Assembly (NCBI GenBank): GCA_029891345.1
Contig: CM057009.1
Location: 297,228,466 to 297,292,465, forward strand
Length of the DNA: 64,000 nt
Reading direction: 5' to 3'
From: Dryococelus australis
Lineage: Eukaryota > Arthropoda > Insecta > Phasmatodea > Phasmatidae
Positions within the stretch are counted from its first letter, which is position 1. Each line of letters opens with the position of its first letter. Below the pieces are notes generated by a model that was not told where the DNA came from, did no database searches, and worked only from the letters and a program-made list of their open reading frames with translations. Positions 1-64,000 of the stretch are shown here, piece after piece. The position numbers and the translations under genes are program-made.

Positions 1-670
1 CTTTTTCACCCTTAATTTCAACTATTATTTCAGTAACTCGATTTGTTTGCACTGGAAAACATAATGGATAAACTGGTTCATAATAGTTCGTGTCGCCAAA
101 TTCAAATGTTGTTCTTGGTTTAAAAGTGGTAATTATGTTAGTTTCTCTATGATTATATTCATCATGTTTTAATATCATACCATTTACTATATTACAGTGT
201 ATATTTATTCTTTCAAATGGAGCAAATTTTGGAATTGTATCGCCATAATGGTCCACATTTTCTTTCAGAGTTTTATTTTCTACGAAACCCAAAAGTTTTC
301 CTATTGAACCCTGTTTTCCAAACTGTAATTTAAGCATACATTTTACTTTCACTCTGCTTGTTATTTTATCCAACTCGAAAGAAATATCATTTTCTCTCTC
401 ACCCATTGAATCTACACTAAATGAAAAAATTTCTTTTATAGTTTTTTCAAGATCGTTTAAGCTATATTAACGAACTGGAATATCAATTACTTATTCCATA
501 TCATTCTGACCCACAAAATATAGCTTATTTCTCCCAGAGATAATGTTATGTGTTAGATAAGTAGTATAGAACTGAACTAAAGCCAATGAGTGCCCCTCTA
601 TCTCTAAAGGGCAATGTAGTCTTTTCTTCAACACTGATTTGTTATCTGTTAGTTTGAATACTTTACTCAT
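1..670 (-). pseudogene. Candidate minor capsid (penton-like) protein, partial
   Basis: The minus strand from the ATG at 670 reads in one frame for 223 codons to the window edge, interrupted by two TAA stops about 60 and 68 codons in. The protein starts MSKVFKLTDNKS, has mixed beta-type composition and contains EFGDTNYYEPVYP near the visible end. There is no signal peptide or membrane segment. It is divergent from the packaging ATPase, with 30 bp between the two start codons. In Polintons an ATPase neighbour of this size is often a capsid component, and a single-jelly-roll penton is my best guess, but I recognise no diagnostic motif. The absence of any frameshift over 670 bp is notable given the two stops. 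Confidence 0.45.
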
Positions 671-700
671 TCATTATATCATTAAAAAATATATTAATAA
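671..700. promoter_or_regulatory. Compact divergent promoter region (minor capsid candidate / ATPase)
   Basis: Only 30 bases separate the start codons of the minus gene (670) and the plus ATPase gene (701). The interval is almost pure A and T. It contains ATATTAATAA directly before the plus ATG and, read on the minus strand, GATATAATGA just before the minus ATG. Both resemble the TATATAATAA motif found exactly at other gene starts of the element. Its role as a shared promoter is inferred from position. Confidence 0.5.
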
Positions 701-1402
701 ATGAGCAAGAAAAACATGAAATATGTAGACTGGGATATTAAAATAAGAATACCAGACAAGACTGTATCGACAAAACATCATGGTGAATTATTACCTAATA
801 ATATTAGGTGTTTGATAGTGGGTCCTAGTAACTGTGAAAAAACTACACTTATGATAGATAATTTTATATATGCTCAGGGATGGTTGGACTTTGGTACTCT
901 CTATGTATGTTCAAAAAGTCTGGACCAACCAAAATATATCAATTTAAAGAACGATATAGATGTATCATCAAAAATATTTAATGAACCAATAGCATACTTC
1001 TTTCCATCAAATTAAGAAATGGTTGATGTAAATGAATGCCATGAAGCATCTGTAGTTTTATTCGATGATATCATACTTGAAAACCAAAATATGGTAAGGG
1101 ATTACTTTACTCACGGTAGACACAAAGATATAGATTGTTTCTATTTAGCCCAGACATACTCAAAAGTACCCAAGCAGCTTATAAGAGACAATGCCAATTT
1201 TCTTTGCATTTTCAGACAAGACGATACAAATCTTAAACATATTCATAGTGATTTTGTTGGTGGTGATATGTAGTTTGAGAAATTTAGGGAGACTTGTTCA
1301 AAAGGTTGGAATAATGAATATGGTTTTGTTACACTAGATATGACTTGTAAGTTTAATAATGGCAAGTACGGTAATAAAATTAAAGACTTTTTAAATCCTT
1401 AG
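701..1402 (+). pseudogene. Packaging ATPase (FtsK/HerA type) of the Polinton, broken by stops
   Basis: This is the genome-packaging ATPase expected to pump DNA into the capsid. The Walker A region reads GPSNCEKTT, where the usual glycine before lysine is glutamate (a G to A change). Walker B is VVLFDD about 130 codons in, followed by AQTYSKVPKQLI, a typical sensor region for this family. One frame runs from 701 to the TAG at 1400 (233 codons), with a TAA at about 1016 and a TAG at 1271 inside. The total length fits the family (about 220 to 250 residues). It lies divergent to the preceding gene and is followed 12 bases later by a strong hairpin. The altered P-loop and two stops make it a pseudogene. 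Confidence 0.85.
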
Positions 1403-1413
1403 ATTAGAAGTAA

Positions 1414-1444
1414 GTTTTTAATGGAAGAGTATCCATTAAAAAAC
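1414..1444. terminator. Hairpin between convergent genes
   Basis: TTTTTAATGGA at 1415-1425 pairs with TCCATTAAAAA at 1432-1442, an 11-bp perfect stem with a 6-base loop. It lies 12 bases after the ATPase stop and 19 bases before the stop of the minus-strand gene ending at 1463, so it could end or process transcripts from both sides. The same stem sequence recurs after the capsid gene at 6566-6595. Function is inferred from placement. Confidence 0.65.
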
Positions 1445-1462
1445 TAACATAATCTGATATTT

Positions 1463-2046
1463 TTAAATGTATTCATATACCATAGCAATATCAATAAACA
1501 CAGTTGTACCTTCGGGTACGTTGTGGGCCTATGGTATTTTAAAATATGTCATATAATCAGGGTATACTTCAAAAATTTCATACTTGTCAATTTCTTTTCC
1601 ATTGATGATATAAGTTAATAAAACTATAATATTTTTTGGTTTTATTATTATTTCAACTATAGTTCCATCTCTCATAAAAATATTCTATTCGATTATCAAA
1701 GTAAAATACTTTTTTCTTTTGAACTATATTTCCCAACTAAACGAATAATGTTAATTCTGTTTTTTCTGATAGTACTCTAAATTGTTTGCATCCATCGGTG
1801 CAATGGGATTTCCCACATGTCTTAGTATTTTTTGTTCAAAATCTATATTCTTATCTACTTCAAAGTAAGATAGGCTTTATCCAATGATCTTTTATTTCTT
1901 GTCAATATGACTATAAAGTCGTTGAACTGTGTATTGGAAACAAAATCATTAGGATTGATCTTTTCAGTAGTTGCATCATTGTCCATGTGTTCTTTAATTT
2001 GATCTTCAATCCAAGAGTTCATTAATGCATTTCCACATATATCCAT
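1463..2046 (-). pseudogene. Unassigned Polinton gene, about 190 codons
   Basis: The minus strand opens with MDICGNALMNSWIEDQIKEH at 2046 and runs 63 codons to a stop at 1855. Coding-like sequence continues in another frame (SLSYFEVDKNIDFEQ, then GNPIAPMDANNLEYYQ) and ends as GTTVFIDIAMVYEYI before a stop at 1463. At least one frameshift near 1860 and three stops break it. The upstream sequence has TATTAATAAA before the ATG, like other starts in the element. The gene follows the protease gene on the same strand, with the starts of one overlapping the frameshifted tail of the other. I do not recognise the family. A structural virion protein is possible because it sits in the capsid/protease block. 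Confidence 0.5.
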
Positions 2047-2880
2047 TGTTTATTAATAGTAAAATCATTTTTGGAAATTTAAAATTATATGAAAAGTGAT
2101 TTAGCACAATTACACTCAAATTATCACAAGTTACTTGATTGAAATTTCGAATACTATCATCCTTATTAAAAAAATTACTTCCGAGATATGCTATTAATTG
2201 TCGCGGTGGATTTCTGCCAAATGAATCAAAATAATATTTGTTGTTTGATTTTTTCCAATAGCATACCCAGTGTGTACCAGAGTTTGTTGAAACATCTAGA
2301 TTAACAATCCCACATTCATTATAGAGTGGTGTGTTAAGTAGCTTATCGATCATAAATACACCCCGAAATTTTTTAATGTTTAATTTTTTAACCATTTGAT
2401 CACTATCGAAGTTACTGAGTGGAGTTACATTTTTTTAACATTCTTACCCCACTTAACTTTCTTCAATCCCTAGCTGTATTCCTCCATAGCTAAATTATGC
2501 CGCCCTTGTTCCTCCAATTCTTGGTTTTTCTTCTCAGCATTAATTTCTGATGTCGCGATAGATTATGCACTACCAGCTAACGCTCCTAGAGCTCCCAATG
2601 CTGCGAAAATTAAGGGGAAAATCCACCCTTGTGAACTGTCAAACCATTTCCAGTTTTCATTTCTTTGGACATTTTCTTAAGCTGTGTGAACTGAAATTGT
2701 GATAGTCATCCCTTTGTCCTCCTTTAATTTCTTGTTTTTACAATCCAGTTGGTCTTTTGTTAGGACAGAATCAATATCCAAACCCTTTAACTCATCATTA
2801 GGAACTTAAAATGCAATGTTTTTGCTTTCATTTATTATAACAAATATTTTATCATTTCAATTTAATTCCCCAAACCTGCT
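2006..2880 (-). pseudogene. Membrane-segment plus adenain-like cysteine protease (PRO)
   Basis: The carboxy half is an adenovirus-type (C5) maturation protease: GTHWVCYW carries the catalytic histidine, YYFDSFG the acidic residue, and QVTCDNLSVIVL the nucleophilic cysteine region. The amino half contains a small-residue hydrophobic segment, GWIFPLIFAALGALGALAGS, like the membrane-type segment fused to PRO in insect Polintons, followed by a charged helix (INAEKKNQELEEQ). The amino half from about 2880 to 2440 is one frame with five stops. A frameshift at an A-run near 2435 leads into the protease frame starting MVKKLNIKKF. The frame after the cysteine shifts again, so the tail to 2006 is spurious and overlaps the next gene start at 2046. 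The role would be cleavage of capsid precursors. Confidence 0.8.
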
Positions 2881-3306
2881 TACGTTTAATATGCATCGCA
2901 GATCCAGTAACACCAGCCCACAATCACTCTTTGAGATCAGCATCTGAACTTTACAATCTTTTGAATGCTTTCTTTTCTAGTTCTTTGTCAGCTACATGTC
3001 TTTCAGCTAGATCTTTATAATGATATAAGATATATCATGTTACATTGCAGCCACATCTAGTGGATTAATGGGTTTATCACCATGCTCAATTCTCTCTTTT
3101 AGTCTAGTACCTGGACCCAAGTACTGATAACCGGGTACATGCAACTCAAAAGGTAGTGAATTTATTGTGTCATTGAGTAACCCTTTTCCGTGATGCTCCG
3201 ACTTCCAAAAAGTATGTGTTACTGTGTTTAACATTCGTATCAGATATGGTATACCTTTTGGATTATTCACAACAAAGTCACTAAATTTGTTGTTAAGCAT
3301 ATTCAT
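2852..3306 (-). pseudogene. Phospholipase A2-domain protein (parvovirus VP1-type fold)
   Basis: From the ATG at 3306 the protein contains LPFELHVPGYQYLGPGTRLK and then ERIEHGDKPINPLD. This matches the calcium-binding loop (YxGPGT) and following helix of the phospholipase A2 domain known from parvovirus VP1 and from Polinton proteins. In the family a cysteine and a His-Asp pair follow. Here HDISY follows directly after an in-frame TAA at 3040, and the cysteine position reads alanine. After one frameshift a basic helix, DKELEKKAFKRL, continues to about 2852. The enzyme would cut membrane lipids, for instance during escape from a vesicle. This copy lacks an intact active site. It sits between the acidic-repeat gene upstream and the protease gene downstream, with slight overlap with the latter. 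Confidence 0.78.
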
Positions 3307-3320
3307 TATTTTCTAACTGT

Positions 3321-4315
3321 TTAATTGTAATAGTTATAATTTCCAGCATTCTCTTCACCAAAAATAATGAGAAGTCGATCAATAAACATCCTAACATCAT
3401 CCATCCGTATGTATTCTTTGGGATAGTGTGTATACTTCTTTATACCTTTCCCCTTTTTAGGCGTGGAGCATTTCTTTTTAATCGAATCGTAAATAGGTTT
3501 AACAATAATTTTCTATTTATTCCCTTTACTCGATTTTGGCATTCCCAATTATGGATCATTGTTTTGAAAAACTGTGTTTGTATCTGATAGGAAACGGCTA
3601 TAGTGTTTATAGTCGGTTGCAGTGTAGTCACTTTCTTACTAGTTTGTAATTTCATCAAACTATCAGTTCCAGTGTATGTCCGACCTTTTACAGTAAATTT
3701 GTCATTGATGAATGTTCTTTGCTATCACCAATATACAATCTACCTTTATCAGCCTTTAGTCCAAAAACATTGTCTTTGCAGTCAATTAAGAAATCGGCCA
3801 CTTTCTTATCAATAAATGTTGTTTTGTAGTTAGTTAACTGTAAGATATCAGTTTTCAAATGCCCCAATGCTTCGTCATAGCGTTCGTCATCATAGCGTTC
3901 ATTGTCATCATCAATGTGTTTAATGCCATCATCATAGTGTTCATCGTCATAGCATTAATTGTTATAGCGTTCATCGTCATCATCAATGCATTTAATGCCA
4001 TCATCATAGCGTTTATCGGTGGCTGTTTTACCAAACAGTTTTCTTTCAAAAGATGTTTCTGTTGGTGTTTGTGGGTAGTCTAAATTCTTAACATCAAATG
4101 GAACAAGTTCTTTTATTAAGTTCTTATTCTCATTTGTTACATGTCCAATTTTTTTGCCCCAAATCTTCTACCGCATCTATCAATGGTTGATCGTGTTTTT
4201 TATTTTTATCATATTCATCTTGGCAAAATTTTCTAAAAGTTTTAAACTTTTCAATTAGCTGTCTTCTTCTCTCTATATTCTTCTCTATATTGTTTACAAT
4301 TTTTTGTTGTCTCAT
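3321..4315 (-). pseudogene. Polinton gene with acidic tandem repeat, function unknown
   Basis: The start at 4315 is set by the exact motif TATATAATAA before the ATG. The first 60 residues form a basic coiled-coil-like helix (MRQQKIVNNIEKNIERRRQL). Codons from about 4025 to 3870 encode a D/Y-rich repeat, such as YDDGIKCIDDDDERY then YDDGIKHIDDDNERY. The rest includes DNVFGLKADKGRLYIGDS and ends, after frame changes, GNYNYYN at 3321. The length of about 330 codons and the pattern helix, acidic linker, then a domain with GxxxDxxRxxIGDS match a gene regularly present in insect Polintons whose function I do not know. At least three frameshifts and several stops break it. It is divergent from the integrase with 20 bp between start codons. 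Confidence 0.6.
3868..4025 (-). repeat. In-gene tandem repeat encoding acidic D/Y-rich units
   Basis: Two long imperfect copies of a roughly 75-base unit lie in tandem, each built of shorter GATGAT/CGCTATGA pieces. On the coding (minus) strand they give YDDGIK, then (C/H)IDDDDERY. This is likely a length-variable disordered linker. Confidence 0.7.
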
Positions 4316-4335
4316 TTATTATATAAGTAAATAAA
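4313..4335. promoter_or_regulatory. 20-bp divergent promoter with TATATAATAA start motif
   Basis: Start codons at 4315 (minus) and 4336 (plus) are separated by 20 bases. On the minus strand the sequence reads TATATAATAAATG. On the plus strand the ATG follows TAAGTAAATAAA. There is no room for separate promoters, so one shared AT-rich element is inferred. Confidence 0.6.
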
Positions 4336-5412
4336 ATGAACAATGATAACTTAAATGTATACTGTCTCAAATGTATGAAAAATACATTAAGTTCACATGA
4401 ACTTAGAAATAAAAACAAAGTAAGAATTAAATGTGTTTGTAGATGTTGTGTTACTAATAACTCGATATTTACTGGTGGGAGTACAAAACACGATATTGTA
4501 AATGAAATTCAATAACCAATACGAAAAAACTTCCCCAGAAGAACTGTTCTATCTTTTGGTATCGATGATCTTTGGCAAGCTGATTTAGTTGAGATGAATT
4601 CTGGATCTTTAAAAAATATACATAGAATTAACAAAGGGTTTAAATATATGTTAACCATGATATATGTTTTTTCAAAATATGCTTGGGCAATACCAATCCA
4701 AGATAAAACTTGTGAAAATGTTACGTTAGCATTTAAAACTATTTTGAATGATTGCAAACCCATGAATTTACAAACAGACAAAGGGAAAGGATTTTACAAT
4801 CAATCATTTAAGGTATTAATGGCCAATAACAACATAACACACTATTCAACATATAGTGAAAAGAAAGCTATTGTTGTATAATGATTTAATAGAACATTGA
4901 AGGAGAAAATGTGGAAGATATTTACTATGTAGGGAAACAATAAATGGGTGGCTGTATTACCTAAATTAATAAGTGAATACAACAACACTGTTCACAGTAC
5001 TATTGGAATGAAACCCACCGATGTAAATTCAAAGAATGAAAGTTCTATTCTAATCTACATGTATGGAGGAGAAAGAAAAATGGTTAAACCAAAGTTTGCA
5101 ATAGGAGATAATGTTTGTATAAGTAAAAGTAAAAATTTGTTTTAAAAAGGATATACACCAAATTGGTCCACTGAAGTATCTGAGGTGTATGAAGTATTGC
5201 ACACAAAACCCACAACATATAGAATAAAAGATTAAAAAAATAAACTTATTAAAGGAATTTTTTATGAGCCAGAGCAGCTTAAGACCAAATATGATAAAGA
5301 CTACATAGCGGAAAAAGTTTTGCGAATAAAAGGAAATAAACTGCTAATTAAATGGTTAGGTTTTGATAGTAGTCATATTTCTTTGGTTGATAAGAAAAGT
5401 GTAGTTGTTTAG
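4336..5412 (+). pseudogene. Polinton integrase (retroviral type, zinc-binding + DDE + chromodomain)
   Basis: The whole 358-codon gene is in one frame from the ATG at 4336 to the TAG at 5410, with six internal stops and no frameshift. It has an N-terminal cysteine-rich zinc-binding part (YCLKCMKN, later CVCRCC). The catalytic core has DLWQADLVEM with the first Asp and LQTDKGKGFYN with the second. The third acidic residue is expected in the stretch before FNRTLKEKMW, and exactly there two consecutive stops occur (TAA TGA at 4879-4884). A chromodomain-like end reads AEKVLRIKGNKLLIKWLG. The enzyme would insert the element into host DNA. Loss of the catalytic position and six stops make it inactive. 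It shares a 20-bp divergent promoter with the preceding minus gene and is followed 24 bases later by the capsid gene. Confidence 0.93.
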
Positions 5413-5426
5413 GAAATTTATTTTTC

Positions 5427-5439
5427 TATATAATAAATG
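5427..5439 (+). promoter_or_regulatory. TATATAATAAATG start motif of the capsid gene
   Basis: An exact copy of the 13-base motif overlaps the ATG at 5437. It fills much of the 24-base gap after the integrase stop. Identical copies are at 4313-4325 and 10858-10870 on the minus strand. Confidence 0.6.
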
Positions 5440-6542
5440 GATCAACATAAAATTGAAAGTTATGAGCATCAGTCGTTGCTGCTAAACAACCAAACAATAA
5501 AATAATTTGAATGAATACAACAAGCTTATTGAGTTTGATATTATTATTGGCGATGCATTTTCACATCCAAATGAAGCTTATGTATACCAACCATATAAGC
5601 TAACTAAAAGAGATACAAAAGCAGATTATGAAAAAACTTCGACTATTGTTCTTTGTGAGAATTTCTTCCCATATGTTAGGAAAGATAAGTGTAACGAAAT
5701 TACCCATTCATTAATATTTGTTTGGGTTTATGAGGGATTGTAATGAAATATTCTGGAAAGGTGGGTACAAGATCACATTCATTCGAAGTTCTAATGATGA
5801 TGTTTCACTTTACAGAAGACCCCCAAAGAAAGCAGATGGATCTGATGATGAAGATAATAAACCAGATGCTGGTAAAATTGTTATTGAGGAAATGGAAATT
5901 CTGTGGCCAATTGTTGAATACGATCCTATTTTCGAGACGAAATTAAAGCAAAATTATACAAACACCCCAAAATTAGAATTAGTTTTAATTATTGGAAATG
6001 TCGTGAAAAACCAGTACCTACTAATGCAAACTCATTTCAGTTTGATATAAAAGATCAGTTCAATTCAATCCGATATGCCAGACTTTGTCATTGTTGGTTT
6101 TCAGCACATCAGATAAGAAGCTCCTGGGCAATTCACACATGGTTCAATGTTTGACTCTTGTTTTGTCAAAAATATTTCTATTAAGAATGGATGGAATGAA
6201 GTGTTTCCCAAAGAGAATTGGAATTTAAACATTGATCATAAAATTTTTGATAACATGTATATTGCTTACAATGATTTTATAAATTCAAAGACTAAACTAG
6301 ATACCCCTTATAGTAATAATGAATTGTGCTTCAACTCTGGGTCATTTATTGAGGGAAGACCATTGTATATTAATGATTGTTTTTACAGAAAAACCGCTAT
6401 TGTAAATGATCGAAGTTATCTGAAACTTACAGTTGATTTTAATAAACCAATATTGGCTACAACTATTTGTAATGTGGTACTAGTAAGCCAAAGAAACCTA
6501 ATTTATGATGTTAAAAGTGAAAGAATCACCGAAGTCCAATAG
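5437..6542 (+). pseudogene. Major capsid protein (hexon-like, double jelly roll), frameshifted
   Basis: The start at 5437 carries the TATATAATAA motif. The first 20 codons (MDQHKIESYEHQSLLL) run into a stop, and coding continues in three successive frame segments. These include FWKGGYKITFIRSSNDDVSL, IVEEMEILWPIVEYD-like sequence, PDFVIVGFQ, and MFDSCFVKNISIKNGWNEVF. The string of features FVIVGFQ, then FDSCxVKNI, then YNDF, matches the carboxy half of insect Polinton/adintovirus major capsid proteins. The total length of about 370 codons fits the form encoded in this family. At least three frameshifts and several stops are visible. The last frame (6147-6542) is open for 131 codons and ends VKSERITEVQ. 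A strong hairpin follows 24 bases after the stop. Confidence 0.7.
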
Positions 6543-6565
6543 TGCGCAAACATGTATGGTTATTA

Positions 6566-6595
6566 GTTTTTAATGGATGGTTATCCATTAAAAAC
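6566..6595. terminator. 13-bp perfect hairpin after the capsid gene
   Basis: GTTTTTAATGGAT at 6566-6578 is exactly complementary to 6583-6595, with loop GGTT. It starts 24 bases after the capsid stop and faces minus-strand genes, as the hairpin at 1414-1444 does. The shared stem sequence suggests a common signal for ending or processing transcripts. Confidence 0.7.
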
Positions 6596-6676
6596 ATTTA
6601 CTGTTATATCATTTTTCTTTAATAGCACTATAAGAGTGTTTTTAAGGGATCTGAAAAAACCGTGAGAGGATCCACT

Positions 6677-6720
6677 TTAATTGTGACAACAGCTTCTTAT
6701 ACTTTCCCATTACATTCACT
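6677..6720. repeat. 44-bp direct repeat, copy 1
   Basis: This is 43/44 identical to 7054-7097. Both copies code for the same BRO-like segment on the minus strand, with a repeat period of 377 bp. Confidence 0.9.
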
Positions 6721-7053
6721 CACAAAGTTTTTTCAGATAAGTATTCTCGCAATGTCTTTCGCTTTGAATAACGGATTATTCTCTTAGTCGATACACCTTT
6801 TTACCGCCGTAGATAAGCTTGTTGTTCATGATTGCATTTTGTCATGCTTTCCTTTAAGCTTGCGCACAATTTTATGCAAACGATATCAGCGATAAGGCGA
6901 CTCGCGCTTTGTGATGGGCAACACCTTTTTTAAGAGACTCACTGAAATCTGTAGCAATTTGTAGATGAGAATATCAACTTGTGCAACCCGGGCTCTGAAA
7001 GAGAACTGTGTGGGGATGCGCATTCTTAATGTGGGTTCCTCAAGTCCGCTCTC

Positions 7054-7097
7054 TTAATTGTGACAACAGCTTCTTATACTTTTCCATTACATTCACT
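7054..7097. repeat. 44-bp direct repeat, copy 2
   Basis: Partner of 6677-6720. It lies just past the recognisable end of the polymerase reading frame and marks the junction between the polymerase tail and BRO-like sequence. Confidence 0.9.
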
Positions 7098-10000
7098 TGC
7101 AATGCTTTTTTCAATTTTGTAGTGTCCCCATGGTAGTGTATTAATGCCATCTTTAAGAATAAATCTTTTATCAACTTTGGGACTTAATGATTTTTTTCTC
7201 ATCTCAATCATATAGAGTTCATGTTTCTTACTTTTAATAAGATTCATATGTTTATACAACACTTTTTTTTTTTTACCAAACGAACACGTTTTCTAGTCAC
7301 CAAAACTAATCTCTTTTCTGACTACAGTGTTTTTCACACCCTTTGTTATTTTCTTTACACCACCTTCCACATTTATTGCATACATTTTCGATTTCAATCC
7401 AATAAATTCTTCCATTATTTTCCATTACATTCACCTTTCATTTTGCCAATAAACTTTTTGTTAACCAACAGTATACCATATGGATTATCTTTTTTTTAGT
7501 CAGAAGTATCAAAATAATCGACCATTTCTTTCATGACACTGTAGAAGTCTGGTGTTTTAATATAATAGATGTACGAATCAGTATCTTGGTAGCACAGTTC
7601 AATATTTCCCCCATACTTTGGTTTCATTATATTATAGTGAATATCGTACATTAAGACTTTCGATAGATCAAGTATACTCATTCCAACATAAATGGGTTTG
7701 TTAAAGCATAGTTTTGTTTTAATCATATGAACTGCAACCAAAGAGTTAGTAAATATTATTCTATCTTTAAAGTTTGGTTTAGTCACTAGTTTATCCATTT
7801 GCTTAGAACTTGTGCACAAACGTATATCCACTCTGATTCTAATATTTTCTATGGTTTTTTTTTTTTCAAAAACGGAATTGTTCATTAATTTGTAGAAATC
7901 TTTTTCAAAGTCATTTGTAGACTTTGGTCGTATATTTGTGTTTAGATCAATATAGGACTTGAGCCAATCTGATTGATCAAACTCCAGAGCTCTATGGATC
8001 TTTTTCAACTTCATTCATTCATTCATAGTGTAATATATATTTTTAGGATTTTTTTAACCTTCCGGTATTTTATTCTCTGGTGCCAAAGACAGATCTTTGT
8101 GGAGATCGTGTAGTTCATGTGGGTATTCCAAATCAACTTCCAATATATAACCTTTGCTAAAATCATCTTCTATTTTTCTTACATATATATTTGTATTTCC
8201 CCACTTAAACCCACCATAGGGTAAATACTAACTCATAGCCCATCCATAGAAGTTATTGGCATCCAGATATATAAGATAAAAGATTTCCTTTGTACTATCA
8301 TAAGCATTCATATATTTATTATTTGCTTTAGAATATCACTTACAAAATTGTGAAATTCCACCACGAACATCTTTTTCTATCATAAAAATCATGTCGTAAT
8401 CTGTTAATAATTCTAGTTCTATTTTCGTATGTTTGAGCATAGCATCCCACGCTAACCCTGGTGCTGTGAAATACCATGCTGGATCTAGCTTATATGTTTT
8501 GAAACATACATCTCTAAAATTTTCCATTTTATCAGACAATATCAATACATCAGATTTGTTATAGAGTTCTGTGTTCTCTCTTAGATATTTTATGTTGAAT
8601 TTTTCCCACACCTTTCTCGAAAATTCGTAATCTTAGTCTGTAATGTTACATTTATTGAGTTTGTTGTAAAATGCATCTTTGTATGGAAGTGATGTCTCAC
8701 AAAATTTTTCAGCACTATCCATGTAGTCATATGGGTAAACACATTTTCTTGTAACAAAGTCAAGAAGTTCATTGGAAAAATGCTTACACTTTTCTCGGAA
8801 TTGGCTTCTGGAAACATTGCTAGAGAGTTTATCGATACTACTAGCCATAAATTTAAATGAGTCAATAAATCTAAGATTTACACTTTCACATACATGTTTC
8901 GTAAAATAAATATATTTGTCTTCCTTGTTGGGAATTAGATCAATTTTATTTTCATCGATTCGAAGATCTCTTATTATGAATAAATGTGTGTCATAACCAG
9001 ATAGATTGTGTATAAACACTGGGACAAAACATGGATTTCTATATGATAAGTTACAATCTCTGTGTGCAGCTCCCCTAAATTTCCCTGTAAGATGATCATG
9101 ATCTCTCACAGAATCACCATTCAAAGGCTTTTCACATAAATGACAATGGGTAGCTGTATCATAAACAAATGGTTCTTTCTGAGTTAGTGAAAGCTTTGGT
9201 TTTTCATTTGTGTATATATCACAAATAGACTTTGCTTCTTCCATTAGCATTTTAACGTATACACTAAATGCATCAGATCCTTCCTAAGTTATTGATGGTT
9301 TACAGTATCCATGTTTGTATTTTACATAGTAACAGAAGCTAATAGGCTCGTGTTTTTGGTATTGTTTCGTGTAACATTCGTCGGGGTTTGGTTGGCAAGT
9401 TTCAATTTTAGTCAACAAACATTCAAAATCAGCATATATCACAAACGGAACTCTCAAAGAATGATTTTGGTTTTTAAATCTTAATGTCATTTTTTTCTTT
9501 AGATGGATGTTCAACTCTAACTCCATCGTGATCTCGACAGTCTTGTTCGTGATCTTTTAGCTTATTTACAGAGTAGAAATGTTGCAAACATCTATCGCAT
9601 ATAAATATTTTATCACCATTAATTGTTACTTGTGATGCGATAAGTCTCGAAAGACTTTTTATCCAACAGTAATGGTCGTTATTTTCGTCTTTGATATAGA
9701 GTAGGTTTATGTGCTTATCCGTCTTATTTTTTTTTGTTTTTAATGGAAAGATTATATATTTCTTACCACCATCTTCTACTTCGTATGCATATACATTAAT
9801 ATAAACTCCACTTCTTATCTCAAAGGTTGGTATGCTATCCAATTTAATTGGAAATTCCAAACCCTTAAGTGCATCATCAAACTCATGTTCGTAAGCTATG
9901 TATTTATTCACTCTTTGAGGGTCTTTTTCTACTTGATGTAATGCAGGTAGATCAGAACAAAAATAACATTTTTGGTCATTGTTCTTAACATTAATTACCA

Positions 10001-10860
10001 CCTGCTTAGTTTTGGTTTTTTCTGGGAGATCAACAAAAGAACTGCCCTTGAATGGTACATATTTACTTATTCGCAATTCCAGTTTAAATATTCTGTTGAG
10101 TACCCACTGAGATCCCTTTGTTTCGAAATCCCCCATCTCAGCTATGATTTTCGATATGCTGTTGGTATAATATTCTTCCAGATTAGTCGATTTCAGTATA
10201 ATTTTGTTCTTTGTTTAAAAGGATCTTTCTACATATTCAATATTCTCACCAATTCCCCTTTCGTACTCAGTGAAGAATTTCATGTTCACTTTGAATGATT
10301 TTAAATGTTTACTAATTAGTCCTATGACAGTTTCTTTTACATAATTTAGGAAATGATTTGGGTCTTTGTATGCATTCACATTATTTACAGCACAAGTCTT
10401 GATCCAACTTTGAAATGCTGTTTCGATTTCTTCTACACTGAATCTGGGCGTGTACATATGAATTTGACTTCTCAAGTGACTTCTTATGAGAGACGGTTTG
10501 TAATAGTGACTACACGTTTCACATTTAACTTGTATCTCTCATGGTAACTTCTGTTTTGATATTAAATGTTGTGATACTTTAAAAATTTCCCATGGATTTG
10601 TTGGTTCATGTGATTTATTATGTATTGGTGTAAGACCTTTGTGCAATCTACTTTTAAGATGACTTCTTATGAGAGATGGTTTGTAAAAGTGATTACAAGT
10701 TTCACACTTGACATACTTCTCTTGAAATTTCTTCTTCTTTCTTTCCGCAAAAAGTCTTTCTTAAATTTATATTATTTCCAAACATTACCAGTTGCGTTAG
10801 TCTTTTTCATTGCAATGGCCGTCATCATATTAGACATCAGTTGATTTTTATTTGCGCCAT
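7098..10860 (-). pseudogene. Protein-primed family B DNA polymerase of the Polinton (PolB)
   Basis: The start at 10860 follows an exact TATATAATAA motif. In order: two C2H2 zinc fingers (CETCNHFYKPSLIRSHL near 10700 and CETCSHYYKPSLIRSHL near 10510); a further cysteine/histidine module with CDRCLQHF; exonuclease motif I FVIYADFEC; a zinc-type insert CHLCEKPL with RDHDHLTGKFRG; exonuclease II FIHNLSGYDTHLF; exonuclease III YNKSDVLILSD; polymerase motif A YLDANNFYGWAM; motif B DFYKLMNNSVF (the following Gly-Lys reads Glu-Lys); motif C CYQDTDSYIY; and a tail with SKKHELYMIE and WGHYKIEK. It would replicate the element using a protein primer. About 9526 to 7496 is one frame with six stops. Frameshifts occur near 10,740, 9,500 and 7,450-7,260. 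Confidence 0.93.
10480..10740 (-). repeat. Tandem-duplicated C2H2 zinc-finger segment in PolB
   Basis: Two segments about 180 bases apart encode nearly the same finger: VKCETC, then 12 residues, then H and a second H (FYKPSLIRSHLKSRLH and YYKPSLIRSHLRSQIH). The copies differ by a few substitutions, so they probably arose by internal duplication in the N-terminal extension of the polymerase. Confidence 0.75.
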
Positions 10861-10870
10861 TTATTATATA
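10858..10870 (-). promoter_or_regulatory. TATATAATAAATG start motif of PolB
   Basis: This is the third exact copy of the motif, reading on the minus strand into the ATG of the polymerase. It fixes the likely translation start ahead of the zinc fingers. Confidence 0.6.
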
Positions 10871-11245
10871 CAACATAATTGTTTGAGCCATTTTTTTGCA
10901 ACTACACCCAAACGCATGTTTTTACGTGTATTTTTGCAGATGCACTCAAACGCAAAGTTTAACACAACTTTTTGAGCCACTTTTTTGCGGTTGCACCTAA
11001 ACGCAACTTTTTATGTGTATTTTTGCAACTGTACTCAAATCAACTTTTTGTCACTTTTTTGCGGTTGCTCCCAAACGCCACTTTATGAGCCTTTTTTTGC
11101 GGTTGCGCTCGAATCGGCATTTTATGTTTTAGATCAGAAAATTAAGAGTAATTTTTTCTGATGGTTTTCTGATGGCTCGAGCATTTAATATACCGTTGTT
11201 TTTCTGATAACTGGTGGCTGCGCTCGAATCGGCATTTTTATACTA
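10871..11245. repeat. Subterminal/terminal tandem repeats of the Polinton
   Basis: About eight imperfect units of 35 to 48 bases repeat the theme TTTTTGCGGTTGCxCTCAAAC followed by GCAACTTTTTGAGCC. The last clear unit (CTGCGCTCGAATCGGCATTT) ends near 11,240. Polintons carry long terminal inverted repeats, often with internal tandem repeats. The matching left end is outside the window. A boundary at about 11,242 (ATACT) is a guess. Confidence 0.6.
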
Positions 11246-14200
11246 CCTGTGTCCCATCGGCTGTGAAATATTTAACCACCACTAACGGTAAAATAATAAA
11301 TTCACGAAAATTTAATTAAGAAATGACAAAAGAAAATACGGTATCATACACTCGGAGGGGCTCAACTCCAGTCACAGATATACACTGAGGCGATATGAAG
11401 TTAGCAAGACACGTACAAAAGGGTTATAAGTTATGTTTGCTTTCGACAATAAAACAATATTTTACAGGGACAAAATTCTCAAATGTGCGCTGGCAGGAAT
11501 TGAGTTGCGGTACCTCTGAACTAATCCAACTAATCTCCACCCCACCACGGGACATTCGTTCTGTGCGAAAGCTTACCGTGCGGGCAGGCACTCACAAACG
11601 CACACTTACAAGAACAGAACTTCACTCGTTATCAATCACATGAAAAAATTGCAAAATATTACGGAAGAAATTACAGAATTATTTCATACTGTATAGTCCA
11701 GTGAAGAAAGCTTCCAAATACAATCTGTATTACTAATTTTGTAGGAATGCTAATCTGCACACAACAATTAAAAGTAAACATACCATAACCGCAAACTTTC
11801 AAACACACACGCAAAAAATTCTAACCAATCATTAGAGACATGCAAAATTCGCGTTATTATTCGGCATCAGCCTAAAATTCACAATGCTGTCTGTACTAGA
11901 TACGGCGTCGTTTATCCATTGGCTGCTACTTTGATGTGAAGCCACGCCCTTTCTGATTGAACTCTACGTGATTGGAGTACACAGTCCTGAAGTATTTATT
12001 TATTGGCGTAGAGTAATACGGGGATTGTCAAATAAGCATGGTACGCTGGCAAACGTATTGCAAAGGTACACGTGTTGTAGGTTTAACGTGTTCCATAACA
12101 ATAAGGCGAGTTTCGCACGTCTCTATCAATCACTGCTGGTCCTTTCGCAACATTTACCCGTTTCCCACCCGAGACCTAGACGTCCATCGTGAGTGTTAAT
12201 ATTTTCCTGTCCGCAAATTTCTCATTTCCAGCCTTCACAGTGCAGATAAAATTAAAAAAAAAAAAGTTCCTTTACAGTTTTACAAGATGCGAACAGCCGA
12301 ACACAAGAGAAAAAATATACGTATCTGAATCTAGTAAAATATAATGGGGGAAGGTCAAAGGAAACTGCTTCCGTGATGTTTTCTCGCATCATATCGAAGC
12401 TAAAAAAAACTGAGCATTCCTCTATCCGGGAAGTAAAATTCAAAGTTGCAGTACTTACAAAATACCATACTGGAAATACCCTGGAAAACACCAGAGTTGG
12501 AAATTACAGTTACATGTAAATTGATAGGTCAATCATAATTTACATCTCGAGCACCGTGCTTTTTTTTGTCTAACCGAACTACGACATTGTGTTCGTCTCA
12601 TGTGCAGAGTAGCCCGATAACATTAGAAATACCTATATATCGAATGCCACAATGACTTAGTCTCTACGTACTCAAAACTACAATCCTTTATTTGTTCTGT
12701 CATGAATATATTCCAGTACTCCCGGGGGAAAAAAAAACTAATTGCCATGTCTGTAGACATGCGGAACAAGGAATTTTGAACGAGAATTAGAGAACTCGTG
12801 GACGAAGGATAAGAGCGAGCCGCGAGTACCGAGTCTCACAACCAGGTCACTCGGATGAAAGTGCTCGAATACTCGGGCCACATTTCCCAGATATCACAAA
12901 AACTCGTACGAGGCGAATTCCTTGACATTTCGAACTCGAATACCTTCATCACTACTCGCGACTCTTCACCAGGAATCCACAGCGGCAGAAGTCCTGTTTC
13001 CCGGCTCCCAATTGTCACACTTTCCAAACTCGGCTTTCCTATTGTCTAAGCAACGTTATCATGTAACCGAGGTTACCTGAAATCCACCAAAATATTTCAT
13101 TGCTATTTGTGTTTTCAAAACAGTTTTCACTACATGGAGTTATACTTGTCGCGCGTTTTAGGCGTCCGCCAACGAATCACAGACATTCAGTGTTTGTCTA
13201 CTGTAGTTACAAATGACGCAGTTGCACGCGCGCGTGCGTGCGTGTGTACGGGTCGCTCACGGCGAACTGAAAACTTCCTCCTTAATACCTAGATATTTGT
13301 ATCTACCTTGTGTACTCTTCCGTCATACGTAGGACAAATATTGATACGGGCCTGGTCACGTTATTCATCATCGGCCAAACGAAAACTGTGGCATTATTAG
13401 AAAAGTAATCATTTCATATATTTGCTAATTTTACAGTCATTAAGCAGTAAAAAAACAGAAAGCAAAATAAATAGTTTCGCTATTCTCAACTTTTATTAAA
13501 GACCCTTTTTTTTATTCAACGTCAAGACGAACTATTTTCCTTCCGTCGTTACCAACTTTGCAGGGTGTATGCCATTCTGTGCGTCCGTTAAATCACATGC
13601 AGGCCAGAACAAAGATATTTTTTAAAGGTGACTTCAAAAGGGCTCAATTAACCAACGTTAAGATATTGAAATATAGTCTGCATGGGAATCATTTTGTAAA
13701 AATCACGCGCCCCTACTCATAACTAGTGCTTAGTGCACTCTATACATGTAAATTGCTTAGTACGAGAAGCAGAAGTTCGTGTTATATTGCCAGGCAATCG
13801 AAAACCATTCCTGACTCTTGAGTATTAAAATATCTACTTTATAAGCTCGTTAACTATAGTCCTGGACATTGCAAAACAAAAATAAAACTTTTACATGTGA
13901 GTATTTAACTCGTACCGCGCGAATTTTGGCATGGCCTAGCTGGAGATAGTGAGAACACTTCCGCACTTAACTCGTTTAAGAGATATATAAACCATCTGTA
14001 ACTCCCGGGCAGCTAAATAGCATATTGACACAAATGTGTTCTATTAAACTTATTTTATGTTTCTACTGCATCACTTGTATTATATATATTATATATTATC
14101 TATATATACAATATTTGTAGCGTTCATTAAAATTTAGTACTTAGATTTATTAGAGACTCGAGTTTGGTATAGAAGCACATACCAAATTCAAACCAGGCAA

Positions 14201-16140
14201 GAACTGAGTCTGGTCGTGTGTAAACACCGAGGAAAAAATTTAATTTGCACATTTTTAAATTGAGGTTACTATTATGTATATAAGGATACATAGTATTGTT
14301 ACTCCACTTTTTGTGTAACGTTCTATACTAAAATATTACGAGTGTTTTAAGCGTAGGGCTGTAATATCAGATAAAAATGATCAAACAAATTTTCCTTTTC
14401 AGATTTTGAGTTAAACATTCCAAAGACAGTGAAACCTTCTCGATATTAATGGTAGAAAAATATTTACGAGGGAACTGGCGTGGCAACTTTCTGAGTTAAT
14501 ACATGCGTTTGAATTTGCAAGGTTCGTTCATAGGTGTGTAGGTGAGAGTATGTGTGAAATAAGGACATTAAACTGCAGCACTTGGTGGCGTTTTGAAGAG
14601 TGGACGGAACATTTAGAGTTTGAAGACCGAATATTGTTGCCGAGGCGAATGCAGCAGACACATAATATATCTGAACGTCTGGTTTCCTAACAAATTGCGA
14701 CAAGAATTTACCCAAGCAAAAACATAAAATAAATAGGCGAGCACAGATAATAATCCGGTGGTAATTATAAGCCGTGTTTCCGAGTCGTTTTGAAAAGCCC
14801 AGGCTATTTGCAGATATTCGCCGCACCTGTGTTTTGTGACGGTGTTTGCCAACACATACAGGACGAGGTCCTTGTCGCAACTGCTTCTTGAATGTAGGCG
14901 TTTTAAGTTGGAAAACAGCTAAGAGCACCCCAATGATGCCAAAAAAGGGATTCGGGTTGGTTCCAGTGAAAAGGTTTAAAAATTATTCATTGCCTTGGTT
15001 TTTATTTCGAAATATTACCATTTACATAGTTCCCCCCAAACTTTTACAATCAGTAAACGTTATATAAAAATATAATCTTCCCACTGATTACTTTTAGTAT
15101 AAAAATGTATCAAAAATAGTTCTGTTTAAAACTTCCCCAAAATCTACATTTTTTAAAATTAAATCTATTTCCAGCTATATGCAGGTTACATATAATTATT
15201 TTGCTTTAAACCACACTTAACTAAAATTGCAGCAAGCCCCCCAATCTCCCCTTTAAAATGTTGATGGAGCAGCAGTTCCTGCCCAAGTGAAAACGCTGTG
15301 CCGTCTCGCCGAATCTGGGCGAGATACCTGTATTTATATTTTATTTGAAATCATCTAGAACATTACAAAATTATCTTCACTCCGTCGATATCCATAAGTC
15401 CTGGAAGGGCATCCTGGTGGTACGTGACTGGCTGGCAGGTGTCACGTGGTCAAGGTGACGTACGAGGGAGGGGAAGGCAATCATAGTTTTCGTGGGCGAT
15501 AGCGGCCCCGCGGCGCCCATACTTGCAGACCCGCCCAGCGGACGTGAGGCGTGGAGCTCGTCAAACACACCCCCGTTGCAGCGAAGGTAAGCCGTCCCAA
15601 ACGGCCAAAATGTTCTCAACTTCATATGGCACCGTCGGTTTGACTTTCGTTCGATGTGCAGGGATAGCCGTCACAGTTTGTGAGGGGATGTTAATTACAA
15701 TCGCAATGCCGTTTCAGCGTTTACACGTAGGTATTGTCGTTTTACTGAAAATAACTTTCTGTTGGAAAGATAGGCAACTGAATTTGGCAATTTAATTGAA
15801 TTTTATTTAAGAAATTAAAATTCGACATTGCAGTTTTTATTTTATACGCTTTTACGTAGTTATATGTCGTCGATTGAGAGTTTAATTACATTTTTTTGCA
15901 AATTTTTAATTAAGTAATAACATTAGGAACTAAATTAACGATAGGAAAAATCACAACTACTGAAAATGACATAACCAAAAATATCGTATACTAAAGAGAA
16001 AAATTGAAAAAAACAAAAAAAAGGCGTTGGAGATTATTGATTCGTATCAACACCTTCAAAAACGCGTAAAACTAAACCTCAGTAATAAACTCACACTACG
16101 CTAGGCATTGTATAAAGTGTGGAAACAGTTTACAAAACGT
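11246..16140. other. Non-coding host DNA, no gene recognised
   Basis: Only short random-looking frames occur. There is a short alternating purine-pyrimidine CG/TG run near 13,228-13,248, AT-rich stretches such as 14,080-14,110, and a GC-rich patch at 15,380-15,640. I see no repeat family or protein domain. Confidence 0.5.
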
Positions 16141-16149
16141 TCGTGAGAC

Positions 16150-16385
16150 CATCATTCTGCGTTGGTCAAACTATTTGTCTCTCACCAAGGCGAACAAGTT
16201 TTGATTTTCGCCGGAGTCAACCGGAATTCAGCATGTCGGAAACGTGGCGGACAATGCTGTTGGTCGGCGGGGGTTTCTCGGGACTCTCCCGTTTACCGCA
16301 CCATTGGTTCCCGCCACTGCTCCATCACCACCTCACCCACCTCGAAGACTTCGCTTATACAGGCCCGACAACAACATATCTTGTA
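16150..16385 (+). mobile_element. Old tRNA-derived SINE copy (family A)
   Basis: This is an eroded copy of the SINE better seen at 60312 and 63067. CTCACCAAGGCGAAC corresponds to the tRNA-like D-to-T region, and GGGGGTTTCTCGGGACTCTC to the conserved body, followed by a CCGCCACTGCTCCAT segment. The tRNA-like head is largely lost. Confidence 0.65.
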
Positions 16386-16389
16386 ATGT

Positions 16390-18760
16390 TCTGTCAACAC
16401 ATAGTGCAGCAGAGCTGGCCACACAGATTAAAGTATAATGTGACAACAGTATTAATGATACAAGCAAAGTAATTTTTTGTTACCTATGAACCGTCAGTAA
16501 CTAATGTTGCTGTTCATGTAATATAGTGTTATGCTATCATTGTAAATGTAATAATAACTACATTTGTAACAATGTTACTTCCTTACTGTACTGTAAACAT
16601 TAAGGGTGCGTTATGTTGCAGCAAAACAAATGTGTGTTGAATTGATGTTAAAATTGTGTTAAAAAGTTTATTGTATTTACTTTGTTTTAAGGCAACATTC
16701 TGATACAAAGCAAATTAAGTGCAATGTAAAAAAAAATAGATATTATCCACGAAACAAATTTTTTTTGGGGGGAGGGGGGTTTCCGAACACACGTATTGTA
16801 TGGATGACTATTTCTATTTCAAGGAACTCAACGCATTTCAAAATGCTCTTTTAACACGTATGACTGTGTTCTTGTTATGGGTGATGTACAAAATGTGTAT
16901 AACGACAAACTACAATACTCTTTTTTCATTGTAGAAATAATTAATGCTCTACAATTACATGCATGATTGGCATACGTAAATTGCTTTGCAAAATTTGAAA
17001 GCTAATATAAGTTGCTAATAGTTCTCAACCCATGGTTTAAAATTAAAATGTATTGATTTATCTGACGAGGTTATCGCTAGTAGTGTTGCCATGGTTCGCC
17101 ATCTATATAGGATATGTCTAGGAAAAGCAAATTAGCTAAATAAGTGTTTGGAATTGTTACATTTATTTATTTCACATTTTATTCTGATTTGAATATTAAT
17201 TTTCAAAGATTTCCTATATGTATTGATAACACATTTAAATCATGTAATTTATTATTTATGTAAACCACCAATCCAGGTTATTTCAATATTCTATAGTTTT
17301 TTTTTTAACATCTTATCCTGATATTTGGTATATTATTATTTTAATAACTTAATGTCATGTTTACATGTTAATTTTTGTTCTCAGAAATTACTTTTATGAT
17401 TAAAAAAAATTATTTATTTTAATTTCTTATTTGAAAGATATTTAATTTTTGGTTTATTTCGTTTTATGAGGTATAACCAGAAGTAGGCCGTGACTGGTTA
17501 GTTTGTAGTGGAGATGCCGGAAGACGATGCTTCTGGGAGGAACCTTTACCATGGACGGATGATTTAAGATATCGCTGGGATTTCAATCTAGATAATCCCC
17601 AGTGCCAGTCTAAGTTCAGGAAAGGCGGAAAGGCAGAGGTCCGAGAAGTAGTGCTTAGATTTCTGTAACAACCGTTTAAAAAAGAGAGTTGATGGCAGGC
17701 GTCTAGTTAGTTCATGAGTGAATTTTGCTGAGACGCCGAAGACGCCGATCCCTAGACGCCAGGCGCCATGTCTGCTATGCTAGCGCCGCAGTTATATCCA
17801 GGTGACGCCATGTATTTTGTGAGTTTTGATGCAGGTATCTACGAGTAACTTCACTGATATTTAAATTCTACGATCATGTAATATATTAAGAAGAGAGTTT
17901 TATTTTGGAACGTTGCATTTTTCTGATCTATACAGAGTGTTAAACCAGTAGTCCCGTTCTACCTATTAAGGTAGTACGCCGGAGCATATTAACATTAATA
18001 TAACTGAACTCAGTTTGATTTATTTTGACCAGCAATCTACAAGTAGGTTAAAAGTGAGGTGAAATTTTGTGGAGTGTTAAAGTAAATTGACATTTTCAAG
18101 TAAGGTTCGGATTGTGAGTACTTAACTGCAACTATATATTTTGGGACCTTAATCAGTTTCTCCGAACAGATAGGATTTGAGAAGAGCTACTTCCGGTTAA
18201 TAACTATATTTATTTTGATTTTAGTATCAATTCAGTTAATTTCATTTTTTTTAAAGAAGCATAACATCAACATTTTATTTCAATCTTTTGAATTATAATT
18301 TTCTTAAATGATTTAACGCTATTTTCTGCTAGGATGGTGAGTAGTAGTTATATGGCGATTCGGGGACACCGGGAATCGGGAGTGGCTCGGTGGCTCTGAC
18401 CTCGACTTACACATTTCCCGTTTTTTTCTTCAAAAATAGTTCATTTTCACACAAAATTGTACGTTTTATCCCAAAAATTTCCCCTTTTTCTTTAAAAATT
18501 TCACGTTGTTTCTTCTCGTTTTTCCCTAAAAAAGCACCGATCCTCTAGCGAGCCTCATTTCTGCGAAAATGAGCCATTTCAGGTGATTTGTGGTTCTTGT
18601 TATTCCTTCTAGTCCTCATAATGATGAGTCGATAAAATGAAATAGTTTTTAATAAACAAATTTTATAAATTTAAATATCTTTTTATAATTAAAAAGTTTG
18701 AAGGCGTAAGCATTAGGTGTTATATATCACCGGACTCATCTTTTCAAGGCGCATGCGATC
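16390..18760. other. Non-coding DNA with possible LTR remnant
   Basis: Very AT-rich to about 17,460, then a mixed-composition block to 18,360 with repeated GACGCC words at 17,700-17,770. TGGCGATTCGGGGACACCGG at 18,352 resembles a retrotransposon primer-binding site just after an LTR. No second LTR, gag or pol is present, so this is weak. Confidence 0.25.
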
Positions 18761-18779
18761 ATGATGTCATACCACCATT

Positions 18780-19125
18780 CTGTCTCGTTTTTTCATGCTT
18801 TATCATTCCATGTTTTCTCTCTCCCTCACCTTCTCTCTTGTCTCTCTCGTTCCATCTCTTTCTCTCACTCTCTCATTCCATCTCTTTCTCTCACTCTCTC
18901 ATTCCATCTCTTTCTCCCACCCCATCTCACTTTCTCTCTTTCATTTCTCTGTCTCTCCTTCTCTTTTGTCTCTCTTTCTCTGATTCCATCTCTCTCTCTC
19001 ATTACATCTGTTTCTCTCTTGTATCTCTACCAGTCCATAGGTTTTCTTGGAGTCCTCCCATTTTTTTCTTTCATTTCTCTCTCGTCATCTCTTGTCTATC
19101 TCTTTCATCCGACCAATTACTCACA
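18780..19125. repeat. Polypyrimidine tract with about 25-bp repeats
   Basis: The plus strand is nearly pure C/T for over 300 bases. TCTCATTCCATCTCTTTCTC is repeated at least three times between 18,850 and 18,915. Mirror-repeat CT tracts can form triplex DNA. The open frames here are serine/leucine low complexity, not genes. Confidence 0.85.
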
Positions 19126-21420
19126 CTTGTTCTGTTAGTCACATTTGCTCCACTGTTTATTCACACTTGTTCGACTCCGCCATCTACATAGTTCCTTCAT
19201 CGCTTGCTAGAGTGCACGAATCGCCTGTGTATATATTTATTTACGAATTTAATGATGTGATTTTGTATAAACGAGAATGCTAATGTACAAATATCTATAT
19301 ACGTAGATATAAAAAAATGGTGTAAAGTAAATTCTATGCAAGACTTTGTAAAAACGATTCAAATTTTATAACTTTAAAAATCAATTACAAACTGTATTTT
19401 TCTTAAATATTTACTTTATTCGATTTTTTTACTGATGCGCGAAAATTAAGTCGCCTAGCCTTGCAACCACGCACATGCCGACAGGTCCTCCAGGGCAGGT
19501 GTGGCAGCTGTAACAAGCCAAGAGTGATGTCATCAGCAGTCAACGCGCGGGGGAGAAGGGGCCAAGTGTAAATGACCGTGAGGCACTCGGCTGGCCGGCC
19601 TTGCCAATCAGTAATCTATGAAATGATACATGTATAAATAAGTAGAATTATTTCAATTAATTTTATTTATCATTTGAAAAATGCCGAAAAAAATAATCTT
19701 TGAAAATACAGTAAAATGTATTTTGAATGTATCTGTAATGCAAATTCGGTTTAAAAAAAATAAATTTGGTAAATTTCACACTTTCCCATGACAGCTGGTA
19801 AGATTTAAAAGAAGAGAAAATCCTCATGCTTAGATCGGATTCGAGCCCGCAACCTCTGGATCAGAAGGACGGCATGCTTAATGCTAGACCACAAATCTCA
19901 TACCAAGGGAAGTGCTTAAAACTTGTATATAAGTAGAAGAAGTTGCATTTCCCTTTTGTGTGTGTGTGTATATTTATACTCAATTAGCGTAAATATAATT
20001 ATGTAGCAAGTCGGAGCTGTAAGCAAACTAAAATTTATAGTCACAGGTGAATATAATTTGTGATCTTTTAAGACCAGGCTCGTGAAATTCAGTTTGCAAA
20101 TATAATTTATAGTCCAGGAATGTATCTGTATTTCTAGTAACCATATTACTTTTATAGGCATAGAGTATGCCAAATGAAACAATTATATTTTACAAATTTC
20201 AAAATTTATTTAATTCTAAGTTATCTCAACTTGATTTCTGCTCTCCTCTCTTCGAGACCAAATACTACACGATATTAATTATTCACTGCCTCGAAGGTCT
20301 TTGTAGACATGACTATCCTACTCAGATTTTATTACATTTATGATTATGTGACTAAACCAAGCGCCATGATATATTCTCTATATATCAGGCAGGGTACAAC
20401 ACCAGCGAGATATCAAATACTTTTTTTACATGATATATTTACGTACTTCAGACTACAAACATAATAACAGAATCCTTAAATTTTCCACACAATTCACGTA
20501 GTGTTTTGCAGCAGCACATAGTGAACATAATGTGCTCATATGCAGCTCAAGACAGTCATTCTAGCAAACATCTAACCAGAATGCATGACCCTATATTCTT
20601 CTCGACAAAGTTTCACGATGCCACTGTCAAATAGTTCCATAAAATGAACCCGGCGGCTTACACACTCGCAAGCAGGCGCCTTAACATTCAATGTTCCACC
20701 CATTTAACTCATGCATTCTATCTGGTGTACTGACCAACACCATACCAACCAATACACCAAACAAAATATTCATCTTCTTTTTAAGTTTAACATTCTAAGT
20801 GTATATATATATATATATAAACTTTCATATAATATATTTTTGGTATCCCAGACACATTTTTACAAACTTTTTATATTTATTATTCAGATTTAACTTACAT
20901 AATTTTTTAAGAATATAATTACATGTAGGAGCTTCGTTACTCACACTGACCTTACCAAAAAAAAAATTATTTATTACTCACACTTTCTGCTCTACTGATC
21001 GACATCAGTCAAATATATACTGACCACCCATACCATCCATTATATAACTCAAGTCATACCAGACCATCCAACACCCCATCTCCTATAACCAAAGAAAATC
21101 TCAATTCAACTGCACCACCCAATACACCAAGCACAATATCCATCATAACACGAGCAATTATACAAGTGAGGCCAGCCCATAACTTAACACCCCATTCTAC
21201 TTGTTCTACATACCAACATCAGTCAAAATACATTATCCACCCGCACCAAACACTTTTAACTCAGGCATGCCTTAGCATTACATGCATACATACTGTCCAA
21301 ACCATTCGGTATACACAAACAATTGAAAGACATATATTCTGGAAAACATATCACCCAACATACAATCCATGATAACCGAAGTGTGCCAAGCATATTATAT
21401 AGTCCAGACCAACCCTTGCC
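19126..21420. other. Non-coding DNA around a tRNA-like remnant
   Basis: AT-rich sequence with a (TA) run near 20,802 and long CA/AC-rich, G-poor sequence from 20,640 to 21,370. Apart from the tRNA-like piece at 19,828-19,905, I see nothing. Confidence 0.5.
19828..19905 (-). other. tRNA-like sequence (tRNA pseudogene or SINE head)
   Basis: Read on the minus strand, GTGGTCTAGCATTAAGCATG resembles a box A and GGTTGCGGGCTCGAATCC a box B with normal spacing. The acceptor stem does not close well, so a functional tRNA is unlikely. Confidence 0.55.
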
Positions 21421-21565
21421 CTTGACCGTAAGCACGGTGCTAAGTGCGGTGCTTTCAGTGCTAAGTGCGGTGCTTTCAGTGCTAAGTGTGGTGCTTTCAG
21501 TGCTAAGTGCGGTGCCTGCAGTGTTAAGTGCAGTGCCTTCAGTGTTAAGTGCCGTGCTGACTCCT
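21421..21565. repeat. 21-bp minisatellite
   Basis: About seven copies of GTGCTAAGTGCGGTGCTTTCA with few changes. Because 21 is a multiple of three, one frame reads as LSAVLSV repeats, but there is no sign of a gene. Confidence 0.9.
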
Positions 21566-21569
21566 AACG

Positions 21570-21765
21570 TACTCTAAAATGACACTAAATGACTCCAAAA
21601 TAACTCTTAGTGACTCCAAAATAACTCTTAGTGAATCTAAAAAATGACTCCAAAAACTCTAGATGACTCCAAATAACTCTAAATGTCTCCTAAACGACTC
21701 TAACTGACTCCAAAATGACTCCAAATGACTTCAAATGACTTCAAATGACTCTAAATGACTAGCTC
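21570..21765. repeat. Degenerate 10-to-12-bp TGACTCCAAA minisatellite
   Basis: Immediately after the 21-bp array, short units of AAATGACTCC / AAATAACTCTTAGTGACTCC repeat about 17 times with length variation. Confidence 0.85.
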
Positions 21766-22211
21766 CATCGATCCATCAATCTTTAGCAATCCTCCAATTC
21801 AATCACTATATTTCAAACATTCCATGTATGGAGTCAATTATCCATTTTATTTTTATACTTAAATAATTAAATAAATATTCTGTATGTAGATTTTAAATTT
21901 AAATTTGTGAGGGATAATAGGCACAAAAGCAAGATTCGTTGTTAGATGTACATTAAATGGTTTACCTTATTCAGAGTATAACTCGCTGTTAGGACGTGAG
22001 GCTGTCCGCGCTGGCCTAATGGCTTGGCGTACAAAAATATGGAAACACATCTTGCAAAAGCAATTCAGGCCATGATTTAATTGGCCCAGAGTGCGCTCTC
22101 TCGTGCTCTCGTTCTCCCCAACACGTCATAATGACGTAAAAGAAAATTATCTCTGGTCATCTCGATTTGTCAGACAGAGCGGGAAAGAGCAAGAGCACAG
22201 AGAAAGATATA

Positions 22212-22215
22212 TAAA

Positions 22216-22281
<66 letters not shown>
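22212..22281. repeat. (TA)n microsatellite
   Basis: About 60 bases of uninterrupted TA after a slightly mixed start. The flanks (GAGCAAGAGCACAGAG and CTTGCTCTCGTTAGCGCTCT) are partly complementary, so the region could extrude as a cruciform. Confidence 0.95.
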
Positions 22282-22282
<1 letters not shown>

Positions 22283-22766
22283 CGAATTCTTGCTCTCGTT
22301 AGCGCTCTCTCGCACTCATTGACCACGTGTCATATTTGTTTACAGCGTTTCAGCGTCTGAGTGAGGCTACAGTAGTTTTCCGTGCCAAAACAGTGTCATC
22401 AATACTTGCAAGTGAATAATGGTAACTGTTTTAGTCATCAAAACGTACAAATAAATTGGTAACAACTTTTCACAAAGTATAGGGGGTTTTACCATACTGA
22501 TTTTTTAGTTTATTTTCCACAGTGTGAATATTCAATTGATATAACACGACGGTCTCGTGTTAAAATAAAAAATAATAGTATTTCATGTCGTGACAGTTAA
22601 TCAGGTAGTGTTATAATTATTTGTGATTTTTAAACTTTTAGAACATGTATAAAGTACTTCCCATAGCTAAGCTATGAACGTAGCTTAGCACGATTTCGCG
22701 CCTTTTGGCATCAGCTGTCTGCGTGACGTCAGCAAGAGTAATTGCCTCGATTTCACACACACACAG

Positions 22767-22790
22767 ATATATATATATATATATATATAT
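22767..22790. repeat. Short (TA)n microsatellite
   Basis: Twelve TA units after a short (CA) run. Confidence 0.9.
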
Positions 22791-24949
22791 CGCTCGAAGC
22801 AGTACTCTTACCAGATTGTATTAAAGAGTGTTCTCTCGAAAGAGAGGCTACTGTGTGAATAGAGACACGCTCCTCCCAGGGACGCACAACACCCGGCAGC
22901 AGCTGAGGTCAATCTAGGCGCTGATATTCTTCTATTCTGCACATCTACTTCCACTCTCAACACCCCCCCCCCTCTTAACAGCACGACCACCACTCAGATA
23001 CTGAGCATACTAGAAAGAATATAGGGGCGCCAGCAGCGAGCCCCTCCATACATCATTAGTGGTGTGTTCATAGGAAACAAGCCTTTCAGGAGAACAACTC
23101 CACTGAGTTCGTTGGCGATTTTCCTGTTTAACCTTTTTTTGTAAACGAAATATATAATACCGACAACAAAATTACAAATCTATTTACTACAATACCAAAT
23201 ATAATCTCGAAACAGTAACACTTAGTAGCCTCCGCGCCATTTTAATTTAAACCGCACCTTTATTGTGTAGGAACCTTCCCACCTTGATTTTATTTCGTTT
23301 ACAAATCTTTGTATTCAAACTTTATGACCGGTAATTGAAAACCAAAGCGTGGCCTGACATAGAGGGAGTACTGCTCAGCAGAAGTTTTGAAGTTGGCACG
23401 ATTTCATTTATATCCACATTTTACCATGTGTGACAGAAATTATTATGTGATGGGGGAGCCTTTGATCACGGCTGCAGAAGTGAAATAAGTAACAAAACAA
23501 AACTTATTTAGACTTCTAAATAACTGTTAAGATATTCATTTTGTCTTTAAATCTGGTTTTCATTTAAATATTGAACCTTGAAATTAAGTTGTGGATGTTT
23601 AAGTTGTGTAAGTTTACTCTTCAGCTTATTTTTCTTTTATGTAAATTACATTTATACATTTCATATAAGCTACTTTCTGAATTTACAGTAGACTTCACGT
23701 TTTGATTTTCAAAAAATAAGAGCAAAGTTGTTAAGTGTAAGAGAAGTTGATAATACCTCAACTGCGCAACATAAAATAAAGACGTCGCAAAAATAAACAT
23801 TATATATGAAGAAAAGGAAATAAGGCAAATGGGAGAATCGAATATGCGCATTGTGTGCATGACGATATCCACTTTACTAAATTCAACGTCCTACACAGTG
23901 CTCTATTTTTATAAGTGTGACATTTTGTTATTATAAACTGTTATTATTATAAGTAGATCCAAGATAGCGGGTATCGTTCAGTGGCATCGCTGTTACTTAA
24001 ATATATTTAAATATTTTTGAGAGGTGGCTGCTTACGAATAGGGCTTAAGAAAATTTTGTTTCCCAATACTTTTTTTCTATTATTTCCTTCTGTGATGCTT
24101 ATGTTTTTTAAGTGAATAAGGGTCAATACGGATGTTTCGCAAGCAGTTTTAGGCATGCAGCTACTGTTACAAGATATTTAACATAGCGTAGGGCAAGCAG
24201 CACACATAAGTTTTTTCATAAAATGTTAGTATCACCACTGGAATACCTGCAGAGGTGAGTAGACGGCAGAAACACTGCATGCCAGTCCAATGAATTGGGC
24301 GTAAAGGTTATCAAGTATTCTGCGTGCTCAATTAGGTCGTGGCCCTTAGTACTCGCAAGCTTCTAGGGCACCAATACGCAAGTACTCCAAGCCAGATGGC
24401 GCCCTTAAAGATATTCAAGTCATGAAAGCAACAGGCGTTTCGCATGCAAACTAACAACACGTCAGCAGTACAACAATAATTAAAAAGTTCCTGTAACTAA
24501 AATATTTTATAAATTTTTTGAAGCACTGTAGCCACTCTTGTTTAAAACATTCAGTTTTTAACTCGCGATTGTTCGCAGATATCAATACACTGTTGCGGCT
24601 CGGCGATCACTTTCGCTTCTTGGCCCTACCCGCCAGGCAGAAACCTCACTACGTCATTGAGCTGACATCGCAACTTGACCCAAAATTGGACAAAATATCG
24701 GTGTGTGGGTGTGCCGAGTGCATGGCCGTTACGCGGATACGTATGTTCTTTGGGATATAAGGATTAAATAAAAGTAACGAAGTAGATACTTGGCTTTCAT
24801 AATTTATATTGACAGATCTAAACGAAGTATTCAGTTTGGGAATGAAACCAGGGAGCTAGCACATCGGAGTCTCGAGATATCCTGCCAAATATTGCCGCAA
24901 GACGCTTCCCCCCCTCCCCTTTTTTTCACGGCTCTTAGCCCATGCGCGA

Positions 24950-25327
24950 GCCAGGCTTCACCATGCATAGCCGTATAGGGAATTAAATGCTCAAATTCGG
25001 TCAAATATCTCTGAGTCGTTTTTCGTGCTAGTATTTTCAAGTAAAGATTTTTTGTTATAGATTGAACGCATCTTGTTTTGTAAACATACCTAATTAAAAT
25101 TTTTAAATTTTAAATGAACTTTTTTTATTATTTGTGAAATTGTGACATTTTATAAATAATTAAAACGTGCATTTAAAATTAAAAAAAATAATGGTTAACG
25201 AATCAAGATGCGTTCAATCTTTAACAAAAAATCTTTACTTGAAAATACTAGCACAAAAATGACTGAGAGATCTATGTCCGAATTCAGCATGTAATTCCCT
25301 ATTCGCCTATGCATAATGAAGCCTGGC
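24950..25327. repeat. Long inverted repeat, arms of about 125 bp
   Basis: Left arm 24950-25075 and right arm 25204-25327 are inverted copies at roughly 85 percent identity by eye. Both begin at the outer edge with GCCAGGCTTCA and end at the inner edge with GATTGAACGCATCTTG. The 128-base spacer is AT-rich and itself partly palindromic. Transcribed, it would fold into a long hairpin. A foldback transposon or a MITE pair is the likely origin. Confidence 0.85.
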
Positions 25328-25582
25328 TCTCTTGCTCTCATCGCAGTCGTATATGAGGTCAAACGTGACGCCATTTAATTCAATACGTCATATTGTCCGT
25401 TGCTTTAACCTGAAATCGTATAACATCGCCGTTTACTTCCTGGCACCCTGTGTGTCAGACCGATTTTAAATTTGTATTCACGCCAAAACTTTTTTTTTTC
25501 TTCACGAATAAATTTGATGATGGAGACAGACGTTACACTGGTTGCTGATTTTTGTCTATTCATACATTGTCCAGAATCTCAT

Positions 25583-26487
25583 GAATCGATTGTAAATACT
25601 CTTAGCAAGATGTGCAATTACCTCGTATTTCTGCTCCAGCTTCAAGGGAATGTACCAGCCTCGGGGCGCACGTTAGACAGTATGTCATACCATGTGTTTT
25701 CGCCTTATGAATACGCGGACGGCGCTTGTTATTGCAGTTACGAAACACATGTGGGATTGTTCTGAATCGATTGTAAATACTTTTAGCAAGATGTGCAATT
25801 ACCTCGTATTTCTGCTCCAGCTTCAAGGGAATGTACCAGCCTTGGAGCGCACTTTAGACAGTATGTCATACCATGTGTTTTCGCCTTATGAATACCCGGA
25901 CGGCGCTTGTTATTGCAGTTACGAAACACATGTGGGATTGTTCTGAATCGATTGTAAATACTTTTAGCAAGATGTGCAATTACCTCGTATTTCTGCTCCA
26001 GCTTCAAGGGAATGTACCAGCCTCGGGGCGCACGTTAGACAGTATGTCATACCATGTGTTTTCGCCTTATGAATACGCGGACGGCGCTTGTTATTGCAGT
26101 TACGAAACACATATGGGATTGTTCTGAATCGATTGTAAATACTTTTAGCAAGATGTGCAATTACCTCGTATTTCTGCTCCAGCTTCAAGGGAATGTACCA
26201 GCCTTGGGGCGCACGTTAGACAGTATGTCATACCATGTGTTTTCGCCTTATGAATACGCGGACGGCGCTTGTTATTGCAGTTACGAAACACATATGGGAT
26301 TGTTCTGAATCGATTGTAAATACTTTTAGCAAGATGTGCAATTACCTCGTATTTCTGCTCCAGCTTCAAGGGAATGTACCAGCCTTGGGGCGCACGTTAG
26401 ACAGTATGTCATACCATGTGTTTTCGCCTTATGAATACGCGGACGGCGCTTGTTATTGCAGTTACGAAACACATGTGGGATTGTTCT
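25583..26487. repeat. 181-bp satellite, five tandem copies
   Basis: Five head-to-tail copies begin at GAATCGATTGTAAATAC with an exact 181-base period (25583, 25764, 25945, 26126, 26307). Divergence is only a few bases per copy, so the array is young. Each copy has short open frames on both strands, but 181 is not a multiple of three and every frame stops within one copy, so it is not a coding repeat. Confidence 0.95.
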
Positions 26488-28480
26488 GAATTCTCAGGCA
26501 AAACCATGGACGTAACTAGAAAATATTCTCGGAGGGAGTTAAACCAATCATTCAGTATTAAGTAATCATCCACATGAGTTGCATTTTTATTCTCTATTTA
26601 ACAGCAAAAAGAATTGCAAAATGGCAAAAAATTTTAAAAATTATATTTTTAACTACCGTTTGGTTATGTTATAACAATTCATATAACAAATAAGTAATTT
26701 TTTCTTCTAAATTAAAGGTGTAGAAATGTTATCATCTGCAGTCGTACATAACTTTTTCATCTTGTTGCACACAGTGAATTATTTCATGGCATCTTGGTAC
26801 ACAGAGTGTCCTCATTCTTTTTTATGCAAATGAAACAAAATTTAAACTCTACAGACAGTACTTACGTTTAAAACTATTATATGCAAATATTGAATAAACC
26901 GCGTGTCACACACACAGTTTATCTCTGCTTGGCTGGAGAGACACACGTGGAAAGTCAATACTGCATGATTCAGTAGCAGTTCACTTTCGGAGATGCAACT
27001 TCTTGAAATCACAATGGAGAATCAATCCGCCTAATATGTCTCCTTTTCCTGCAACATCCCAAATCAAGAACTGCCTCTCTGTCAGGTTAAGCAACTTTGT
27101 TTACTGGCACATAATAATCCTTTGGCCAGTACGAAGTTATATTATCGTTGGAGTGTTACTGTTATTTCTTTTTTCCATTTTGCATTTAGCTTTACTTTAC
27201 ATCGTAATTATAAAATTACCACTGGAATGTTCATCTCCGTCAGTTGTAGGATTATTTCTGTACTAAGAGGCATCTCCAAGAATTTCCCGCAACATAATTG
27301 AAATTTTAAAAAAATGCTAACATTTCGGAGGTGTTTTGAACCCCAAAATCCCATACTTTTATGTACCCCTATGGGTAAAAGCGCTATGAGGCGATTTGTT
27401 ATGCATTATGCAAAATGAGATAGAAAACAGGACACAACCTAGTAAAGAAAAAACCAATTATTATTCAGTTTTAAAACAATGAAAACTACTTTATATGCGT
27501 AACGAATTCAGTTAGAAATTTTAAAACCGTGGCCCAAGATCAAAATTTTAATAATGGATACGATCTACTACATTTTTATCATCACAAAAGATCGCTTTGT
27601 TGTGTCACGCTCAGACGAACAGGTTTCAAGGAAACTGCTACAAAATTATAAATTCTGCAGTTGTTTGCCTGCCCATTATGCAATCTGACTATAACATTTT
27701 ACTCTCGTTGCCATCAAAATTTGCGCACCCTGCAGAAATGATTTGGCAAACTATGGGTGACGTACAAACAAAACATTTTCGTGCGATGGAACAAGCATCT
27801 TTGTTCTACGAGGAAGCTGGCATTGCTCTTCGTGTCGCATATATAAAATGTCCTCAGAACAGTGTGTATAATATGAAACTGATAATATTTTCGAGGCGAT
27901 ATAACTGAGCTAAAGCCAAGTCAAGGAGACGTACGAGACAGCCGTACCAACAATTGAAGGAGTTTGAAAATCAAGATAATATGTCTGCGATAGACAATGT
28001 TTCCCAGCAGAAGCCAGGCCGGGCCTCACCACCACCTCCTCCCAGAACCGATCCCCAATAAGGTATACTATGAGCACTACTTAAGTTCTTAGACCATTCA
28101 TCTATGGGTGCTGCAGATTTTATTAGGCTATCAACTTCTCCGGGATAACATTGCCAAAGTCGAGCCAACCCCTAATACATAAATAAAGACTTCATTCTTA
28201 CTCGAGGGATTTAATTTTTATCTAATCATTACAAGCCATCTCGGAACGTATCTATCAAATCTGGAGTTCTCAAATCAACCCCTAATAATGCCATACTATG
28301 GCTGTTTCTGCTTGAATTTTACAAATCACACTTCTGTGTTCATTCTTTTTTGTCAAAGCCTGCTATATTCGTGTATTAAACTCCTCATTAGTCATAATTG
28401 GGGGTATTTTGTCACCATAAGGTAAGTCTGCCAGCTAGGCAACAGATATCAGATACAGGTTGCCTTGGTCCATGACATCC
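26488..28480. other. Non-coding DNA, nothing recognised
   Basis: There is an open frame of 103 codons at 27597-27908 without recognised motifs and a hydrophobic frame at 27003-27266. Neither has coding context. Confidence 0.45.
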
Positions 28481-28489
28481 GGCACACCC

Positions 28490-28970
28490 TACAATAGACA
28501 GTATGAATGGCGCTGAATCTCCCATCACTAGGGAGTCCAGAAATCGCAATTTGTAGTAACGGACATATGAAGGTACCTGTTCATGGCGGACGGTTCAGTA
28601 CTACCCCGGAAGATTATCAGAAAGGAGGATCCTTTGACTATTGAACAGGCACAAGAAAGGTCAGAGGCTTCCTTGCCCACCATCTGGTGAAATTCATCAC
28701 TCGCGCAAAACTTTGGTTCCCCACTTGTGTTTTTTTCATGTTTTAACAGATTTGTGGCCTGCCTGGTCACCTGATTTGTCGCCTATCAGAAAAAAATGTG
28801 CTACCTAATGGGACGCCAGCTTCCTCCGGATCTAAGGGTTTGTGATTTAAGGCATAATTTGTAGCGGCAGTTGGTGAAACCTGTCACAGGATAATGTACA
28901 GAGTCTGTTTTGCCGATAAGATCTGTCAATGCATGAATTGAGGCAAGAGGTGGTATGGTGGGGTGCTGAA
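28490..28970 (+). pseudogene. Tc1/mariner transposase remnant, C-terminal part
   Basis: The plus strand encodes WPAWSPDLSPI at about 28752-28785, the hallmark region before the third catalytic residue of Tc1 transposases. The carboxy end follows in shifted frames: GRQLPP, DLRHNL, and IEARGG near 28,940. Stops and frameshifts are frequent and the amino half is not recognisable. It is an old relic of a cut-and-paste transposon. Confidence 0.72.
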
Positions 28971-29400
28971 GGTGATCTCTTCAGTACCGTCGTTGGGTGG
29001 AACATAGCTCCGATGCAATGTCTGTACCATCGCACTAATACAATTTGGTTATGATCCTACGGTTGTTCTTGGAATGCAAAATTTTATGGTTGTGCTAGTA
29101 TGTTTTTAATTACTTCGAAATTGAGTAATTTGAATAGTTCTGATTTGAAGGAAACGTTCTTCCCTTAATAATAATAATCACGGTATTGTGAATCCACTTT
29201 CGTTTTCTAAGAGTTGCATCCTCTTCTTTTAGAAATTTGGTCATCCCTAAAACGATTTACAAGAAATTCTGCCTTTAAGAGGCCAACAAAATTTTTGTTA
29301 GAGTATTTGAAGTTTTCTCATTTTACGATAGGCATTGATTTATGCTATTAATTAGTTATTATAACAATTAATTTATGATGATAAGCATAATATGCTTATA

Positions 29401-29818
29401 AGCTGTTCATGATTAATTTTGCACTTTTGAAATAAATCTTTGAAAAATACCACTGCCCCTACATTACATGTATTTCAACAGGCTCACTGACTGGCAAGAG
29501 CCCGGTAATGTTGGTAACGAATGAGGAAAAATAATTCCTTGTTTTATCGTCGAACTTAAAGTGTTATGTACGTATCTGTAAAAACTTAAAATTATTGTTT
29601 GCTTTATTTAAATTAATATACGTAAAATAAAGAATTAGATAATTTTTTAAACATAATTTTTTATAATATTTTTATAGTTTCACTTGAGTGACGCTTGAAT
29701 AGAGTGACCACGGTCACGGAAATGTTAATTTTTCATGTGGCGGAAGGATCCAAGATGCGCATATAAGTATATTATATGCAGGGCTTTAAAAATGCTCAGA
29801 TTACCGTGAACAGCCTAT
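29401..29818. mobile_element. MITE, GTTCAC/GTGAGCAC family, copy 1
   Basis: The left end GCTGTTCATGATTAATTTTG and right end CAGATTACCGTGAACAGCCT are inverted versions of one another. The interior shares GTTGGTAACGAATGAGGAAA-type sequence with the copies at 52005 and 54325. It is the most diverged copy. Confidence 0.75.
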
Positions 29819-30497
29819 ATATGATATGAGGTATTTTTATTCTTACAGGCAATCCACACTGGCTGTGGAAGACGGGCTAGTATAACATCAAGGTAGTGGT
29901 AGCCTTGCAACCTCGTGTTTATGTACATCTTCTTATAACTTAGTGGTAGACATTTAATATTAAAATTTGAAACTTATTGCTACATCCAGAACTGCTTTAC
30001 AGAGAATACTGAAACCAGAATAGACTGAGTTCAGTCTGTATTTTCTCACTTGTGACTGAGAAAGAAAAAGTGATGATTTAATCTTTATTACGTTTACAGA
30101 TGCAACGTAAACAACACGGCCAAAAAATTGTGGAGCTAAAACTATCTGTTAAGATATTCCCTGTGTCCTGACCACTCTCATTTTCAAATGTTAAGTCTGG
30201 GGCCTGTTTCATATAAGTATGGTACAAAACTTTATATGTGATTTCACTTGTGACTAATACAAATCTGAAAGTATTGTGTTCCACAAAATATTTCTGTACA
30301 ATTGTAAATTATTACGCCATACTTGTTAGCTACAAGTAAATTTTGCCGAAATTACAAGGGCTCTGTCCCACAAAAATATTAGTATTAGTAATTTACTTGT
30401 ATCTTGTATAGATTTCCTTACGAGTGGAGGATAGCTAGTAAATACATTTATACTGGTGCTATACTTTTGTGTTTATCACAAGTTATATTTTGGGAAA

Positions 30498-31544
30498 ATG
30501 TGGTCTAGTGAGAGTGAAAATGAAGATGGCCATTTCCGACATACTCGTATGCTCAGAGAACGTATACATTTTGCTTTTAATTCACCTGTAGAATAAAATG
30601 AACATTATAGGTTGAGTCAATAGTGCTCTTGAACAATTGTTGCAAGATATTGGGTTTAGGTTAGAGCATGTAACAAATCTAAACCATGCTATTTCGGCTA
30701 AACTGCAAATAGTGGTTGCATTACATTGGCTAGGGAATGGTGGACAATACCATGGCATTGCATATATGCATGGCTTTGAAAAATATTCCTAATTTCGAGC
30801 AGTTCAGTCTGTTTTTAGAGCTGTCTACGAAATTAAGTTCCCAGCAGTAGTTAACTTGCCCGAAAATGCCGACAATGCCGTTCTACAGTTTCACGATAAC
30901 GGAGGAATGCCTCATGAAGTAGGGACTGCAGACGAAAATTTAATCCAAATTGATGGATCTCTTAATTACGAAGAACAGTAAGTTGTCAGACATGGTAACC
31001 ATTCTATCAATTGTATGTTTGTGTTTGGGCCTGACCGAAAATTTTATTCCGGCAGTGCTAATTGACCAGAAAGTGTGCAAAATTCAAGAGTTCTTAGAAA
31101 CATCTTTACCGAGGAACGGAACAAGTTTGGCGACCTTTTCCTCGTTCCATATTTCTTGCAGATACTGCATACCCTCTTAGAGAATGGCTTACCACTCCCA
31201 AACTTAATGATCTCGATCAACCACGTGAAACAAGGTTCAATAGAGCACACAAGATAAAAAGGACATTAAATGGACAAGCAATTGGGATTCTTAAAGAAAA
31301 GTTTCCATACTTGAATTATTTGAGAGTGAACCTGACATTTGCTATCAACATATTCGAATGTTGCTTTACTCTGTGTAATGTATCTCGACAAGACGCAAAT
31401 GATGAGGCAATACCTTTACTAGGAGCCAAGGTCGATGGTGAAGACGAAATTGACACTGAGGAAAACCTTGCCGAGGACAATGATGAGGCCCCTGGATCAG
31501 CTGCTATTAATAGCAGAGAGCAACTAATTAATGATTTTGCTTAA
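30498..31544 (+). pseudogene. PIF/Harbinger (HARBI1-like) DDE transposase, decayed
   Basis: Starting near the ATG at 30498, short frames encode: LLQDIGFRLEHV and LHWLGNGGQYHGIA (N-terminal helix-turn-helix part); GTADENLIQI, where the family has the first catalytic Asp in GCIDGTHI; FVFGPDRKFYSGSAN and NSRVLRN; LADTAYPLREWLTTP with the second Asp; and RFNRAHKIKRTLNGQAIGIL, where the family has its catalytic Glu but this copy shows Gly-Gln. The last part is open from 31311 to 31544 and ends in an acidic tail (EDEIDTEENLAEDND). Multiple stops and frame changes and the lost Glu make it inactive. Confidence 0.85.
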
Positions 31545-31700
31545 AGGTAATTATGTGTAAACTGAAATGTGTAAACAAGATATAGTATCAGTTATTGTTT
31601 TACTATTGTTAACAAGTACACTATTAGTCTATACAATTACTATTTTCTGACGAGATGTTTGTTCTGGATAGTAACTGGATGCTTGTAGAAATAGGTTCAA

Positions 31701-32977
31701 TCACATATTTTGTTCCGGTTGAATTATCTCAACTTCAAGTTCCCTATTAGTTCGTTGGAGTTCTTCTGCATGAAGTTTCAGTTTCTTTTTCTGTAAATCA
31801 ACTTTTTTATCTGTGCCTCGTTTAATTTTTTGAGGTGTGCCTGTAAAGAAGGAAAATGTTGTCTTTCCTAAGCTAATATTCGTAATTGAATATTAATATC
31901 GTATAAACTGTAGTATATCAATTGGTTAATAAATACTGTACTGATAGTACATTAATATGATGTTAACTGGACAGGCATTTGGGATTAAAATTGAGTATTA
32001 AAGCTTCTTCTCACTCTCTTGCCTAGATGTTGCAGAATTTGGGACTCGGTCTACAGTAAATATACACGAGACATCACCGGTATTACAATTATCGAGTGGA
32101 TTTGTCATCACCTCACATTCGAACTTCTCCGAGACATTTAGGCTTACAATTGCTAGAGATGCTTTTCCAATTATGGTTGAAATTTTATGGTAAATAAACG
32201 AGCTTTGCCTCTTTCCCTCCACATGTACCAGTCCTTTTGGCATTGCCGATCTTCACCTGTATATTATATGCAGTGCTACAATCACTCTTTTGCTAATTAG
32301 ATCTACAGTTTTATTAGAAGCTGGCAATATTGTGATTTAAGTATTATCCGGCTAAGATTGTTTGAGGTTTTAAATATTAATTTTATTCTGATTATGTTTT
32401 CAAATTAAAATGTTTACGACGAATTTCCGAGTAACTTATTTCATTGTTAATTTTAAAACAATTCATTCCCATTTAACCTTAGCAACGATACATTTAATTG
32501 CACAAAATATTTTGTTAGTTCAAGTATTTGATTTTTGTATGGTTTATCTCATAAATTTTATGTTAGGAATATAAATGGATAGTGCATATAATGGTTTGTT
32601 TAATGATTCACTTTGTAATAGTGCTTATCCCTTAAATAAATGTTTTACAAAACCGTTAAGATGCTTACCATTGCAGTTTTTCTGATGTTTGGCCAAAAGA
32701 CGTCTCGTAGGTACGCCCAGTGTTTGCCTTCAAAGACGCCGCAGAACTGCCCGCTGCTAAAATCTTCCTGCCAAGCTCTACATTTATCCTTCTTCGTTAG
32801 CATGTCGCAAAAGTAACCAAATAAAACATCTTTCATTGTTAAAATGTTATCTAGAATATATAGATTGGTTTCATTAGACATCGCCTTGTTTATAAACATA
32901 ACTGACTGAGTTTGTAGTTTTAGGCTCTGTAGAAATCTGCCATAGTTACAATTAAAAATGGTTTCTTTGAGGAACAC
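31701..32977 (-). pseudogene. Harbinger-associated Myb/SANT-like gene, three candidate exons
   Basis: On the minus strand, exon 1 (to 32669) encodes KKDKCRAWQE and AYLRDVFWPNIRKTAM, resembling the Myb-like partner of Harbinger transposases. It ends at a GTAAGC donor. Exon 2 begins at 32256 after an ATACAG acceptor with KIGNAKRTGTCGG, matching the usual KxxNxKRTG continuation across the splice, and contains one stop. Exon 3 (31840-31701), after TTTACAG, encodes a basic coiled coil (DKKVDLQKKKLKLHAEEL) and ends at 31701. In active elements this protein binds the ends and carries the transposase into the nucleus. Splice sites are by eye. Confidence 0.6.
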
Positions 32978-33010
32978 AGTATATACAAAACCATGTAACT
33001 AATACCATAT

Positions 33011-36000
33011 TAGACCATACTTGTATTGAACAGTCCCCTGGAATGTAAGCTACTGTGAGAAAAAAAAATCCGAAATGTAGGGGTTATTATAAGACTACCC
33101 TTAGGTTGGCAGAGCATTTATCTCGTTATTATAACCAAAGAGCTGTAGGTTTTGTGCTCGGCCGTAGTAAACTGAATTATTCACAACCTAGGAGAGTAAC
33201 ATTGCTTACCCACAGGGAATACCATTGGGAGTTTAACTTCGAAGTGTACAGTGTAAGTAACAGTCTTTTGCTCTGCGTACCCGGTTGTTTTCACTGGGAC
33301 TGAATGCGAGCATGTTGCTCACTGAAACACTCCGTCAAAAAATTTTCTAATTTTTTCTCAGAAATTATTTGTAATTTTACAAACTTGTAACAGTACAAGA
33401 ATTTCTCTTGCGAAATTACTCGTTTGTAAAATTGCAAGAGCCGTGTTTGTAATATACCTGGAAATATGCTTGTGCTGTGCTGGCCCCTACCCAAGAGCTC
33501 AGACAAAATGGCGGGCTTTCGACAATATAAAACATTATATAGCTGTTTGTGCAAAAACTAGAGGAGACGTAAAGAGTCGGTGCATTCAAAAAGAAAAGTA
33601 TTGAAGTTTACATAGAATAAAACATTAAAAATAACTTTATGATCATAATTCAACAATTAACACAATTTTAAAAACACGTGTCACCATTACTCAATAGCTG
33701 TTAATGTTTATGTTTCATAGCTACACAGAATTATAAACTAAAATAAATACGTTTTGGACTAATATTTCGTAGGTGTTCAAAGGTAATAACTGTCTCATTG
33801 ATGCACATTTTTAAAACAACATAATTCTTCTGTTATAAAACTGTAATTGTGCGAATGTGCAGTCGGCCTACAGAAATTTAACGGCTTTACGAAGAGCAAC
33901 AATTTTATAATTCGTTAACCTCATTCCTTCCCAATACGTAGAATTACGTTATGCTTAGCCACTACCTGACTATATTCACTACGAATATAATTTTAAACTT
34001 CGTAAGTCGGGTTGGTCGCGTGGTTAAAGATACGGAACAATTTTTTCCCCCTGTGTCTGTTATTAATTTATCACATTTGTTTTCTATACAAGAAATATAA
34101 TTTTATTTACACTTCTGAATAACGTAAGTTGAAATACAAGCTTATCATTTGTAGCTTGCGATCGCTTTCGCTTCTCACAAACACATTCGGGGCTTTGGAA
34201 ATGGTTAAATTTTTGAGCCGCCCGGTTTACAACAGTGAAATGATTTCCCTCTGCATTTAGTCGTCATGGTGATAAGTGGTCCAGTTGCCCGATAATTCTT
34301 CACAAAATGTTCAGTATTAAAATTTTGAAATATTTTTGCCAAAAGAATATTGGCGAATTTTTCTGCGTGCGAAAACTTTTAAATTGATAGCAAGCATTGA
34401 GTGGCGTCCCTCATGTACGAGGCAGCTTTATCAAGAATGTTTTGGAGAAAAGTAAATGCTATCATATCAGCGAGTTTGATAGCTGATGAGTACACTTATA
34501 ATTATCACTTTATTGTAATACTGTCTCGTAATCAGCAACTTTTCCTGTGATACCAAATTATCCAGAATAATAATTGTCCAGAATTTTTAAATCGCTATGT
34601 GGGCGAATATTTTAATCAATTATTGTGAAGAAATGTAATTGATGCATACCTTATTAAGTTAGTGGGTTTTATTAAGTATATAAAGGCTTTAAGTGTGAAA
34701 TAGCCGAGGTATAAAATATATCTTCTACAGCCGAGTTTTGTTATTTATTATGTATGAAGCTCAAAATAATGTTGGTATACATTCACATGTAGATTATCCT
34801 GAGTGGATTGATTGATAGTGTGATTTACTTTTATTGTAATTAAGGCTATGGTATAGCAAATATGCTATTTATTGGGTGTACCAATGAATATAAATACTAC
34901 GGAGTTTTATTAGGACAAGAAGTTTTAATTCAATGTATGTTAAAGTTGAGAGCTATCTTCGTGATATTAAACAGTGTTATCTGAAATCTGGTGTATGTAT
35001 TGTAAATTACCTCCTTGTGTTGGGTAAGGTACGGCACAGCTGATACCAGGATGGCCGGAACGGGAATCAAACCCGGATTAGCATCTACATTGTTTAAAAA
35101 AAAAACCTGTAATTTGGCAGAAAAGCGCTTTTAAAAGCTTTTGTACTTAAAATTACTATTGTCGCGCCGGCTTAAGAACGGACTTGGCTCCACCTATCCG
35201 AGTGAAAGAGAGAGGCAGAACGACTTGCTAAGCACCAAACACAGGTAGTTGGCAGGCGGGTAGACGAGTCTGTAGGCACTCCCTCCCACCTGCCGTCGTC
35301 CAATGGATACCTTTCCCGGGGAGAAGTGGCCCGACATTGGCACTGCTCCCAAGTCCCAAGTTACAGCAGCGCTACTATAACAGTTTTTTTTTTACAGTGA
35401 CGCACGTTCCGTAAATTTCACATAACTCGCCATGAATTCGCGAAACCTCTCCGCATGAACGCTTGTTGAATTTTCTGTACTACTGGAGTAGGAAAAAATA
35501 CGAAAAAAATTACAATTTCCGCTGTGCGAGTGTTTCACCACACAACAGTTACATATACAAAAGCGAAATGGCGTGGAATTTGTTTTGTTGTACGCCAACT
35601 CGGTCGTTCATTGGCAGCGCGTAGCTGTGGAAACGGACATTTTGTCTGATTGGCTGTTGGACATTATGGGATATTCCCTATTGGTCGGGATACCATCAGG
35701 CAGGTTAGTCTCGAGGATTAGATTGGTGAACGGTGGTCCACCATAATGCTAGCGAATCGAAAATTTTGGAATACGTGACGCTTAGCATGCAGGAATATTG
35801 AGGAATTTCACATTCCGAGAGTACTTGAGTGAGAATAATGTGGAGAGCATTCCTTTATTTGTCTGAGACTGTTTAAACGTTTCATTTGATGTTATGTCTG
35901 TCAAGTGGTAACACGTAAATTTTCGCAAAAAAAAAAAGCCAAAGATATATTAGTAGGACAGGAAAATCTCACGTTTAAAACGGCCTGTCTGCTAGACACC

Positions 36001-36236
36001 GCAGTCCTACTATTCTGTTAGTGGGCTGTTGCCCCAGTGTGTAGCCACTTTTACCTGAGCCCAGAGCCGTGTTTCAGTAAAACTGTGGACTTTATTGTAA
36101 GTGAAATTTCTTGAAACTTCAACTAAAAAAAATATTAGTGGACCACAAAATATATACCTGTAAAATTGTAATTTTTACTCTATACATTACAAGTTACTCT
36201 TAAAATTACAAATGCTTTGTTCCATAAACTTATGAG
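33011..36236. other. Non-coding DNA
   Basis: AT-rich, with a GC-richer patch at 35,160-35,380 and three ATTGG (reverse CCAAT) boxes at 35610, 35649 and 35680. It includes a tRNA-SINE fragment at 35,030-35,090. No coding similarity seen. Confidence 0.45.
35030..35090 (-). mobile_element. Fragment of tRNA-derived SINE (family C)
   Basis: Minus-strand sequence GGTTTGATTCCCGTTCCGGC, then CATCCTGGT, matches the box B and following body of the SINE at 51770-51965. Confidence 0.6.
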
Positions 36237-36474
36237 TATAGGCTATTCACGCTAAAATGAGCACTTTTGGAAACCCTCTCATTTTGAATAAGTCATAAAA
36301 TATTTTATTTTAACCTTAGGTGTTAACTTCCGAGTGCGGTGAAATATACACACTGTGTTTATTGCTTACATGATAATATTTATTGTAAAATTTTGCTAAA
36401 GGACAAAAAAAAAACACTGAAAGGAAAAAGCAACTAGGTCCACAAAAGTGCTCACTTTACTGTGAACAGCCTGT
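36237..36474. mobile_element. MITE, GTGAGCAC family, short copy
   Basis: Left end TATAGGCTATTCACGCTAAA and right end TTTACTGTGAACAGCCTGTA form terminal inverted repeats of about 28 bp. At about 238 bp it is shorter than the 415-430 bp copies, like the one at 59275. Confidence 0.85.
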
Positions 36475-37596
36475 ACTAGTAATTTGTAAATAATTTTCTA
36501 CAGGTGTTCGGAGATTGATAAAAAGTATTATTAGTGGTAATTTTGTTTGATAAATGTGAATTTGAAGGATAATAATATATGGCCAAGTGACACTATTGGT
36601 GATTCTCTAGTAGGAATAATTTTCAAATCCAACCCGAATTCATAGGGGAATTATTTAAATGCTGCGTAACTTTACACTGTACGTGTACTTTTCATATAAC
36701 CTATGAATCGCTTCAAAATGGTTTTAAGTAGACTGTCATTTAATTTTGTGTTGTAATTATATTTTTATATTTATATGTGTATTTTCTTCAACTTTTACGT
36801 TCTTTACTTTGACACAAACAAAAATATTCTCTGATTATAAACTAAAAACACCCGCCTGCATTTTGCTCTGGTTGGGTAATATTTCAATACACTTTCATTT
36901 TTTGATGTCACTCCTAAAATATTTTCCAGTTTCACCTCTCGTGATATCTTGATTAACCTCGACTCACTAGTTAGATGGCAGAATTCACTTGTAAATTATT
37001 AGCAAAATCTACAAGTGCACTCTCCTGCTTTGTGGAACACTAGATGTATTGTTTCACCATATTTATCTGTACTTTGAACTTCTAACTCGTAAATTATTAG
37101 TCTTGTAGTTTTGTGGCATAGGGCCCCGTGTGGCACGAGACTCGGTATTTGTTTCCTTACAGGTCTGTTATTTGCTCAGAGTTCACCTGCACCTCTAATT
37201 ACTAGAGACCTAAGAAATTCACAATTCAATGACCTGTAGGCTAGACTTCACAGTCTTATGTACTCTCATACAGATTATATCCTATGTATAGGTTGATTGT
37301 TGTGGTAGTAAAGTGCGGTGGTTGGGCGCACAATTTATTTCATGTTTGTTATTGGCTCATTTATCTCCAGGAGGTGTCAAGCAATACGTCGACCAATTAC
37401 AAACGTAACATGAACGTACATGTGTGTAAATTCCAACTTGTCTAGAAATGAACCTGTGAAATTCTCGTGTCTCTACTTATTACCCGTCTTATATACTGTG
37501 GTCCAATTGCAAACGTAACAGACATCCAACTGTGTTTGAAGTCTAGCTTGTCCGAATAAGAATTCGTGAAATTTCCCAGTCCCTAGATGCAAGCAT
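36475..37596. other. Non-coding DNA with Harbinger-like end sequence
   Basis: CTTTGTGGAACAC near 37,030 and TGTGGCATAGGGCCC near 37,110 resemble Harbinger termini facing each other, suggesting nested MITE remains. No coding signal. Confidence 0.35.
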
Positions 37597-38038
37597 TATA
37601 GTCTATTCGCGGTTTCTTCAAACTTTTTGAATCAAACCTTTGAAAAATGACCCCATGAAAGACGGAATTGTTTGTTTCTTAATGATATTACACATCACGA
37701 GCGTATTATACTTGTGTTAACACAAAATAATGTAAAAGTACCTAATTATTGGTAAAATTAGAATTTTTATTTTTATTTTGCTTATAAATTATGATATTTA
37801 ATTTATAATTAATATGAGCACAATCTGGGAGAAAATAGGTGTGTTGGTAATGCCTTGTAAAAAATAGTTTTTATTCAAAATATTATTACACTGAGTAAGC
37901 AGGAATGCAGTGCATTGTCCCTTTGGATTAATTTTCTAAACTCGGTTAAGCTTTGTTTGAATGACGCGAAGGCGTATTCTGGAAGTATACATATAGCAGG
38001 ACTTCAGAAGAAATGGAAGTAATCATTAATAGGCTATA
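37597..38038. mobile_element. MITE, CTATTCGCGG family, copy 1
   Basis: It begins TATAGTCTATTCGCGGTTTC and ends with AATAGGCTATA. The interior GTGTGTTGGTAATGCCT and TCGGTTAAGCTTTGTTTG recur in the copy at 63577 and, inverted, near 58,650. Confidence 0.75.
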
Positions 38039-38865
38039 ATTAGAGTGTGTGCCTCATGATGATCCTGCAGGGGTAAGGGCGAGATGCCTGAGGGCGCAGA
38101 CGAGAGAGAGCTTGCAAAGACTGGCGGATGTGACGTGATGGCTTAGTCTGCCTCGGAAATGAGAAATGAGATCGGCGAAGTCATGAGGCAGGAAATAGAT
38201 TTGGTGCGGTGAGGAAGGAGCACCTTGACTTTGGACTAACAGACGTCGCTGAGGATGCACGAAGAAAATAACGCCAACTCCCGGCTGCAAACGAAGCAAC
38301 CTAGCAAAACACAAACCGCGGCTCGTGAAACTCGCAGCGAAAATAATCGGTTTCCACGTGCAATTATTTGGAGAATAGTTGCTAGGATTATTTTTTATAG
38401 AACTTCAAGTAAGTCATAGCGAATTAAAAAAAAAAAAAAGGTTTCTTTTAAATAAAGCAGATAATATTTTATTTCAGCGAGAAAGCACTGTAGGCTTCGT
38501 TGTTGCCATGAGCAAGGAAATAAATAGTTAAATGTGTAGAGGAAAGGAGCAAAATATGGAATACCATTGTGGTTTTTATTTATGATCATTCGAGTTTTAT
38601 TTAATTTCATGCGTGCACATATTGATTAATTAAACGCACTATCTTAGGTCACCACAGTAAAGTTAGAACCAAAAATATTTACAACATATCAATTCTAAAA
38701 AAAATGTTTTATCAACAAATGTACTTTTTGGCCACTGTGAAATGTGCTACCCAATATGAAATACTGCCAATTAATATTACAAATTATAATCTGAAAATGA
38801 AAAAGCACATTTTTACATTTATTTCGTATTTTAGAAATGGCCATGGAATATATTGAAAACGTACT
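38039..38865. other. Non-coding DNA
   Basis: A GC-richer patch lies at 38,060-38,350 and AT-rich DNA follows. No domain recognised in the open frames. Confidence 0.4.
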
Positions 38866-39592
38866 TTACTTTTTGCGATATTCACACACAAACATATCGT
38901 TTTCGGCAGCAGAACATAACAGTGTGACACCGTTGTGCACACTCCAAGCTCTGCATCCACGTTTCACCTCTTCGATCTTGTGAAAACTAACCTCGCAATA
39001 GAAGCACGCAGCATCTTGATCAGCAGGACTTACTAACCCGATATCCACCAAATCATTTCTTGAAGATTGATCACTCACGTCGTGTGGGTCTTCATCCGAA
39101 GAACTTTCGAATCTCCGTTTCTTCCGTTCTCGCGTCTTACGTGCAACCAAACCACTGCAAAAAGGCTGAGTGTTGTATAGTTCTAGGTTAGTGTCTGTTG
39201 TAGAAGCTTTTTCTGATTTGACTGAAGGATGTTTAGTGTGGTTCCCTTTCTTTGTTTTTTTTTTCGAAGTGTTTTTGTATGGCGACGATGGCAAAAATGG
39301 CGCCTTTCTTGGTGCTCGTCCCCAAACCGTAGAACTTATTTCCCATCATTAACATGTAATTGACTAAACTTGTTCCCAGCTCAGGTGGGAAGACGGGACG
39401 CCTGCCTAATGTCGATTGACTTGCTTCTGCAGGCGTTTCTTCCTTTTTCGACGCCATACGAAGCGAAGTCGTTCCTGGAACATTGAAAACCGTTGATGTC
39501 TTTTTATACCCCATAGAACCTTTTCTCACTTCCGTAATTGCTTGCTCCACATCGCCTGCATTCCACTTCTCTCCTTCCCGCTAGACATAACT
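38866..39592 (-). pseudogene. Internally deleted pogo/pipsqueak-type transposase gene
   Basis: On the minus strand the first part (39592-39330) encodes a pipsqueak-type helix-turn-helix (AITEVRKGSMGYKKTSTVFN then VPGTTSLRM), a linker LGRRPVFPPELGTSLVNYML and KFYGL, as in pogo/CENP-B-like transposases of insects. The frame then changes at about 39,300. The second part (open to 38866) gives a basic and Ser/Asp-rich linker (RRFESSSDEDPHD) and a cysteine/histidine carboxy domain (ACFYCEVSFHKIEE, ending MFVCEYRKK). The DDE catalytic core expected between these parts is missing. The copy is therefore a non-autonomous deletion derivative or a remnant that kept only the DNA-binding and C-terminal parts. 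Confidence 0.7.
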
Positions 39593-40523
39593 ATTCCATA
39601 TTTAGAACATAAACGTATTCCATTATAGGTGCATGGCCAATTTGGATTATAAACAATGAGAATTTGCACACCAAGCGAACAAATATTTTATTACGTAACT
39701 TGATTAATATGTTAAAATCTTACACTATTGACACCGTACTTAGCCACCGTTGTTTACAATAACTATTCATTTTCATCTGCATTAGAAACGTTCCTTACAC
39801 AAATGCTTCAAAGAGAAAGAAAAGAAAGTTGACCACCTACAACAAACAGCGCATCTAAACTGAGTTCTTACCACTCACAAAGTATGTGTCACCTTGTATG
39901 TGCTTCCGCTCGCCACATTGATGAAGTGCTGCAATGTGTCTGTTTCCCGAACCTTCAATATTCTATGTTAAGTACATATTCCATATTTGGTTCCTTTCGT
40001 CTATTATTATACAATATGGCAGTTTACATCGAATGTGCCCATGGTTAAACATAAGTCAGAGTTCAGCAAAATACAACCACACAACAGGACGACAAGGAAT
40101 TACAAAGCAACAAAAATTGCATTGCAACTGTCATTAACAAGTAGAAAAAGATGGCGGAAACAAAAGTGTACAGAAACTGACTACAAAAAATAACAACCAT
40201 AATGCAAAAAAGATCAGTAATAAATAAAAATCTTTGTATTCTGCTAGGATATTATTTTCCTCATTGGTTTTATTATGGATATGCCCTGCTGTAATTTCCT
40301 GTTCAATTTTATATTTGTAATTTTATTTATAAGACTGTTCAATATATGTTGTCGACGTTTAAATGACTGATACAAATTTATTACTTCCTAATCCTTTATT
40401 ATTTTTGTATTTTAAATGTGTGTATATATACGCCTACATATGGTAGTAAAGAAAGAGTACGCCAAACATGCTTCTTGAATACTTGTGGAGTTAGCGAGGG
40501 TATGCTTAAACAGCATGGGATAA
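39593..40523. other. Non-coding DNA
   Basis: No repeats or coding similarity seen. Confidence 0.4.
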
Positions 40524-41298
40524 CACTGAGGAAAAGGTTTTGTTGAATCAAACAAAGTTTGTTGAACGCAACAAAATTAATTGTTTGTATAGTTGCAATG
40601 ACATATTTTGTTGGTGAAACTGAATCATTTTGTTCTTCTTATTTGGTTACCCCAAACCAAGAATTGGTTGGCGCAACTAGCAATTGGTTCGGATATACGT
40701 ACATTAAACAGTTTTGGTAAATATAATAAGAATTGGAATCCAGACCGAGATTCGAACGTAGACCACCTGCGCCCGAGTATTATACGCCTTAGAAACCTCA
40801 GCTAATGTGACTACTGATACAATTGGGATGTGTTTAAAAACATACATTTTAAATACTGGTCAACGAGCGCAAATCTATATTTCAGGTTTTACAGCTTTAA
40901 TTTTTCAATTTCCTGTTGAACTTGTTTTACTATGGCGTTTATACCAAAGCATCAATAAATGCACTATCAAACACTGTAACTATCATAATTGCCACAAAAA
41001 AATGCAAACTCACTCTCGAGCTGTATTCTCGAACGAAGGCAATCAAATGAGTGGCCAAAAAAAAATAAAAATATATATATATATATATTGTTGATTCAAC
41101 AAAATATATTGTTGACATTCTGATTTCTTTAGTCCAAACACAGATGTATTGTTTATTCAAGCATGTATTTTGTTAGATGAACAAAATTAATTTTGTTACT
41201 TGTAAAATTTTATTTACTCAACAAAAATTTCTGTTGGGACAACTAAATATATTTTTGGTCTCATACAAACAAATATTTTATTAGCTGTTCTCTCAGTG
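40524..41298. mobile_element. Candidate non-autonomous element with CAACAAA subterminal repeats
   Basis: Left end CACTGAGGAAAAGGTTTTG and, inverted, right end CACTGAGAGAACAGCTAAT. Both flanks are crowded with CAACAAA / TTTGTTG words, about eight at each side. There is a tRNA-like segment inside. No target duplication is evident. Confidence 0.5.
40735..40812 (-). other. tRNA-like sequence inside the element
   Basis: On the minus strand TTAGCTGAGGTTTCTAAGGC resembles box A and GGTCTACGTTCGAATCTC box B, with spacing typical of a tRNA. It is probably a tRNA pseudogene or SINE head. Confidence 0.6.
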
Positions 41299-41712
41299 AA
41301 GTTGGAGTAAATAGACATTGTAGGTCCAGACAAACATGGTAAGCACCGTAATTACAGAGAAACAGATGAGGTTATATTAGAAGAAATTCACATTTACATA
41401 AAATGCTTCCCTGTAATAGAAAGCCACTACTTACGAGCCTAGGCACGGGGACTGTATTTAGATTGGAGCCTATCGATTTCTCAAATGAACCGGTGGTATA
41501 AATAAAAATGTAGCATATAAACGAGCCATATACTAATCAACACACGTGCGCATGTGTGTTAAATAATGGATTTAATTTAAGGTTCTTCACACATAAGAAG
41601 TACGAGTGTGTATTTTGCGAGCAATATAGTATGGTCACTGAACGGATCAAAGAACATATTACGTTGAGTGAGGACTGCGAAGAATCGCGCGCGGCGTGAG
41701 GATGAGGAATTT

Positions 41713-41734
41713 GGGGGGGGGGGGGGGGGGGGGG
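41713..41734. repeat. Poly-G run of 22
   Basis: Uninterrupted G22. It can form quadruplex structures, and its length may be uncertain in the assembly. Confidence 0.95.
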
Positions 41735-44075
41735 TGGAATTTTCAGTTCGTTTCGCCGCGTCTCATAAATTCCGCGTAGTATAAATTTTGGCTAGGAGAA
41801 GTTACGATGCTCGTTTGAGTTTCAATCGAGATCTCTCGTCAATACCAATCGATTGCGTGTATAAAAAAATTATTTTTTGGTGTGTTTATGGTGAAATTGT
41901 AAGCGTTTTATATATAAAAAAAAGAAAAGAAAACTTAACACAATTTCGGCGTATATTCGTCAAAAAGCCAAGTCGAAATACAGAAATCGTATGCGGTTGG
42001 AAAGAGCATCTCAAAATCAATCCAGTGATACCCATAAAATCCCATATGATCGAGCGAAGCGGTGCCAGGAACGTAAAATAAACATCAAGGCGTCCGTCCA
42101 ACCGCGTCAACGTAGACATATTCACACAAAACAAACGGCCGTGTCCACAACACAGCCAAACCCAATTTTTTTAATTTTTATTCCTTCGTGCTTCACATGC
42201 ATTTGCGAAACTCTTGTCACAGTAGCTGAAAGCAACGAACTGCCAAAAAAAAAAAAAAAAAAAAAAAAACAGGAAAATTAGCGTTTGGTGTTATTAAATT
42301 GTCGAAAACATAGCTGCGAGCGGAAAAAAATGGCGGGTGAGGTGTTGGTTTGACACCAAAACTTAATTTACCTTCACCCACGCAAAAATCTATAGCGTCT
42401 AGTTGTTTAATGAGCACTAAAATAAAAGTTTTAAGGGAGGTCATATTAAATTGTAATCTTTAATGTCATTTTTTTAAGTTAAAGGTGATAATTCAGTAGT
42501 TTAAAAAATATGTAATCTATCACATATCACATAAATATAATTTTTATATACAAAAGTGCAACATAACGATACCGGGTGGAGAAAGGAGACACTTCATAGA
42601 TGATACACTCACTCACAAAACTTTTAAATAACTTTGATGTAGTACGTCTAGCGTAAACAAATCATCGTTAGGGTTCACTCCTTACGTGGGTAAAATGTAA
42701 TTTTTTTTTGCATAAATTTGGTAGTTTACTAGATATTTTGTAATAATAACAATACATGTTCTACTGAATCTGTAAATATACACAACTTTATACATATTTT
42801 ATACAAGATTTGACACCTATTCAAATTATATGTGCTTTCAACGTACAGTTCGTAATAAATACGTATATAGTGTATACAGTAGATACTAATACAAAGTAAA
42901 ACCATGTGCATTTACAATATTACATATTTAATTTTTATGCACTAAATTCGGAGTCATTCGAAATATATTACTGCCTACTTCATCTTCCACCTCGATTATT
43001 TAAAACTCTGCTATTAAATCTTTGATGTCATCGATTTCTTAGGTAAACATTCGCTTTGTCTTAAGCAAACTTCAAGATTCTGACCCATCTAATGCCCACT
43101 TGTCATCAGGTGAACTTTCCTTCAGAAGCTGTTACATTATTCCAGTATCTTCTTGTAAGTATGGTCCAATAAGTCCTGTAAAGATACTTCACAGGAAAGG
43201 TCTTAATACTATATATTTGCCTGATATGTCTGCTTTTTTTCCATCATATAATCTATGATAACTAGAATGGATGTCGGCATATTACTTATTCGCCGATAGC
43301 CTAAATAAGTCTTAGGAGGAGTATTTCGATGATTTTTCTTTTGTAAGTTATGACAAAGCTTGTTTTGAGGTTTATCGGATTCGCTTATTTTCTGACACTA
43401 ATTTTTTTGTATATCCTCTTTCAAGATCTTGGTAACTCTATTGATAAACAACTTCACACTTGATGCAGCCACTCATTTATTTTCTTTTGAAATTGTTAGA
43501 CAATATTATGCCGCTTCTGGAGTAGAGACACAATGTCTGATAAACGTAGAAAAAAAAAATTACTTCGTTCATTTTTCTGCCTTACAGTTTTTTTTAAATC
43601 GGTGTCTAATCACGAAGAAACTTATTTTTAAACCTGAAGCGCCTGTGATTGAACCTATTCCACCTTCTTAGAGAAAATCATTATTTATCATTAATTAAAT
43701 GAATTTTTTAATTATAATAATACACCTCTCTTAGTAATGAACAGAAGTCCTTAAATTTTTTCGTTTCAAAAATCCATCCTTCTTATTATCTCCTCGTTGA
43801 CCTAAAAGAGGGCTCTAAAAATTTATGGCACCATTGATAATGCCTTTAATTAATTAACAATAGTTTTCTTATTGATCCAGAACTAATCTAAGGGGAAGTG
43901 TTTGGAAGGAGGAATTACACTCATTGACAGGGAAACTTGCTATACAACAGTAATTTGGAATTTCTCGTAAACCCCTTCGCAGGAAAGGAAAGTAAATGAT
44001 CTGTAAAATAAATAATTAAATGAATAAACAAATAAGTGCGTAAATCCAACCTTATTTTTTTTATTTTTATCTAAG

Positions 44076-44146
44076 CGTGTAGGTGTGTGTGTGTGTGCCG
44101 GTGTGTGAGTGTGCAGGTGTGTGTGCGGGTATGTATTAGTGTGTAG
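44076..44146. repeat. TG-rich microsatellite
   Basis: Alternating GT with interspersed CC, CA and AG units. Confidence 0.9.
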
Positions 44147-44339
44147 AAGGTGGGAATAGACACCTGTAAGTTTGATTCGCCCTTGATATAAAGTAATTAC
44201 ATCACATATAAAGTAGGAAGTACCAAATAAAACTGATATACTGACTTCAGTAGAAGCTCTAAAATAGGTCGTTGCACGGCAGTAGTATGATTATCTTCGT
44301 TCGACAGCAAGGGAACGGGAGGGAGGAGATGAAGCACCA

Positions 44340-45300
44340 ACCGCCATTTTGGAATTTCCATTTTCCCCTCAAACTTTCCCGTTTATTCACAAAAATACTA
44401 TCATCCATTTAAATTCCCCAATTTTCCTTAAAATTGAACATTTTCCCTAAACATTTTCACACTTTCCCTCAAAAAGTATGGACGACCCCCTCCCCCCATA
44501 TGCAAAACTATCAATCAGAAGGATTTGGGGGATCGTTTTTAACCGCAGGACTCCACCGCCCTCATCCCCCCCCCCCCAGCGCCATTTCACCTCATTCCCT
44601 CCCCCACTAAGCAATCATAAAAAAATAAAAACAAATCACAAATAATAGAAGAAATTCTAAAATGCAGGGCAGATATGATATTGACCTCACACCCTCCCCT
44701 CCGTCATAAAATACACCCCCTTCCCCTCACCCACCCACCACAAAATTATAAAAAATATTTTAAAAAGATTTCTAAAAACTGAGGAAGAAATTTCATTGAT
44801 AACTTTGTCCACCATGTTGGATGCCAGTGACCTTGACATTAAATCCAGTGACCTTATAGACAAAAATAAAAAAAAGAATTCTATAAAATCGATAAAAATG
44901 GTAAAATATCGAATAAATTCATAAAAATAAAAATTGTAATAATTGAAGAACATAAACCATTATTACACCCTTCCTCCGCTCAACACCAACACCTTAACCA
45001 TCACCCCTAACCCTCACTCTCACCGACCACACCACTATCATAAAAATCAAGAAAAATCACAAAAATTGAAAAATAATTCTTAAAAATCGAAGAAAAATTT
45101 ACATTGATGACTCCAGCCACCACGCAGGTAGTTGTCGACTTTGATATTGACCCCAATGAACTTAAATTTGAAAATAAAGAAATATTAAAAAACCTGAAAA
45201 AAATCGTAAAAACATAGACGAAAAAATTACATACCTTATTAGAAAAAAAATTGGATATGTGTGATCCTGAGAGTTCGATTAACATAAAGTTATCAGAGCA
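44340..45300. repeat. Degenerate repeats of C-rich and AAAAAT-rich blocks
   Basis: Three or more loose copies alternate a CACCCCTNCCC-type block with an A-rich block such as ATCATAAAAATxAAxAAAAATC (44614, 44740, 45033). In two of them the blocks are followed by TTGATAACTTTGTCCACCATG / TTGATGACTCCAGCCACCACG-like sequence. The pattern looks like an old tandem array of roughly 150-300 bp. The minus-strand F-rich frames are by-products. Confidence 0.5.
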
Positions 45301-45594
45301 CATTCACTCCTTTGTACGACGTTTATCAGGTGACCAACCCTCGCCAATTTTTATTGTCAGTTAGATGGCGTGCCTCTAACCATACAAGCCAACAATTTCA
45401 GCTTAAAATACGAATCGGCCATTCCGTCAACAACACCCCAAACCATACGAGCCTCCCATATCACAAGACATTACAGCCGTCCAGTCTACCAACCATCAAG
45501 ATAAGGCAACCATAACAACTGACGTTTATAGCTGATTATAACAAAGCGCCATACCGACCAATCATACTAGCCATGATGGCTGCACCAAGATGAC

Positions 45595-46128
45595 TCGCAT
45601 ACTGACTCCTGACTGACTCTTGCAGACTGACTCCTGCAGACTTACTACTATAGACTGACTCCTGCAGACTAACTCCCAACAACTGACTCCTGCAGACTTA
45701 CTCTGTTGACTGACTCCTGCAGACTAACTCCTGCAGACTGACTCCTGCAGACTGATTCCTGCCAACTGATTCCTGCAGACTGACTCCGCAGACTGATTCT
45801 TGCAGACTGATCCTGCCGACTAACTCCTGCAGACTGACTCTGCGGACTGACTCCTGCGGACTGACTCCTGCCGACTGACTACTCCTGCAGACTGACTCCT
45901 GCGGACTGATTCCTGCAGACTGACATCACGCCGGCAGACTGATTCTTGCAGACTGATTCCTGCAGACTGAATCCTGCCGATGACTCCTGCCGACTGACTC
46001 CTGCCGACTGACTCCTGCCGACTTACTCCTGCAGACTGATTCCTGCAGATTGACTCCAGCAGACTTATTCTTGCAGACTGATTCCTGCCGGGTGACTCTT
46101 GCAGACTGACTCCTGCAGACTGCATTTT
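45595..46128. repeat. 14-bp TGACTCCTGCAGAC minisatellite
   Basis: About 35 copies of a 14-base unit with variants TGCAGAC, TGCCGAC and TGCGGAC. Many units carry CTGCAG. Minus-strand frames read as QESVCRSQSAGVS repeats and are not genes. Confidence 0.95.
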
Positions 46129-47554
46129 TAAGCACATACAAAATTTTGTGATGCATCGTAAAGGCCTTTAATAAAAATGCAAAATGAAAGGGGAAACTAA
46201 TTTTCAAATAATTTAACTCAGTAAATGAAGATTTGATTTGAAATATTTTGCCAAGAAATTTCACAATACCACATGTTTAAAATGTTTGGTGGTAGCTCAA
46301 AATATTGCTCGAAATAACCAAAACGCCTTCAAGAATTTGATTGAAAATTTGTTAAGTGCTTCACATTTAGTTTCATTTTAAATTGCTGAATACAATTGAA
46401 AAAAAACTTTAGTCTAATTACGGGCAATATAAGGGCGTGATTTCTCCGAAGAATATCCATCATGGCATTTGTACGACTAAATATACACTCCAGATGAAAT
46501 TGATTATTACTTTAGAAAAAGTTTTTAAAATTGTTTCCTCTTTGATTTGGTAGTTTCATCAAATTATTACAGATATAGTGTTAAAAATTCGGATATTAAG
46601 TCCTAAACAGATAAGGAAATAAACACAACTGAAGGGTTTTAGTACTGACCTATCCAGTTCGTAATCCATAATATCTAACGTATGATTAGCTTGTGTGCAC
46701 GAGATGCAACCAAAAAATAAAGTCAATAGACTAGATGAGCTGGACTGATGGTTTTACTGGTGGAAATTTTGTAGCGAATTTTAGTGCACCTATTAATACA
46801 AGTTTTTCTTATCTTCAATATATTTTCAGTCATGTTCTCCTTTGAAAAATCCTCAGGTGACCCAACCGTGATTTTCTTTTACCTAAAACTTACGTAGATT
46901 GAGACTGCTTACTTTCGTGGGTTACAAATATGATGGTTCCCAAATGTACAGTAATTGTACGCTTTCAAGTGTGGCACTGATGCCGAAAATTAAAGCACAC
47001 GCGTTTGTTACAATAACCCACCGAGAACGAGCTCCAAAACAGGCTTTCTCGTAGATTGTGGGACGGAAATATATATTTTAAAAAAATTGTTAACTGTTTT
47101 AAGTTTTCCAAGAATGTCGGTAGCTGGGAGTGGAAACCGTAATTTTTACCTTTATGCAATAATGTTAATATTTAGTTTTGTACATTACTAACGATATTTA
47201 AATATCATTTATAATTTGCAACACTTTTCTTTTTGTTCTCCGTGGATGTTTTTGGCAGCAAGTCTTCGTAATTTTGTATGTAGTCCTATAGGTGAAAGAA
47301 TAATACTGGGCGTGATGAATGAATAGTAACTTCAGCGTATTGCCGAATAATAACTGTAATGAGGAATCTAAATAGTCAGGTAATATAATTTCAAAGAAGT
47401 AGGTCTTCTATTACGCCGATCTATCATGTACATCCCAATTCTCTACGACATTTTGGGAATCTGAAATGACATTGATTTTGGATTAGGTTAGGTTATGTCA
47501 CCACGGGTTAAATCAGCTCAGTAAGTGTAGGAGTGCTTAAGTGAATTCAGTCAC
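46129..47554. other. Non-coding DNA
   Basis: Nothing recognised. Confidence 0.4.
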
Positions 47555-47559
47555 CATAT

Positions 47560-47790
47560 ACCATATACAGCAAGGCTTTGAGAGCCGATGAGGGTGATTG
47601 TGGTGAGTATGGAGCAGCGCAGGAATGAAAGGGTGGAGAAATAGGAGATCCCCGAGAAAACCCGCCGACCAGAGGTATTGTCCGGCACGATTCCCACATG
47701 TGAAAATTCGGGAGTGGCCAGTCGGGGATTAAACCCGGTTCGCCTTGGTGGGAGGCGAGCAGGCTAACCGCTCGGCAACCGCGGCTCAAG
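47560..47790 (-). mobile_element. tRNA-derived SINE, family A
   Basis: On the minus strand the head GCGGTTGCCGAGCGGTTAGC is a good box A region and AACCGGGTTTAATCCCC a box B. The body has GTGGGAATCGTGCCGGAC and GGGTTTTCTCGGGGATCTCC, ending in CACCCTCATCGGCTCTCAAA. It matches the copies at 60312, 63067 and 16150. Confidence 0.88.
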
Positions 47791-47982
47791 GGGCTTGTTG
47801 AAGGGCTCTAGAATAATAACCTTATCAAAATATGCGCGAAAGTAAGATCTGATGCCTGTAATAAACGTAACGAGAGGGCTACCGTCCAAAGGCGAAGCTA
47901 ACATTCCTGCAAGCGGTTTACAGCTGAGAATGTCGGCCCTTCCTGGTGTGGTCATCGCTCGCTGAAGTTTATAGCCCACATT

Positions 47983-49233
47983 TACACTCTACTTCTGAAT
48001 CAGTGAGAATTTCACTGCTTCAATCAGTCAACAGTACCTGACTGATTCAACAGTCACTTCAGTGAATTTAACTGACGAATCAGTGGAAAAATGTCACATT
48101 TCCTTCACTTATTGATTCAGTGACATTTTCTACTGATTTATCAGACAATTTTCTCACTGTCTGTCAGTGGTTTATTTAGACGGATCAGTTAAACAGCGTG
48201 CAAAAATGGCCGTCGAACAACGTTTACAAAATGCCGTAAAACAACGCGTATCACGTGAAACAGCAACGAATAAACTAATAAAACCAATAATGCTTTACAG
48301 AATGTGTTTCGTCTTTCAAAACACTGTTTTACGAGGTAATAGCAACGTTCAGCCTTTCATTCCGTTTTTATGTCTTTCATTTCGCTTTCATGTAAATATT
48401 ACAGCGTTCTGTTTGAAGGTTTAGACTGAATATAACGCAGTGAAGAGAGTGCACTCATATATACCATTCGCTTTAATAATCCCAATGGTACCGATTAAAA
48501 CAAAAACTATAAGTAAGGGCATTCAATTTAAATCCTCACGATTTCGATAAGAAATGAACACACATATGTCACTCATATTTTTCAACTTGGCTTGGTAGCA
48601 CGGATGGTTGCCGTACCCCCATAGCTCAGGGGTAGGGTCACCGACTTGTAGTCGAGGGGTCGCGGGTTCGCGCCCCGGCATCTCCGCGGCAGATCCTTAT
48701 CACCAGCTCGCCTGTCGTACTGGGAATTCGTCTGCAAGTCGGTCTAACTTGAGATCGTCAACACAACAACAACGGGGAAAAAAAAGATGGTAAGATAATG
48801 GCCGGCCACATCACGTCAACAGTGTTCTGAACAATTAGAAACGTCTTCATAATTATAACTTTTACAATATACACACCACAAATAACTGAGTCCTCTTTGG
48901 AAACATTCACTGCAAACTAAATGGATCTTGGGTTGGGGGGTCCCGGCCACCCCCGTACATTTTTTTACTTTTTTAATTTACGATGAATTGTGGAATATAA
49001 ATAGCAAACCTTCGTAAATAGGTTTATTTTACGTAATTATTTGGCTACATTCAATAAAAACAATATTTCATTCATACTTCAGTCGGTCGTCACTTATTCA
49101 ATCAGTGACACTCTTTCACAAAAACAATCAGTAGTTTTCCACTGATTCTAAGGGGAGCCATTTTCACTGATTCGAGTAGTTGAATTTCGCTGCGAATCAG
49201 TGGTTTTCATCACTGATTCGAATTTAGCGTGTA
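47983..49233. mobile_element. hAT-like MITE, 1.25 kb, with AATCAGT subterminal motifs
   Basis: Imperfect terminal inverted repeats TACACTCTACTTC/TACACGCTAAATTC are followed on each side by GAATCAGTG. In the outer 180 bases at each end the word AATCAGT or its complement occurs at least five times. Flanking octamers CCCACATT and CTGGCATT agree at five of eight positions, which would fit an eroded 8-bp hAT target duplication. The centre holds a tRNA-like SINE and no transposase. Confidence 0.6.
48610..48780 (+). mobile_element. tRNA-derived SINE (family B)
   Basis: The head CCCCCATAGCTCAGGGGTAG (box A) and GGTCGCGGGTTCGCGCCCC (box B) are strong. The anticodon arm CGACTTGTAGTCG does not have a normal 7-base loop, and the sequence continues into a body ending in ACAACAACAACG. 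It is therefore a SINE rather than a working tRNA gene. Confidence 0.7.
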
Positions 49234-49300
49234 CTGGCATTGGCTGCGAATGCCAAGTGAGTAGCCAGTAACCATCACTGTAGGGACGCCGGTTCTGTTT

Positions 49301-50430
49301 GTCTGCGATGCCACTTACCTCCGCCATATTGCCTCACACCACGCCAGACCATAGGATCGAGATCACACGGAACCGTTTCCTGGCCACGCTCGTCAGGGTG
49401 ACGTTGCAAAAGTTACTCCGAGAGTAAAGTCACGCAGCGTAACACCTTAGGAAAGTAATAGTAATCGTGGTTTTGGAACGCACATGCGTAAATAGCATTC
49501 TGTGTTTCCAAAATTATGTACTGATTGTCTGCGATGCCACTTACCTCCGCCATATCGCCTCACACCACGCCAGACCATAGGATCGAGATCACACGGAACC
49601 GTTTCCTGGCCACGCTCGTCAGAGTGACGTTGCAAAAGTTACTCCGAGAGTAAAGTCACACAGCGTAACACTTTAGGAAAGTAATAGTAATCGTGGTTTT
49701 GGAACGCACATGCGTAAATAACATTCTGTGTTTCCAAAATTATGTACTGATTGTCTGCGATGCCACTTACCTCCGCCATATCGCCTCACACCACGCCAGA
49801 CCATAGGATCGAGATCACACGGAACCGTTTCCTGGCCACGCTCGTCAGGGCGACGTTGCAAAAGTTACTCCGCGAGTAAAGTCACGCAGCGCAACACCTT
49901 AGGAAAGTAATAGTAATCGTGGTTTTGGAACGCACATGCGTAAATAACATTCTGTGTTTCCAAAATTATGTACTGTTTGCCTGCGATGCCACTTACCTCC
50001 GCCATATCGCCTCACACCACGCCAGACCATAGGATCGAGATCACACGGAACCGTTTCCTGGCCACGCTCGTCAGAGTGACGTTGCAAAAGTTACTCCGAG
50101 AGTAAAGTCACGCAGCGTAACACCTTAGGAAAGTAATAGTAATCGTGGTTTTGGAACGCACATGCGTAAATAGCATTCTGTATTTCCAAAATTATGTACT
50201 GTTTGTCTGCGATGCCACTTACCTCCGCCATATTGCCTCACACCACGCCAGACCATAGGATCGAGATCACACGGAACCGTTTCCTGGCCACGCTCGTCAG
50301 GGTGACGTTGCAAAAGTTACTCCGAGAGTAAAGTCACGCAGCGTAACACCTTAGGAAAGTAACAGTAATCGTGGTTTTGGAACGCACATGCGTAAATAGC
50401 ATTATGTGTTTCCAAAATTATGTACTGATT
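49301..50430. repeat. 226-bp satellite, five tandem copies
   Basis: Exact 226-base period, with copies starting at 49301, 49527, 49753, 49979 and 50205, each with GTCTGCGATG or GCCTGCGATG. The copies differ at about 5-10 sites. Each contains on the minus strand a 62-codon open stretch and ATGGCGGAG followed by GTAAGT, which looks like a splice donor. The period is not divisible by three. Confidence 0.95.
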
Positions 50431-51769
50431 TTGCAACCAATGTTAATTCCAAAAGTGTTGTCACTTTCCGCAAATGCTCTTTCTTTTTCAAATTATCAGT
50501 TATATACATAAACCACTTTGCCTGCTATAAATTAATCGTAAACATTAAATCTAAAAATATAACATTTATAAGTTAACTTTCTAATGAAGAATAAATATTT
50601 TATCACTCGTCATTTGTAATTTTATCTTGTGTGTCTGTGAATAGAATGTCCACATTTCCTTTCTAATTGCCTAATTATACTAAACGTCCCACCATTTTCA
50701 GTTTACCCTTTGTTACTCTCTTAAGTAGTGCGTGTAAAAGGTTCTACTCTGGCGAGATGCTCAGAGTAACTACTATGAAGTTTCGGGACAGTACAATAAT
50801 ATTTCTTAGACCCCCATAGCTCTCAGGCTTTCCGGGTCGTACTATCTAACTAAAATAATATTGTAAAAACCAACAAAATCATTTACCTTCATTTCTAAAA
50901 TAAAATATTCTTTTAACAATAAAACTTATCTTCTTCATGCCAAGGGAACTTAATAAATAAATGCCTTATAATATAGTTAAAATATTAATATTTATACTCA
51001 TTAAAACTTATTAAATGATAAAATATTCCTAGTGTTTTAAGATAGTAAAAAATTTAATCTCATACCAGCACAACAAATTAAAATTACAATTTAAAATTCC
51101 TTTATTTATATTTATGTTTCTATTGTTGGTTGTGGAAATTTCCCCGGAAGGAACAGGTGACGATTAGTCTGATATTTCACAACATCAGTTACAGCGGGGT
51201 GCCACGGGCAGGCTGTCACCCCGACGCTGATCTCTCTCCCCCCCCCCCCCACCCTCCACGGATTATTATTTTAACACCGTTATTACAAATAATTGTTACA
51301 TTGGTCCATTTATTCAGAGCTCAACTTGAAACTCAACTCTCTTACTCCTTCGATATTAAAATATAAAATTCCAAAATTTAAAAACTTTAAAACATCTACG
51401 CATTAAAATTAAAAAATTTTAAAACTTTAAAAAGTAAGATATAAAATTCTAAATCTTAAAATCTTAAATGGACCGGAACACAATAGACACTATAAATTTC
51501 TTAGTGTTCAAGACTATTACGTACTCTATTACCCCTCACAAAATAGGACTTTCACCGTTCTGTGCCAGCCTTGCCAGCAAGCGAGGCGCTACCACTGGCC
51601 TCGCCTGTCAGAAGTTTTGGGACACTGACGAGAGCAAGTGAAACATTTACTCAACGTGTATCGCGACAGCCAGAGAAAAAAAGTTGACTCTCAGAGTAAC
51701 ATTTTAGAACGCCGCCCAGGTAGGTAGGTGCTAGCGTCTCGTCGACAGCGATGTCATTAGAGACGAAGC
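50431..51769. other. Non-coding DNA
   Basis: AT-rich with a C-rich run at 51,236-51,252. Nothing else recognised. Confidence 0.4.
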
Positions 51770-51965
51770 GAGCAGCTCAGATATGCAGGAGCGGGTAGGG
51801 ATCTGCCGTGGCCTATAGTAAGGAACCATGCCAGTATGCGCCTGGTGAAGTGTTTTCGGGGAAATCCACGGGAAGCCGAAATCAGGATGGCCGAACCCGG
51901 GTTCGAACCTAGGTCCTACCGAATGCGAGTGCAAAGTTGAACCTCTGCGCCATCTCGCTCGGTGT
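51770..51965 (-). mobile_element. tRNA-derived SINE (family C, widespread insect type)
   Basis: On the minus strand GAGCGAGATGGCGCAGAGG (box A), CTCGCATTCGG, CCTAGGTTCGAACCC (box B) and GGCCATCCTGATTTCGG then CCGTGGATTTCCCC match the layout of a SINE type common in insect genomes, in which a tRNA-like head is followed by a body of this kind. Confidence 0.85.
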
Positions 51966-52004
51966 ATGCTCCTCACGAAATTATGTCGAATTTTTATCTT
52001 AAAT

Positions 52005-52419
52005 GCTGTTCACGATAAAGTGAGCACTTTTGAAATCAACCTTAGGAAAAAACCATTGTCCATGCTTGCATACACTTCGACGGGCGCACTGAATGACATG
52101 CGGCCGGTAAAGTTGGTAACAATTGATGGAAAGTAGTTCCATATTTTAACATCGAATAAAAAATTTTTGGTAACCATCTGTGATAATTTACATTATTTAT
52201 TTCGCGCTCTGTTTTTTAAATGTAACTGTAAAATTAGCAGATAAATAAAATGTTTACTTTTCTAATAATTTCATAGTTTCACTTGAGCGACGCATGAATA
52301 AAGTGATAAGGCCCATGGCAATATTAATCTTACATAAGACGGAAGAATATACAACGTGCATACAAGTAGACCTTAAGCAGGTCTTTCAAAAGTGCTCATT
52401 TTATTGTGAACAGCCTATA
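52005..52419. mobile_element. MITE, GTGAGCAC family, copy 2
   Basis: Left GCTGTTCACGATAAAGTGAG and right CTCATTTTATTGTGAACAGC form clear inverted ends. The 415-bp interior is like 54325-54756. Confidence 0.9.
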
Positions 52420-54324
52420 GGTGCTTTAACGCTTTTATTATCACTATCATTCATTCATTATAATGACTTTAAATGCTATACGGCCTATCTATATTATTAG
52501 TGTTTTCATTTGAAATATAATATTTTAAGGCTGATTATTCATATATGTATAATTATTTATTTACAATAACTTCAAATTGATATCGTGATGTGTAACACAC
52601 GCATATTCCGATATGAACCTAAAAAAAACCGAGTGTTTACTATTTGTCACGTGTTCTGACTTCTGGTCCTTCGCAAACGAATAATAATTAGGGACTGTAA
52701 ATTTTCTCGAATTAACTTCAGGGCAAGCTATAATACAAACACAAGTACATTTCTATTATGTTGACAAATGGATCACAGTTTATTAGACACGCACAGGGGA
52801 ACTCTGGTCTGTTAACATACCTGCAAAGAAACAATCACCTGGTGTGACGTAAAACTGGCTACACACTGGGACAGCAGCCACTAGCCTCAACCACAGGAGC
52901 GTGGAGTCTAGCAGACAGGTATTTGAAAACGCAAATTTTTTTCTCTCCCTAATAATAATTTCTTCCATTGCCATCTCATGCCCACTCCAGGTTAAATGTA
53001 ATGGTAGCCGCATGTGCAGCTGTTAAAGAAAAGATTACGTTGTTTCACGGAAAAGTGCTGGTAAAAATCTATCCAGAGGAGTCCGTAAACTCTCCATAAA
53101 ATTACGGACGCACTGATTTTCAAAAACGGGCTCCCTGAAACCTCTCCATAAATTCCTCTGTAGTTTTCTCTACTTCCAGTTTAAAATAAAAAGAGATAAT
53201 GGAAAAGTCTAATGTTTGTTATGTGGGTGTTCTACTGTGTATAAAAGAAGTATTTACCAAAGTTCAAATATCTAATACTTGAGCTAGATTTGAATCAGTT
53301 AAAAAGTAGCATTCTACAACTCTAGCCACTCACCTGCAACTCTCACATGAAATTTAAGGTATTAATTTTTTATATCTACTGGTGTCACACGAGCAACATT
53401 TTCAGTTTCTATCAAAATTAGTTTATTTTAAGTGTTGCTAAATGTCACAGACGCATGGCGCTACTTTTTAATATTTGTAACAATATATATTTGTGCCGTG
53501 GATAACGTTAACTAACGCAGAAACGATAATTTTCTCGTTACAGTGGCAAAGGAAGCTTCGTGTAGAATCGGCATTGTTCGTCCCCGAAACCCGTAACAAT
53601 AGGATATACGGAGAATTTCGGTTTTTTGTATTTACGGAATTAACTCAGTTTTACGTCATTACGGATTGCGTTTCCCTATCTTTGCTGTATGTTTCCGTAG
53701 CAATTTCCGAACATATACGTAAGTTTTTTAACAGTGCAGAATATTCAAGGTCCGCCTACCTCAAGAAGTTCTGCGCAGAGAAGCGGGTGTCATTAAGAGC
53801 GACACTGCCAGATGCGCCCAGCTCTCAGCTGAGGTGCAGTGTTCTCGTCCTGTTACGCGTACATACGAGACTTCAAACTGGGATGATTTTCTATTGGCGG
53901 AAAGTCATCCGACAAAATATATGCCGGCAGGAGAAGTGACTTTTTTCTAAGGTCGATTTCAAAAATGCTCATTTTATCGTGAACAGCCTTGATCGTAATT
54001 TGACTCGTGTCCGGCTAGTATGTTTCAAGACACGGCAGTCTGAAAGAACAGTTTTTAACTGCACTGGAGGGCTTCAGAATCATATTTACGGCATGCGTGA
54101 TAACTTGGAATAAAATCACATTTCGTCCTCGTATGGGGTATGATGTCTTTTTGCAGGTAAACATACTGTGGGCATGTTGAATAGTTTCTACAGATTACCA
54201 GGATTTCAAACACTGCGTAACGAATTTCAACCGCCAGTCAGGCGGAATCCTTAAATGTCCACCCGCGCGAATCCAGCCGTCGAGTACGGTAGTAAGCTTC
54301 ATACGATCGGCCATTTCAAATAAA
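52420..54324. other. Non-coding DNA with a solo MITE end
   Basis: An isolated right end of the GTGAGCAC MITE family lies at 53,950-53,992. A 148-codon open frame at 53,493-53,939 has no recognisable domain. Confidence 0.45.
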
Positions 54325-54756
54325 GGCGGTTCACATTAAAGTGAGCACTTTAGAAACGAATCTCAGAAAAATGTCGCTGCGCCTGCATGCATATATTTTA
54401 ATGGGTGCACTGAGTAACATTCGCCCAGTAAAGTTGGTAACGATGGATGGAAAGTAGTTACATATCTCAGCTTCGAATAAAAAGTGCCATGTAACCATTT
54501 GTGATAACTTAAAATTATTTCTTTCGCTTTCTATTTTTTTTTTTTTTTTTAGTGCACAGAAGTTTAAAAATTAGCAGATTTGTAAAGTATTTCCTTTTAT
54601 AATAATTTCACAGTTTCACTTGACCGATGCACGAATGAAGTGATGAGGACCAATGCAACGTTCATTTTACATAAGGCGGAGGAATACACAACGTGCATAC
54701 AAGTAGATCATAAGCAGGGCTTTCAAAAGTGCTCACTTTACCGTGAACAGCCTATA
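54325..54756. mobile_element. MITE, GTGAGCAC family, copy 3
   Basis: GGCGGTTCACATTAAAGTGA at the left and TCACTTTACCGTGAACAGCC at the right. The internal T-run at 54,535 varies relative to the copy at 52005. Confidence 0.9.
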
Positions 54757-55392
54757 AGAAAATGTTTTCTCGCAAAGACACAAGGCCGGTAACCGGCACC
54801 AGGAACATTCCGCGCGTTTACTCACCCGTAGGCTCGACCCCATACACTTGTTTGCAGCCTCGAGTCCCACCTGTGGTTTTTCAATGTTACTTCCAACTTT
54901 TCTGAAGCCCTGTTGAAGTTCTATTTTCAGGAATTTCTTCCACCTCATGCAAACAACGCCTAACCATGTTAAGTTTTACTCTACTCAGGTTTGGAAGATC
55001 AATGCTTTTAGTCTGGCGACTAAAAATTTTTCACGGTGAGATAGCACTGATTTCACATGTGTACCGGATTTTTACGTTTTCTATGTTAATGAATAGGATA
55101 ACTGCAATTTTAATAAAATCAATGTATAGCTCATTGCTACAACTTAAGCCGTAATTACCTTGTAGTATAATACATGTTGTGTAAAATCATTAATGAAATA
55201 CAATAAGTAGAATTTGTTGTAGAGTACGGAACTTATTAAAACCTCCAGAACAATATTTTAAAAAAGTTTAAATTATCATTTTAAATATTAATTTTTGCCA
55301 CTTAAAATAAGCACTGTTTTCTGTACAGACATGTTATATGAGAAAGAGTGTTTTTCCCATTAAAAAAAAACTAGTAAATGTTTTTATATAGC

Positions 55393-55688
55393 TAGGTAAA
55401 TAATATTATTTGTGATTCAATACTGCATTCACCATCGGTTTAGTGTTAAAAATTTCAATTAAATTAACAAAATTAGTTTTAATGTATAATACTGCAAAGT
55501 ACGTTTTAAACATAGGCGTGTTTTTAACTACAGAGTATCTGGGTAAATAATTTTATTGCTGATTCAATACTGCATTCACCCTTGGCTTAATGTTAATACT
55601 ATTAATTAAATTAACGAAATTGGTTTTAATGTATAATACTGCAAAGTACGTTTTGGACATAGGCGTGTTTTGAACTACAGAGTATTTC
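55393..55688. repeat. 148-bp tandem duplication
   Basis: Two adjacent copies, with GATTCAATACTGCATTCACC at 55413 and 55561. Shared stretches such as AATACTGCAAAGTACGTTTT and CATAGGCGTGTTTT continue across the unit. Identity is high but not perfect. Confidence 0.9.
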
Positions 55689-56221
55689 ACATTGTCTCGA
55701 ACTTCTGATTTCGCGTGACAGCTTGACACGTTGTGACGAGCGAACACAGAAGCCTGTGAAATCCCCGAACGCATTCTTTACCTTGGGAGGAAACTTATAT
55801 TTAAGATTAGTTTATTTCATAACAGAATGAAAATACTCTTATTCTTATTTATATTTTGTAAAGAATATAAGTTTTATTACTATACACGGAAATGTATTTC
55901 GGCTAGGTTCACTCAGTTCGTGGTAACATCTTATGGACTTCTGGGAAAAGGTGTATATGTTTTCAATATAATATTACCTGAAATATTTATATTATTCTTT
56001 CACACGAACCTCAATTAACACATTGCGAACGACACACAACGTCAGTGGCCAGACCTTGTGATCTGAATGCTCCTGGCATTTGCTAGTTATTTTTTAATAA
56101 TCCTCTATGGCGTAATCCGAATAGACAAAATGTTTTATCCTCGATCAATTTATGAATCATTGGAGAATGAATTACTGTTACTTTCTCTATAAATAATTCC
56201 CAATAAATTCTACGATTATAG
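55689..56221. other. Non-coding DNA
   Basis: AT-rich, no recognised feature. Confidence 0.4.
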
Positions 56222-56326
56222 ACTACATCGCCGACCTCCCGTGCGGCTGTCGGTTGGTGCACCGCCGGTCTGTGGTGCGGGAGGTTCTGGGTTAGAATCC
56301 CAGGTATGGCATGGGTGTTAGTATAA
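56222..56326 (+). mobile_element. tRNA-like SINE head (family D), interrupted by MITE
   Basis: GGCTGTCGGTTGGTGCACCG (box A region) and GAGGTTCTGGGTTAGAATCC (box B), followed by GGCATGGGTGTTAGT, as in the sequence near 59,770-59,870. The sequence is cut by the MITE at 56327 and probably resumes at 57024. Confidence 0.65.
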
Positions 56327-57020
56327 TGCCGGAATCACATAGCCCCGACCAACACAGCACGACACGACCAAAAACGCAACCACAACACATTTCAATGTGA
56401 CTGCTTGAATTTACAGCACGACTGACACCACGCTCTCGGCATTTAACCTAACTATTTAGAAGGCGCTGATAGGCTATGGTAGTTTCTAAGGCGGTGGATA
56501 AGAGGGAAATTTTCGTTTACATGCTGTCTGTTATTTTAAACACGATTTAAGAGCAAAAATATTATCAGCTGTGTTCCTAATATTGTTTTAAGTTATAATA
56601 TAGGTGCTGCTTTCGATACGTCTTCAAACGAAAATCGTGTAGTACCTTATTCCTCCTGAACTTTCATAATTAGAAATTCGTCAGAAAAAGAATCGGTCGG
56701 TACGCTGGAACACACGATATTGGAGTTTGCAATGAATTCCTTTTATACTGAGGCACTCCACACCAAGAAGTAAATATTATTGTGCCGCTGCGTATATTTT
56801 CCATTGTAGGAAAAGATTGGAAAGATTGTCATACAATTTCATTTTGCAAGGTTGTACACTCTGCTCGTCGTGTCGCACGACACGACGAAGAATAGAAATA
56901 ATTTCTAATCTAAAATTGCTGCTCGCACGACAAAATCGGTCGGGCTTACGACGATCTACCTTGCATTTAATTGGCTGTTGGCCGTCGCGTCGTGCGAGTC
57001 GGGGCTATGTGATTCCGGCA
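56327..57020. mobile_element. PIF/Harbinger-type MITE with TAA target duplication
   Basis: Both ends read TGCCGGAATCACATAGCCCC inward (23 identical bases in all), followed by similar but diverged sequence with GCACGAC words. The flanks are TAA (56324-56326 and 57021-57023), the 3-bp duplication of this superfamily. The 694-bp interior has many CGACACGAC/GTCGTGTCG words and no transposase. Near-perfect ends suggest recent insertion. Confidence 0.9.
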
Positions 57021-57023
57021 TAA

Positions 57024-59274
57024 GTCAGGTTATCAGTTACTTTGTAAGTCGTCCCTTGATAAACCTTCAGGCGTAACACTGGGGGGGACGTTAGTAAGCC
57101 CAATTCAATAGACCACATCATCTTGTAGTTGCAATATGTCTTGTTTGGTGTTTGTCTTCTCTGATTATTTCCCGTTGGATAAAATCAAGTTGGCTGGTAA
57201 CGAGATGTCCGTTTTTCAATAATTGTATTCTGATAGCGCATTAAGAAGCCCTATACGCTACAGTACAGATACGTGAGTAGAATGCCTAATCCGTCATGTC
57301 TTAGTATCCAATGTACTGCTTTAACAAAATAAATCACATAGGTTTATGTCCTAAATGTTTTGCTATGTAAATTTAAAATGAAATAGCCAAAATTCGTTCG
57401 TTGTTTCAGCATTGTTAATATGATATATATATTTTTTTTCAGGAGTGAAGTGAAAGAGAGATTTAACCTGTGTATATAAACTAGAAACAGTCTGCCGAAT
57501 ATAAATATACAGTAAAGTTGAATGACGAAAAAGTGATTTCATACGAACAAAAATGTTGTTGAGAATACTTTGCCATTTTTTTCAGTCAATAAATCCATTA
57601 TTTGCATCACTGTTTTATATAGTGCAAAATATCAATAACGTGATTGTTGTTTCTGTTCGGGAATATTTATAATAAGATTATTAATAACTTTTGTGTTGCA
57701 AAAATAATATGGCCAGTTACAAACGGCCAAAAATCAAGTTTTCCATCACAGAGAAAAAAATTCCTGTAATTATTATGGCTATATTATCTTAATTTTCTCC
57801 AAGATCCCTCTGTCCCACTCCCAAATGCCCCACCAATACGGAAAATTTATACACCCTATTCAAATACAAATAAGCCATTAAAATCTTTTACGAATAAACT
57901 AAAAATTATATATACTAAAGTTATATTATTTTAAAAGTAATTACCTATACCAAAGTAATTAAAAAATGAAAAATAAAAGTTCTTCTTAAATATATATTGC
58001 ATAAGATTTTCCATAGTACATTAGTACACGTTCTAATATATTTCAGAACAAATATCAAGGAATTTGAAAACAGTTTAGATGGAAATGCTCCATTTCACAC
58101 TATGCCCGCTAATTCGTAACTTGGGACTGCCAAACACCAAAACTGTAGCAGAAAGCGGAATCCAAGCAAGTCTCTTTAGCATTCTCAGGTATATGGGAAC
58201 AGCAATGAGACAAGCTGATGTTTACAGCGCTAAGATGAGAACTTCCCTCCAATACCCCTCGCTGGTGCTACACTAATCCTCAACAGCCGGCGTGAAAAAT
58301 GGGCGTAACTACAACAACGATATACCGTGTATCTTTCCGGTGAGAAAATCACGTTTTTCGGGCGACGTCCCTCCAACTCTTAACATTTTGTCTCGGGCAA
58401 GTAGGCCTAAATTTCACAATCCGAGCAAAACACGAACTTTTACGCACAAATAATTAGACTTTCTCTTTTTACTGCTTGCGTAAATATGACTACTTTAGAT
58501 CAGCCGCGCACATTTTCCTTACGCTAAACTCCCCCATAAAATGTCTCGTTTCATTTCTAACCTGAAAAGCCTAAATCTTGACCAATTATAGAAAATTGCA
58601 CTACATTCATGTGCATTCAGTTGAAAATTATTTTGCATGAGAAATTTTTCTTGGTGGGCATTACCAACACACCTATTTTCGCTCTGTTATTTATTCACGT
58701 TCATTTAAAATTAAATAATTTAATTTACAGAAAACGTAAGTATAAGTTCAATTTAACCTAAGATAAGATACTTTTATGTTAAAAGTATAAAAAGTTTGTG
58801 ACAAGTAGTATATTTACGAAACAGCAAAACATGAACAAACACTGTGATTTTTCAAAGCTTTGATTATGTAAGGCCGAAGAAACTGCAAATAGGGTATAGT
58901 TGCTGATACCAAATATATTTACTGCGAAAGTATTTGTCTACAGTTAACAATATTTATAATGTTCACGCGACCAAACTGCTCTTGCTACAAAAATCCGCAT
59001 GCGTTCCCTTGGACCAAATAACGTATTTAAAATAATGTTTTGAGTCAAACACCTATTTGGTTATTTTGACGTCAGCATGTATTTCGTACATGCAACCATT
59101 TCCCGACTACGTGATCAACTACTTATATGGTTGTCTTGAATTCCGTTTATTTCATGGTTGATTCAAATATTGTCTAAAACTAAGCAAATATTTCGCTAGC
59201 CGGGAAAACACTGACTTCAATATCCCAATTTATTGTAACAACAAAATCAAATGAACACATTACCGACATTCCTT
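57024..59274. other. Non-coding DNA with an inverted MITE piece
   Basis: GGCATTACCAACACACCTAT near 58,660 is the inverted interior of the CTATTCGCGG MITE family. The rest is unrecognised. Confidence 0.45.
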
Positions 59275-59522
59275 TATAGGCTATTCAATGTAAAGTGAGC
59301 ACTTTTCGAGGCCCTCCCAACAGGCATTACCCACTAATAAATATATCTTATTGCAGCCTCAGGCGTTAACTTCTGAGAGTGCTGAAATGTATACTCTGTG
59401 TTTATTGATCATATTGGAATGTTAATATAAAAAAAAAAAAACAGCAGGAAGATAGAAATTGGGCGAAAGAAAATTTTTCGAAGGGCCTTAAAAAGTGCTC
59501 ACTTTACCGTGAACAGCCTATA
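59275..59522. mobile_element. MITE, GTGAGCAC family, short copy 2
   Basis: TATAGGCTATTCAATGTAAA at the left and TTTACCGTGAACAGCCTATA at the right. About 248 bp, with an interior like 36237-36474. Confidence 0.9.
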
Positions 59523-59769
59523 GTTGGTTGTACTATTGCCGAGTTCAGCGAAAGTCTTTGTTAATAAAATATAACTCGATCGTTCGGTTGCAATCCGCGT
59601 GACAAATGCGATATAAGTAGCTCTTTTAGATATGGCTGGTGAAAAGTAATTTTGGTATGCTCAGTCACAACGATATCATTTCAAGTGAAAGCAAAAAGAA
59701 AACACACGTAAATTATGTAGTGGTTACGAAATAAGTATCAAATATATTGTCAGTCATAACTTAGTGCTC

Positions 59770-60015
59770 GTAGATTGGCGCCGAACTCCTTAGCGTAGTC
59801 GACTTCCACACCGGCTTATGGTACGAGGGGTCCGCGTTCGAGTTCCAGGTAACGCATGGGTTAACGTTTGTGGACGTGTATATGGATAACCCTCTATGGG
59901 AACAGGTCATCGATCATTGTGTAACGTCAAATATATATATCCCGGTACAAAAAAGTGAGTAAACTGCCCGCTCTCACAGTCAGTGATCTGGGTTCAAGTC
60001 TCGGCTCTGCTGTCG
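59770..60015 (+). mobile_element. Two tRNA-like/SINE pieces
   Basis: GGGGTCCGCGTTCGAGTTCC then AGGTAACGCATGGGTTAACG near 59,828-59,868 parallels family D. CTGGGTTCAAGTCTCGGCTC at about 59,988-60,007 is a second box B-like sequence downstream. Confidence 0.55.
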
Positions 60016-60311
60016 TCTGTTTTTCAATATTTACGTCATTGCGTATTATGACTCAACACGACGCTAGCATATCGAAAATTGTGATTTTTTTTTTTACATG
60101 TTGGCTAATGAAAAAGTGACCCTACGCGGAAATTTGTTTCTTTGCAATAAATTAATTGTTTTAAACAAAATTGCACTGCGTATGTCAAGCAACAGAGTAG
60201 ATATTTGACATAACACAACGTTTTTTAAAACTATCTTCTTTAGTTAAACTCATTAAATATTTATTTGTTACTTTCTGAACGTGATATTTTGTTGACAGGA
60301 ATAAATAATGT

Positions 60312-60492
60312 TGGAGCCGTGGTGGTTAGACTACTCGCCTCCCACCTTGGCAAACCGGGTTCGATTCCCAGCGGGGTCGCTCCTGGACGATGCCACTGTT
60401 CGACGGGTTTTCTCGGGAATGTCCCGTCTTCCCCACGCTTTCAATCCGGCGCTGCTCCATACTCGCCTCTAATCCAAGCGTTCTGAATTTAT
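60312..60492 (+). mobile_element. tRNA-derived SINE, family A
   Basis: GAGCCGTGGTGGTTAGACTA head, AAACCGGGTTCGATTCCCAG box B, and body GGGTTTTCTCGGGAATGTCC followed by CCGGCGCTGCTCCATACTCG. It lacks the segment CACATGTGGGAATCGTGCC present in the copies at 47560 and 63067. Confidence 0.88.
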
Positions 60493-61616
60493 TGTAGATC
60501 CACTGCCTTTATTAGTTTCTAACAAGAAACAGCTCAGAAGAAAAAAAAATTACTTTATGTGAACGGCTACAGACGTGATAATAGTAAGAGGATAACTATA
60601 ATATACCCGTAGATATCAGGAAGTGTGCCAAGCTGTACCCTATGCCTCATCAGCGCGCCAAATGTAAAATATATTCTCTGCTGCCAGTTCTCGGTGAAGA
60701 AAATTATGAATCCAAGTTGGCAAGGACAAATCCCTCTTACGGGAACTATGCAGCTGCGCGTTCCAAGGTCAAGAAATGAGGGAGCGATACGGGCGACAGT
60801 CACACGCACGCCTAGTGCCTCATCGCTCCTACGCGCAAGGCGTGCAGTGTTTCCGTCGTAACGCTGTACTGTGCAACTTGGATCTGTAACATAGGGGTTT
60901 TATTACACGATACGAAAGTCCACAGATTAAACTACATCCGTATATTTTAGTAATTTTTTCTTGCCGCTTAGGGAAACTGCATAGGTAAGCTTTAAAAATG
61001 AGATACTTGACCATTTTCACGATTTTCTCTCTCTCTCCAAGAATACACTTAATAACAAAAGGACAAAAATGACAAAAAGTCATATTTCCAGAACTTTTAT
61101 TTACCGACATACGCGTTTACGCGCAAAAACGATATCACAGATAACATTTCAGTACATGGGACTGCTAAGGTGGTTGCCTAGTGAGAGGGGTGTTTGTGTG
61201 AGCGAGGCAAAAATCGATGAAGTCCGGTCGATGTAAAGTGGTATCGCCTCTAAGCTCAGGTCATTCAACTAGCACACAATGGTTTCGTCGTGATCGTAGA
61301 ACTTCGGGAATTTCAGCAGTGAACATACAATTTGATTGGACGCGACTTTGTAGAAAAGTCCGATGCGTACATCCATTGTAATTTCGCATGTATCAGGTTT
61401 GATTATTCTGAGATACGGAAATTAAAAAAAGAAAAACGTTTTTAGCTCTGTGGAAGAGCATGGAAATATTATTTCCGATGTGCATGATGTCTTGAAAGGA
61501 GGCTTGCCTTCAGTCGTAGTCTCGAATGTCCTTTCTTTTCGCAGGTCAAACTTTTGGGGGCACGTTTAGTAGTTTGTTTTTTTTTTTTTTTTTCAAACAC
61601 GCTGCAAGAAATTTCA
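60493..61616. other. Non-coding DNA
   Basis: Nothing recognised. It ends in a T run at 61,577-61,593 next to the 48-bp array. Confidence 0.4.
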
Positions 61617-62000
61617 AGCACCAGGCACGTGAACGCCTCTAGGTCTGTTCTGCAACGACACGGAAGCACCAGGCACGTGAACGTCTCTAGGTCTGTTCTG
61701 CAACGACACGGAAGCACCAGGCACGTGAACGCCTCTAGGTCTGTTCTGCAACGACACGGAAGCACCAGGCACGTGAACGCCTCTAGGTCTGTTCTGCAAC
61801 GACACGGAAGCACCAGGCACGTGAACGCCTCTAGGTCTGTTCTGCAACGACACGGAAGCACCAGGCACGTGAACGTCTCTAGGTCTGTTCTGCAACGACA
61901 CGGAAGCACCAGGCACGTGAACGCCTCTAGGTCTGTTCTGCAACGACACGGAAGCACCAGGCACGTGAACGCCTCTAGGTCTGTTCTGCAACGACACGGA
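61617..62000. repeat. 48-bp minisatellite, eight copies, with higher-order structure
   Basis: Exactly eight 48-base units starting AGCACCAGGCACGTGAAC. The only change is GCC versus GTC after AAC, in the order C,T,C,C,C,T,C,C, meaning a four-unit block was duplicated. Because 48 is divisible by three, three frames stay open (for example TRHVNASRSVLQRHGS), but no flanking coding context exists. Confidence 0.97.
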
Positions 62001-63066
62001 AGCGCATCAACGCTTAAAGGAGACCACTGAATTTTCTACAACGAACGGCGACGTAACTAACTTCGGCCAATTTCTTACTGGCTATTTCGAGAGTTTGATT
62101 TAAAATGCGTGAATATACAACGAATACACTCTAACGGGGTTTTTATGCATGCTCAGCAATTTTTTTTTCTCACAATTTCCTGTTCGATAATTTTTTAAAT
62201 TTTGTTCAATTATCTTGTGGAAATGTTTCTAGCTTCATACGTACTTCCTCCATTGAAACGTGATAAAATCAACTGAAGTCTATAAAGAAGGCATTGCAAA
62301 CCTTACAGGAGAGTCTTAGAAAGACTGTATCCCTAAAATGCAGGAGCGACATGATGCGAGCCGGAGAAGAAGTGGGAGAGAGAGAGAGAAGCCGATAGGC
62401 GCTGCAGTGTTTCTATCCTTGATCCTGACATCTGTAGGAGGGTGCCAAGATTTCGCAGGCCACGGCCCCGCACAAGTACAACCATTCTTCTATATTAAAA
62501 GGTCAGTTTTATGGCGTAGTGACAAGATACCGATTATAAACTGTCAGTTTGGAAAATAAAATTCATCGTGTATATTTAGTGCAAACATGAGAATTTTAAC
62601 TACAAATATTTATTCGAGCAAATTTCAATAAGTCGTGTTATCACGAAGTTTGTTTATTAATGTCTTAAGTGTGGCTTTGTGCAGTTTCTTTGAAATCCGA
62701 CACGTGTCTTAACTGGGGTAAATTTTAATTTAGCTGTTTTCTCAATTGAAACGTGAGGCCTATCTCAAAACTTTAAATTGAAATACCAGCTAACCGCATT
62801 GAAAAGAATTTCCAAGAAACATATACGTATCACGGCATTCTAATAATATATATTTTACGGTGTATCCTAACGTTTTGATTTTGTTAAATTTTGAGATTTG
62901 TAGGAACAAATATAGCTGGTTGAATTCATTTTTGAAAAGTTATTTCGTTCGATTGCCATACTTTTTCCAGCCAGTTATTTCGTATCACAACGAAAAAAAA
63001 AAAAAAAAAAAAGCTGCAATACGCTACAAACTTAGAAATTGTAGAATATTCTTGAACTTCCTGAGT
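62001..63066. other. Non-coding DNA
   Basis: Nothing recognised besides an A run at 62,992-63,011 just before the next SINE. Confidence 0.4.
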
Positions 63067-63310
63067 GGGGCTGTGGTGATGTAGTGGTTAGACTACTTGC
63101 CTCCCACCTAGGAGAACTGTGTTCGATTCCTGGCAGGGTCGCTGCCAGAATTTCACATGTGGGAATCGTGCCGGACGATACCGCTGGTCCGCATGTTTTC
63201 TCGGGGATATCCCGTTTCCCCGCCTTTGTATTCCGGCACTGCTCACATTCTCAAAATATTTCACCCTCATCGGCTCTCAAGATCTCGTGAAGAGCCACTC
63301 AATTCTCTCC
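63067..63310 (+). mobile_element. tRNA-derived SINE, family A, fullest copy
   Basis: Head GGCTGTGGTGATGTAGTGGT, box B TGTGTTCGATTCCTGGC, body CACATGTGGGAATCGTGCC and TTTTCTCGGGGATATCCCG, and a tail with CACCCTCATCGGCTCTCAAG. It defines the family with the copies at 47560 and 60312. Confidence 0.88.
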
Positions 63311-63469
63311 ACTCAACAGCAGTTAAGTTGCCAACGAGCGAGGTGAAAGTAGTTCCACGACTTAATGTTATTACAAGTGTTAGGCAAACATTTGTGTATA
63401 TTGAAAATTTTTTTGCTTCCTTTTATTTTTATCCTATATAAGTGTAAGTATTACCCAAATTGAAAACAT

Positions 63470-64000
63470 TTAATTTTCTAACGATTTAACAGTTCCTCTA
63501 GACCGCGCATGTATGAAGTTATGAGGCCCATGGAAATGCTAATTACACTTGTGATGAAAAAAGAGCACACAATGTGTATATAGTCTATTCGCGGTTTCTT
63601 CACAAATTTTTAATCAAACGTTTAAAAAATCACTTATGTATTTCGTGTTTGGATGTTTCCTAAATATCACACGTATCACGACTATAAAATAGTTGTGATA
63701 ACATAAAAGTACCTTATTTTTGGTTAAATTGAACTTTAAATTATATTTTATCTACAAAAATATAATGTATTGTATAATTGAAAATTAATATGAAAGAAAA
63801 CAGAGATAATCTAGGTGTGTTGGTAATGCCTAGTAAGAAATAGTTGTTAAGTAAATTTTTTACACTGAGTGCGTACGAATGCGGCGCGTTGTTACTTTGG
63901 TGTAATTTTCTAGACTCGGTTAAGCTTTGTTTGTAGGAGGCGGAGGAATATCCTGGAAGAAGAACTTGGGCACCACGGCTTGAGAAAAGCTAGAAGTAGC
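63470..64000. mobile_element. MITE remnants: GTGAGCAC-family tail, then CTATTCGCGG family copy 2
   Basis: CGCATGTATGAAGTTATGAG at about 63,507 matches the 3' half of the GTGAGCAC family. From 63577 the sequence TATAGTCTATTCGCGGTTTC starts a second copy of the element seen at 37597, which runs to near the window edge. Confidence 0.7.

What the first reader, a model, noticed from the sequence alone, without database searches (positions are those of the whole stretch)
1..11245. Nearly complete core gene set of a Polinton/adintovirus-like element in a host genome
Eight core or commonly associated genes are recognisable: polymerase, integrase, ATPase, protease, capsid, PLA2 protein and two conserved unknowns. 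Two more are tentative. It is an informative fossil of a virus-like transposon, and its gene order and strands can be compared with known lineages.
Basis: partly seen in the sequence, partly recalled or inferred. Interest (0 to 1): 0.75.

Follow-up and report, generated by a model that had tools for sequence, protein, structure and literature searches.

The report
High-copy Polinton fossil in stick insect
The region is a decayed copy of a Polinton (Maverick), a virus-like mobile element with capsid genes, and its family has left about 2,750 end sequences in the genome of the Lord Howe Island stick insect, most simply explained by one ancient burst of copying.

Summary
Window 1-11247 is the right-hand 91% of a 12,369-bp Polinton/Maverick. 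Both ends were located; the left terminal repeat lies just left of the window. The ends carry the Maverick (AGT)2//(ACT)2 motif, one base decayed on the right, and 6-bp target duplications that agree in 5 of 6 bases. Polymerase, integrase, protease and PLA2 are well supported, ATPase supported, hexon and penton probable; one gene is an unidentified conserved protein. About 20 premature stops of all three kinds fit neutral decay.

Two other copies keep the same gene order and strands where genes remain, so the mixed-strand layout belongs to the family; it differs from the published layouts I could read.

The host is the Dryococelus australis assembly: one contig length equals its published N50 to the base. 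The family's 26-nt end motif occurs 2,757 times, control 0: about 1,380 insertions if each has two ends. Two sampled copies differ from this one evenly across codon positions, whereas other Polinton families show third-position excess. This points to one amplification burst, then neutral decay. Known kind, undescribed family, moderate interest.

The parts
1..11247 (.). Polinton/Maverick element, right-hand 91% (element continues 1,122 bases left of the window; total 12,369 bp)
   Evidence: terminal repeats, end motifs and decayed target duplication
2..670 (-). penton-like minor capsid protein (probable), pieces 2-466 and 494-670, two stops between them; its C-terminal end lies left of the window
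   Evidence: one unnamed relative at 60% identity among 17 candidates; 78-93% identical in two sibling copies; the name rests on recalled motifs, no domain match
701..1273 (+). packaging ATPase, pieces 701-1012 and 1016-1270 in one frame; similarity may go on past the stop at 1271 (my reading)
   Evidence: Pox_A32 1.7e-4, just below cut-off; matches at 44-50% in other Polinton families of the genome
1855..2434 (-). adenain-type cysteine protease, one frame change near 2006-2049
   Evidence: 11 relatives at 41-50% identity among 19 candidates, one with PF00770; weak PDB matches to ASFV S273R (0.026) and adenovirus protease (0.65); active-site neighbours changed
2471..2860 (-). small hydrophobic frame between PLA2 and protease (tentative)
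   Evidence: read from the three-frame translation; no search was run on it
2861..3312 (-). PLA2-domain protein; stop-free piece 3043-3312, rest broken over other frames
   Evidence: Phospholip_A2_4 1.3e-5, above cut-off; match to PLA2 of viral contig L002, 3.4e-6
3443..4315 (-). conserved protein of unknown function, broken over several frames, with a repeat array at 3872-4015
   Evidence: pieces 59-93% identical in the C3 copy; no domain; tandem array
4327..5412 (+). retrovirus-type integrase with N-terminal zinc-type piece and chromodomain-like C-terminal piece; one frame, six premature stops
   Evidence: rve 1.6e-9; PDB retroviral integrases 0.002-0.004; chromobox proteins best PDB match of the end piece, E 0.17 only
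5501..6542 (+). major capsid protein (hexon, double jelly-roll; probable), pieces 5501-5740, 5715-6047, 6117-6539
   Evidence: DJR-like_dom 0.0038, below cut-off; mostly 72-90% identical in sibling copies
7077..10760 (-). [quoted passage not shown] at least two frame changes, ten premature stops
   Evidence: collinear with intact 1313-aa PolB of L002 over residues 152-1307; 91 relatives among 123 candidates
10467..10722 (-). duplicated zinc-finger-like unit near the PolB N-terminus (10467-10539 and 10650-10722)
   Evidence: 81% identical DNA repeat
10877..11247 (.). right terminal inverted repeat with internal tandem repeats, ending in a decayed (ACT)2
   Evidence: 31 mismatches in 367 ungapped columns to the left repeat; tandem units
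11248..11253 (.). right copy of the 6-bp target site duplication, 5 of 6 bases equal to the left copy

Best explanation
A degenerate, non-functional copy of a Polinton/Maverick. SHOWN here: both ends, terminal inverted repeats, a decayed 6-bp target duplication, the core gene set, the same gene order in two further copies, a high count of family end sequences, and even divergence across codon positions against two copies. INFERRED from the family: an active ancestor copied its linear DNA with its own protein-primed polymerase (terminal-protein and vOTU regions at the N-terminus), its integrase inserted the DNA with 6-bp target duplications, and its capsid, protease, ATPase and PLA2 genes would have packed the DNA and carried it across membranes. 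In this stick insect one lineage multiplied in a burst, to the order of a thousand insertions, and the copies have since decayed neutrally by roughly 4% per site each.
For: Gene matches. Terminal repeats and target duplications, perfect in the C14 copy. Same order and strands in the C3 copy and in what the C14 copy keeps. 2,757 end motifs against 0 in the control; 150 scored PolB matches, all with E of 2.6e-117 or better, of 17,465 first-look candidates. Flat codon-position differences to C3 (186/2092, 158/2096, 165/2097) and C14 (113/1644, 125/1646, 118/1643), against third-position excess to other families. Repeat pairs within elements differ by 8.4, 9.6 and 12.7%, about as much as copies differ from each other, 8.0-14.7%. 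About 20 premature stops against 14-18 expected at 4-5% substitution.
Against: Hexon and penton names rest on weak evidence; both structure models failed. Only two sibling copies were compared in their genes, and both came from a list of best matches to this terminal repeat. The C3 copy shows a slight first-position excess (0.136/0.101/0.112). The end-motif count includes copies of any length, and motif counts inside the genes did not complete, so the number of gene-bearing copies is unknown. 0 of 20 random stretches held the family, which fits 0.5% of the genome but does not test it.
Confidence: 0.85

Rival explanations
1. Repeated germline infection: many separate integrations of a circulating adintovirus-like virus over a long time, rather than copying inside the genome.
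For: The element carries a whole capsid module; a published protist genome holds thousands of unlike capsid genes, read there as many insertions (PMC10120064, passages). Several distinct Polinton families exist in this genome.
Against: Within this family two sampled copies differ from the window evenly at all codon positions, not with the third-position excess seen between families. Repeat pairs inside elements are about as divergent as repeats of different elements.
Confidence: 0.12
2. The frame changes and stops are assembly errors, and the copy is intact in the animal.
For: The assembly is from noisy long reads, and its authors warn of residual indel errors in predicted proteins (PMC10268593, passages). 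Frame changes are therefore doubtful.
Against: About 20 stops by substitution, a changed protease active-site neighbourhood, 7-9% substitutions to sibling copies, 8.4% between its own terminal repeats and a mismatch in the target duplication are not indel errors.
Confidence: 0.03
3. A patchwork of unrelated insertions or a private rearrangement of this locus.
For: The strands are mixed: -, +, -, -, -, +, +, - from left to right.
Against: The C3 copy has every gene in the same order and strand; the C14 copy agrees for what it keeps.
Confidence: 0.01

Closest known systems
Sf Maverick 1 and 2 of Spodoptera frugiperda (PMC5803895, section 11 part 1 and section 15 read)
   Same: PolB with Endonuclease VII-like domain (about 3.5 kb), Pox_A32-like ATPase, rve integrase with chromodomain, PLA2 protein, adenain-type protease, further conserved frames
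   Different: there the eight small genes run in tandem on one strand; here strands are mixed and the order differs
Vertebrate Mavericks (PMC8097293, section 7 and passages)
   Same: (AGT)2//(ACT)2 ends, 6-bp target duplication, core genes; 96% of the loci surveyed there are degraded
   Different: there two modules point towards each other, with integrase, penton, capsid and protease in one; sizes 12.7-24.6 kb against 12.4 kb here
Adintoviruses (PMC11071296, passages)
   Same: PolB with OTU-like region, rve integrase with chromodomain-like end
   Different: hexon recognisable by BLASTp to reference adintoviruses could not be tested; no free virus is shown here
Mavericks of Timema and Clitarchus stick insects (PMC5691397, one passage)
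   Same: high abundance in phasmid genomes already reported (most abundant repeat type in T. cristinae, 3.13%)
   Different: that passage gives repeat-class totals only; no element structure or history

Membership tests
[quoted passage not shown]
   collinear over 1,156 of 1,313 residues of an intact PolB, broken in this copy
Polinton/Maverick | retrovirus-type (rve) integrase | tested here: met
   rve above cut-off; PDB retroviral integrases
Polinton/Maverick | packaging ATPase | tested here: met
   Pox_A32 1.7e-4, slightly below cut-off; homologous pieces in other Polinton families of the genome
Polinton/Maverick | adenain-type cysteine protease | tested here: met
   11 of 19 candidates, one with PF00770
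Polinton/Maverick | double jelly-roll major capsid protein | tested here: inconclusive
   DJR-like_dom 0.0038, below cut-off; structure model failed
Polinton/Maverick | single jelly-roll penton protein | tested here: inconclusive
   conserved protein without domain match; model failed; name recalled from motifs
Polinton/Maverick | terminal inverted repeats with (AGT)2//(ACT)2-type ends | tested here: met
   perfect at both ends in the C14 copy; motif as reported for vertebrates
Polinton/Maverick | 6-bp target site duplication | tested here: met
   5 of 6 bases here, 6 of 6 in the C14 copy, 4 of 6 in the C3 copy
Polinton/Maverick, group II (insect type) | no VSR-like insertion of about 140 aa in PolB (PMC10328495, passage) | tested here: inconclusive
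   no VSR family among Pfam matches of nine PolB pieces and no such insertion against L002; no VSR-bearing PolB was compared
Adintoviridae (as defined in PMC11071296) | PolB with N-terminal OTU-like domain | tested here: inconclusive
   the region aligns at 32% with L002 PolB residues 152-443 and keeps one Cys and one His that I take for the active site; no OTU profile or model was tested
Adintoviridae (as defined in PMC11071296) | integrase with C-terminal chromodomain | tested here: inconclusive
   chromobox proteins are the best PDB match but E 0.17; no Pfam match
Adintoviridae (as defined in PMC11071296) | hexon recognisable by BLASTp against reference adintoviruses | not testable with these tools
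   no reference adintovirus was at hand; the IMG/VR scan with a hexon piece found no relative

The most novel reading that the evidence does not exclude
A complete virus-type Polinton, capsid genes included, amplified inside one animal germline in a single short burst to the order of a thousand insertions, with a gene layout (penton far from hexon, interleaved strands) not among those I could read, and then died out. If so, Polintons can behave as true high-copy transposons in animals while still carrying a capsid module, and part of the unclassified repeats of the D. australis genome is virus-derived.
Probability: 0.5. Interest if true: 0.55.

Novelty: new member of a known kind. Interest (0 to 1): 0.4.

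Why it matters
Whether Polintons spread in animals as transposons or by repeated infection is, to my knowledge, open. A family with 2,757 traceable ends, gene remnants, paired terminal repeats for dating and sister families in the same genome makes that question countable. The published paper on this assembly has 0 occurrences of Maverick or Polinton in its main text (supplements not read) and leaves 1.56 Gb of repeats unclassified, so naming this family would improve the annotation of a critically endangered insect. The element itself is an ordinary Polinton fossil, and Maverick abundance in other stick insects is already in print (PMC5691397, passage).

Tried and rejected
Alternative genetic code or recoding: rejected, because the premature stops are a mixture of TAA, TAG and TGA. 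Patchwork of insertions: rejected by sibling copies. Structure models of a hexon piece and a penton piece: uninformative, mean pLDDT 31.8 and 34.1; no fold search was run on them. IMG/VR scans with single PolB or hexon pieces found no relative. The protease alignment led to one locus, L001, which by its frames does not look like a Polinton (my reading). PolB alignments led to one IMG/VR contig seen twice, L002 and L003, and to nine contigs from bacterial MAGs. The PolB tree left the window unplaced: no well-supported clade of up to half of the rows holds it (55 of 91 relatives were long enough and used, with nine loci and the window). Pfam and PHROGs gave nothing useful for the conserved unknown protein or the penton piece (the unknown protein was not sent to PHROGs). 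Rfam and tRNA scans of the window were empty. Whole-genome counts of motifs inside the genes were asked for and never answered, so the share of copies that keep their genes is unknown.

Full report
WHAT WAS CHECKED. The window is G000:C17:297228466-297292465 of a 3.415-Gb genome in 646 contigs. Contig C4 is 262,277,254 bases long, exactly the scaffold N50 printed for the Dryococelus australis assembly, whose L50 is 5 (PMC10268593, passages). The lengths of C1-C17 likewise give 17 large contigs with C4 fifth. The held copy has 646 contigs, the paper 1,879 scaffolds; the small ones may not all be held. So the host is the Lord Howe Island stick insect. C17 is the fourth longest; the paper calls its Scaffold_4 the X chromosome, so the window may be on the X (inference).

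GENES. I searched stop-free pieces and kept them apart. Of 27 distinct pieces scanned with Pfam, three gave expected families above the curated cut-off: rve integrase, PLA2, and Endonuclease VII inside PolB. Three gave expected families below it: Pox_A32, DNA_pol_B_2 and DJR-like_dom. Ten flank frames gave none of the six (0 of 10). Pfam is a weak judge here: the intact Polinton-type PolB of 1313 aa in the IMG/VR contig L002 gets no Pfam match at E up to 0.1. That PolB aligns with the window in three collinear blocks covering residues 152-1307, E 2.6e-150, with two frame changes and one stretch missing in the window. One PolB piece has 91 relatives among 123 candidates; the best named one is from the scorpion Centruroides, others from a dragonfly, aphids, spiders and beetles. 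The protease piece has 11 relatives among 19 candidates at 41-50% identity. The penton-like piece has one unnamed relative at 60% among 17 candidates. From left to right the genes and strands are: penton-like (-), ATPase (+), protease (-), small hydrophobic frame (-, tentative), PLA2 (-), conserved unknown protein (-), integrase (+), hexon-like (+), PolB (-).

ENDS. The right terminal repeat (window 10877-11247) has its inverted partner left of the window, first seen as C17:297227346-297227754. The element runs from C17:297227344 to window 11247, 12,369 bp. The left end shows (AGT)2, the right end (ACT)2 with one changed base, and the flanking 6-mers agree in 5 of 6 bases. Vertebrate Mavericks are reported with such ends and 6-bp duplications (PMC8097293, section 7 and passages). 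Left of the window lie the end of the penton-like gene and a 107-aa accessory frame without a Pfam match.

THE LAYOUT IS THE FAMILY'S. Two further copies with paired ends were fetched. The C3 copy shows all the named genes in the same order and strands. The C14 copy is internally deleted (most of the integrase, PLA2 and protease missing) but keeps the order and strands of the rest; its ends and target duplication are perfect. So the mixed strands are not a private rearrangement. In Spodoptera Mavericks eight small genes run in tandem (PMC5803895, section 11 part 1). In most intact vertebrate Mavericks two modules face each other. In Polintons the penton gene is said to lie next to, or more commonly one gene from, the capsid gene (PMC4028283, passages); here it does not, if both names are right. 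Random stretches of the same genome with other Polinton families show yet another order, for instance in L039 PolB (+), penton-like (-), ATPase (+), integrase (-). Layout therefore varies between families.

COPY NUMBER. The 26-base end motif with up to three mismatches occurs 1,390 times forward and 1,367 times reverse; the reversed control occurs 0 times on either strand, and 0.11 matches are expected in uniform random sequence. With two ends per insertion that is about 1,380 insertions, or 17 Mb (0.5%) if all were full length, which they are not; solo ends would raise the number of loci. Six pairs that I picked by eye from the 100 listed ends are 8.4-13.8 kb apart. The terminal-repeat search listed 47 matches, with 40 of 3,505 first-look candidates scored. 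The PolB search scored 150 of 17,465 candidates, all 150 with E of 2.6e-117 or better; candidates of other families are among the rest. Of 20 random 10-kb stretches, 0 held this family at high DNA identity, in line with 0.5%, and 4 held protein matches to Polinton genes of other families: three with several genes, L052 with an integrase match only. Random places were drawn from 3.08 of 3.42 Gb, because some contig lengths were not yet known. [quoted passage not shown]

HISTORY. Window against C3 differs at codon positions 1, 2, 3 by 186/2092, 158/2096 and 165/2097; against C14 by 113/1644, 125/1646 and 118/1643. These counts use 18 gene pieces of the window; for C14 the protease, PLA2 and two integrase pieces had no match. 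A second, protein-guided count on ten pieces gives 186, 139, 154 of 1371 and 82, 85, 88 of 1102; it includes misaligned edges at frame changes. There is no third-position excess, though C3 has a slight first-position excess. Against other families the third position is clearly the most variable: L048 0.385/0.286/0.522, L039 0.374/0.265/0.509, L053 0.515/0.455/0.715; the MAG and viral contigs L004, L008 and L002 show the same. Terminal repeats within one element differ by 8.4% (this one), 9.6% (C3) and 12.7% (C14); between copies by 8.0-14.7%, leaving aside one locus compared with itself and copies 1.1% apart that look like a duplicated segment. The repeats should be equal at insertion (family knowledge), so these copies seem about as old as the family's spread. 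At about 4% per lineage and a recalled insect rate near 3e-9 per site and generation, that is of the order of ten million generations, a rough guess. I count 23 premature stops (PolB 10, integrase 6, ATPase 2, penton-like 2, hexon-like 2, PLA2 1; positions); the ATPase stop at 1271 and the PolB stop at 10539 rest on my reading of the frames. Expected at 4-5% substitution over 2,254 codons are 14-18. Frame changes are less trustworthy, because the assembly's authors warn of long-read indel errors.

HOW IT WORKED. By family knowledge (PMC11071308, sections 4 and 9 read): PolB with terminal-protein and vOTU regions primes and copies linear DNA; the integrase inserts it with a 6-bp duplication; ATPase, protease, hexon and penton make and fill capsids; PLA2 would breach membranes as in parvoviruses (recalled). 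None of this was tested here. This copy cannot be expected to do it: its integrase, PolB and ATPase are interrupted, and two nearly invariant residues at its protease active site are changed.

STATUS OF THE LITERATURE. The listings of searches show no paper on Polintons of D. australis, and PMC10268593 has 0 occurrences of Maverick or Polinton in its main text (supplements not read). The founding adintovirus paper was not held. Papers were seen as follows: PMC5803895 section 11 part 1, section 15 and passages; PMC8097293 section 7 and passages; PMC11071308 outline, sections 4 and 9 and passages; PMC11071296, PMC10328495, PMC8363768, PMC10268593, PMC5691397, PMC6327564, PMC4028283 and PMC10120064 passages only; others in listings only.

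Noticed in passing
L004-L012: Nine contigs filed in bacterial MAGs of GTDB encode Polinton-type PolB relatives, probably eukaryotic or viral contigs binned by mistake.
   Followed up: partly
L008:912-2120: One 402-aa frame seems to join a PLA2-like start to an integrase; the window's PLA2 and integrase pieces both match it.
   Followed up: no
L039, L048, L052, L053: Four of 20 random 10-kb stretches of the host genome match genes of other Polinton families, with other gene orders where several genes are seen; Polintons may fill several percent of this genome.
   Followed up: partly
window 6677-6733 and 7054-7110: A 57-bp direct repeat, 91% identical, at and beyond the 3' end of PolB, perhaps flanking a small insertion.
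   Followed up: no
window 10467-10539 and 10650-10722: A zinc-finger-like unit is duplicated at the start of PolB, in the same frame, with a stop codon between the two.
   Followed up: no
G000:C3:262866092 and C3:262947827: Two copies 81 kb apart on opposite strands differ by 1.1% in their terminal repeats: a duplicated segment or an assembly duplicate.
   Followed up: no
window 25582-26605, 49292-50495, 61520-62095: Tandem arrays with units of 181, 226 and 48 bp in the flank.
   Followed up: no
window 31098-31541: Frame matching DDE_Tnp_4 transposase (PF13359, 2.4e-11): another transposon remnant.
   Followed up: no
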